A stretch of 64,000 nucleotides of DNA from Corbicula japonica. Taxonomy: Eukaryota > Mollusca > Bivalvia > Venerida > Cyrenidae. How positions within the stretch are numbered: position 1 is the first letter of the stretch; each line of letters begins with the position of its first letter. The stretch spans positions 1,364,001-1,428,000 of the forward strand of contig JAZAYU010000038.1 in assembly GCA_038501625.1 (NCBI GenBank). The letters are read 5' to 3'. Under the pieces are notes generated by a model that saw only the letters and a list, made by a program, of their open reading frames with translations, ran no database searches and was not told where the DNA came from. Made by a program: the position numbers and the translations under genes. Positions 1 through 64,000 of this stretch are shown in pieces.

Positions 1-599
1 ATATATTTCCTGAACGTTTTAAATAGCACGCACTTACTAATATATTATTCAAATTGATTAGGAACACAAAGTTTTCTATCACTTATTCTTAATTCTAAGC
101 AAGCAAATACTTAAGTAAGAATAATTCCAATCAACATTTAATTGTACTTGGATTGTTGCATATTCCCTAGCGTTTTCCGTCTTCAATTATTTGTGCTATC
201 GAATTTTCTCGTTTTAAAGTTACTGTAGTATGTCGAATATGAAATTATTGCAGACAGTTTTGGAATTTCGCACCGACATTTCTCACTTCGTTCTTTGAAA
301 TGTGATAAGACTAAAATTAATTCATGGATAACTTTAGCAATACACATTTACAAAAAACACATATTACATTTTACATATCAAGTGCACTAAAATTTCTATT
401 TTTCTTAAGATTTACGGCATAACTTACCCTAGTTCACTCCAAGTGCAGTTTATTTCCATTTCCTCTCAACTGTTATATATTATAAATAGGTTTTTACTCC
501 CTTCGCAATATAACTAATGACTTGCAATAAGGACTTGCGAAAATTTGACTCAAACAACACATATATCCAACTTCTATGCATTTGTATTTTCCAATTTAG
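1..599. other. Intron of gene 1, no recognised feature
   Basis: AT-rich sequence before the first visible exon. No phase-compatible exon, RNA gene or clear repeat was found. Other gene 1 introns without an entry of their own likewise show nothing clear. Confidence 0.4.
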
Positions 600-728
600 C
601 GGAAACCGAATGTGATCCGACAAATAACTGTGGCAACAATACAGAATGTGTGCCTGTTAATGGTAACAATGATTGCCAGTGCATAAAGGGTTTTCAGAAG
701 ATAGCACAAGCAGATAACAATTGTACTG
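600..728 (+). CDS. Gene 1 exon: EGF-like domain
   Basis: One six-cysteine EGF module (C-x6-C-x5-C pattern, ending C-x-C and a last Cys in NNCT). The acceptor is TTTAG before 600 and the donor is GTAAAT after 728. It is a phase 1-1 exon. It lacks the DIDEC calcium-binding start of the next exon. It is the first coding exon visible in the window. Confidence 0.75.
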
Positions 729-3700
729 GTAAATAGTGTTTATGATTTAAGTCCTTAGGGCCACGGTTTTTAAATGACATAATAATATTAATAATTTCTA
801 GTTGTGTCCGCAGCCTCAAATACTGTTACAAAAATAATTATCATAATATAATAATCTATCACCAAATAAAAGGACTCCTCTAAATATCACCAAATAGAAA
901 TTTAAGTACAGCGGGTAAATGTAAATAAATATTTACATGTTTTACTAAATATTCAACAGTAAATCACTTTGGTCAATTTTGCTTGCAGAATAAAAAATCA
1001 TATTTTCTTCACAGATATCGACGAATGTCAACCAAACAACCCATGTGTAAACGGGACATGCACTAACTTTGATGGAAGCTTCAAATGTACATGTGCTGCA
1101 GGATTTAAACTAGATACAGATCAAATAACCTGCATAAGTAAGACGATTTATATTGAGATGCTTCAACTGACCTAGTATTAAGTTAATGATTAATAAATGT
1201 AATTCTTATTGCACTGGAGAATTCTTTTTCAATTTCGTTTGCAACAAATGATTTATTTTAAAGTGATGCATGTAACTATGAATTTAAAATCTGAATTGCA
1301 TTTCGTTCTAATTTCATTTTTTGTTAGTATTTTTGATAATTCAAGGCGGTAACTTAATATCGGGTTATTATTTTCCTTGATTGTTTGCGGCTTGTATTTT
1401 TAAATTATTGATCATTGTATATCCACGTTGTCTTCTCTACTTTTTGGCTGTGTGGGTAGGCTGTGTCTACTGGATGTAGCCATTCCTAATAGGCATATTT
1501 TGTGCACATTATAGACATTTTAACGATAAAAGTAGTTTTCATAATTCATAATCAATTTGATTTCACATAACTGTTGAGATAGATTTAATCCTACTTACAT
1601 TTCAAGTTGCCTTTTCATATCGATCTAGAATGTGATTCCGGCCGGTATGGTGTAGGATGTAATGGATCATGCGCTTGTGTTACTGATAACACATTGTCCT
1701 GCAACGCTGTTAACGGTTCATGTTCTTGTAAGAATGGTTGGAATGGGCAAAACTGTAATGTTGACATAGATGAATGCTTGGCAAAAACCTACAGCTGCCC
1801 AAACAATTCCAGTTGTTTTAACACGAACGGCTCCTATGTTTGTGTTTGTGCCAACGGATTCACCAAAACAAGCGATGGCTTGTGTCAAGGTGTGAAATAT
1901 ACTTCTATAGCAGTTTTAAACGTTCTGAAATAATTAAAATACCTATTACAATGACCTGAGTTTGTGTCTTTCTACCATGCTCTCACAGTTATTGTTTCGC
2001 TGAACAATTAAAACAGATTTAGTTGTTCTTGTCAATTGAAATCTATTTAATGCAAGCTTAAATCTTTAATGCCTTTATTTATAAAAAGAATCCTAAGCAA
2101 AGACTGGCCAAATTATGTATTATCAAGACGCATGTTAAAAAGAAAATAGCCTGTACTATTTGGAAAACAAACCTACATTAACTATTTCACTTTTTAGCGT
2201 GTGATGCATTCTATTACGGACAAAATTGTGAAAGCAAGTGCTCGTGCATCCCAGCAAACACCAAGAGTTGTAACTCTGTGAATGGTACATGTTCATGTAA
2301 AGACGGCTGGTCAGGCATGAACTGCTCAATTGATATCAACGAATGTAACAATACCGTCAATCCGTGCTCACAAGGAAAGAAAACTATCTGTGAAAACACT
2401 GATGGTTCATACAAGTGTATGTGTGAACGGGGATATGAATTGAGTGAAAACGATACATGCATTGGTAAGAACTGTTTTATTATAATTGTTGTCAATAAAG
2501 GCTTGACACTATTTGTCAATTTCCTGTTTTTATTGGTGTGGTTTTAACTCACCATAAACTATGTGGTGGATGTCTTTAACCAGAGAGGATGTGCAGTTAG
2601 GAGTAAATAAAATATTAGATTTTTTTCTGAACCATTTTATTTGGGATACATCCCTCTTTAATTTCAGTAACTTTCTTCTCAATTAATGTATGGTGTTTTT
2701 TTTTATTTTGCACAGACGAACACACAGTATTGGAAGATGGTCGTTAAAAGATTTTTTTATAAATATGATATATTGATATGTTATGTTTTCAGTATTATAA
2801 TTAAATATTTTTTGTGGCTAACATCTCAGTTTTATTCTATTATTTTCTTCCAACGAAACAATAATTGTTAAACTTCTCATTGAGTATGAAAGTATTAATA
2901 CATTGTACAAAATTCTTGTTACAAATCTGCAAAAGTGGGGGCACAGTTGACGCAGTCTAGTTAAAATTGGGTTCAGCCTTTCGGAAAATAAGCTAAACAG
3001 TCAAGAAAAAACTTGTTCCTAAAATTAATGTGTGCGTATTTTTACTTAATTTACTTTGACATTCCCATACTTTCAGATATTAACGAATGTCAGAGAGGCA
3101 CATCTAATTGTACACAGAAATGTACAAATACAGATGGCTCGTTTACTTGTTCGTGTAACCCTGGTTTTAAAGGAACTGAAAATGATTGCACCGGTAAGTC
3201 GATGCTTATAAATCTGACGACTGTGTTTCCGATTTAACGACACTGTAAATGAGTGCTAAGATAATTCGATAGCATTGCTTCTGTAGACAATGTGTACACC
3301 TTACAAGGCATTGCAAACCAGTGCACAGGTATTTTTCAATAAGTCTATAGCGATGGATGTTACAACATTATTTACATCTTTAAAAGCACTGAAAATGAGT
3401 GCACAGTTCGATCGATATTGATTTATCTGTACAGTCTTGTTGACGTTTAAAGGTTTTAAAAGGTTCTCGTTTTCAAAGGCACTAAAATGAGTTCGCGATT
3501 TTAAAGGCTTTTATAATATTTTATTTTTAATTTAATAATGTACAATAGAAAATATAATTTTGTTCTTAACTATTAAATATTACCAGAAACATATGAAACA
3601 TCCCTGTCAATCGCCCGTCAGACATCTGTTGTAAACACTGCGAAAACGCGCTTATAGGATAAAAACCGTTCTCTCGCTTATCTGAGATAGAAGAAACATT

Positions 3701-6700
3701 TTTAAGATGTTATTTTTTAGTTTAACTAATTGATTATGCGGTACGCATGATATTGAAATGAAGCCTTACTTTTAAACTAACTGTTTAAGGGCAACATAAA
3801 ATTGTGTAATTAAACTATGATACTAGAATTCTGATCAAAAATTACTTGTAAAATTGTAGCGTGCACCGACAATACATATGGCAATAACTGCACATCAAAC
3901 TGTTCATGTGTGCGAAACAATACTGTGGACCCGTTGCAGTCATGTGACCATGTCACTGGAAAGTGCTCATGTACTAAGTACTGGAATGGAAGTAACTGTG
4001 AAACCGACATTGACGAATGCACAGAAAACAAGTATAACTGTACAAAGCCAAATGAAAGATGTAACAATTTGATCGAAGGTTATAGCTGTTCCTGTCTTAC
4101 TGGCTATCAACGTCATGAAAATGGATCTTGTATAGGTAAGCACTGTCCTTGTGTAGCGTCTGTAAAAGCCATCTCTAGCTTTCAATCAAGGCCGTTGAGC
4201 ACGATTTATTGATATGCGCTTAACCCGGAACAGGCGGCGTGGACAGTATAAACATTTCCTAATAATACCCACAACAGGCTCAATCAAACCGAGCCTGCAA
4301 AGTTTTGAAATTTTGACGTGTTCGGCGGCTTTGGAAGCTCCTTTTTCCTTCTATTTAATATACAACCAAGTCATTGAACGTTCCATACGTACCAAAGAAT
4401 ACATCCAAAGAAGAACAAAATAGTCTTATCCTAATTCCATGTTGAGTCGATTTGAGTAAGCTGAAACCATGTTATTATTATTAATCTTTACTTCTTGTCT
4501 TATGGTACTAAAATGATAGTGCCTCTGGCTGGGAGTGAACCCTCACCGTCACGGCGACAGCGTCTAGCCCTGCGACGATGATCGAACGTTGGGGAACAAC
4601 CTAATATTTGTTACATGAATTTTTTATGAAATTGTAGAGTGTTTGGGTAATACATATGGCAACAACTGCACATCAAAATGTACATGTGTGCAAAACAATA
4701 CTGTGAACCCGTTGCAGTCATGTAACCATGTGAAAATGATTGCACATGCAGTTTGATAATGATGAATATATGTTCACTTTTTTAAAGGCAATAAAATAAG
4801 TTCGCGATTTTAAGGCTTTAATAAAATGTTGTTTTAATATCGTACAAAAGTATTGTTCTTAAATATTAAAGATAAACATTAACATATAAAACATTTCTGG
4901 AAAGAGGTAATTGTACATTATATCGAATATATAGTCATATCACACGTTAGGCAACTGGTGTAAACACTGCGAACATGTGCTTGTACGATAAGCCGTTCTT
5001 ACGATCGCTTATCTGAGATAGAACAAGCATTATTTTCAGATGTTATCTTTTAGTGTAACTTATTGATTATGCGGCAAGCATGTTATTAATATAAAGACTT
5101 TATTTTAAATGTACTGTTTAAAGGTAACATAATTGTGTAATTAAACTATGATACTAGAAGTCTGGTGAACTACTCATTAATTACTTGACATGTGTAATTT
5201 TAGCGTGTACGGACAATAAATATGGCGATAACTGCACATTAAACTGTTCATGTGTGCGAAACAATACTGTGGACCCGTTGCAGTCATGTGACCATGTCAC
5301 TGGAAAGTGCTCATGTACTAAGTACTGGAATGGAAGTACCTGTGAAACTGACATTGACGAATGCACAGAAAACAAGCATAACTGTACAAAGCCAAATGAA
5401 AGATGTAACAATTTGATCGGTAGTTATAGCTGTTCTTGTCTTACTGGCTATCACCGTCATGAAAATGGATCTTGTATAGGTAAGCACTGTCCTTGTGTAG
5501 CGTCTGTAAAAGCCATCTCTAACTTTCAATCAAGGCCGTTGAGCACAATGTAATAAGCATTTCTAATAATATCCATAGCAGGCTCAATCAAACCGAGCCT
5601 GCAAAGTTTTGAAATTTTGACGTGTTCTGCGGCTTTCGAAGTTCCGTTTTCCTTTTATTTCAACAACCAAGTCATGGAAAGTTCCACTAGTACCAAAGAA
5701 TACATCCAAAGAAGAACAAAATAGTCTTAGTGTTGTCAGTGTTAGTGGTGACATTTTTGAAACTGATCATTTTATTAACCATGCTCTCTTCCTCTCTATT
5801 CTTCTTGACTGTGTGGGGAGGCTTTTTTCTGAATGTGGCGATTTCTGATATGCATATTTCACCTTTTAATCCAATGTCCATGTTAAGTTGATTTGAGTAA
5901 GCTGAAACCATGTTATTATTATTAATCTTTACTTCTTGTCTTATGGTACTAAAAATGATAGTGCCTCTGGCTGGGATTGAACCCTCACCGTCACGGCAAC
6001 AGCGTCTGGCCCCGCAAATCCTACGTCGATGATCGAACGTTGAGGAACAACCTAATATCTGTTACATGACTTTTTTATGCAATTGTAGAGTGCTCCGGTA
6101 ATACATATGGCAACAACTGCACATCAAAATGTACATGTGTGCAAAACAATACTGTGAACCCGTTGCAGTCATGTAACCATGTGAATGGAACGTGCTTATG
6201 TACTGCATACTGGAAAGGCAACGTCTGTGAAACCGACATTAACGAATGCACTGTAAACAGGCATAACTGTACAAAGCCGAATGAAGGATGTCACAATTTG
6301 GAAGGTGGATTTGCATGTTCTTGTTTAATTGGTTACCGACGTGATGCGAATCAATCTTGTGTCATAGGTAAGCATAGCATTCAGTCTATTCTAATGTTCT
6401 AATTGAAGATTATATAAACATATTTTAATTCACGAGCAATAAGAAAAATTAAATAAATGAACACAAGCGGATATTTTTGATAATTTACCACGAGTCAGTT
6501 TTACTTAAAACATTGTTTGCTTTTTTTATAAAATTTATATTTCGTTGCGGCTACCAGAATATGAAAAATATAGGTCTTAAAAATGTGTAACCACTCAAAA
6601 AAATATTATGGCCCCGTCCGGGTAGCAACCCCTAAGGGGACAAGGTCTAGCTATGTAGCGGGCGCCAATTACGCTACCTATTGAGCGAGCCGGGACCACC

Positions 6701-9700
6701 TACCCACACCCCCACCCCCTCCCACCCCCATCCCCCCAAAAAAGTTGATCGGATAACCATTATGTAAGACTTAGTTAAGTAAACTAAACCAATAATGTTT
6801 TATCTCCTTGTTTTTTATCCAATTTCAGACAGCGCTATCACAACAACTACTACACTTGCACCGGGTATGTTAACTAGATGAGTAAGGCGATCTCTTCGAA
6901 GAGGGATTCAAAATTTATAAAAACAATAAAACTAAAAGTCATTGTTCTAACAAATATCAAATTCAGATATATTAAACAGACTTAAATATTTATCTAAAAT
7001 AACATCCACTGTTTACATATAATAAGAATTAGTGCGTTTCGTTCTGTACAAGATTACCGATACTTATTTTCTTTATTATTTAAATTGAAAATTGCCAAAA
7101 TAACGGACATTTAAATTCGGAAACTATTTAAATAGTTGTGTTTGTTCTAAAATGGAACTCAAAATTTGATTGAGAAACATTTTAAAATTTGTTTATCGAA
7201 TATATGTATACCATTTCATTTCTTTTGTAAGCAAACAAATCGGTGGACGTGAAGCTTAAGCTGGGCATTGTTATCCACGAAAACTTGAGCGTCAGCTTAA
7301 CGTATGAGAAGTACAAAGCGGAAGTTCATAAACAGGTACCATATCTACTTTTCCATTATACAAACTATGATGCCGTTTCATCTTTGAGAACGGACGCTTT
7401 AACATTAAACAATTATTTATACTAAAAGCCTGTATTTGGAATGATTTGTTAAAAGAATAACTTCCGCGTCATGCTAATAAGGGGGAATAAAAATTCTAGC
7501 AAAGGATGCATTTAACGTTTGTAAAAGTTTAACGGAGTTTTCATGATTTTATTAGCTCGACTATTTGAAGAATATGTCGAGCTATTGTACTCACTTGGGC
7601 GTCGGCGTCCCGCTTTGGTTAAAGTTTGCGTGCAACCTACCTAAATCTTAAAAACTACTATAGCTACAGCTTTGAAACTTGGCACACTTGTTCATCATCA
7701 TGTCCAGAGTGTGTATGCCAAGAACATTGACTCTAACTTTCATTTTGATCAAATTATGGCCCTTTTTCGACTTAGAATTTCAGGTTAAAGTTTGTGTGCA
7801 AGCTACTGTACAAACACATAACTTCAATACTCCTTACACTACAGCTTTGAAACTTGGCACACTTGTTCATTATCATCTCCCAAGTGTGTATGCCAAGAAT
7901 CATAACTCTAACTTTCATTTTGATTAAATTATGGTCCTTTTTCGAATTAGAATTTTAGGTTAAAGTTTGCGTGCAAGCTACTGTACAAACACATAACTTC
8001 AATACTACTTATACTTCAGCTTTGAAACTTAGCATTCTTCATTATCATGTCCCGAGTGTGTATGCCAATAACCATGACTCTTACTTTCATTTCCGTCAAA
8101 TTATTGCCCTTTTTTGACTTAGAATTTCAGGTTAAAGTTTGCGTGCAAGCAAGTTTCGTTCATACTTCTTGTACTATAGCTTTGAAACTTTCAACACTTG
8201 TTTACCATCATGACCCTTACTATGTATGCCAAGTTCCATAACTCTTTCTTTAATTTTAATCAAATTATTGCCCCTTTTCAACTTAGAATTAACTTAGGTT
8301 AAAGTTTGCGTGCAAGCTAGTTACTTTTATACTTCTTGTACTATAGCTTTGAAACTAAAGACAATTGTTCACCATCATGTCCCTGACTATGTATGCCAAG
8401 AACCATAATTCTGTCTTTGATTTTTATCAAATTATTGCCCTTTTCGACTTAGAATTTCAGGTTAAAGTTCGCGTGCAAGCTAGTTACTTTCATACTTCTT
8501 GTACTATAGCTTTGAATCTTGTTCGCTATCATGACCCTGACTATGTATCCCAAGAACCATAACTCTTTCTTTGATTTTTATCAAATTATTGATCTTTTTA
8601 GACTTAGAAATTGTGGTTAAAGTTTGCGTGCAAGCTTGTGAAACCTCATAACTTTCATTCTATTAAAACTACAACTTTAAAACTTTATATACCTTTAATT
8701 TATCATACATCAGGTTGAAGTTCAAAGGCCCATAACTCATCCTTGCTTTTTAAATTTAATTTTTGCCCTTGTTCGCTTAGAAATTAGATTTAAAACTTAG
8801 AAATGATGGTTAAAGTTTCAATGTTAGTGTTTTTCATATGTGATGCTATAGAAAAGGTTTAAAACAGATGTACTTAACATACTTTGGTTGAAAGTGTTGA
8901 GAGGTTGTGGGGTACCATACCATACCATACCATACCATACCATACCATACCATACCATACCAAACCACACCACACCACACCACACCACACCACACTTAAT
9001 CTTCTGTACTGTACTGCACCCCCACCACCAACCCCACCACCACCACATACCACCACCACCAACAACAACAACACCAAACACATCATCAACAACACCACAA
9101 CCACCACAACCACCATCAACAACAACAACACCAACAACACAACCAACAATAACACAAATAACAACAACAACACCACCAACAACAACACCAACAACAACAC
9201 CACTACCACCAACAACACCACCAACAACAACAACAACACCAACAACATCAACGACAACACCACCACCAACAACAACAACAACAACACGAACAACACAACC
9301 AACAATAACACAAATAACAACAACGCCAACAATAACAACACCAAAAAAACCGTCAACAACACTACCAACAACAACAGCACCACCACCACCAACAACAACA
9401 CCAACAACAATACCACCAACAACAACACCGCCACTAACAACACCGTCAACAACACCTCCACCAACAACACCAACACCACCAACAATACCACCACCAACAA
9501 CAACATCAACACCAACAATAGCATCAACAACACCAACAACCAACAACACCAACAACAATACAAACACAACACCAACAACAACACCAGGACAACACCAACA
9601 ACAACACCACCACCAACACCACAACCACCACTACCACCACCAGCAACAACAACAACAACAACCAACACTAACAACAACAGCAACAACACCACCACCAACA

Positions 9701-12700
9701 ACAGCAACCAGCATGCCATTATATACAACACCTTACCTCATCACTATAGGTGGGCAGGGATACTGGGTTGATGGGTTTGGGATCAAGGGTGTATGGGCTG
9801 GGTTGTGTAAACCCTCTAAAAAACTACAAGAATAAATTAAGTGTAATATATTGATTTCCTAACTTGGATTAAGAAACTTTTGTTCATGTGTATGTGCTGG
9901 GGTGTCATAAACTCCTGAATCACTCCCCAGTTTAAATGAAGCCCAGTTTAAAATGTGCTTAAATATGTCTGACTTCGAATAGTCGAGCGTGCAGTCGTTT
10001 CCGACTGGCTCTCTCTTACAAGTAAAATTTCTACGGGTGCGTTGATAAATATCACAAAATACAAAATGAATTCGTATGAAATGTACGGCTAAACTCTGAA
10101 ACTGAAATTGCTCGCAATTTCAAATGATCATCTATCCTTTCATCTATTTAAACGAAAAAGTGTTGTTGTTTTTTTACTAAATGAGAAATTGTACTTAATT
10201 TAGTTAATTTACACAATCATACACATATTTATAAAGTCATGACAAACATGATTACAAGTTTAAGGTTATAATATCAGTTTCCGTTTCCCTGAAAACACAT
10301 GATAGACGTTAAATGTTACGAAAAAATATTAATTTACGATGTTCCGTTTACTTTCAGCTTGTCATGCTATACACAGCGCAGCTTAAAGACGTTATGTTTG
10401 AAATCGTTATTAAAAGTCTACGGTAAGTATTTTCTAGTAGTTATGGGGTAGAGATAGTGCAAGTTTCTCGTATTTATGAGGCACTGTGACCTCGGCTATT
10501 CTGGTTCTATCTGATGTATGTTTAATTGTTGCAAAGTTGGTTTCCTACAGATAATGATTTTAAGGACCAGAAAGAGTTAGATGTCTGGTGCTTAATAAAT
10601 TTAGTAAACGGAGTTTCGTTCATACTGGACAACAAACATCTTATGGTACATAAACGACCCATAACAGCTTTAAAAACAATATACAGACATCAGTATTATA
10701 AAGTCTACAATAGTTATATAAATGAATAATTTCATAGGGTTCTTTTTGTTTTGTTAGATTCGTATCTGACAACTTGTTCCCAATTGCCTATAAGTTAAAT
10801 TGTATATCTGCCATAATGATTATATATTTAAATGTGTATCAAACATTGACAATTCTGAGATTGTTTTGAGCAATTGGCTGAGATATAACTTGTTAAAAAA
10901 GCGAAATACATGTATGCATATCAGGAATGGCCATATCCAGCAGACACAGCCTCCCCACACAGCCAAAAAGTAGAGGAAAAGATAGCAAGGTATTACAATA
11001 ATCAGTTTCAAAATGGACGCCACAAATCATAAAAGTCATAATCATAAAAGTCGTTATTGTTTTCAGGAATGGAAGTCTGATTGTAGATTACACTATCATC
11101 GTACCATCTGTCAACGTTCCAGATGTTGCTGCTGCAATTGCATACATTTTTAACGCTCGTACTCTAATACAGATTTTCGGTACCAACGCTTCTATGAGTG
11201 AACTTTTCGTTGGCGGAGTACCAGGTAATAACTAAAACTGATGCTTTTTCAAATGGGTCTCGATTTACTATTCTCTGGCAATTTTCGCAAAGTATAATTG
11301 GAAAATTGTTCAATTATTGTTCCTGTTTTTGGGGTAGGGCGTGGCGTGTGGTGTGTGATAACAATTTCAAGACACATGCATCATTGTAAAGTAAACGTTG
11401 AAAGCGGTAGCAAATGTTTAGGTAATCTTGTATGAAATGCAACTTACAGCAAAATTACAATTTGTGAAATTAAAAAAGCGCTGACGTTCAAAGGACTTCT
11501 ATACTTATAAAACGCTTTACAAATATTTACGATTTCTCATTTAAGTGCAAGCTAATGTAACGGACTATAAAGCTCTTGTCTGTCAAATATACGAGGCATC
11601 TATCAACGGTTGTGCTGACGACCACATCTGCTCAGTGACTGATGGAATGCCAGTATGCGAGTATGTTTACTTTTCCTTTTTCATTAGTCAGTAATTGTTT
11701 TTTTAAAAAAAACGATATTTGATTGTTGATAAGCTCAATACTTAAGCTTGTTAAAAGTTTTCAAAAAGCCAATTGCCGCGTACCGTTTGTCAAAAGTCAA
11801 AAGTTATAAATGTGGAATTGTTGCATACATTCCGTTGTAAGTTGTCGTTGAATGTAATGGAGCACACAGTTTGTTGCTTCATACCGTCTGTTAAAGGTTG
11901 ACGTGAAGACACGTGTTGTATACGGTTTGTTACTGGTTCCTAGTATTTTAAACTTTGATGCAACTGTTGCATACGTTTTTTTACTGGTTCCTAGTATTTT
12001 AAACTTTGAGGCAACTGTTGCATACCGTTTTTACTGGTTCCTATTATTTTAAACTTTGAGGCAACTGTTGCATACGGTATGTTACTGGTTCCTAGTATTT
12101 TAAACTTTGGCGCAACTGTTGCATACCGTTTGTTGCTGGTTCCTAGTATTTTAAACTTTGAGGCAACTTTTGCATACCTGTTGTTACTGGTAAGCATAAC
12201 CTTTGAGGCATTGTGGCATACCATTTGCTATTGGTTATCATAAAACTTTGATTCAACTGTTACATACCGTTTGTTACTGGTAAGTAAAATATTTGAGGCA
12301 ACTGTTGCATACCGTTTGTTACTGTTGAGTAAAAATCTTTGAGACAACTGTTGCACACCGTTTGTTTTATGAAGAATAATAATGACAACTGTCTGTGAGT
12401 AATATGTTACGCCAGTAGACTCAGTGTTAATGTCATGTCAGCTTGTATTTGTATGCTTTATCTCATATGTATAGTTGATATTATTTCATTAGTAGTTTAT
12501 TAAATGCTTTATTTTGTTATTCACAGGCTTAGAACGACTGAAGGTGAGTTATTTTAATCTCTCCAGAAGAACTTAAGGAAATTTCAAAACTATTTTAACC
12601 AGTTTTTTTAAATTTTTCAAAAATTTACGTTTGTCTTTATCTCATACATTTAAAAATGCTAGTGTTTACCGTAGTAGAATTTAACATCATGCTCCGCCTA

Positions 12701-15700
12701 CTTCCGGTTGCATTAAAATTGCATTGGTGTTGGGGAAGATTTCAGAAATAAGTGAATCCGGGTATGATAAGTGGTTACGAAGAGGCAACTGGTTATTTAA
12801 TATTGGCGTTGTATAGCGCAGATACAAACACCGATATCCTTCTTTCTGTTAGCAAACCATAACGTTGATGGTGGGAAACATTTTTAACCCATGGCCTCCG
12901 GATTTCTGCCACTCAGCCACTCCCATTCACAGCGCTTATAATTAGTTTTCTTGTTCTTTATGCATGCCTCTCTAATGAATGGCAAATTTCTAATAGGCAT
13001 AGATTGGCTAAGATTTTGACTTCCATAAACATTTATCGTTTTAAATTAAAACATGTAGAACAAATGGACCGCTTCTTGTCCTGTGCATTTATATTTTCGT
13101 AAACGTATATCAAGAAAAACGACTTTTGAAATTGCAATATGACCACTTTAAACTTACTTTAAAATTGCATTACTTGAGCACAAATATTTTTATTGATTGT
13201 TTTTTTTAAATGCATTGTTTGTTTTTTAGATAATCTGTCACTGATTTTGGGACTTGGTATAGGCATACCGCTCTCCTTACTGGCCTTTGCTTCAATTATT
13301 GTGTGTATGGTCCTTCACCATCGGAACGAGAAAAGGAAGAAGCCATTGCCATGGATCCGTAGTGATAGTGGCAGCAGGTACAAACTTTTAAACTACGGTG
13401 CACTCAAAAAAGTTATTTGATAGCTTTGTTAATAGTAACAAAGCAAGATAAGGCATAGATTAAAAATACAGCCTCCCAAAACAAAATAATATTTACCTTT
13501 ATGGTGTTTTTATGACAAAATGTTCTGAAATGTTGAAATACCATCAGAATAAAGTGATATTTAAAACAAAATTGCATGTTATTCCGCAATTTGCAAAAAC
13601 TACAACAACTACAAACTTCATTTTATCAAGGTTACCAAGTAACAACAAACACAAAAATAGCAAATTCTATAATTTTGTAAGTATTGAAATGGTAATAGTT
13701 TTTTTCAGTGCACCATCTTCAACTAATTAAGAGAAAAATAAATTACAGTTAATAAAGGATAGGCATACTATAGAATAATATCTAAATGATTAGGGATACA
13801 TCTTAGCTATGGATGTTGTAAGGTTTTGTATTTGCGGCAAAATTAACATTAAGTGTTCTGAATAATATTACTAGTTATCTTAAGATAACGGTTTTCTTTT
13901 GTCATGTAATAATTATGTTAATGAATGATAGTTGATGACAGTATGTTTTCATAACGAATACCATGCGTGATGTGAAATTGAGATTTTCTTTTTTGTTCAA
14001 TAGCGAATATGATGACAATGCCAGTTCATTCTTTTCTCGAACACGTATACCTAAAATGATAAATACCAGAGCTTATGCCGGACTTGCTCGGTTTCAACAG
14101 GAGGGTATGGAATATTTATCCCAGGATTCTTTTGATGATAACTTTCGTTCTGAACAGGCTACGCATAGCAGAGCAGGTAATTCTTCATTTTGAGTTTATT
14201 TACATTGTTCGTGTAAAATTGAAACAAAAAGTTTTTTGTAAAACTCATGCAATAAATTTTTTTTGTCTGACTCGTCAGTTTCGCAAACATTTTCTTTTAA
14301 ATTCATAAAAAATGCGATATTCACAATATGTTGTAAACAGTTTATTGATTGGCAAAATAACCTATAGCAATCTACTTATTCGTTTACATTAAAAAGATAT
14401 TTCAATTTTTTCACCATCATGCCCACCACTGTTCAACTAATCAAAATTTGAAGTGTTAAAGTAATTGAATATTGAGCGAAACAATTTTATTTTTGATTTT
14501 TTATGTGACATTCACGAGTATTCTACTGGTCTAAGTGAAAAAATCTGTAAATTGTGTAAGCGGCTACTTTCGACTTTTTATACTAGGCCTGGAGAGAAAC
14601 ATGCATTTACAAAGTTTACAACTGTTTGTAACAAGCAGATACATATTTCACTTTTTATTGCTGTCATTTTTTACTGTAAACTGAAATTGAAACTGTCAAA
14701 TGGGGTACACACTCAACCAAAGTTCTAATTGGTCATTAATTGTTTATGTTTACAATGTATGCTAGTTTCGTTTCTTTCCTACTTCAAGAGAGGTTGTGGA
14801 AAGAACTGTTTTGTCTTTAAATCATTTATCTAAATGTCTTTTTTATCTTTATTGATTGTTTTCGTAAATGTGTACAATACCATTTCCCTACACAGCAGAG
14901 TCAAAATTAGAACAGACTTTAATTGAAAGGGAGGTAATTTTAAAATTGGATACTTTGAAAGGGGTTATTTAAACAAATAAGCTATTGATTAATCATGTTT
15001 TCTGTTTTTCCTACTAATTAGGGGTTCTGTTAAAAAAACATGGAAATAAGAGCACATTTCTGTTTGCTTTACCTTTTTATGCAAGAAATAAGAAATGTAT
15101 TTTAAGCAAATTTAAGGATAACTCTCGCTAAAACTGTTCCAAAGTCAAGTATTACAAGATTAAAGCGTAATCAAAGACTGTTGTTGGCATGTGATCATAA
15201 ATAAATAGTGAATTCACTGCCTTTCTAATAAACAATACGATCAATTAGAATTTTTTTTGAGTTGTTGATTGTATTAGTTGCAGATGCTGGTAGCGGTATA
15301 TGTGATTTATTTTACCGATTTTCTGTTTCATTTTAGCTGAAGAACATGGCAAAGGATTTTCGTGGGACTTCGTGTTTAATTATTTCAATCCACATGAAAA
15401 AGTATGATTTGTTATTTTAAAATCATAACTTCTTTTGACATCATAAAAGTTTAAAACAAATTATTAAGTTTACATCAGGCAGGCATTTTTAATATTTTTT
15501 ATGCGTTAGAAGAAAGAAATTTGCTTATTGAAGTGTGTAAACATGTTTTGTTATTTTAACTGATTGATTGTAAGGACCGCGTTTTTATCACTGTAAATTG
15601 CAACAATCGCTTTTCTAAGACCGTATATCACAGATTTGATTGAATGATTTCCCCAAAGCCAGGCCCACCCTGAACGCACGCAGCATAACTGTTAATTGTC

Positions 15701-15817
15701 CCATTATTTTACAAGTACTTTGAAACACTTATTTCCATGCAAAATACGTTCATTTCTTTTCAATTTCAGTTTACCATACAAAGACCCATTGTAGATTCCA
15801 GACCCTCACACGTGTAG
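600..15817 (+). CDS. Gene 1: multi-EGF, SEA-domain, single-pass membrane protein (membrane-mucin-like), 5' partial
   Basis: Spliced gene assembled by hand from phase-compatible exons: 600-728, 1015-1137, 1629-1889, 2198-2464, 3077-3193, 3860-4135, 5204-5479, 6089-6367, 6829-6864, 7232-7335, 10358-10422, 11067-11224, 11552-11660, 12527-12543, 13230-13377, 14004-14176, 15337-15401 and 15770-15817. All junctions keep one reading frame to the stop TAG at 15815. Domain order is EGF repeats, a Thr-rich linker, SEA, a Cys-rich EGF-like stretch, a transmembrane helix and a ~100-residue tail ending S-H-V. EGF-SEA-EGF-TM with a PDZ-type C-terminus is the known layout of membrane mucins such as MUC3/12/17; orthology is not claimed. 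The protein should sit at the plasma membrane with its EGF array outside. The start codon and signal peptide lie left of the window. Exon boundaries are predictions without transcript support. Confidence 0.82.
1015..1137 (+). CDS. Gene 1 exon: calcium-binding EGF domain
   Basis: Begins D-I-D-E-C, the calcium-binding EGF signature, and carries all six cysteines. The segment C-T-N-F-D-G-S-F-K-C-T-C fits the Asp/Asn hydroxylation consensus C-x-[DN]-x4-[FY]-x-C-x-C. Acceptor CACAG, donor GTAAGA, phase 1-1. Confidence 0.8.
1430..1500 (-). repeat. Short dispersed repeat (CACAGCCTCCCCACACAGCC family)
   Basis: One of at least four related ~70-bp segments (also 5795-5865 minus, 10912-10985 plus, 20352-20420 plus; a degraded one near 32285). 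Shared landmarks are CATATCAGGAATGGCCA and GACACAGCCTCCCCACACAG. The class is unknown. Confidence 0.5.
1629..1889 (+). CDS. Gene 1 exon: laminin-type short EGF plus calcium-binding EGF
   Basis: Two modules in one exon. The first is a Gly/Cys-rich laminin/MEGF-type EGF (starts CDSGRYG, ends C-S-C-K-N-G-W-N-G-Q-N-C). The second is a DIDEC calcium-binding EGF. The same pairing recurs at 2198, 3860, 5204 and 6089, so the doublet exon is the unit that has been multiplied. Acceptor TCTAG, donor GTGTGA, phase 1-1. Confidence 0.78.
2198..2464 (+). CDS. Gene 1 exon: laminin-type EGF plus calcium-binding EGF
   Basis: Doublet exon like 1629-1889. The first module ends C-S-C-K-D-G-W-S-G-M-N-C and the second begins D-I-N-E-C. 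Acceptor TTTAG, donor GTAAGA, phase 1-1. A minus-strand reading frame over it is a shadow. Confidence 0.8.
3077..3193 (+). CDS. Gene 1 exon: calcium-binding EGF domain
   Basis: Single EGF starting D-I-N-E-C and ending ENDCT before donor GTAAGT. It is phase 1-1. Its last bases (about 3176-3190) reappear at about 4736-4750 as the right half of a chimeric dead exon, so this exon was one breakpoint of the local duplication. Confidence 0.8.
3860..4135 (+). CDS. Gene 1 exon: laminin-type EGF plus calcium-binding EGF (duplicate copy A)
   Basis: Doublet exon, first module beginning C-T-D-N-T-Y-G-N-N-C, second beginning D-I-D-E-C. It is almost identical to 5204-5479, with few residue changes, showing a recent duplication. 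Several N-x-S/T sites are present. Acceptor TGTAG, donor GTAAGC, phase 1-1. Confidence 0.8.
4210..4375 (-). repeat. Dispersed hairpin repeat, copy 1
   Basis: Contains the stem-loop CAGGCTC...GAGCCTG, followed by the conserved motifs seen in the other copies (GGCGGCGT, ACCCGG). Other copies lie near 5570, 22215, 28850, 33770 and 43440. It is a short non-coding mobile repeat of unknown class. Confidence 0.6.
4510..4605 (-). repeat. tRNA-like SINE head, copy A
   Basis: On the minus strand there is a B-box-like GGTTCACTCCC preceded by a tRNA-like arm region. The acceptor stem does not pair, so this is a SINE or tRNA remnant and not a working tRNA. It is duplicated at about 5955-6045. Confidence 0.4.
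4637..4760 (+). pseudogene. Chimeric dead EGF exon in gene 1
   Basis: The left part (acceptor TGTAG, then about 100 bases) matches the start of the 6089-6367 exon. At about 4735 the match switches to the last bases of the 3077-3193 exon (GAAAATGATTGCAC). The junction sits on the microhomology TGAA. The normal donor after that motif is lost, and the frame reaches TGA soon after. It is read as the scar of an unequal exchange and should not be coded. Confidence 0.75.
5204..5479 (+). CDS. Gene 1 exon: laminin-type EGF plus calcium-binding EGF (duplicate copy B)
   Basis: Near-identical partner of 3860-4135, including its flanking introns. It keeps the frame, six cysteines per module and both splice sites (TTTAG, GTAAGC). 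Phase 1-1. Confidence 0.8.
5570..5670 (-). repeat. Dispersed hairpin repeat, copy 2
   Basis: Duplicated together with copy 1 as part of the gene 1 segmental duplication. It has the same CAGGCTC/GAGCCTG stem. Confidence 0.6.
5795..5865 (-). repeat. Short dispersed repeat, copy 2
   Basis: Minus-strand copy of the family described at 1430, with ATATGCATATCAGAAAT and CCTCCCCACACAG landmarks. Confidence 0.45.
5955..6045 (-). repeat. tRNA-like SINE head, copy B
   Basis: Minus-strand B box GGTTCAATCCC, closer to the Pol III consensus than copy A. It is part of the same segmental duplication. Confidence 0.4.
6089..6367 (+). CDS. Gene 1 exon: laminin-type EGF plus calcium-binding EGF
   Basis: Doublet exon beginning with a CSGNTYG motif, second module D-I-N-E-C. 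It is the intact parent of the broken copy at 4637. Acceptor TGTAG, donor GTAAGC, phase 1-1. It is the last EGF before the linker and SEA domain. Confidence 0.8.
6603..6697 (-). repeat. tRNA-like remnant in gene 1 intron
   Basis: The minus strand begins GGTCCCGGCTCGCTCAATAG (A-box-like) and has a B-box-like GGGGTTGCTACCC. Stems are imperfect. A C-rich tract follows at about 6698-6737. Confidence 0.35.
6829..6864 (+). CDS. Gene 1 micro-exon: Thr-rich linker
   Basis: A 36-base exon coding a short stretch with five consecutive Thr (AITTTTTLAPG). Acceptor TTTCAG, donor GTATGT, phase 1-1. It joins the EGF array to the SEA domain and is a vestigial PTS segment compared with true mucins. Confidence 0.6.
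7232..7335 (+). CDS. Gene 1 exon: SEA domain, N-terminal part
   Basis: Codes the start of SEA (VDVKLKLGIVI, then YEKYKAEVHKQ). Acceptor GTAAG, donor GTACCA, phase 1-0. The next compatible exon is 10358, so the 3-kb repeat-filled intron interrupts the SEA domain. Confidence 0.7.
7540..8860 (+). repeat. Degenerate ~170-bp tandem repeat in gene 1 intron
   Basis: Seven to eight copies of a unit of about 156-175 bp. Each contains GGTTAAAGTTTGCGTGCAAG, then an AGCTTTGAAACTT motif and a TCATGTCC...GTATGCCAAGAACCATA motif. The first copy is preceded by a CGTCGGCGTCCCGC lead-in. Short reading frames over it are by-products. It resembles a repeat common in mollusc genomes (from memory, not checked). 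Confidence 0.75.
8917..9000. repeat. Microsatellites (CATAC)n then (CACAC)n
   Basis: About ten ACCAT/CATAC pentamers followed by about eight CACAC pentamers, directly before the ACC/AAC tract. Confidence 0.9.
9013..9720. repeat. ACC/AAC low-complexity tract (mucin-like frame, probably not coding)
   Basis: Almost pure A and C on the plus strand, so several frames on both strands stay open. One frame reads as a Thr/Pro-rich mucin. It lies in the intron between SEA exons 7232-7335 and 10358-10422. Those join in phase without it, and coding it would split the SEA fold. Confidence 0.75.
10358..10422 (+). CDS. Gene 1 exon: SEA domain, middle
   Basis: 65-base exon coding an amphipathic helix (AQLKDVMFEIVIKSL). 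Acceptor TTTCAG, donor GTAAGT, phase 0-2. It joins in frame to R-N-G-S in the following exon. Confidence 0.7.
10912..10985 (+). repeat. Short dispersed repeat, copy 3
   Basis: Plus-strand and best-preserved copy of the family described at 1430. It lies in the intron before the SEA cleavage-site exon. Confidence 0.5.
11067..11224 (+). CDS. Gene 1 exon: SEA domain with probable self-cleavage motif
   Basis: Begins R-N-G-S-L-I-V-D-Y, matching the G|S-x-x-V strand at which SEA domains of membrane mucins break themselves after folding. The rest gives the C-terminal SEA strand and helix (VPDVAAAIAYIF). Acceptor TTTCAG, donor GTAATA, phase 2-1. Self-cleavage is inferred from the motif. Confidence 0.75.
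11552..11660 (+). CDS. Gene 1 exon: membrane-proximal EGF-like segment
   Basis: Contains four cysteines (VCQIYEA, GCADDHIC, PVCE) in an EGF-like spacing after SEA, as in MUC3/12/17. Acceptor CAAG (not the usual CAG), donor GTATGT, phase 1-2. Confidence 0.6.
11880..12360. repeat. 51-bp minisatellite in gene 1 intron
   Basis: About nine degenerate copies with landmarks GCAACTGTTGCATACCGTTT and TTACTGGTTCCTAGTATTTT. Copies at 11931, 11982, 12032 and 12083 give a spacing of 50-51 bases. Later copies are more diverged and some are shorter. Confidence 0.8.
12527..12543 (+). CDS. Gene 1 micro-exon
   Basis: A 17-base exon (ELRTTE) between CACAG and GTGAGT. It is needed to keep phase between the EGF-like exon (ends phase 2) and the transmembrane exon (begins phase 1). 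It is too short for homology, so confidence rests on phase and splice sites. Confidence 0.5.
13230..13377 (+). CDS. Gene 1 exon: transmembrane helix
   Basis: Codes a hydrophobic helix (LILGLGIGIPLSLLAF followed by ASIIVCMVL), then a positive stop-transfer stretch (HHRNEKRKK). It is a type I orientation with the EGF/SEA side outside. Acceptor TTTAG, donor GTACAA, phase 1-2. Confidence 0.82.
14004..14176 (+). CDS. Gene 1 exon: cytoplasmic tail
   Basis: Polar tail with several Tyr and Ser residues (SEYDDNASSFF, YAGLARFQQ, EYLSQDSFDD). No catalytic domain is seen. Acceptor AATAG, donor GTAATT, phase 2-1. Confidence 0.65.
15337..15401 (+). CDS. Gene 1 exon: cytoplasmic tail
   Basis: Codes an aromatic-rich stretch (GFSWDFVFNYFNPHEK). 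Acceptor TTTAG, donor GTATGA, phase 1-0. Confidence 0.6.
15770..15817 (+). CDS. Gene 1 last exon: C-terminus with PDZ-ligand-like end
   Basis: Sixteen codons ending R-P-S-H-V and TAG at 15815-15817. S-x-V at the end fits the class I PDZ ligand rule ([ST]-x-hydrophobic). Acceptor TTTCAG. The 3' UTR follows. Confidence 0.65.
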   Translation, partial: FTIQRPIVDSRPSHV

Positions 15818-16011
15818 AGCGACATTATCATCGATGAAACAAATGACGAATTTTTATAATTGTTATGTTTTTTTGTTGTAAATGAATTTGCTCAAAATGA
15901 TAGAGTTTCAGCTTAGGACTCACGTCGAGTCAAGTTTGGATAAATGTGTTAACACAGCATCACTTGCTCAAAAGCAATGCTCATAATCATTAACATTGTT
16001 GAACATTTTGA

Positions 16012-16017
16012 AATAAA
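16012..16017 (+). terminator. Candidate poly(A) signal of gene 1
   Basis: AATAAA about 195 bases after the stop codon, the first canonical hexamer downstream. It is assigned by position only. Confidence 0.4.
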
Positions 16018-16099
16018 TATCATCAAGTAATCTCTTCATAAATACGAAAGCAGTAACTGTTATAAAAAATTATTTTGTGATATTACAGTTAAATATTAT

Positions 16100-17330
16100 A
16101 GATAGAATATGTATCATTCGACCGTCCGCATTTTATTCGTGGATTCGTGCCTTTAATGTGTTCTGTTCAACTTGATGACGTCATTTTAAAGAATAACTTC
16201 ATTGCCCGAACGTACCCTCTCTCCGTGACTCGACCAACCTTTAAGAACAATATTACAGTGAAAAGCTGACAAATATTTAAATATCGGTATTTTTTGCTAA
16301 TGTGTTCAGAAGAATAACTGGTGTGGGTAATTTGACGGTCATGTGATACTCTCAGTTTATAACACAGAATGATCTATTAGCACATTTAAGCGTGTACAAT
16401 ATTTGTTCTGTGAGAAACACACGTCAAAACATGGCGATATCATTTCCTTTTTAGGCGCGCCACGAAAAAAGGTACTTTGGTAATATTTTCTGACATTTTA
16501 TTTGTTAATATATTTAGTAGGAACTAACAAATATCTATTGATTTCCCAACAAGTGATTTTTTTACACATTTGGTCAATAAAATGATATTTTTAACGCGAA
16601 ATGCATAATACATGCAATTAATGTCGTCTGCCCAACTTTATGACGTCATTTCAAGAATTGAAGTTAACTGTCCGAAGGTACCTTTTCCAATGACGCACCC
16701 CATTTTTAATTAACTTGTCTTACACGTGACTGTCCAGATACTCATATTTTTTCTATAATTTAATATTTTACGCTCATAAAAAAATCGTTAATTTTTTTAG
16801 ATATACACATTTATATGAGCCTTATGTAGTATATAATTATAGTCATGTTAATGACCCTCACTGTGACAATGGCTTAAAAAGCATGTTTTTGTTTATTTTT
16901 AATGAATTATTAATATATTGAATATATTGATTTATATATAAACTTAAGAAAATAAAATAAAATATTAATGTCTTCATTTTATTCTTTACAACCCTCTGTA
17001 AAGACAACAAGAAATTTTACAGCTCTCAGCATGCTTTGCATGCTTAGCGATTAGCTCTTCTATAGTTTATCGTCATGCCGCATCTTTGATTCTACGACGG
17101 TGGAAGGAGAATTAGAGCCTATCAAAGTTTATCGGACAATCTTGTTCAATTAACAAGAAGCTCAATTTATTCTTTTATCCCCGCCATCGTGTTCTTGCTA
17201 ATTTTACTCGATGGGCTCTGGTCTCAGTAAGATCATCGATTAGCCCACGTTTTTCTTATTCATTCTTAAAGCGTGGATACGTGGTTGAAGCTTATTCACA
17301 CGTTTTAGTCAACACTGTTCTAAAATAAGA
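16100..17330 (+). mobile_element. Composite repeat ending in a Penelope-like 3' fragment, copy A
   Basis: Shares its whole layout with 31130-32230: a GACGTCA-containing non-coding part, then GCATGTTTT...AATGAATTATT, then a region that in copies B and C reads as the C-terminal part of a Penelope-like protein, then TTCTTTTATCCC...GGTCTCA. It contains an internal direct repeat (near 16130 and 16600). Confidence 0.5.
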
Positions 17331-17527
17331 AACAGCAATAAAATAAATCTGTTTTTATGTAAACATTTCTAACGATCAGGCCACACTTTAAAACATGTTA
17401 ATATAAGGCCTGTTGAAAAAATATATTTGATAACAGTACTTCAAGAGCATTTAAAATTAGAGCAAGGCTTATTTCGGAACACAGTTGGATAAAAAAATAC
17501 TCCAAACAGCTTATCCACTTGCTTTAA

Positions 17528-17909
17528 ATGATAATATTTATTAAGAAGGCAACATTTAAAAATCCTTATTTTGACATTTTTGAATTGCAGGTAATACGGA
17601 AACGAAAATCGAGGTCACACGGGATAAGGACTAATGGTAACATCAAAAGAAAATCACATGTTTATTGTTCTATTAATGACCTTCAAAATATTTTAAAACA
17701 TTCTGGTAGTCATGCTATGTTTTTGCGTTTGGCTTCTCTTTCTATTTCAAGTTTACAGAAAGCGGATAAGGAAGCCGATGATATTGTTATAAGAACTCAT
17801 CCACTTAATGAAGTTGTCAGCCGTACTCAGTGTTACACTAGGCATGTTCTCAGACCACACATTGACTTGGAATGTGATTACCAAAGAGATTTCCTAAAAA
17901 AAATCAAGA
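17528..17909 (+). other. Unrecognised open reading frame, fragment
   Basis: About 125 open codons ending where the SINE begins. It includes VIRKRKSRSHG, DLQNILKHSGSHAMF and ADKEADDIVIRTHPL. A possible acceptor (AATTGCAG) lies at 17589. It could be a fragment of a transposon protein or an old exon cut by the SINE. No family was recognised. Confidence 0.25.
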
Positions 17910-18203
17910 CCCGCCCGGCTAGCTCAGTGGATAGAGCATCGGACTGTCAATCCAGGGGTCGTGAGTTCGATCCCCAGCCGAGGCGGGAAAAATTTCTCCG
18001 TGAGAATTGAAGTCGGACATTGCGTCTGAGAGTCATTTGTCCCTCACCTCTGATTCAAGTGAGGAAGCAGTCAGTCGCTTGCGGAGAAATTTGTTAGTAC
18101 TGGTTAGAGACCCAGGAACACCGGTTAGTTGGACTGACCGCCGGGATATAACCAGAAAGGTGTTGAAACCAGGCGTTAAACCCCAAAACAAAACAAAAAA
18201 AAT
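17910..18203 (+). mobile_element. tRNA-Asp-derived SINE, copy 1
   Basis: Head 17910-17987 folds as a tRNA: CCCGCC pairs with GGCGGG, A box TAGCTCAGTGG, anticodon GTC (Asp), B box GTTCGATCC. A ~200-bp conserved body follows, ending CAGGCGTTAAACCCC and an ACAAA-rich tail. Only about six differences from the copy at 60478, so both are young. The 3' part recalls mollusc SINE families with a conserved central or V-like domain (family name not asserted). Confidence 0.85.
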
Positions 18204-18490
18204 CCTAACAAGAAATATCTTTAAAAAAAGATAAACGGCGTTGATGGAAAAGATTTTTATATATAAGAAAGAAAGAAATAAAGAGCGTGCAAAAATTTCG
18301 TCTGATGATAATACGTCGATTAAAGAAGAATGTCTAATGTTAACTGTACATTTATTCAGTTTCAATAAAATAACTCTTGTAGAGTTAGTACTAATGACGA
18401 ATAACTGTTATTAAAATACAATAAATAAAAATAATAACTTGTTACAAGAGCGAAATCTACCAACTTTTACGTAAATTAACTTAAAAAAAG

Positions 18491-18561
18491 TGTCCCTCCC
18501 GAGTATTGAACCCGGGGCATCCGCTTGAGAGGCGAGTGTGATAACCACTTCACCAAAGCGA
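18491..18561 (-). pseudogene. tRNA-Glu (CTC)-like pseudogene
   Basis: On the minus strand: A-box-like TGGTGAAGTGG, anticodon loop with CTC, B box GGGTTCAATAC. The two ends of the acceptor stem (TCGCTTT and AGGGACA) do not pair, so it is not a working tRNA. Confidence 0.5.
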
Positions 18562-19199
18562 TTTAAATGTCTGGACTTTAAATTAGCAATCAGTATCAAA
18601 GGATCTAGAAAGGAACCAGTAAGAACCAGAAATATCTGCACTTCTCTGTCGTTTTACACTGCGTATTGTACTCGAGTGTTTACCTGACACCCATGAATAT
18701 TCCATACAAAATCGTATTTAAGCCATCAATTGACTTAACTGGTTATTTATACCGTAAATATCTTTTTCTCCAATACAATTATCGCTTTTAAAAACGAAAA
18801 TGCCCGAACATGTAAGTGCCATGTAAATACTAACACACAATATAAAAATCGTTACGGTAATCATTAACGAGACCCACTAATAACCAATCAAAATAATCTA
18901 TTTGATTTTCCCGCTGCATAATAAGTTTTATTTACAATATTTCATTGGTCGAAAAACTAGGTCAAAAGTGAGCTTAGACAGCTAACGCCGAAAACAATCA
19001 GTTTAAATAAAGGTGTACAGGTTTATATACCTTCCAAGTATATTTAAAGAAAATAAACTGTTGAATCGGCTATACCTAATTATTTTAAGAATACTGAAAC
19101 ACCCATCGTTTGTTAAAAATACAACAACCTAATCAGAAACACATTTTCAATAACAACAAAATTACCTCGGATTTACAGATTGTTGAAACCACACCATTA

Positions 19200-20345
19200 T
19201 CTTGAGACTGTTCTAATTCAAAATTTTGCTATCAACCTGCCGGTCACATCGTTACAGTGGATCTAAATGTTATCATAGACTGTAGAATCTGCAATTTAAT
19301 TTCAAAAGGTGCGAAATATACAATTCCATCGGACATCGGCTTTAATAGCTGTCGTGCAGAAATTGCAGAGTCTTTAAACTCTTTTTGCATAGATGATGTA
19401 AAACGAGAACATGCTGATCCTAATGCTCTTTCAAACTGGAACAAATATTCAAAATAATTGACACTCGTATATCCTTCTATAATAGAACCCTAGCTTTATT
19501 ACCACCTCGACCTCGATTTAACTTTCGTCATTTGAAAAGGGGTATTCAAGAGTTTCACAACAGATTTGTTTTAACACCTGCTAATAAGGAAGGCTTCAAA
19601 TAATGCAATTATATTGTGACGTATACCCTATATTTATGTTCAAACTATAGAGCTTAAAAGCACTAATGCTTATACACTAACTTTTTCATCTGAGAGTGAT
19701 ATTGTTACTGCACACACTCTACAAATGACAACGTTTAGAATCAGTGTTGATCCGAAACAAGACAAAGTACCTGGTATAAATTGGTCGTCTATAATGCGCA
19801 AAACACCATACAAACTAATATTTATTGCAAACGCTAGTTCTTGTACAACTTCTAAATTATCCGTGCTCTTAACTTCTTGTCTTACAGCTATAAAAGATCA
19901 TGTAAATAGGTATTGCGAAAAGGTGTTTGAAACCACTGGCAAAAAATTATTTTGGTCTATAAAATTAATGTTAATGATTTCAATGAATGTAATGTTTTCA
20001 TAACAGATAACAACTTTTAAAACAAGGTTATCGGTATCACAAATTAAGGAAAACATTTTGCAAGTTTCATTGCTAATACCATCATAGAATTTTAAAAAAT
20101 GCAGTTTAAATTCACTTTTGCAAAAAGGTATTTCACAGCCAGTTTGTTTATGGAGATTCATTTAAAAAGTAAAGATAATAACAGACAATGTTAATTTCTC
20201 ACGGTAAATTGTAAATCTACTTATTCAAAAAGAAAGGTTACAAACATGATATTCTGCAGCACTCTGCAGGCCTGGTGATTAACCCATCTACAGTTGATCA
20301 TTATGCTTACTTCTTTTGTTGCACGACTGTGCCAGGGGTATAAAA
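19200..20345 (+). mobile_element. Decayed Penelope-like retroelement (reverse transcriptase remnants), copy B
   Basis: Broken frames give pieces typical of Penelope-like elements in order: DIGFNSCRAEIAESLN (about 19335); RFNFRHLKRGIQEFHNRFVL (about 19510); DPKQDKVPG followed by KTPYKLIFIANASSC and KLSVLLTSCLTAIKDH (about 19745-19900); QKGISQPV (about 20120); and NPSTVDHYAYFF with CTTVPG (about 20280-20337). The middle of the RT, including the catalytic YADD region, is missing. Assignment rests on remembered family motifs. Confidence 0.7.
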
Positions 20346-20800
20346 AAGCAAAATATGCATATCAGGAATCGCCACACTCAAAAAACACAGCCTCTCACGC
20401 AGCGAAAAAGAAGAGAACATAGAAGCTCGATTTGTTTCTTTTATCCCGGTCATCGTGTTCTTGCTGATTTGACTCCAAGTGCTCTGGTCTCGGAAAGGTC
20501 ATTGAGTACACGCCTATTGGCTTTTCAATGCTGTTAGCATCTAATGCGTTATATGTGTGTGTGCTTTTGCATACAAAATTGATGACCACATAGGTGGGTT
20601 GGATTTATTTCCCCAAGACCGCTTGTACTTGTTTTGTGATATTAGAACCTGTTGGGGCAAGTGTGAGGTTGGTGCATCCTAGAACCTGGCTTAAACCACT
20701 AGTCGCAATTCGTTTTGCCATGGACCGTTCTAATGCGTTAACCCCAAGGGTTCTCTTTTTTCGTTGATTGTTTTGGCGTCTTATTTGAATAGACATTACT
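20346..20800 (+). repeat. 3' non-coding tail of the Penelope-like element
   Basis: Contains the short dispersed repeat at 20352-20420, TTCTTTTATCCCGGTCATCG, and GTGAGGTTGGTGCATCCTAG. The last two motifs recur at about 31940 and 32150, so the tail is shared by copies B and C. Confidence 0.5.
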
Positions 20801-21569
20801 TAGTTTGTTCTAACTGCAACGATAAAAATCAGATTTTGAAGTATACTTTCAACTGTCGAATTAGTGACTTTTGTTGATTAAATGTCAGTGGCATTTAAGG
20901 CCATGAATTAAATGATTAATAATAAATCTTAAAATGTGACAAGTTTGAAGTGTATACTCCAAATCTAGGCTGAAAAATTAAGATATTACGATCAGTGAAG
21001 TTAGGACATCGTCTAAGTGTACTAATTGTACCACACATTATTACTGCTATAAGTTTACAAATGTTCACAATTCTATAGTCGCGATTTTCGTCAAATTAAT
21101 ATTTAAAAAAGTAAAGACTTATTGATAACGGACCTCGCGTCAATTAGGTAAAAATTCAAAATTTTCAATATGAAAGGTCAATTCTGTCGTGCGATATGTT
21201 GAGGCTTTTTTATATATATCAAATTTACAAACAGAAGAGTATAACAGTCAATCTAAATTCCGGGCATCATATTTGTATAATAACGAGTTATATGAAATTG
21301 TTCTGGAATTAAATTGGAAACAAATGCGAAATAGGTAAACTTTTAATATGTAAATAAACATTTTATTTAGATATATTACAAATATTTTGTATATAAAGGG
21401 TAAAATATTAATGTAAATAGGTAATTGCTAATTTATTTAATATTTGATTTGAAAATGCCACCTGTCAATATACATGTATAGCTCATTCATTCCTTTTGTA
21501 AATCCCATCAAATTGCAATTGATTGTGCATTAAATATTGTTTTCAGTTGAGATCCAACCCACACTCACA
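20801..21569. promoter_or_regulatory. Upstream region of gene 2 with a TATA-like box
   Basis: TATATAAAGG at about 21389-21398 lies ~180 bases before the gene 2 ATG. A possible acceptor TTTTCAG ends near 21546, just before the ATG, so a short 5' non-coding exon may lie between. Nothing else was recognised here. Confidence 0.3.
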
Positions 21570-30205
<8,636 letters not shown>

Positions 30206-30696
30206 ACAGATTTGTACAACAAGTAAAATAAGAGTCACTGTGATCTAAATGATGTTTCCATAAACTTAAACGATGTTCCTTTACCACAAGAAAGGGTAGT
30301 TATACAATTATTGCAATAACTTAAGATGCTGAAATAGCGATATTGAAGCTTCGTAACCACCATGGCATATATTGAGTTAGCAATTAAAGAACTAAATGTA
30401 CTTATTAAAAATTGTTTTCATTCAATCAAATTTTGTTTTTCTATTCCCAGACAAAAAAATCAAGTTAGGATAATATTTGTTGTTCTCAGAATATCAGAAT
30501 ATATGTATTTGTCTTAATATACTAGTCTAGTAATTTATTTTAGTGAAAAACAGCTTTGAAAAACGCGTTGTTTTAAACATTGTTCTAGCACTAAAGCAAA
30601 TAAATGTGTACTTTTCATTTACATTTGCGGTAATTAATTTATTTCGGAAATGTGTCTTTTCTAACTATCCATGTATGCTCATGAATAATGGACTGT
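30206..30696. other. 3' flank of gene 2
   Basis: AT-rich. No strong poly(A) hexamer close to the stop; a clear AATAAA lies only at 30999-31004, beyond the foldback element. Confidence 0.3.
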
Positions 30697-30849
30697 TCTG
30701 GGCTGAAGGTTATAAAGCTGAGATTGAAAACCAGTCTCAAATCTCAAACATCTGATTGGCTGCAATGGCGACTTGTCGCCTTTTCAGCCAATCAGATGCT
30801 TGAGATTTGAGACTGGTTTCCATGCTCAGTTTTATAACCTTGGGCACTG
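30697..30849. mobile_element. Foldback (palindromic) MITE, copy 1
   Basis: Near-perfect inverted repeat. GGTTATAAAGCTGAGATTGA...CATCTGATTGGCT is mirrored by AGCCAATCAGATGCTTGAG...CTCAGTTTTATAACC around a short centre. A sister copy lies at 36185-36338. Confidence 0.85.
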
Positions 30850-31129
30850 ATGATCCAAGGACTACAGTGATGTAACATACGTCTTATTCACGTACATTAT
30901 AAGGTGCATTACTATGTATATGCCCACAAATAGTATGAGTTGTGTTAAGGACATGATTATTAATAATGATCCGGACGGTCATTGTTATTTTGTTTTCAAA
31001 TAAAGCTCATAATGCACTGTCCTTGAAATCAGCACATGTTCTAGCATCTTGTTCAAACTAGTAAGGAATAACAAGTTTTATTGAACATTGGCAACAATGG
31101 AAATATCATAAATGACTCAAAACTCAAAG
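30850..31129. other. Intergenic, no feature beyond a candidate AATAAA at 30999
   Basis: The hexamer at 30999-31004 could end a long gene 2 transcript. Nothing else was recognised. Confidence 0.25.
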
Positions 31130-32230
31130 TGCTTTTGCAGTTACATATGTAGACTGTTGCATTTTATTCGTAGAAAATGAGACAGTTCATTTTGTGCTAC
31201 TTGCATAATGAATAATGTGGTCTGTTCAACGTTACATGTTTCATAGAAAACGTCGTATGCCCGAGGATTGACCTTTTCACTGTTACAATTATAAAACACT
31301 GATAAATATTTAAGTAAGGGAATTATAGTGTAAATGTGTGCAGTATTTTAAATGATGGGGAACGAGAGACATACACGTGATACTCTGAGATCTTTTTTTA
31401 GCATGTATCAGTGAGTTCAATAAATTTTTTTGTAATAAATATGCATGATTTGTAAAACTTTTTTCCGATAAAACCCTTTAAAATTATATTTTATTTCAAC
31501 ATACTCATATATGACTTAAATTCAAATTTTTGGTTCATAACAAAAATCGTTAAAATTTGAAGATGAACAAATGTGTTTATTCTCTTTCGACCTAATATAC
31601 AGTTGCTTTAACGACCTACACTGTTATAATTGCTTAAAACATGTTTTGTTTCTATTTTAATGAATATTTTATAATAATGATGATAATATTGATTAATAAA
31701 CTAAAGAAAATAAAAGATTAAATGAATTTCTTCACGTTATTCTTCACAACCGTCTGTAAACTCAAAAATAAAGGTTACCAACATACACGTAATATATTAC
31801 AGCGCTCTGCGTCCTTCCTGATTAGCTGTTCTACAGTTGATTGTTATGCAGATACCTGTTTCTACGACGATGGTAGGAGTTTAAGGGGAGCTTCTGAAAA
31901 TTTATAGGGAAATCATGTTCGATAACCTAGAAGCTTAATTTGTTCTTTTATTCCTGCTTATTTGACTTCAGGGGCTATGGTCTCATTATTGTCATCGATT
32001 AAACATTTTGCTTAATAATGCATTAAGGTTCTGATATGTTTGAGTGTTTTTTTCAAGCAACTTTCGAGTTGATGGGTGGGTTGGAGCTTATTCACCAAGA
32101 TAACATGGACTTGTCTGTTCATAAGAGAACCTTTTGGAGCAACTGTGAGGTTGGTGCACACTAGAAATTGCCACTGACCATTCAAAAGCGGTTTACTTTT
32201 TCGTGTTTTTGTAATGCCTTTTTTAAATTT
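31130..32230 (+). mobile_element. Composite repeat ending in a Penelope-like 3' fragment, copy C
   Basis: Parallel to 16100-17330. The frame from 31722 gives QRSASFLI and CSTVDCYAD, matching the C-terminal Penelope-like motif seen in copy B (SAGLVINPSTVDHYAYFF). The tail shares GTGAGGTTGGTGCACACTAG with copy B. Confidence 0.5.
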
Positions 32231-34509
32231 AATCATTTTACAAAACCATGCTTTCGATCCACCCTACGTTTTTGCTGAATTGAGAGACTGCCTTCTCTTG
32301 ATGTGACAATTCCTGTTTATTATCCATATTTTCGTCTTTTTTAATCCGAGACCAGAATGAAAAATGGCATAAATTATTTAAATTTTTTGGCTAATAATGT
32401 AAGAGCCATTTCTAAATTAGACTGTTTTTTTATCGCGTGTTCTATAACAGCACCGGTTAAACTTAATATGTTGTTGTTGTTGTTTATATACATGTATTTA
32501 CCTAAGCGCGAAATACGGGATATTTAAAGCAGCGCGAAGTAAACCGATACTTCAGTACTTCTTTATAATCTGTCGGACATAATATATTTTCTAAACCAGG
32601 CATGTTCTGAGTATTAACTCATTTTTGTTATTTAGAGTTCGTTTTCAAAACCGTAATAACCGTAATAAAAGTTATATTTAACTGATTGTACCTTGCGCAG
32701 AATACCATTTGATGTATCAAAATGATAAATGAAATGCTATTTTAATGAGTATCAGGTACTAAATCAAAATAGATTTTCCAGGTCAAACTGGATTTTATAA
32801 TGGCAAAACACTTATCCATTATTTATAGAACCATTTTTATTTATTATTTATATAAAGAAACCCGGTGTTTATGGCGTGCATGTGTTAACGCTGTCGGTAT
32901 AATTTATGAACACTCACAGGCATTGAGCAATCATTTAATATGTCGTTTCAAAGTGCAATTGCAGCTGTTATTGCACTGTCATTGATAAAAAGGAAAATTA
33001 TCCAAATCTCTCTAATGGCAAAACGCAGTTTAATAAAACTTTGCACAAATTAATGTTATTAATATAGAGTTTAAGGTAGTTTTAGTTATAACTATTGTTC
33101 TTTATTGTTCTAACATTTATTAACGTACGTAAATGAACGAGCTGTTGTTGATACCTTTATCAACAACAAGTGAACACCCCTTTTTGAATTTGTGATATTT
33201 GTTTCTATAGTATTTCTGAATTTATATTAATTCCAGATATGCATTTTTCTATTAATCATATTTAAATAGAATTCATTGTTATGTCAACATATAATGACAT
33301 ATAGCTGAGATTCAATGTTGTCAAAGACTGAAACAATTAAAAGACTGGCGCGGTTATATTCAAAAGATTTTATAAACGACACCCAGGCTTGGTGCAATAA
33401 AAACACTTGACTGAATTTTGATGAGTTCAGTTGTTTTGGCCTTGAGGCAATCCTTTCCCACCCACTTTTTCATCCAGTAGTCTGTTTTGCGTTTTAAAAA
33501 TGTATTTCGGCTATATCGTTTACACATCAGAGCTTAACTTGAGTAGACTAATATTTCATATAAGCTAGAAAGTAATATCTGTTACAAGTGGATTCACGAT
33601 TAGATTTGATATTGTAAACTATCCACTGTAAGATGTTAGACATTTACTAAGTCCATATTTCACTGAAAGTCTAATCAAGATACCATTAAACACCTTACGG
33701 CTTTTGTAAAATAAAGTTACTGTTAAAGCAAAGTTCGTTATGCATTTTGTTAGGAACAAAAACCATTTAAAAAGCATGCTCATGGGAAGTAATGGGAATG
33801 CATGATACTTTCCTCGCCGCCTAGCACCGGTTCGAGCCGAGTAAACAGTACAAATTTGATAGATCCTAAGCGTTTCTACATTTTTGCATACGGTGGTGAA
33901 CATCGAAGTTAATTTCAAAGATCAGTAAATCTAAACATAAAAATACCAACAACATGCCAGTTTGCATGATTCATATCAAAACAAAAATAGAGTTGATGCA
34001 TGTGTCATGCAGAATATGTTTCAAATCACGTTTTATAATGTATATGCATGTCAATGCCTCAACCGTAAATTGCAGTCTTCATAATTGTTCTTTATATAAT
34101 TCATTATGTTTGTTAAAACCTCTTGCAAATGTTCACATTTTAATATTTTCCAGAAGAGCACTCTCTTGATTGCAATGGCGGATGAAAAAATAAAATAAAG
34201 TAGATATAATAATCATATCACGATTTCTCCTTGGCCGATTTGTGTATAAGGAAATCGTTAGCACTAATTTATTCACAAATTATTTATGGAAAAACTTTCC
34301 TCTTTTGTTAAAAATGTTTTATACGATCCGAATTTTAAGTAAAACATGTAAGAATTTGGAAATATATCTGAAGCGAGAACCCGTGCGAGTTTTTCTGGAT
34401 ATTTTGGTAAAGAATATCATAATAAAAACGAAGTCGGTATCGAATTGTCTTGGTCAAAACGATCTAACCAAATGCCTGCGAAAAAGTTTCCCTATAAAGA
34501 TCTTACACG
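32231..34509. other. Intergenic AT-rich region
   Basis: No gene or RNA recognised. A degraded short dispersed repeat lies near 32285-32335 and a fragment of the hairpin repeat near 33770-33850. The small open frames here look like chance. Confidence 0.4.
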
Positions 34510-35790
34510 ATCATTTCGTCAGATACTAAGCTGACACATCGATCATTTCACTAGATACTGAGTCGACATACCGATCATTTCGTAAGATACTAAGCCGACA
34601 CATCGATCATTTCACTAGATACTGAGTCGACATACCGATCATTTCGTCAGCTACTGAGCCGAATTACCGATCATTTCGTAAGATACTGAGCCGACACATC
34701 GATCATTTCATCAGATACCTAGCCAACACATTGATCATTTCGCTAGATACTGAGTCGACATACCGATCATTTCGTCAGATACCTAGCCAACACATTGATC
34801 ATTTCGCTATATACTGAGTCGACATACCGATCATTTCGTCAGATACTGAGCCAACACATCGATCATTTCGCTAGATACTGAGTCGACATACCGATCATTT
34901 TGTTAGATACTGAGCCAACACATCGATCATTTCACTAGATACTGAGTCGACATACCGATCATTTCGTCAGATACCTAGCCGACACATTGATCATTTCGTT
35001 AGATACTGAGTCGACATACCGATCATTTCGTCAGCTACTGAGCCAACACATTGATCATTTCGCTAGATACGGAGTCGACATACCGATCATCTCGTCAGCT
35101 ATTGAGCCGTCTTACCGATCATTTCGTTAGATACTGAGTCGACAAAAAAATAATTTCCTCAGATACTGAGTCGGTATATCGATCATTTCGTCAGATACTA
35201 AGCCGATATAACGATTATTTCGTCAGATATTGAGTCGACATTTCTTCAGATACTGAACCGACACATCGATCATTTTGCCAGATACTGAGCCGACACATTG
35301 ATCATTTTGCCAGATACTGAGCCGACACATCGATCATTTCGTCAGATACTGAGCCGACACATCGATCATTTCGTCAGATACTGAGTCGACATACCGATCA
35401 TTTCTTCAGATACTAAGCCGGCACATCGATCATTTCTTCAGATACTGGATCGAAATACCAATCATTTCGTCAGATACTAAGCCGACACATCGATCATTTC
35501 TTCAGATACTGGGTCGACATACCAATCATTTCGTCAGATACTGAGCCGACACATCGATCATTTCGTCAGCTACTGAGCCGATACATCGATCATTTCGCCA
35601 GACACTGAGCCGACATATCGATCATTTGGCCAGATACTGAGCCGACACATTGATCACTTCGCCAGATACCGAGCTTACACATCGATCATTTCTTCAGATA
35701 TTGAGCCGACACATCGATCATTTCGCCAGATACTGAGCCGACACATCGATTATTTCGTCAGATACTGAGCCGATACATCGATCACATCTG
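34510..35790. repeat. 32-bp minisatellite, about 40 copies
   Basis: Unit contains GATCATTTCGTCAGATACTG followed by AGCCGACACATC. Period 32 bases (for example 35341 to 35373). In the left half two variants tend to alternate (ACTGAGTCGACATACC and CTAGCCAACACATT types). In the right half the GCCGACACATC type predominates. It has stops in every frame, so it is not coding. Confidence 0.9.
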
Positions 35791-35961
35791 TTTAAAAATG
35801 TATCAATAACATGTTTTTCAATAAAATAAAGCTGGAATTTTAAAATACATCGCAACCTTCTCTTTAACTTCTTTATCTTTTATATTTAATATTTTCATAT
35901 ATTTTTAACCTTAAGCATGTCACAAAGGATTTACCCTATCAGTGTGAACAATTTAATAATA

Positions 35962-36419
35962 CAGTAAAATCTCCCTAAACCGGATCCTCTATTATCCGGA
36001 ACCTTCCGAAAACATCAAATTTTTTACTGTCCCGATTTATTTCCTCCATATTTTATTGTACCAAAACCCTCCGTATACCTGAACCTTCGAATTCCGGAAA
36101 CCGGCCTTATTTTTTATTTACAATTTGCTCTTTTAAAATCCTCTGAAAATCGGACCTGAGGTAATTACCATCAATGTGATGAACTTAGGGCTGAGGGTTA
36201 TAAAGCTGAGATTAGAAACCAGTCTCAAATCTCAAGCATCTGATTGGCTGAAATGGCGACTGGTCGCCATTTCAGCCAATCAGATGCTTGAGATTTGAGA
36301 CTGGTTTCTATGCTCAGTTTTATAACCTTGGGTACTGGTTGTCTTGTCTAACCGGAATCCTCTCTAAACCGGATTATTTCTTCAGTCAAGAAGGCCACCG
36401 GTTTAGGGAGTTTTTAGTG
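35962..36419. mobile_element. Pogo/Tigger-type MITE with TA target duplication
   Basis: Left terminus CAGTAAAATCTCCCTAAACC and right terminus GGTTTAGGGAGTTTTTAGTG are inverted repeats with few mismatches. TA flanks both ends (35960-35961 and 36420-36421). No transposase inside. About a third of its length is the nested foldback at 36185-36338. Confidence 0.8.
36185..36338. mobile_element. Foldback (palindromic) MITE, copy 2, nested
   Basis: Same family as 30697-30849 with nearly identical arms (CAGTCTCAAATCTCAAGC and its mirror). Inserted inside the pogo-type MITE, so it is younger than that insertion. Confidence 0.85.
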
Positions 36420-36880
36420 TATAAAAAAATTAAAGATAATATTATAGCAGGTTTATTGTCTTAATGTACTCTGTTTAAATGCTACATGTGATAGTGTTTT
36501 TCATCCGCTATTGCTACATGTAAATTTTGTTTTAGTTTTCCAAAAAGGCGCCTCAGTTACAATATTAAGACGGTGATAATATTACAAAAAAACTCGGTCG
36601 CTCGGGTAATTTAAAATTCAACATGATAGATTTATAACTTTATTAAGTGATTAGTTGCGACCCCTGCGTTTAACGGTACAGAAATACCCATATGTTTATT
36701 TCTATTTGAATAGCATTAGTTTTGTTTTCAAGAACACATCACATTAAATTGTTCTGGAAATGGAATTAAACTTAATGAAGGATAAAACAAATACAAACTA
36801 GGTAATTTTAAACAAATGCTTAATGAACGAATTTTTTCCAAATAATTATGTAATCATTCTTCCTATGGGTTAAATACATG

Positions 36881-36955
36881 TATAAATAGCTGGTAAATGT
36901 CACCAAGCAATATAACCAGATATCAAATTTTCAGTAGACGATCCTAGAGACCCAG
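36881..36955 (+). promoter_or_regulatory. Candidate core promoter and non-coding first exon of gene 3
   Basis: TATAAATA at 36881-36888, then about 65 bases to a donor-like CCCAG|GTGTTC at 36955. It is about 2 kb upstream of the gene 3 start codon, which itself is preceded by an acceptor (TTTTCAG, 38903). The link is inferred from splice logic only. Confidence 0.3.
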
Positions 36956-37071
36956 GTGTTCACAAATTTAAATAAAATAAAATTGTTAATTATGTCGGTT
37001 AAGGAATTGAAGTTGTCGGGGTATTTTGTATATTTATGTTTAGCCATTATATCCATTTAAAGTAAAGCGCG

Positions 37072-37079
37072 TATAAATA
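37072..37079 (+). promoter_or_regulatory. Second TATAAATA box
   Basis: Same octamer 191 bases further on, at the left edge of the CpG-rich segment. It could be an alternative promoter or chance in AT-rich DNA. Confidence 0.2.
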
Positions 37080-37094
37080 GAACAAACATCTTTT

Positions 37095-37800
37095 AGCTAC
37101 GGATGTCGATCTTCGTTGATTTTAGCACTAGGGCCGCGCTCTCGAGGGCATACCAAGGCGATCATAGAAAATACAGAACGCTGAATTGCATGCAGCAAGA
37201 TTGCAAAGAGCGCCGCAGCAACCTAATGGCTTCTTCAGAAGACGCGCTGGGATCGCATAGTCCGAGTACGCGCACTGCAAGTATGGACAATTTGACTTAT
37301 TTCGCTTGGCCTTCTGATAAGTGTGAAATGGTGACTCCGTAATGTCGTCATAGTAGCGCACTAACGCCACATGAGGTAAGCGGGCGCGCACAGAGGTCGC
37401 ATTGGGAACGCTGTGGCTGTCAGTTGCAAATTGTACGGCGTTAAATGCGTCGAAACCTTGTTTATACGGCACGTCTACGGTGCTTATGAAGATTGCTATC
37501 TTTTGCGCTTTAACAACTCTGCCAGGGAGATGCCACGGCGATGGCAATTGTTAAGCTCTACAGACGCTTCTACTGCGTCCATCGACGTTTACACGACAAA
37601 GACAAAGAAAATAAAATTTACTTTTGAAAACTGGAAGCGCCGTAGAGTGCAAACTATAGCCAGACTATCGTCAACAAAAACTCATTATGAACGCGACAGA
37701 ACGCATTTTTGGAAATTAATAGCAACGCCCTTGTCGCTGTAAGGACGTCATCACATATCCATCATAACGAAAAATATCAGATTATTCTTGAGATCTCGCG
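37095..37800. other. CpG-rich segment of unknown nature
   Basis: Many CG dinucleotides (GCCGCGCTCTCGAGGG, GGGCGCGCACAG, CTCGCGGCGCTC), unlike the AT-rich surroundings. Open frames on both strands (plus 37103-37342 and 37413-37742; minus 37547-37128) match no family I recognise. It could be a CpG-island-like promoter region or an inserted element. Confidence 0.35.
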
Positions 37801-38928
37801 GCGCTCTGGAAATTAAACAATGCCGTGCTAATGCAGTCCAAACGCAAGGTTTATATGTTATAGTAATTTAAACGCTCAGCTTGTGTTGATTTTGTGGAAA
37901 TAAAAAATATACGTTACAAACGCCATTATTTAACTCCTTGCTGTACGAGCAATACAATACAATGAAAATATTATTAGCACTTTAATTTGAAGTATACTCG
38001 TTTTATAAGGTTTTTCCATGAACTAAATGATCACCCCTCGTATTTATGTTAATTAGGAAACATTTATCTTCTTGCTGTTTTTATGTTAATTTAGGAAACC
38101 CAAACAATATTGTTCATCACTACTCTAACTGAGAATTGAACCCGAGGAGGTGGCTTTGCATGTGAAGCGACGCATCACTACGCATCTGTTTAAAAAGTTC
38201 AGTTATAGCCCAAGTTGCCTTTGAGCTAATTGTCCATTTTCTTTTCAGGGAATAACCGCTCTAGGGAATACAGGGCAATCTTAAAAACTAGAAACAATTT
38301 TAACAAACGTATTCAGCTTGAATGATCTTTTTAAATAAGATTTTTTGTGGTAAGCTTCTTCGAAAAAAAGCTTGGATCTACGTAGTTTTAAACACTTCAC
38401 TGGTAGAAAACTCGGTTAAAGTCAGGATAAACGGACTAAAGAGCTAACGCCGAAAAAGATGAATCAGGTCTATTCCTGATCTAAGACTAAATCATTTTCA
38501 TTTACAATATCTCTGTTTGTTAATAATTATAATGATTGCCACGTTCCTCAGGCTTATCCAAATAATCGTTTCGGGTTTGTCCAGACTAGCTTAATTGGCA
38601 ACTTGTTTGTGACTAGGCGGTGTCACAGAAGAAGTCAACTGCAATCATCTGTTCATTAAATTTTTCTCACTCATATGCATCCAAGGAAGGGTATTTCGGA
38701 TGGTGGTAAGTTAGAGGACCGATAAAAAAATCTGTATCGTACTGAGGAAGTTAAAGGTAACAATGTTAAGTGTTGTTCATTTGAAGCGCCATCTGATGAA
38801 ATATATTGTCAATTATCCTTATACAGCTTTTTATTTCATTTTGTTCAAAATGTCCGCCATTTTTTATAGAATTATGTATTTATTATAACCCTTATATTTT
38901 CAGGTGCGATCAAACCAAAACGCCGAAA
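37801..38928. other. Upstream region of gene 3
   Basis: No gene. A minus-strand B-box-like GGGTTCAATTCTC near 38130-38145 hints at a tRNA-derived remnant (38130-38190, weak). Confidence 0.3.
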
Positions 38929-38986
38929 ATGAAACCAATCAGCTTCTATCTTTCGTTCGCTCTGATATCATTTTCAGGAGCTAGAG
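38929..38986 (+). CDS. Gene 3 exon: signal peptide
   Basis: ATG then KPISFYLSFALISFSGARG, a short basic start and hydrophobic core with probable cleavage near SGA. Acceptor TTTTCAG 25 bases upstream, donor GTAAGA, ending phase 1. A 6.1-kb intron follows. Confidence 0.75.
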
Positions 38987-41900
38987 GTAAGAGCAACGAT
39001 TCACAAAGGTTTACAAACAATCAGAATATATTTACAGTACTGAAAATTATGAAATAGAAAATTTTTCCAATTCCGATCTGGTCCGATTGCACTCCATTTA
39101 TTTTACTCCAGACAATGCGCTCCAAACGATCTTTACGCTCAAACCGGTTCTTCCGATTCCGATCTTTTCGCTCTCGTTTTTCATTGGTTATTACTTATAA
39201 CGCATCTCGCGCTGAATTTACATTTGTTTGCCATTTATCTTATTTGCAGTTAAATGTTTTGTTCAATTTTGTTTAAACACCGTGGTTACTAAGAAAGTAA
39301 AGTGATCATTTTAGATCTGAAATGACATTTTATTAAATTTTACATCAGTTTAATGTATACCTGTACTAAGTTTTTATTACGTTGCAGTTTTGAAATATAA
39401 GCGTAAATGACACCCGATATTATGTACGCTGAAATATTGAAGTTTTGAAAGACTTAATAAGAATTTTCTTTCCGTTTTGCGTAATTTGCTGTAACATAGA
39501 AGTAAAAGAGATTATCGTGGGCTTTAAAACTTGCGAATCGTCGATCATAATAAACTTATTTAAATGTAAAAATCGGATTAATTTCTTTGTTTTTCACCGC
39601 TGAAATCAAAAGGGAAAAGATAGTTTCTCTTTTAGTTTCGGACAGCGTTTATGATTTATATTTCATACTGGACTTAATAATTGTTTACATTGAAATTTGT
39701 TTATTAGCATTAAATACATTTCAGTCGCGAATCTCCTTACTAAATAAAATAATTTATTATACTGCAACGAAATTTGCTTGAACTTTACCCATCGTGATAG
39801 GTGCTGATCGCCTTTGTTACAACCCGGACACATTTCAAATTCCTCCTCATAGTCACTGGAGTCATCATCAAAAAGATCTGTTGTATTGTACTCGCTTTCG
39901 GAAAGATTTTCATCACTTTCATTACTTTCTCGGCTTCTCTTCTTGGACTTTGTTTTCGGTTTCTTTGACTTAGGTTGTTTTTTTCTTTGCTTCCCGTTCT
40001 TGCTTTTTACGCTCTTTTTCTGCTTCTCTTTCAATTCGCTACTTTTCTTTTTCCTCTTTGCGTTGAACTTTTGCGATTTCTTGTTCTTTTTTCTGTCTTT
40101 CTCGTTCTTTTAACATCTCAAGAGATTTAGTACCAAAAATTGCTTTTGGAAGCCTTTCTGCAAAACGGCTTGACTTTGCTTTTAGCTTTATTTCCGGAAT
40201 ACGCAACTCTGAAAACGCCGGAGCAACATAATTGCCAGATACAAATTTAAGAATTTCCTCGTTTCTGGTTGTCTGCTACCAGTTATTCCCGTTTGATCTT
40301 CATTCAGAGTCCTCGACGACACCTGCTATAGGTTGTTTCTCATTTTCTTTATCTTCCTCTACCTGGACGTCATTCTTCTGCTTTTGTTGTAGCATTTTTG
40401 ACGCACCAAGTTTACTGGTGTCTATCCCATCTATCGTTAGCGGAAATAGCCCTGCCTTTCTGAAGCCATGAGCCGCATTTTCAAAGGTGGCTGGCAGCCT
40501 TGTCCCATGTTTGTTTCAACAATGCGGGAAATTCCTTCTTCGAGAGTGCGACGCCATATTCTTAAGCTGCCACTGCGTTTCCATGCCTGCTTCATTGGGC
40601 TAATAACCCAAATGTCCAGAGGGAGCATAATATGAATTGCATTTGCAACAAGGCAGTACAGTATGACACCGTTGCTCTTACAGTATTCTGCTGCTTCCAG
40701 TGACATATGTGTTGAATGTCCATCGACAAAGAGAATAATGGGGAATTCAATGTTTTCAGTTTTTGCAAATTCAACAAGTTTCTCTACGTATGCAACACAT
40801 GTCTGTGTCCATCCTGCCGTTCTTAGTCGTGGCATAAATGGCTTCAGGGAACCCAGATAGTCCAACATCTCTTAACCGCTCCCCTGGAAACAAGATCATG
40901 GGTGGAACAAATTCTCTAACAGCATTACATGCTGTCATTACTGTGATCTGAGCTTTGGTGTTTGTGACCATTTGCTTCCTTTGGGCGCAAGCACTTTGTC
41001 TGGTTTAACGGAGAGAGGGAAGCCAGTTTCGTCACCATTATACACCCTCCTTGGGTTCTTGATTACGCTCTCATAATTTGGAACTTCTTTGTCAAGGTAA
41101 TCAATCAAAGCATCGTACCATGCTTTAATCTTTTCGATTATCACATTAGCCCGTTCCTGTCCCAACCCCTTCGGCTTTCGCATGCATACTTCAGGATTCC
41201 TCTTAGTAAAACTTTCAAACCATCGATAGCCCGGCAAATTGTTTGTGAATTGTGTTTTGCTCCCATCAATATCCAGGACGTGCTTCACTTCTTTCAAAAA
41301 TTCAGCTTTGGTGAGTGGGTATCCAATCTCAGCCATTCACTTTGCATATCTTACAAGCGTTTCCTCTTCTGCAGCTGTTAGGACCGGTTTTCTGCCTACT
41401 GACCCACTCTCTTCGGGTACTCTACCGGCAAGCTTGTCAAGTAAGGTGGTTCTTGATTTGTTAAATGTTAACGCAGCTTTCTTTTTACTCAGAGAGCCCG
41501 ACATCACAGCTGGTAACGCTCTAGCCATCTGTTCTGGGGCATACTTCATGCGTTTTCTGGCGGTGGATTGAGCCGACATAGCCTGAAATCGAAACATATT
41601 ATGTTAACTCTGATTTAAAAATCAAGTAAAATCCAGGTACATGGAAATATATGCCCAAACCGGATGCATTAAGGGTGTCGATAATACATCAATGCACCTA
41701 AATTTGTTGACATAATATCGACACTCATATGTTTAAAGAACGAGGCTGTTTATGCGCAAAATCGCGTAAATATTAGTTCATGTAGGCCGTATTTAGCACA
41801 ATAAACATGACCAAAGTACAACATATTCGCAAATATTCATACGAAATAAATGCACTTACCTTAACGCTCGCGTTTAAAATATGGTGAAAAATTTTCAGTT

Positions 41901-44900
41901 CGAAGAAGTACACCAGGATATGTTTAGAAAATGGCGGATTTGACATCGTCAATGACGTCATACTAAAATTGTTCTTATTATGTGTTACATGTAACACACG
42001 GATTATTCCACTTTATAGCCGGGATGCCAAGGAGTGTCGATAATTGGCAAGTGTCGACATTAGGACAGTTTATTTGGTTCCTTGAAATGGTATGTGAGGA
42101 TATATTGCCGGTCTTGGTGTCATATTATCCCTCGCCTGCGGATCGGGTTATATGACACCCAGACCGGCAATATATCCTCACATTCCCTGTCAAGAAACCA
42201 AATAACTATATAACATTCACGCCATAATGTAGCGCGGGTGAATGTACATGTTCATTTTTTCTTCTTTTGTGTAAGATAAATTTAATGTATTTTCGCTTAA
42301 AAAGCACTTTAAACAAAAAGGTTACGAACTTAATTTCAATAAAATCATGCGTGTGAATGATAAACAAATCATTTTCTATTAAATGTCAGTTTTATTTACA
42401 AAATTATCGTTAAATTAGTTTTTTTATTACTAGTGTTTGAAAACTCAATTAAATTATTCAATTTGTCAAAAATTGCTTCGTGTAAATTCGTTAAAAGAAT
42501 CGGAAGAATCGATTCGGATCGCTACTATATATAAGTGAAAAACTATGAATAGAAGCGATCCGATCTGATCCGGTCTAAACGCTACGGTCTTTTCACTCCA
42601 AGCGATCCAAACGCTCGAAAGCGATTCCGACCTGGTCAAAACGCTTCGATCTTTTCACTCAAAGCGATCTAAACGCTCAAAGCAATTAGTTTCGATTCCA
42701 TTCCGTTCCCAATTAGATTGCGCTTCCATTGCGCTCCTAAAGGGATCGGTTTGCGGTTCGCTTTCGATCCGTTTATCAATTTTATGATTTTCAGTACTGT
42801 AGATGTAATATACACATGTATAAAATATAACTTAATATAAACAAGCAACGTATGTTAAAGTTTATAAATATTGAATCATATCTATAAGATTCATATCAAT
42901 AATTTTGCTGTTGTCGTATCTTGATATTAAACTGAAAATCATCGATCCAAGACTTTTGTTGCAGATTTATGAATGACAAAACGTGTCTGACTTTCATTTG
43001 TTTTATTTTTGGTAATAAACTGGGCCAATAATGACTTGAATGTTAGAATTATATTGATTTTATAAACTTCTTTTCCTAAATTATATCAAACAGAAATTGT
43101 TAACTTTTATCTTTAGGTTAGAGTAATTTACATGCGATATCAAAAAATATTGCTTTCAAAATATAAGATATATATTAGGTAAAACTGGACTCTATGGGAT
43201 TTATCGTACAAAAAAAATAATTTCATGTACACATTTGCTCGGTATATCTGTCTGAAATGTAGAGCGTCATTTTATTGATCATAATTTTACTCAACCTTTA
43301 AACGTTATATTCTAAATCATAATCTCAATAACACTATCAAGGATCAAAATGGTGGTTTTATGTTTGTTTTCCTGTTTTTTAAAGTCATATGAATGTTTGA
43401 ATCACTAAATCAAACTTCTGAGTGTTTTTGGTTTTTATATAAATAGATGAAGAGTGAACCTAAAATGTCACCAAACACGACAAATATGAAAATATTGCAG
43501 GCTCGGTTTCATTGAGCCTTTTAATGGGCAGTGTAAAGTTTATAGTTATAATAAAGATCCAAACGAGCTTTGTAGATACAGGTGTTAATTATTGCACTGC
43601 TACATGTAAACTCTTTTTGCATGATACTATCCTAGAAACTTATAGGGATAGCTAATTAGGTATTCACATGGAGGCGTGTCTTAAAATCAGGCAGTAATTG
43701 AAATGCATATAACGGCTCGCACAACTCAATCATAAACAGTACAATTTCGATCCATCCCAAATCATGGTGTATGGCGGTTAACACGGAATTTTCAATTTTC
43801 AATGCTGTATTTTATATTCCATGTTCAGTGGCGTATGCCCCCCCTCCCCCCTCCCCCCCCCCCCCAAAAAAAAAAGAATGGGTTTTCACTTAACGAGAAA
43901 ACAATGAGCGAAACTGAGAAAAGTAGGAAAAATTAAGAAAGCTATAATTATATCTTTGGGGTGTTTGAACAATATCCAAACCACCAATCTTTCATTTGAC
44001 CGAAATATTTAACAGAAGTTATTTCAGAAGTACTATTTAGTTGGTTCTATCATAACTTAAATATATTTAACGTGCCCAACGACCTTCAAAGGACTTATCT
44101 GATAACACCGCAAATCAAACTTTATTATAAATGTTCAGTTTAAAAAACAAATGGTTATACTCATTCGAATACCATAAACTGGGATATTTTTGGCGACGCC
44201 ATATTTTGGCCATTTGCCCCAAAGTGCCTGTGTTTTATTTTGCCAGTTTAATTTTGGCCAGTTATTATATGGCGGAAAATATACACAAATACTTTATTTT
44301 GTCATGTCATCTACGCAAATTGATCAGATTGGTCGGTATTTATCTTAGACATATTATAAACGACACATATGAAAAAGATTAAAAAGACAGCAAAATTATT
44401 CATATTATTATGTTAAATACAACAATAAAACTTCACATGCAGAAATATAAACATTAAAAATGCATAACAATTATAAAGATGTAATGGAAATAACGATATG
44501 ATATTTAAAACACTAAAACCAATCTCACATTTTCACAATATTTATTGCAACACACAATAATCCAACAAACTTAAATACACTAATTGAAATTTAAAATCAT
44601 GATATACATCGAGTTGTTTTATAGACGATAAAAAGCGATCCACGCTGGCGAAGTGTGAAAAATATTTGTTGTGTTTGCAATATCTGGGCTTAATTCTCAC
44701 CTGTAATGTATAATGGCGTGTTTAATTTTGGCTAATTCATTAGGGTGGCCAATTATTAACGAAGGTCAAAATATCCCAATTTACGGTATCTTGAACGAGA
44801 ATTGTTGGGTTGCGTTTGGCTACCGTCAGGAAATGACAAGACCAGTTTGTTATCAACAATTGAAAGCCGGTTATCTGTTCTTTTTATTACTTAAACAACA

Positions 44901-47900
44901 GGAGGCCGATTAACAGAAAATCACTAGACGGTCCGGGTAACAACCTACTATTGTTATTCAAGTTCTTCTGTATATGCCCGTAACCATAATGGATCAGAAT
45001 CCCAACAAAATCGAATCGTTACTTAAGAAATGGCCGCGGATATACAATGATAATGCGTAGAACAAATTAAAGTGAACTCACGTTCTTCTAGATATCATAT
45101 TGCTATATCTCTTTTTCTTACACAGCTGCTACAACAACAAAAATGCCAACGACCACATCCAGTACTACGTCCAGTACTACGGATGACAAAACACTCCCAT
45201 TGCCTACGAACACATCAAGTACTACAGCTGACACAACAACCACAGTGCCTACATCCACTACCAGTACAACAGCTGACACAACAACCACAGTGCCTACATC
45301 CACTACCACTACTACAGCTGACACAACAACCACATTGCCTACGACCACTTCCAGTACTACATCCGACACAACAACAACCATGCCTACAACCACTTCCAGT
45401 TCTACGGCTGACACAACAACCACCATGCCTACAACCACTTCCAGTACTACAGCTGACACAACAACCACCATGCCTACATCCACTACCAGTACTACGGCTG
45501 ACACAACAACCACAGTGCCTACATCCACTACCAGTACTACGGCTGACACAACAACCACAGTGCCTACATCCACTTCCAGTACTACGGCTGACACAACAAC
45601 CACAGTGCCTACATCCACTACCAGTACTACGGCTGACACAACAACCACAGCGCATACATCCACTTCCAGTACTACGGCTGACACAACAACCACAGTGCCT
45701 ACAACAACTTCCAGTACTACGGCTGACACAACAACCACCATGCCTACATCCACTTCCAGTACTACAGCTGACACAACAACCACAGTGCCTACAACAACTT
45801 CCAGTACTACGGCTGACACAACAAACACAGTGCCTACAACATCTTCCAGTACTACGGCTGACACAACAACCACAGTGCCTACATCCACTTCCAGTACTAC
45901 AGCTGACACAACAACCACAGTGCCTACATCCACTTCCACTACTACAGCTGACACAACAACCACAGTGCCTACATCCACTTCCAGTACTACGGCTGACACA
46001 ACAACCACAGTGACTACATCCACTACCAGTACTACGGCTGACACAACAACCACAGTGCCTACGACCACTTCCAGTACTACAGCTGACACAACAACCACCA
46101 CGCCTACATCCACTACCAGCACTACGGCTGACACAACAACCACAGTGCCTACATCCACTACCAGTACTACGGCTGACACAACAACCACAGTGTCTACGAC
46201 AACTTCCAGTACTTCAGCTGACACAACAACCACCATGCCTACATCCACTACCAGTACTACGGCTGACACAACAACCACAGTGCCTACATCCACTACCAGT
46301 ACTACGGCTGACACAACAACAACCATGCCTACATCCACTTCCAGTACTACAGCTGACACAACAACCACCATGCCTACATCCACTACCAGTACTTCGGCTG
46401 ACACAACAACCACAGTGCCTACATCCACTTCCAGTACTACAGCTGACACAACAACCACCATGCCTGCATCCACTACCAGTACTACGGCTGACACAACAAC
46501 CACCATGCCTACATCCACTACCAGTACTACGGCTGACACAACAACCACCATGCCTACATCCACTACCAGTACTACGGCTGACACAACAACCACAGTGCCT
46601 ACATCAACTTCCAGTACTACGGCTGACACAACAACCACAGTGCCTACGGCAACTTCCAGTACTACGGCTGACACAACAACCACAGTGCCTACATCCACTT
46701 CCAGTACTACGGCTGACACAACAACCACAGTGCCTACATCCACTTCCAGTACTACGGCTGACACAACAACCACAGTGCCTACATCCACTACCAGTACTAC
46801 GGCTGACACAACAACCACAGTGCCTACATCCACTTCCAGTACTACGGCTGACACAACAACCACAGTGCCTACATCCACTACCAGTACTACGGCTGACACA
46901 ACAACCACAGTGCATACATCCACTTCCAGTACTAAAGCTGTCACAACAACCACAGTGCATATATCCACTTCCAGTACTACGGCTGACACAACAACCACCA
47001 TGCCTACATCCACTTCCAGTTCTACGGCTGACACAACAACCACAGTGCCTACGACAACTTCCAGTTCTACGGCTGACACAACAACCAAAGTGCCTACATC
47101 CACTTCCAGTACTACCTCCGACACAACAACCACAGTGCCTACATCTACTTCCAGTACTACGGCTGACACAACAACCACAGTGCCAACATCCACTACCAGT
47201 ACTACGGCTGACACAACAACCACAGTGCCTACATCCACTTCCAGTACTACGGCTGACACAACAACCACAGTGCCTACATCCACTACCAGTACTACGGCTG
47301 ACACAACAACCACAGTGCATACATCCACTTCCAGTACTACAGCTGACACAACAACCACAGTCCCTACAACAACTTCCAGTACTACGGCTGACACAACAAC
47401 AACAGTGCCTACATCCACTTCCAGTACTACGGCTGACACAACAACCACAGTGCCTACATCCACTACCAGTACTACGGCTGACACAACAACCACAGTGCCT
47501 ACATCCACTTCCAGTACTACAGCTGACACAACAACCACCACGCCTACATCCACTACCAGTACTACGGCTGACACAACAACCACAGTGCCTACATCCACTA
47601 CCAGTACTACGGCTGACACAACAACCACAGTGCCTACGACAACTTCCAGTACTACAGCTGACACAACAACCACCATGCCTACATCCACTACCAGTACTAC
47701 GGCTGACACAACAACCACAGTGCCTACATCCACTTCCAGTACTACGGCTGACACAACAACCACCATGCCTACATCCACTTCCAGTACTACAGCTGACACA
47801 ACAACCACCATGCCTACATCCACTACCAGTACTACGGCTGATACAACAACCACAGTGCCTACATCCACTTCCAGTACTACAGCTGACACAACAACCACCA

Positions 47901-50900
47901 TGCCTACATCCACTACCAGTACTACGGCTGACACAACAACCACAGTGCCTACATCCACTACCAGTACTACGGCTGACACAACAACCACAGTGCCTACATC
48001 CACTTCCAGTACTACGGCTGACACAACAACCACAGTGCCTACATCCACTTCCAGTACTACGGCTGACACAACAACCACAGTGCCTACATCCACTTCCAGT
48101 ACTACGGCTGACACAACAACCACAGTGCCTACATCCACTTCCAGTACTACAGCTGACACAACAACCACAGTGCCTACATCCACTTCCAGTACTACAGCTG
48201 ACACAACAACCACAGTGCCTACATCCACTAAAACTACTACAGCTGACACAACAACCACAGTGCCTACATCAACTTCCAGTACTACGGCTGACACAACAAC
48301 CACAGTGCCTACGACAACTTCCAGTACTACGGCTGACGCAACAACCACAGTGCCTACAACAACTTCCAGTACTACAGCTGACACAACAACCACATTGCCT
48401 ACATCCACTTCCAGTACTACGGCTGACACAACAACCACAGTGCCTACAACAACTTCCAGTACTACAGCTGACACAACAACCACAGTGCCTACATCCACTA
48501 CCAGTACTACGGCTGACACAACAACCACAGTGCCTACATCCACTTCCAGTACTACGGCTGACACAACAACCACAGTGCACACATTCACTACCAGTACTAC
48601 GGCTGACACAACAACCACAGTGCCTACATCCACTTCCAGTACTACAGCCGACACAACAACCACAGTGCCTACATCCACTTCCAGTACTACGACTGACACA
48701 ACAACCACAGTGCCTACATCCACTTCCAGTACCACAGCTGACACAACAACCACAGTGCCTACGACAACTTCCAGTACTACAGCTGACACAAAAACCACAG
48801 TGCCTACGACAACTTTCAGTACTACGGCTGACACAACAACCACAGTGCCTACAACAACTTCCAGTACTACGGCTGACACAACAACCACAGTGCCTATGAC
48901 AACTTCCAGTACTACGGCTGACACAACAACCACAGTGCCTACAACAACTTCCAGTATTACGGCTGACACAACAACCACAGTGCCTACATCCACTACCAGT
49001 ACTACGGCTGACACAACAACCACAGTGACTACATCCACTTCCAGTACTACGGCTGACACAACAACCACAGTGCCTACGACCTCTTCCAGTACTACAGCTG
49101 ACACAACAACCACAGTGCCTACGACAACTTTCAGTACTACGGCTGACACAACAACCACAGTGCCTACAACAACTTCCAGTACTACGGCTGACACAACAAC
49201 CACAGTGCCTATGACGACTTCCAGTACTACGGCTGACACAACAACCACAGTGCCTACAACAACTTCCAGTACTACAGCTGACACAACAACCACAGTGCCT
49301 ACATCCACTTCCAGTACTACGGCTGACACAACAACCACAGTGCCTACATCCACTTCCAGTACTACGGCTGACACAACAACCACAGTGCCTACGACAACTT
49401 CCAGTACTACGGCTGACACAACAACCACAGTGCCTACATCCACTTCCAGTACTACGGCTGACACAACAACCACAGTGCCTACATCCACTTCCAGTACTAC
49501 GGCTGACACAACAACCACAGTGCCTACATCCACTACCAGTACTACGGCTGACACAACAACCACAGTGCCTACATCCACTTCCAGTACTACGGCTGACACA
49601 ACAACCACAGTGCCTACATCCACTACCAGTACTACGGCTGACACAACAACCACAGTGCATACATCCACTTCCAGTACTACAGCTGACACAACAACCACAG
49701 TGCATATATCCACTTCCAGTACTACGGCTGACACAACAACCACCATGCCTACATCCACTTCCAGTACTACGGCTGACACAACAACCACAGTGCCTACGAC
49801 AACTTCCAGTACTACGGCTGACACAACAACCACAGTGCCTACATCCACTTCCAGTACTACGGCTGACACAACAACCACAGTGCCTACATCTACTTCCAGT
49901 ACTACGGCTGACACAACAACCACAGTGCCTACATCCACTACCAGTACTACGGCTGACACAACAACCACCATGCCTACATCCACTACCAGTACTACGGCTG
50001 ACACAACAACCACAGTGCCTACATCCACTACCAGTACTACGGCTGACACAACAACCACAGTGCCTACATCCACTTCCACTACTACAACTGACACACCAAC
50101 CACCATGCCTACATCCACTACCAGTACTGCGGCAGACACAACAACCACAGTGCCTACATCCACTACCAGTACTACGGCGTATACAACAAACACCATGCCT
50201 ACATCCACTTCCAGTACTACAGCTGACACAACAACCACCATGCCTACATCCACTACCAGTACTTCGGCTGACACAACAGCCACAGTGCATATATCCACTT
50301 CCAGTACTACGGCTGACACAACAACCACCATGCCTGCATCCACTACCAGTACTACGGCTGACACAACAACCACCATGCCTACATCCACTACCAGTACTAC
50401 GGCTGACACAACAACCACCATGCCTACATCCACTACCAGTACTACGGCTGACTCAACAACCACAGTGCCTACATCCACTTCCAGTACTACGGCTGACACA
50501 ACAACCACAGTGCCTACATCCACTTCCAGTACTACAGCTGACACAACAACCACAGTGCCTACATCCACTACCAGTACTACGGCTGACACAACAACCACAG
50601 TGCCTACAACAACTTCCAGTACTACGGCTGACACAACAACCACAGTGCCTACATCCACTACCAGTACTACGGCTGACACAACAACCACAGTGCCAACAAC
50701 AACTTCCAGTACTACGGCTGACACAACAACCACAGTGCCTACATCCGCTACCAGTACTACAGCTGACACAACAACCACAGTGCCTACATCAACTTCCAGT
50801 ACTACGGCTGACAAAACAACCACAGTGCCTACATCCACTACCAGTACTACGGCTGACACAACAACCACAGTGCCTACAACAACTTCCAGTACTACGGCTG

Positions 50901-53900
50901 ACACAACAACCACAGTGCCTACATCCACTACCAGTACTACGGCTGACACAACAACCACAGTGACTACATCCACTTCCAGTACTACGGCTGACACAACAAC
51001 CACAGTGCCTACGACCTCTTCCAGTACTACAGCTGACACAACAACCACAGTGGCCTACAACAACTTCCAGTACTACGGCTGACACAACAACCACAGTGCC
51101 TACAACAACTTCCAGTACTACGGCTGACACAACAACCACAGTGCCTACAACAACTTCCAGTACTACGGCTGACACAACAACCACAGTGCCTACATCCACT
51201 TCCAGTACTACGGCTGACACAACAACCACAGTGTCCAGTACTACGGCTACAGTGCCTACTTCCAGTACGGCTGACACAACAACCACAGTGCTAGACTACG
51301 GCTAACACAACCACAGTGCCTACATCCACTACCAGTACTACGGCTGACACAACAACCACAGTGCATACATCCACTTCCAGTACTACGGCTGACACAACAA
51401 CCACAGTGCCTACGACCTCTTCCAGTACTACAGCTGACACAACAACCACAGTGCCTACATCCAACTTCCAGTACTACGGCTGACACAACAACCACAGTGC
51501 CTACATCCACTACCAGTACTACGGCTGACACAACAACCACAGTGCCTACATCCACTTCCAGTACTACGGCTGACACAACAACCACAGTGCCTACATCCAC
51601 TACCAGTACTACGGCTGACACAACAACCACAGTGCCTACATCCACTTCCAGTACTACAGCTGACACAACAACCACCAGTGCCTACATCCACTACCAGTAC
51701 TACGGCTGACACAACAACCACAGTGCCTACATCCACTACCAGTACTACGGCTGACACAACAACCACCATGCCTACATCCACTTCCAGTACTACAGCTGAC
51801 ACAACAACCACATGCCTACATCCACTACCAGTACTACGGCTGACACAACAACCACAGTGCCTACACTTCCAGTACTACAGCTGACACAACAACCACATGC
51901 CTGCATCCACTACCAGTACTACGGCTGACACAACAACCACCATGCCTACATCCACTACCAGTACTACGGCTGACACAACAACCACCAGTGCCTACATCCA
52001 CTACCAGTACTACGGCTGACTCAACAACCACAGTGCCTACATCCACTTCCAGTACTACGGCTGACACAACAACCACAGTGCCTACATCCACTTCCAGTAC
52101 TACAGCTGACACAACAACCACAGTGCCTACATCCACTACCAGTACTACGGCTGACACAACAACCACAGTGCCTACAACAACTTCCAGTACTACGGCTGAC
52201 ACAACAACCACAGTGCCTACATCCACTACCAGTACTACGGCTGACACAACAACCACAGTGCCAACAACAACTTCCAGTACTACGGCTGACACAACAACCA
52301 CAGTGCCTACATCCGCTACCACTACTACAGCTGACACAACAACCACAGTGCCTACATCAACTTCCAGTACTACGGCTGACACAACAACCACAGTGCCTAC
52401 ATCCACTACCAGTACTACGGCTGACACAACAACCACAGTGCCTACAACAACTTCCAGTACTACGGCTGACACAACAACCACAGTGCCTACATCCACTACC
52501 AGTACTACGGCTGACACAACAACCACAGTGACTACATCCACTTCCAGTACTACGGCTGACACAACAACCACAGTGCCTACGACCTCTTCCAGTACTACAG
52601 CTGACACAACAACCACAGTGCCTACAACAACTTCCAGTACTACGGCTGACACAACAACCACAGTGCCTACATCCACTTCCAGTACTACGGCTGACACAAC
52701 AACCACAGTGCCTACATCCACTTCCAGTACTACGGCTGACACAACAACCACAGTGCCTACAACAACTTCCAGTACTACGGCTTACACAATAACCACAGTG
52801 CCTACAACAACTTCCAGTACTACGGCTGACACAACAACCACAGTGCCTACATCCACTACCAGTACTACGGCTGACACAACAACCACAGTGCCTACATCCA
52901 CTACCAGTACTACGGCTGACACAACAACCACAGTGCCTACATCCACTACCAGTACTACGGCTGACACAACAACCACAGTGCATACATCCACTTCCAGTAC
53001 TACGGCTGACACAACAACAACAGTGCCTACGACCTCTTCCAGTACTACAGCTGACACAACAACCACAGTGCCTACAACAACTTCCAGTACTACGGCTGAC
53101 ACAACAACCACTGTGTCAACATCCACTACCAGTACTACGGCTGACACAACAACCACAGTGCCTACATCCACTTCCAGTACTACGGCTGACACAACAACCA
53201 CAGTGCCTACATCCACTTACCAGTACTACGGCTGACACAACAACCACAGTGCCTACATCCACTACCAGTACTACGGCTGACACAACAACCACAGTGCATA
53301 CAACAACTTCCAGTACTACGGCTGACACAACAACCACAGTGCCTACATCCACTTCCAGTACTACGGCTGACACAACAACCACAGTGCATACAACAACTTC
53401 CAGTACTACAGCTGACACAACAACCACAGTGCCTACAACAACTTCCAGTACTACGGCTGACACAACAACCACAGTGCCTACATCCACTTCCAGTACTACG
53501 GCTGACACAACAACCACAGTGCCTACATCCACTTCCAGTACTACGGCTGACACAACAACCACAGTGCCTACATCCACTTCCAGTACTACGGCTGACACAA
53601 CAACCACAGTGCCTACAACAACTTCCAGTACTACGGCTGACACAACAACCACAGTGCCTACGACAACTTTCCAGTACTACGGCTGACACAACAACCACAG
53701 TGCCTACAACAACTTCCAGTACTACGGCTGACACAACAACCACAGTGCCTACATCCACTTCCAGTACTACGGCTGACACAACAACCACAGTGCCTACGAC
53801 AACTTCCAGTACTACGGCTGACACAACAACCACAGTGCCTACATCCACTTCCAGTACTACGGCTGACACAACAACCACAGTGCCTACATCCACTTCCAGT

Positions 53901-56900
53901 ACTACGGCTGACACAACAACCACAGTGCCTACATCCACTACCAGTACTACGGCTGACACAACAACCACACTGCCTATGACGACTTCCAGTACTACGGCTG
54001 ACACAACAACCACAGTGCCTACAACAACTTCCAGTACTACGCTGACACAACAACCACAGTGCCTACATCCACTTCCAGTACTACGGCTGACACAACAACC
54101 ACAGTGCCTACAACAACTTCCAGTACTACGGCTGACACAACAACCACAGTGCCTACATCCACTACCAATACTACAGCTGACACAACAACCACAGTGCCTA
54201 CATCCACTTCCAGTACTACGGCTGACACAACAACCACAGTGCCTACATCCACTTCCAGTACTACGGCTGACACAACAACCACAGTGCCTACGACCACTTC
54301 CAGTACTACGGCTGACACAACAACCACAGTGCCTACATCCACTTCCAGTACTACGGCTGACACAACAACCACAGTGCCTACATCCACTTCCAGTACAACG
54401 GCTGACACAACAACCACAGTGCCTACATCCACTTCCAGTACTACGGCTGACACAACAACCACAGTGCCTACGACAACTTCCAGTACTACGGCTGACACAA
54501 CAACCACAGTGCCTACATCCACTTCCAGTACTACGGCTGACACAACAACCACAGTGCCTACATCCACTTCCAGTACTACGGCTGACACAACAACCACAGT
54601 GCCTACATCCACTACCAGTACTACGGCTGACACAACAACCACAGTGCCTATGACGACTTCCAGTACTACGGCTGACACAACAACCACAGTGCCTACAACA
54701 ACTTCCAGTACTACAGCTGACACAACAACCACAGTGCCTACATCCACTTCCAGTACTACGGCTGACACAACAACCACAGTGCCTACAACAACTTCCAGTA
54801 CTACGGCTGACACAACAACCACAGTGCCTACATCCACTACCAATACTACAGCTGACACAACAACCACAGTGCCTTCATCCACTTCCAGTACTACGGCTGA
54901 CACAACAACCACAGTGCCTACATCCACTTCCAGTACTACGGCTGACACAACAACCACAGTGCCTACGACAACTTCCAGTACTACGGCTGACACAACAACC
55001 ACAGTGCCTACATCCACTTCCAGTACTACGGCTGACACAACAACCACAGTGCCTACATCCACTTCCAGTACTACGGCTGACACAACAACCACAGTGCCTA
55101 CATCCACTTCCAGTACTACGGCTGACACAACAACCACAGTGCCTACGACAACTTCCAGTACTACGGCTGACACAACAACCACAGTGCCTACATCCACTTC
55201 CAGTACTACGGCTGACACAACAACCACAGTGCCTACATCCACTTCCAGTACTACGGCTGACACAACAACCACAGTGCCTACATCCACTACCAGTACAACG
55301 GCTGACACAACAACCACAGTGCCTATGACGACTTCCAGTACTACGGCTGACACAACAACCACAGTGCCTACAACAACTTCCAGTACTACAGCTGACACAA
55401 CAACCACAGTGCCTACATCCACTTCCAGTACTACGGCTGACACAACAACCACAGTGCCTACAACAACTTCCAGTACTACTGCTGACACAACAACCACAGT
55501 GCCTACATCCACTACCAATACTACAGCTGACACAACAACCACAGTGCCTACATCCACTTCCAGTACTACGGCTGACACAACAACCACAGTGCCTACATCC
55601 ACTACCAGTACTACGGCTGACACAACAACCACAGTGCCTACGACAACTTCCAGTACTACGGCTGACACAACAACCACAGTGCCTACATCCACTTCCATTA
55701 CTACGGCTGACACAACAACCACAGTGCCTACATCCACTTCCAGTACAACGGCTGACACAACAACCACAGTGCCTACATCCACTACCAGTAGTACGGCTGA
55801 CACAACAACCACAGTGCCTACATCCACTTCCAGTACTACGGCTGACACAACAACCACAGTGCCTACATCCACTACCAGTACTACGGCTGACACAACAACC
55901 ACAGTGCATACATCCACTTCCAGTACTACAGCTGACACAACAACCACAGTGCATATATCCACTTCCAGTACTACGGCTGACACAACAACCACCAGTGCCT
56001 ACATCCACTTCCAGTACTACGGCTGACACAACAACCACAGTGCCTACACAACTTCCAGTACTACGGCTGACACAACAACCACAGTGCCTACATCTACTTC
56101 CAGTACTACGGCTGACACAACAACCACAGTGCCTACATCCACTACCAGTACTACGGCTGACACAACAACCACAGTGCCTACATCCACTTCCAGTACTACG
56201 GCTGACACAACAACCACAGGGCCTACATCCACTACCAGTACTTCGGCTGACACAACAACCACAGTGCATACATCCACTTCCAGTACTACAGCTGACACAA
56301 CAACCACAGTGCCTACAACAACTTCCAGTACTACGGCTGACACAACAACCACAGTGCCTACAACAACTTCCAGTACTACGGCTGACACAACAACCACAGT
56401 GCCTACATCCACTACCAGTACTACGGCTGACGCAACAACCACAGTGCCTACAACAACTTCCAGTACTACGGCTGACACAACAACCACAGTGCCTACATCC
56501 ACTACCAGTACTACGGCCGACACAACAACCACAGTGACTACATCAACTTCCAGTACTACGGCTGACACAACAACCACAGTGCCTACGACCTCTTCCATTA
56601 CTACAGCTGACACAACAACCACAGGGCCTACAACAACTTCCAGTACTACGGCTGACACAACAACCACAGTGCCTACAACAACTTCCAGTACTACGGCTGA
56701 CACAACAACCACAGTGCCTACAACAACTTCCAGTACTACGGCTGACACAACAACCACAGTGCCTACAACAACTTCCAGTACTACGGCTTACACAACAACC
56801 ACAGTGCCTGGAACAACTTCCAGTACTACGGCTGACACAACAACCACAGTGCCTACATCCACTACCAGTACTACGGCTGACACAACAACCACAGTGCCTA

Positions 56901-59900
56901 CATCCACTACCAGTACTACGGCTGACACAACAACCACAGTGCCTACATCCACTACCAGTACTACGGCTGACACAACAACCACAGTGCATACATCCACTTC
57001 CAGTACTACGGCTGACACAACAACAACAGTGCCTACGACCTCTTCCAGTACTACAGCTGGCACAACAACCACAGTGCCTACAACAACTTCCAGTACTACG
57101 GCTGACACAACAACCACTGTGTCTACATCCACTACCAGTACTACGGCTGACACAACAACCACAGTGCCTACATCCACTTCCAGTACTACGGCTGACACAA
57201 CAACCACAGTGCCTACATCCACTACCAGTAGTACGGCTGACACAACAACCACAGTGCCTACATCCACTACCAGTACTACGGCTGACACAACAACCACAGT
57301 GCATACAACAACTTCCAGTACTACGGCTGACACAACAACCACAGTGCCTACATCCACTTCCAGTACTACGGCTGACACAACAACCACAGTGCCTACATCC
57401 ACTTCCAGTACTACGGCTGACACAACAACCACAGTGCATACATCCACTTCCAGTACTACGGCTGACACAACAACCACAGTGCCTACATCCACTTCCAGTA
57501 CTACGGCTGACACAACAACCACAGTGCCTACATCCACTTCCAGTACTACGGCTGTCACAACAACCACAGTGCCTACATCCACTATCAGTACTACGGCTGA
57601 CACAACAACCACAGTGCCTACATCCACTACAAGTACTACGGCTGACACAACAACCACAGTGCCTACATCCACTACCAGTACTACGGCTGACACAACAACC
57701 ACAGTGCCTACATTCACTTCCAGTACTACGGCTGACACAACAACCACAGTGCCTACATCCACTACCAGTATTACGGCTGACACAACAACCACAGTGCCTA
57801 CATCCACTACCAGTACTACGGCTGACACAACAACCACAGTGCCTACATCCACTACCAGTACTACGGCTGACACAACAACCACACTGCCTACATCCACTAC
57901 CAGTACTACGGCTGACACAACAACCACAGTGCCTACATCCACTACCAGTACTACGGCTGTCACAACAACCACACTGCCTACATCCACTACCAGTACTACG
58001 GCTGACACAACAACCACAATGCCTGCTACTTCATCCAGTACTACAGCTGACACAACTGCCACAATGCCTACAACCACTTCTAGTACTACAGCTTACACCA
58101 CAATAACAATGCCTACGACAACATTTACTACCACAACTGAAGCAACAACCACAACTTTTAAAACAACAACTTCTTCTGGTACATTTTGACTTACACAAAA
58201 AAAGTTATCAAATTACCGCTCATTTCACTCAATTTTGTCTTATCAATTTTCCGTATATATATTTTTTTTAATTTTCGTCAACTGTACCAAGACACCTTTA
58301 TTCAGTGACGCGTCTAAGATCTGGCCATCGAAACTACTTTTAGTAGACTTTTGATTAATTTCTGAACCTGCAAAAGCCAGTGTAAAGTGGTCGTTTTCTA
58401 TTGACTGCCTGTCTGCACTTTAGTTAAACGCAGCACAAAACAGCATATAAATTCATACAATTGACGAACTACAAGCACAACAATTATGAGAATATATCTC
58501 AATATTTTGTTTAGCCACAAATGTTTCAATTACATTAATATAATACGAGTACTTGAAAAATACAGTATCAGTTTACACTTCTTGATCATTGTTGTCTGCC
58601 TGAGCATGACAGCATGGTCAGTGCATACGAAAACCAGATAAAGAAGTATCTTTGTATTTTACAGCACGATCAACACTTCTTCTGGACTACACTAGTCATA
58701 AATATATATCCTTCCAAGGTATCAGGGATGGATGTCAGGATTTGAAAGACTTTGACTGTCCTATAAAAGTCGGTGACGAGTTTCGAAGTAAAATGTATGT
58801 AAGTACCCAATACATAGTGAGTGAATGATTTTTGATAATTATAACAGAAGCTTCAAGTTGTTAAAAATAATTAGTATTTTGGCACTCTTTTAATACTCTT
58901 TGAACATATCATTTGAAACAGACCCATGCATGTTGCTTTACGGGCCTCTGGTAATAAAATTGAGAATAGCAACCAGTCTCAGTCATAAAGTCGTCCATTG
59001 GTTAGTTGTAAGACTGTGCTCGTTTTCAACCAATGAAATAGCTGAGATCTGAGATTGGTCTCAAAATTAAATTCATTGCGTTGCAGGCTGGAGGTACAAT
59101 ACATAACATCTTTAAAGGCTCTCAACTGACAATATCATTATAATACCGTTTTTTGTGTTAAGGAACAGGTGCACACTAAATTTTGAAAAAAAAAACTTTC
59201 ATGTTCAGAATTAGAAACAAAGAAAAGCGTTTTTAGATTTCTTGACTATGACTCGAGAAAAATTATGTTCATTGATTTAACTTTTAAATAATATCAGGCA
59301 TTTAAAACAATATATGATCGACAATTTTACCAACTGGTACTAGAATACTACTAAAACAAAAATTCAATTCAAATATTTTATTTTTATACCGATTTTGTAA
59401 CTGCGCAACAAATAAAGATGAAAGTTTGCTGCAGAAATTTACTCTTTTAGATTTGCGAAAATGGCATTGTAACCTTCAATGGCGCATATGAAGCTAATTT
59501 CATACCAACCAGTGCAAACGATAGGAAAGCTTTCGCGAGGAAAGCAATCGTTGCCCCATATTTCTCCAACATAGATCTTCGTACATCGGGCAGTGTCTTC
59601 TATCGTATATACAACGAAGAGGATTATGCAGCTGACTTTATTGTGGAAGCAACAATAAGTACAGTCCTGACTTCCGCCGGTTATCGTGATATGGACGTGT
59701 TCTTGCTGGTCGTGGTCACTTGGGAACGCGTGGCCGAGGTTAACAAACCTGTTACTGATGTATGTACATTTTATCAAATATTAAGAATCTATAAATCAAT
59801 TTTGCTATATTTAGACAATAGAGATTTTCCATTGAATGCCAGCAACTGAAAAGGAAAATGGATAAAAGTGAATTATAACTGATTTAATTAAAAGATACTA

Positions 59901-61974
59901 ACATTACAAAAATAACACAAAAAATAACAATCTTTTATACTATTAAGTATTGTTTTTCTTTTTGTTGTTATGACATAAAAATAACATAAATAAATACAAC
60001 GTTTAATACTTTTAAGTGTTGTTTTTCTTTTTTCTATAGTGTTACATCAGCAGCGTTTATCCTTGATGGTTTATATGTTGTTTAAAAATCTGACATGAAA
60101 AAAACAAGCTATGTTTTTTTTTAACTTTAAATTTATTATAACCGAGTTTAAGAAACAGAATCCTTATAAATGCAGCCAGTTTAGATATATTAGACGGAAA
60201 CAACTATAATTTGCTAACTTGTATAAAAAAATATATACAAATCGTGTAAAACCTGAAATAATTTGCCCTTTTTCAGATTTCAACATTTCAGTTAATCATT
60301 ATATCTGATGGATCATCTAATACCCTAGCATTCTTCTCTTACCTCGATGGAAGTATGAAGTTTTCCACCAAAGAAAACCTGATTGGCTTTGCAACTGAAC
60401 TTACACAAAGTTACAGGACAAGAGTGGTCGACCCTGTGGGTGAATACTTTAACTTAGGTTAGTGTATAGTGTCTTCGCCCGCCCGGCTAGCTCAGTGGAT
60501 TGAGCATCGGACTGTCAATCCAGGGGTCGTGAGTTCGATCCCCAGCCGAGGCGGGAAAAATTTCTCCGTGACAATTGAACTCGGACATTGTGTCTGAGAG
60601 TCATTTGTCCCTCACCTCTGATTCAAGTGAGGAAGCAGTCAGTCGCTTGCGGAGAAATTGGTTAGTACTGGTTAGAGACCCAGGAACACCGGTTAGGTGG
60701 ACTGACCGCCGGGATATAACCAGAAAGGTGTTGAAACCAGGCGTTAAACCCCAAACAAACAAAACAAACAAGTATAGATTTCTTCATTTTATTTCTTTGT
60801 TCGTTGTTTTTAAAATTAAACAAATTATACATACTTGGACAATTTCCATCATTTTTAATATTGCAATACCATTGGTTCTCATTCTAAAGTTACTTCATAA
60901 ACCGATAGGCACATTGACTGAGAGGAATGGTCACATTGACCGAGTGTTATGGTAACTCAGTTCGCATTCGCAAAATAAATTGACAGCACAGTAATTGGAG
61001 TGGAATGTACATTACAATATTTGGCCTTATGAATTACTATAATAAGATTTAACTTATTTACGAATGCAAGTTGTTACAGTTTTGCTGGTTAACTAGAATG
61101 GGGTTTCAATGTTGATTATCTGCTAAAATTATTTAAATCAATGCTCGAAAATAAAAAATTACAGGACGTATGGGCTTTCTATGGTTCTCCCTCAACACGG
61201 GTTTGGATGAAACCGAGTCTCCCTGTATGACGTGTAGGCTGTGGGTGAAAACTGAACAGTTCGAACAGAACACACTTCATCGATTCTGGAATGAGATACC
61301 CGATTGTCCTTGTGATCAGCGTACCATACCTACAACAGGATCCTTCAGAAGCTTAAAGTCGCAGATCCTGACGAGGGGATCCAATCTTTGCTATGACTTT
61401 ATTTCAAGTACAAGATTTAACAGACAGGGTTCGGTCAGTATTGAATTCTTTCTCTACGTTTAACTAGTATGGTCTCTAACCTTATATCATTTTTTTATTC
61501 AGAGGATTATATCAAATGTTTGAAATTGTGCTGCACATTATCAGGAAATTCAATTCGTAAACAAATTACGTCCCATTCAACCAATAACGAAATCTGAAGA
61601 TTTGTTCATGACCTCTGTTATTCGTCATGAATTTCTAGAAAACTGTATAAAAGTTTGAAACGCTCCACTTCACAGAATTCAAAAAAGCATATACTTATAA
61701 ACTTGTATAATTAAAAACTAAAACCTGGCCATTCCATTCGTGCTATAGATTTGTTGCTACAAGAATTCAGCAAACGACAGGGGATATATTTCCGACACTC
61801 AAAATGGTGGATTTAAGACGAGGTACAGTCAGCAAATCAAACCGTTGCTAGACGTAGAAATTACCATGAAAGGGATATGTTGTGATGCTGGACTTTGCGA
61901 CGCTTTCCATTCTGTTCGACCGCAAAACAGATGGTGTACATCTAGACCGTTAGTTTCGTCAGGTATAAGCATAT

Positions 61975-62029
<55 letters not shown>

Positions 62030-63634
62030 TTCACATTATTGATATTATTTCTAAATAAAAGTATTTTAATAACCTTGTGCTCGTCTGACATATATTCAGT
62101 AAAGTAAATGTAATACTCAATTTAATGATGACAAAAACGTCCCAAACACAGACAGCTTTCTAAAGCAATTAAAATGAATGATTCAAGATTAATAAGAATA
62201 TTGATGATGAGACCATTTCTTATTTAGGTGGAGGGACAGGTGATCCACATGTTTTGACGTTAGATGGAAAGCAGTTCACCTTTAACGGACATGGGGAGTA
62301 CACTATGATGAATCTAAACACCAGCGAGTTGACGTTTATACTTCAATCGAGGACAGAACCTTATTTAAATGAAAATAAAAAGTCTGTAGGAGCAACTGTA
62401 TACACAGCCTTTGCAGCGAGAGAGACGATGGGCGGAACACCGTCGTCTTTCACAATTGAACTGGATGCTGTAACATTGTCGGGTATAAATTTATCTCATC
62501 AACATTAGCATTAACATACCATACAAGCTCAATCTTCGACTTTTTATCTAGTTTTGCAAAGTTCTAGTATTGTGTTTTGCTTTTAAATTAGTTTTACTTT
62601 AGTTTTACAGACAAAATGGTCCCAAAAAGTTTATTTTTACGTTTGAATATTTAATACATTAAATACTAGTGAAATTATGATATAACATTTCGTCCAATCA
62701 GAAGAAGGCTTTCTAATTTATAATGGGGCGTAACATTATTGGACGGTTCTCTACCTTAAATATGGACAGCTATGTTTAAAATCTTTTTTTTCTTGTTGTT
62801 TATTACAGATCTTCAAATTAAAGTAAATGGCCGATCATGGACAACGGAGTTTAGCAAAGAAGATGAGTTCACTAGGGAGTTCGATAATGTATTCATCAGC
62901 AAGCCGAAGCCAAAGACTGTTGAAGTTACATTCCTTAACTCACGCAAGTATCTTGCGATTATGGAAAATATTTATAATTTATCCAGTCACAGAAAGTTAT
63001 TGTCAAAGTGAACTGTTAAATTATGTTTTGTCAAGTGATAAAGAAACGCAGTGTGACATTTATTTGCAATATGTTGTAAACGCTTTGATAACAACAATGA
63101 AAAAATCTGCACATAACTTCCCTATGTAACAGCGCACATGGTACAGTACCGAATGTCGAGTAATGAGATTACAATTTCCGGGAAAAGCGTGAAACGGGAA
63201 AACTAGAATCATATTCAATGGTTACTTTGCGTTTCTTGATCTCTAGAGTAAAGCATCTTGACAAAGAATTCGAGAATGATCAAATAAAATTCTTACCTGT
63301 CTAAGGCTTGTTTTGCATAATATATTTATGTAACAATGTCATAGATGAATATTGTTTGTGTTCAGGCACATGATTATAGCCTTTTTTCATTTAATCTCAT
63401 CAGAAATTACAACTTATTTGTTAACATTTCATATTGCAGGTATAAGGGTATCTGTAGAGGCAACAAATAAATTACTGACCATCGCGTTTAGTTTACCGAA
63501 CCAATACGCTAATTTGACAAGGGGTCTTTTAGGCAATGCAAACGGTAACCCGGACGACGACCTCATTTTTCCTAATGGGACAGTATTATCAACAAACTCA
63601 ACAGAAAGACAAATCTTCCAGTATGGACAAGCAT
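38929..63634 (+). CDS. Gene 3: giant MUC4-like mucin (signal peptide, PTS repeats, NIDO, AMOP, VWD), 3' partial
   Basis: Exons 38929-38986, 45126-58178, 58665-58798, 59451-59759, 60277-60457, 61165-61428, 61771-61962, 62228-62482, 62809-62943 and 63440-63634 join in phase. Order: signal peptide, a 13-kb Thr/Ser-rich tandem-repeat exon (about 4,350 residues if uninterrupted), NIDO, AMOP, VWD. NIDO-AMOP-VWD after a long mucin domain is the known MUC4 layout. The likely product is a heavily O-glycosylated secreted or surface mucin. The VWD end and any EGF or transmembrane part lie beyond 64000. The repeat exon has frameshifts between about 51050 and 56050 that look like assembly artefacts. Confidence 0.85.
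39785..41597 (-). pseudogene. Pogo-like DDE transposase, disrupted
   Basis: Minus-strand pieces in order: helix-turn-helix part with KKKAALTFNKSRTTLLDKL (41597-41337); CENP-B-like and first catalytic Asp in NGDETGF (41336-40938); AQITVMTACNA (40971 leftward); second Asp in FVDGHSTH; third Asp in LPLD before PMKQAWKR (40868-40437). A Lys-rich then acidic tail ends with CPGC (39785-40034). Lesions: an in-frame TGA at 41337-41339 (probably a former Trp codon), one frameshift near 40970 and one near 40800. The canonical Q before P-L-D is changed. Not functional as it stands. Confidence 0.85.
42071..42205. mobile_element. Foldback element of a second family, nested in the pogo element
   Basis: Long inverted repeat. 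TATTTGGTT...TGTGAGGATATATTGCCGGT is mirrored by ACCGGCAATATATCCTCACA...AACCAAATA, with a centre of about 25 bases. It has no internal gene. Confidence 0.85.
43440..43535 (+). repeat. Dispersed hairpin repeat, copy 5 (3' truncated)
   Basis: Matches copy 3 up to CAGGCTCGGTTTCATTGAGCC and GGGCAGT, then stops. The hairpin stem is kept in part. Confidence 0.5.
43838..43875. repeat. Poly-C/poly-A tract
   Basis: C-rich run with T interruptions followed by about ten A. Length may be unreliable in sequencing. Confidence 0.85.
44172..44786. mobile_element. MITE with ~25-bp terminal inverted repeats and TA flanks
   Basis: Left end CCATAAACTGGGATATTTTT and right end, read inward, CCGTAAATTGGGATATTTTG. 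TA on both sides (44170-44171, 44787-44788). About 615 bp, no transposase. The termini suggest the Tc1/mariner superfamily. Confidence 0.65.
45126..58178 (+). CDS. Gene 3 giant exon: PTS mucin domain
   Basis: Follows acceptor CACAG and enters in frame (AATTTKMPT). Almost the whole exon is a 45-base unit coding TTADTTTTVPTSTSS: 11 of 15 residues are Thr/Ser, with one Asp and one Pro per unit. Variable sites are V/M/L/T (9), P/H/T (10), T/S (12) and S/T (14). No cysteine in frame. The frame is open 45126-51052 and again about 56084-58178; between these lie about a dozen indels. The array degenerates near 58020-58178 (MPATSSS, FTTTTEATTTTFKTTTSS) before donor GTACAT. Long antisense frames are shadows of the period-3 repeat. 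Confidence 0.85.
45180..58120. repeat. 45-bp tandem array, about 290 copies
   Basis: Period 45 bases throughout. Higher-order structure is visible: 675-bp (15-unit) blocks repeat at 53.3-55.6 kb, and a 315-bp (7-unit) block repeats at 48.8-49.3 kb. A longer duplication links about 50.33-51.05 kb with 51.90-52.63 kb. This indicates expansion by unequal exchange. Confidence 0.92.
58179..58664. other. Gene 3 intron, no feature
   Basis: AT-rich intron with nothing recognised. The same holds for the unlisted parts of 58799-59450, 59760-60276, 60771-61164, 61429-61770, 62483-62808, 62944-63439 and 63635-64000. Confidence 0.4.
58665..58798 (+). CDS. Gene 3 exon: segment between mucin domain and NIDO
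   Basis: Codes LLLDYTSHKYISF, a two-Cys loop (DGCQDLKDFDC) and FRSKMY. Acceptor TTACAG, donor GTAAGT, phase 1-0. Confidence 0.7.
58950..59073. repeat. Diverged foldback element in gene 3 intron
   Basis: Imperfect inverted repeat (ACCAGTCTCAG against CTGAGATTGGTCTCAAAAT; CCATTGGTTAG against CCAATGAAATAG). Its arms resemble those at 30697 and 36185 (AGTCTCAAATCTC), suggesting a related older family. Confidence 0.55.
59451..59759 (+). CDS. Gene 3 exon: NIDO domain, first part
   Basis: Contains the NIDO core: IVAPYFSNIDLRTSGSVFYR, then the aspartate-rich YNEEDYAADF and the strand VFLLVVVTWERV. NIDO is the nidogen-type extracellular domain of MUC4 and relatives. Acceptor TTTAG, donor GTATGT, phase 0-0. 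Confidence 0.85.
60277..60457 (+). CDS. Gene 3 exon: NIDO domain, second part
   Basis: STFQLIIISDGSSNTLAFF matches the NIDO strand NTFQ-(V/L)-xx-DG-x-S, and IGFATELTQSY closes the domain. Acceptor TTTCAG, donor GTTAGT (weaker than the usual GTAAGT), phase 0-1. A SINE begins 20 bases after this donor. Confidence 0.83.
60478..60770 (+). mobile_element. tRNA-Asp-derived SINE, copy 2
   Basis: Same family as 17910-18203 with only a few differences. tRNA head with anticodon GTC, body ending GCGTTAAACCCC, and a CAAACAAA tail. Imperfect target duplication GTATAG..TCTTC at 60464 and 60772. Inserted 20 bases downstream of the NIDO exon donor. Confidence 0.88.
61165..61428 (+). CDS. Gene 3 exon: AMOP domain, first part
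   Basis: Codes GFLWFSLN, then the AMOP cysteine pattern CMTCRLWV, FWNEIPDCPCD and LCYDFISS. AMOP is an extracellular adhesion-associated domain found in MUC4. Acceptor TTACAG. The donor G|GTTCGG is non-standard but gives the right phase (1-1) for the next exon. Confidence 0.78.
61771..61962 (+). CDS. Gene 3 exon: AMOP domain, second part
   Basis: ANDRGYISDTQ, then KGICCDAGLCDAFHSVRP with the CC pair expected near the AMOP end, then RWCTSRP. Acceptor ATTCAG at 61770 gives phase 1 (the alternative AAG at 61763 gives phase 0). Donor GTATAA. Confidence 0.72.
61972..62033. repeat. (TTTA)n microsatellite
   Basis: About 15 copies of the tetramer, starting nine bases after the donor of the preceding AMOP exon. 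Confidence 0.95.
62228..62482 (+). CDS. Gene 3 exon: VWD domain start
   Basis: GDPHVLTLDGKQFTFNGHGE is the diagnostic start of a von Willebrand type D domain, followed by LQSRTEP and FAARETMGGTPSSFTIEL. Acceptor TTTAG, donor GTATAA, phase 1-1. Confidence 0.88.
62809..62943 (+). CDS. Gene 3 exon: VWD domain, middle, with GC donor
   Basis: Codes LQIKVNGRSWTTEF and TVEVTFLNS. Acceptor TTACAG, phase 1. No GT donor fits; CAC|GCAAGT at 62944 gives phase 1 and a GC-AG intron joining to the next exon. Confidence 0.7.
63440..63634 (+). CDS. Gene 3 exon: VWD domain, Gly-Leu-Leu-Gly motif
   Basis: IRVSVEATNKLLTIAFSLP, then RGLLGNANGNPDDDLIFPNG, the conserved VWD end motif with calcium-type acidic cluster. 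Acceptor TTGCAG, donor GTAAGT, phase 1-1. The gene continues past the window. Confidence 0.85.
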
Positions 63635-64000
63635 GTAAGTCAGCTTTGGTTTACGTTGTATGAATGTGTGCTGTAGATTTGTTTGTACTAATGTTGCAAT
63701 ATAGGTGGCAAGGAGTAAAGCTTTATATAAGTTGATTATATACAATATTTTGCTATTATTTATTTTACAAAGTTTTACTTTTTATTCAAATGTTCGGACA
63801 CTTTTTCTTTAATCAAGAATAGTACAGAATTTTTATAGCTTAATGTTCATTCATGTTAACATGTTTCATGTTGTTTGTTATAACTAAACTTAAAGTACGT
63901 CGATTGTTTATATGTTGGGACATGCGTAGATAAACAAAAACAATATAATGGTTATTATAATTAGCAAATTATTTGTTCAACTTGCGTGTTACTGTTACTG

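Follow-up and report, generated by a model that had tools for sequence, protein, structure and literature searches.

The origin and turnover of mucin repeats are still debated. Proteins of the SUSD2 and Mesh types combine AMOP, VWD and Sushi domains in one chain, with Sushi placed after VWD. In human MUC4, exon 2 is built of a 48-bp motif and spans 7.5-19 kb (PMC2360313), and the lowest unit identities are reported toward the array edges (PMC13345508). MUC4 carries a GDPH sequence, described as a putative cleavage motif, and three EGF modules (PMC8660890). Cnidarian mucin4-like proteins, from Actinia tenebrosa and others, are described as having a NIDO-AMOP-VWD core together with PTS-rich regions that are variable and non-conserved in length; their extra domains vary by member, with N-terminal CUB, ZP and FN3, and SEA in some (PMC9080433).

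The window analysed here, a 64,000-nucleotide stretch of the genome of the bivalve Corbicula japonica, contains a gene organized along similar lines. A tRNA-Asp SINE-like element would fit a molluscan source. As in vertebrate MUC4, a giant candidate tandem-repeat exon is followed by NIDO, an AMOP-like region, VWD with GDPH, EGF modules and a putative membrane segment. Unlike vertebrate MUC4, the gene has a 45-bp unit rather than a 48-bp unit, a divergent AMOP, 18 downstream matches to an EGF-type pattern in place of three EGF modules, and additional EGF exons upstream, and its family includes tandem and dispersed paralogues bearing other stalks. The family resembles the cnidarian proteins in joining a NIDO-AMOP-VWD core to PTS-rich regions whose length varies and is not conserved, and to extra parts that vary by member. 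These parts are mucin, EGF or Sushi arrays rather than the CUB, ZP and FN3 domains mentioned there and, unlike the SEA-bearing cnidarian members, the window gene yields no Pfam SEA match in the piece tested. One family member (C878) also differs from SUSD2- and Mesh-like proteins in having at least 15 Sushi exons before NIDO.

The 45-bp tandem array is real. It occupies 45170-58116 on the plus strand with the consensus TTADTTTTVPTSTSS, and TRF counts 286.8 copies with 91% matches between neighbours. Unit identity is lowest toward the edges of the array, a pattern also reported for human MUC4 (PMC13345508). The predicted 45-bp period is confirmed, but the count of about 290 copies is an assembly figure, and the exact number is not supported. 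Its description of the unit as almost invariant was too strong. Only 72 of the 279 full-length units (289 pieces altogether) match TTADTTTTVPTSTSS exactly, the second and third commonest types account for 51 and 47, and the array holds 66 peptide types and 95 nucleotide types. Among rare unit variants, 21 of 41 possible synonymous types were seen, along with 20 of 40 that are T/S/P/A-conservative and 24 of 54 others. No codon-level selection was visible in the variation between units, and coding constraint within the array was dropped as a line of support. A search for relatives of the repeat, in which the 7,985 candidates with the most words in common with it were scored, gave none at E up to 0.001.

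The array lies within a candidate stalk exon (45126-58178, plus strand) defined by splice signals, with the acceptor ttacacag/CTGC and the donor TCTG/gtac. As assembled this exon is 13,053 bp long, which is divisible by 3, has phase 1-1 boundaries, and joins eight 3′ exons in phase. These eight exons contain no stop in the reading frame. The first of them (58665-58798), N-terminal to NIDO, was placed by the splice model and has counterparts at four other loci. It is followed on the same strand by two NIDO exons (59451-59759, matching PF06119, and 60277-60457, from the splice model and Pfam), two AMOP-like exons (61165-61433 and 61749-61962, the second with CCY and CC..LCD..RP motifs) and three VWD exons. 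VWD exon 1 (62228-62482, PF00094) includes the GDPH codons (62239-62250), which correspond to the putative MUC4 cleavage motif (PMC8660890); VWD exon 2 (62809-62943) has a GC donor as its best donor; and VWD exon 3 (63440-63634) ends one base later than in the first splice model, the gene running on past the window. The first model for the AMOP-like pair, with boundaries at 61428 and 61771, was replaced after comparison with other loci, which show the start of the CCY-bearing exon.

NIDO and VWD exceed their Pfam cut-offs in the window core, scoring 64.7-64.8 bits (cut-off 25) and 56.1-56.2 bits (cut-off 22.9). AMOP, which had been predicted alongside them, stays below its cut-off of 25, scoring 13.5 bits (E 0.079) with the exons as first modelled and 16.7 bits when the AMOP-like exons are taken alone. 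Correcting the exon boundaries did not improve the whole-core score, and the corrected whole core has no AMOP match at E up to 0.01. Two of the five family members, including that of the window, match AMOP at E up to 1, and a genome-wide search gave seven AMOP matches, none within the window. Alignment of the region with five AMOP proteins gave an hhalign probability of 86% (E 5.1e-6), and it is on this profile-profile similarity that the putative AMOP identity of these exons rests. An NCBIfam search of the window core found no family, and among 6,989 candidate relatives one protein emerged, which aligns with 56% of the query at 28% identity.

The gene appears to extend beyond both ends of the array and core. 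Upstream are five EGF exon copies (26558, 27612, 28340, 29137 and 29406, together spanning 26558-29522 on the plus strand); all three that were tested pass Pfam EGF, and the fifth has an in-frame TGA. These copies probably belong to the same gene as the mucin exon. Just outside the window, after VWD, is a match to C8-3_MUC4 (PF23263) of 35.2 bits (cut-off 25). Farther downstream, the 18 EGF-type pattern matches fall at 68-87 kb, and four of six pieces from 66-87 kb given to Pfam score over an EGF cut-off. At 100595-100708 lies a hydrophobic LSLILGLGVGIPLCVLALAAIIVCIVLY segment that, like the tail-like match found at 101450, appears similar to its counterparts in the relatives. A SEA domain guessed from the membrane-proximal sequence was dropped for want of a Pfam match in the joined piece, which may miss a middle exon. 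The hydrophobic segment in the relative lying upstream matched no Pfam family, and no signal peptide exon was found for the window gene.

Exon order and domains support the predicted MUC4-type plan of a giant Thr/Ser repeat exon followed by NIDO, AMOP-like and VWD with GDPH. We consider it probable that the array provides the stalk exon of a cell-surface gene of MUC4 type whose core is fixed and whose stalk is exchangeable and variable in length, a reading for which the direct evidence consists of the sequence, its frames and phases, the domain matches and the paralogous loci. The stalk exon would add a long, Cys-free chain of Thr and Ser. Presumably O-glycosylated, this chain would make a dense coat or keep the remainder of the protein at a distance from the membrane. 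After it would come the NIDO/AMOP-like/VWD (GDPH)/C8-3 core, with possible cleavage at GDPH, then successive EGF-type modules (18 pattern matches), a hydrophobic stretch that presumably spans the membrane, and, near 101.6 kb when counted in window coordinates, a tail. On this reading the stalk is a tandem array open to exchange or remodelling. At paralogous loci the place 5′ of NIDO is occupied by other mucin units, EGF exon pairs or Sushi exons.

A somewhat doubtful but substantial alternative is that the gene is not MUC4 by descent, and instead belongs to a NIDO/AMOP/VWD/EGF surface family particular to its lineage, in which mucin stalks were gained independently. The divergent AMOP, the excess of EGF modules over the three given for MUC4 (PMC8660890), and two of five family loci without a mucin exon adjoining NIDO are consistent with such an origin. 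Against it, a Pfam family named for MUC4, C8-3_MUC4, follows VWD above its cut-off, and NIDO, AMOP, VWD and GDPH stand in the MUC4 order (PMC8660890).

The same core is present at four more loci of the genome at 63-85% identity, a count that rests on one VWD-exon search. Paralogue A lies in tandem on the same contig, about 100-115 kb upstream of the window gene (B). Its stalk is an uninterrupted 8,460-bp mucin exon of phase 1-1 with 75/66-bp units; around it, in the stretch -67500 to -56200, one frame is stop-free for 8,550 bp and the other two have 67 and 132 stops. The MUC4-type plan gains credibility from this tandem paralogue, whose 8.46-kb mucin exon is intact. The cores of A and B are 65.6% identical over 547 codons, with dN 0.25 and dS 1.43 (near saturation, and computed on the first splice model), so that dN/dS is about 0.17 as an average over an old divergence. 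The NIDO/AMOP-like/VWD/C8-3 core is conserved, and purifying selection acts on it.

The stalks are far less alike. C1215 has a mucin exon of 39-bp units with at least 524 codons free of stops. In C801, whose core is 84.7% identical to that of B, a 1,346-bp block with two EGF exons recurs at least 12.9 times at 99% identity, and C878 has at least 15 Sushi exons 5′ of NIDO (15 of 15 reading frames tested exceed the Pfam cut-off), a type found only there among the loci read. No open piece of at least 40 residues with more than 30% Thr+Ser occurs on either strand of C801:66001-85848 or C878:1-13875. Mucin repeat sequence differs even among paralogues within one genome, although units of differing length and sequence all have 68-72% Thr+Ser, at most 0.4% Lys+Arg and no Cys. 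Wherever stalk-exon boundaries were inspected, they are of phase 1. These observations are consistent with a receptor of conserved NIDO-AMOP-VWD-EGF makeup whose stalk can be exchanged, with a different tandem array between phase-1 introns at each of the five loci, an interpretation to which we give slightly less than an even chance. On this interpretation the arrays would be mucin exons of three different kinds, pairs of EGF exons whose expansion is ongoing, and Sushi exons.

This interpretation is made less probable by a hint of common descent among some of the mucin units. In three of the six unit pairs, the two units have words in common that are rare among triplet-shuffled units: 12 bases between the window's 45-bp unit (B45) and the C1215 unit, 13 between B45 and the 66-bp unit of paralogue A, and 11 between the latter two, lengths reached by 8, 9 and 13 per 1000 shuffled pairs, respectively. 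The assumption that the units are unrelated was withdrawn after this test; judged by these words, they do not clearly appear to be of independent origin. The mucin exon may be ancestral, its units one remodelled lineage, and the EGF- and Sushi-stalked loci may have lost it without refilling from outside. The shared words fit this history, as does the co-occurrence of EGF exons and a mucin exon in the window gene, whereas the 75-bp unit of paralogue A has at most 6 bases in common with any other unit and Sushi exons are confined to C878 among the loci read. We regard the history as possible, if rather less than evenly likely.

It is unlikely that the differing stalks are assembly artefacts, with mucin exons lost from C801 and C878 or the contigs chimeric. 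Those contigs are 149 kb and 130 kb long, and 99%-identical EGF blocks are a type of array that assemblers mishandle. However, the EGF or Sushi exons share a contig with the NIDO exons and have phase-1 boundaries, the Sushi reading frames differ among themselves, and C801 retains, at about 84.7 kb and adjoining NIDO, an EGF exon of the window type with 67-73% DNA identity to the window's EGF exons.

The prediction of one splice-bounded exon holds for its phase 1-1 boundaries and in-phase joins; its continuous open frame does not. The entry frame from 45092 is open as far as a stop at 51080, and within 45092-58190 it has 22 stops (the last, at 58187, beyond the donor), with 40 and 234 in the second and third frames. 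The left part of the exon (45126-51051, plus strand), open in the entry frame, has 72% Thr+Ser and no Cys (measured on 45125-51049). The minus strand, too, can be read here through 1,978 codons without a stop, and openness alone is therefore weak proof of coding. Every indel relative to the unit falls in 51052-56048, where alignment yields 20 indel rows and a scrambled stretch (51233-51306); between 51052 and 54040 the sequence leaves the entry frame, apart from internal returns, and it does so once more between 55992 and 56048. Eight of 12 indels lie within 1 nt of variable unit sites, a modest enrichment (P 0.028) given that the sites were picked from the same array. Among the 12 cleaner indels, three read CACCAGTG and two read CACATG; these resemble mixtures of two variants of the unit, CACAGTG and CACCATG. 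This clustering where common variants differ suggests a blended assembly consensus, and the frame breaks are probably consensus errors in an exon that is likely to be spliced and translated.

The breaks could instead be real, marking a null or truncated allele that ends at the 51080 stop after about 1,985 mucin residues and leaves NIDO-VWD untranslated. The stops and indels are present in the sequence, and one upstream EGF copy likewise has an in-frame stop. We consider this improbable, because all indels are inside the repetitive array and the eight 3′ exons are stop-free, some of the cleaner indels resemble unit-variant blends, and core dN/dS relative to paralogue A is about 0.17, though averaged over old divergence. 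Although a 45-bp repeat by its construction leaves several frames open and purifying selection between units is not seen, a skipped, non-coding intronic minisatellite is very improbable, since another Thr/Ser-rich open exon occupies this position at two paralogous loci, with strand and donor phase unchanged, and units of differing length and sequence keep the same Thr+Ser-rich, Lys+Arg-poor, Cys-free composition. Assembled mucin exons may resemble pseudogenes through consensus errors, and caution is warranted in reading them.

Among the matches listed from a literature collection with few subscription papers, none describes MUC4-type paralogues whose stalks have been exchanged. Genes of one genome here carry the same head on differing stalks, and B and C801 differ by a mucin exon next to NIDO. 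With cores 84.7% identical and this exon present in one and absent from the other, stalk gain, loss and replacement become testable within one species. If the exchangeable-stalk interpretation is true, stalk length and chemistry would evolve independently of the head, the stalk being a brush of O-glycans, a rod of EGF modules or a rod of Sushi modules.

When spliced, the exons at 58665-63634 encode the conserved head of a MUC4-type gene, with scores of 64.7 bits for NIDO (cut-off 25) and 56.1 bits for VWD (cut-off 22.9). Of the NIDO, AMOP and VWD plan in the original prediction, the first and last members thus stand above their cut-offs, whereas AMOP is found only below: the segment between NIDO and VWD shows the AMOP cysteine pattern but its scores, 13.5-16.7 bits, fall short of the cut-off of 25, and a genome-wide AMOP search returned seven matches, none within the window. 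By hhalign, this segment matches five aligned AMOP sequences with a probability of 86% and an E value of 5.1e-6; one of the five has a precomputed Pfam AMOP, and the other four were built from the genome AMOP matches. A GDPH site, described as a putative cleavage site in MUC4 (PMC8660890), lies at the VWD start. The donor of VWD exon 2 at 62943 is apparently GC (CAC/gcaagt), giving a GC-AG intron. Beyond the window follow a C8-3_MUC4 match (35.2 bits, cut-off 25), 18 EGF-type pattern hits at 68.5-86.6 kb, with four of six pieces tested from the region passing a Pfam EGF cut-off, a hydrophobic segment (100595-100708) and, at 101450, a tail-like match. Upstream of the mucin exon, five EGF copies are present at 26.5-29.5 kb, one with an in-frame TGA.

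The candidate stalk exon (45126-58178; 13,053 bp) is phase 1 at both ends and encloses a 45-bp tandem array at 45170-58116, which TRF counts as 286.8 copies. The array has strong strand skew and a G+C content near 50%; the 1-kb windows outside 45-58 kb range from 29 to 43%. As assembled, the count is close to the predicted number of about 290 repeats, but near-identity is too strong a term: exact TTADTTTTVPTSTSS occurs in 72 of the 279 full-length units, the next two types account for 51 and 47, and the units fall into 66 peptide types and 95 nucleotide types in all. Units are least consensus-like at the edges (the first include 0.76 and 0.84; the last two, 0.84 and 0.87), while those in the middle average 0.96 identity with a minimum of 0.87. 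Within the array, blocks of 15 units recur with identities of as much as 99.4% (such as 50441/52009 and 54125/54800). Divergent edges and recurring blocks are the pattern expected of expansion by local duplication and unequal exchange. In human MUC4, a single exon of 7.5-19 kb is reported to carry a 48-bp unit (PMC2360313). The Corbicula repeats would likewise lie in one giant exon, although its frame is broken as assembled; such an exon is a type already known from MUC4.

Although its splice bounds agree with one 13-kb coding exon, as first proposed, an uninterrupted frame does not run through it. The entry frame is open from 45092 to a stop at 51080, and in the unit alignment indels begin at 51052 and continue up to 54040, with a scrambled stretch at 51233-51306. 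A compensated pair follows at 55992 and 56048, and the right part of the exon (56066-58175) is open in the original frame. Outside the scrambled stretch, 8 of 12 indels fall no more than one base from one of the seven positions at which over 10% of units vary; the neighbourhoods of these seven span 16 of the 45 positions (binomial P 0.028). Of the four exceptions, three are one event, CACCAGTG, which can be shifted by 1-2 bases and can then touch a variable site. Five of the 12 indels read CACCAGTG or CACATG, apparent mixtures of the unit variants CACAGTG and CACCATG. We infer that the assembly consensus blends different copies or haplotypes of the array; assembly errors and collapse in repeats have been described (PMC6868369). 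The breaks might instead be real, making this a null allele. Copy number and total length are therefore provisional.

The minus strand is also open, for 1,978 codons, so openness is weak evidence for coding, and no codon-level selection was seen among the unit variants. Comparison with paralogues provides stronger evidence. Paralogue A lies about 100-115 kb upstream, in the same orientation and contig; its NIDO, AMOP-like and VWD exons share 51-76% identity with those of the window gene. Between the two cores, dN is 0.25 and dS 1.43 (near saturation) over 547 codons, suggesting a core under purifying selection, which fits a fixed head with a changing stalk. The stalk exon of paralogue A (8,460 bp, phase 1-1) sits in a frame that is free of stops for 8,550 bp, while the two alternative frames of the stretch read contain 67 and 132 stops. 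It carries an array with a 75-bp unit (71.0 copies) and another with a 66-bp unit (34.4 copies), and a 96-bp array (5.9 copies) separates them. On contig C1215, a 39-bp array encodes TEATSPTTASSTT and is stop-free for at least 524 codons, extending past the contig start. Thr+Ser make up 72%, 68% and 69% of the mucin exons of the window (open parts only), paralogue A and C1215, with Lys+Arg at most 0.4% and Cys absent in all three. Unit length and sequence vary among these exons, while protein chemistry is preserved. They may be partly related: words shared by the 45-bp and C1215 units, the 45-bp and 66-bp units, and the C1215 and 66-bp units are 12, 13 and 11 bases long, matched by 8, 9 and 13 of 1000 triplet-shuffled pairs, respectively. 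The 75-bp unit has at most six bases in common with any other.

A genome search with one VWD exon found at least five places: the window, contigs C801 (91%), C878 (81%) and C1215 (80%), and paralogue A (74%). Sequence beyond the window was examined at 1264001-1528000 of its own contig, C801:66001-96330, C878:1-19730 and C1215:1-10980. Core identity to the window gene over 444 shared columns is 84.7% for C801, 73.9% for C878, 78.2% for C1215 and 63.3% for paralogue A. At C801, 66001-83411 holds at least 12.9 copies, 99% identical, of a 1,346-bp block that contains two EGF exons, a very young array of exon pairs. Two further EGF exons, at 83.7 kb and near 84.7 kb, precede the core at 85848; the second of these is of the window's EGF type, its DNA 67-73% identical to the window EGF exons. 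At C878, at least 15 Sushi exons precede the core at 13875, and each of the 15 reading frames tested scores over the Pfam cut-off. On both strands of C801:66001-85848 and C878:1-13875, no open piece of at least 40 residues exceeds 30% Thr+Ser; a mucin exon could possibly lie farther upstream at either. The tree (five tips, unrooted) pairs the window gene with C801 at an ultrafast bootstrap of 82, and hence the genes do not sort into one group with mucin stalks and another without. Most simply read, these two genes have a common EGF series, and what sets them apart is a mucin exon that one of them gained or the other lost. Cnidarian mucin4-like proteins are reported to carry variable extra domains (PMC9080433); among the literature matches listed, none describes paralogues within one genome that combine a shared core with mucin, EGF or Sushi arrays in this position.

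The window also holds the 3′ part of another family gene (1-14190, plus strand), with EGF_CA exons, in a series beginning near -4.9 kb, and a hydrophobic segment at 13229-13399. By tblastn, no NIDO-AMOP-VWD exons were found between this series and the preceding gene, but the upstream 30 kb include 500 N. Other features are transposase-like frames (39666-41603, minus strand; one of two pieces tested matches DDE_1 at 26.3 bits, cut-off 22), a LINE-type reverse transcriptase remnant (23330-25029; RVT_1 32.4 bits, cut-off 29.6, for 23854-25029), a 32-bp array (34508-35784; 40 copies, 78% matches) whose period is no multiple of 3, and a TACCA pentamer array that leads into a tract rich in CAA/CACCAACAACAA (8913-9708). 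Two tRNA-Asp-like sequences with similar 3′ flanks (60481-60552 and 17913-17984) are probably a tRNA-derived SINE.

In exon shuffling, exons with phase 1 at both ends leave the reading frame intact whether they are inserted, lost or duplicated. All boundaries inspected are phase 1 as read from the sequence; they comprise those of EGF and Sushi exons, of the first core exon in each of five genes, and three donors and two acceptors of mucin exons. This symmetry would explain why mucin, EGF and Sushi modules can replace one another at the family loci. By letter count, Thr and Ser account for 11-12 of the 15 residues in the commonest type of the consensus unit, with nine positions of the T/S runs varying between types, so that about 11-12 O-glycosylation sites per unit are possible. 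The unit also holds one Asp and one Pro, and the regular rod predicted from their periodic spacing is plausible. Most likely, the stalk would lift or shield the conserved head at the cell surface.
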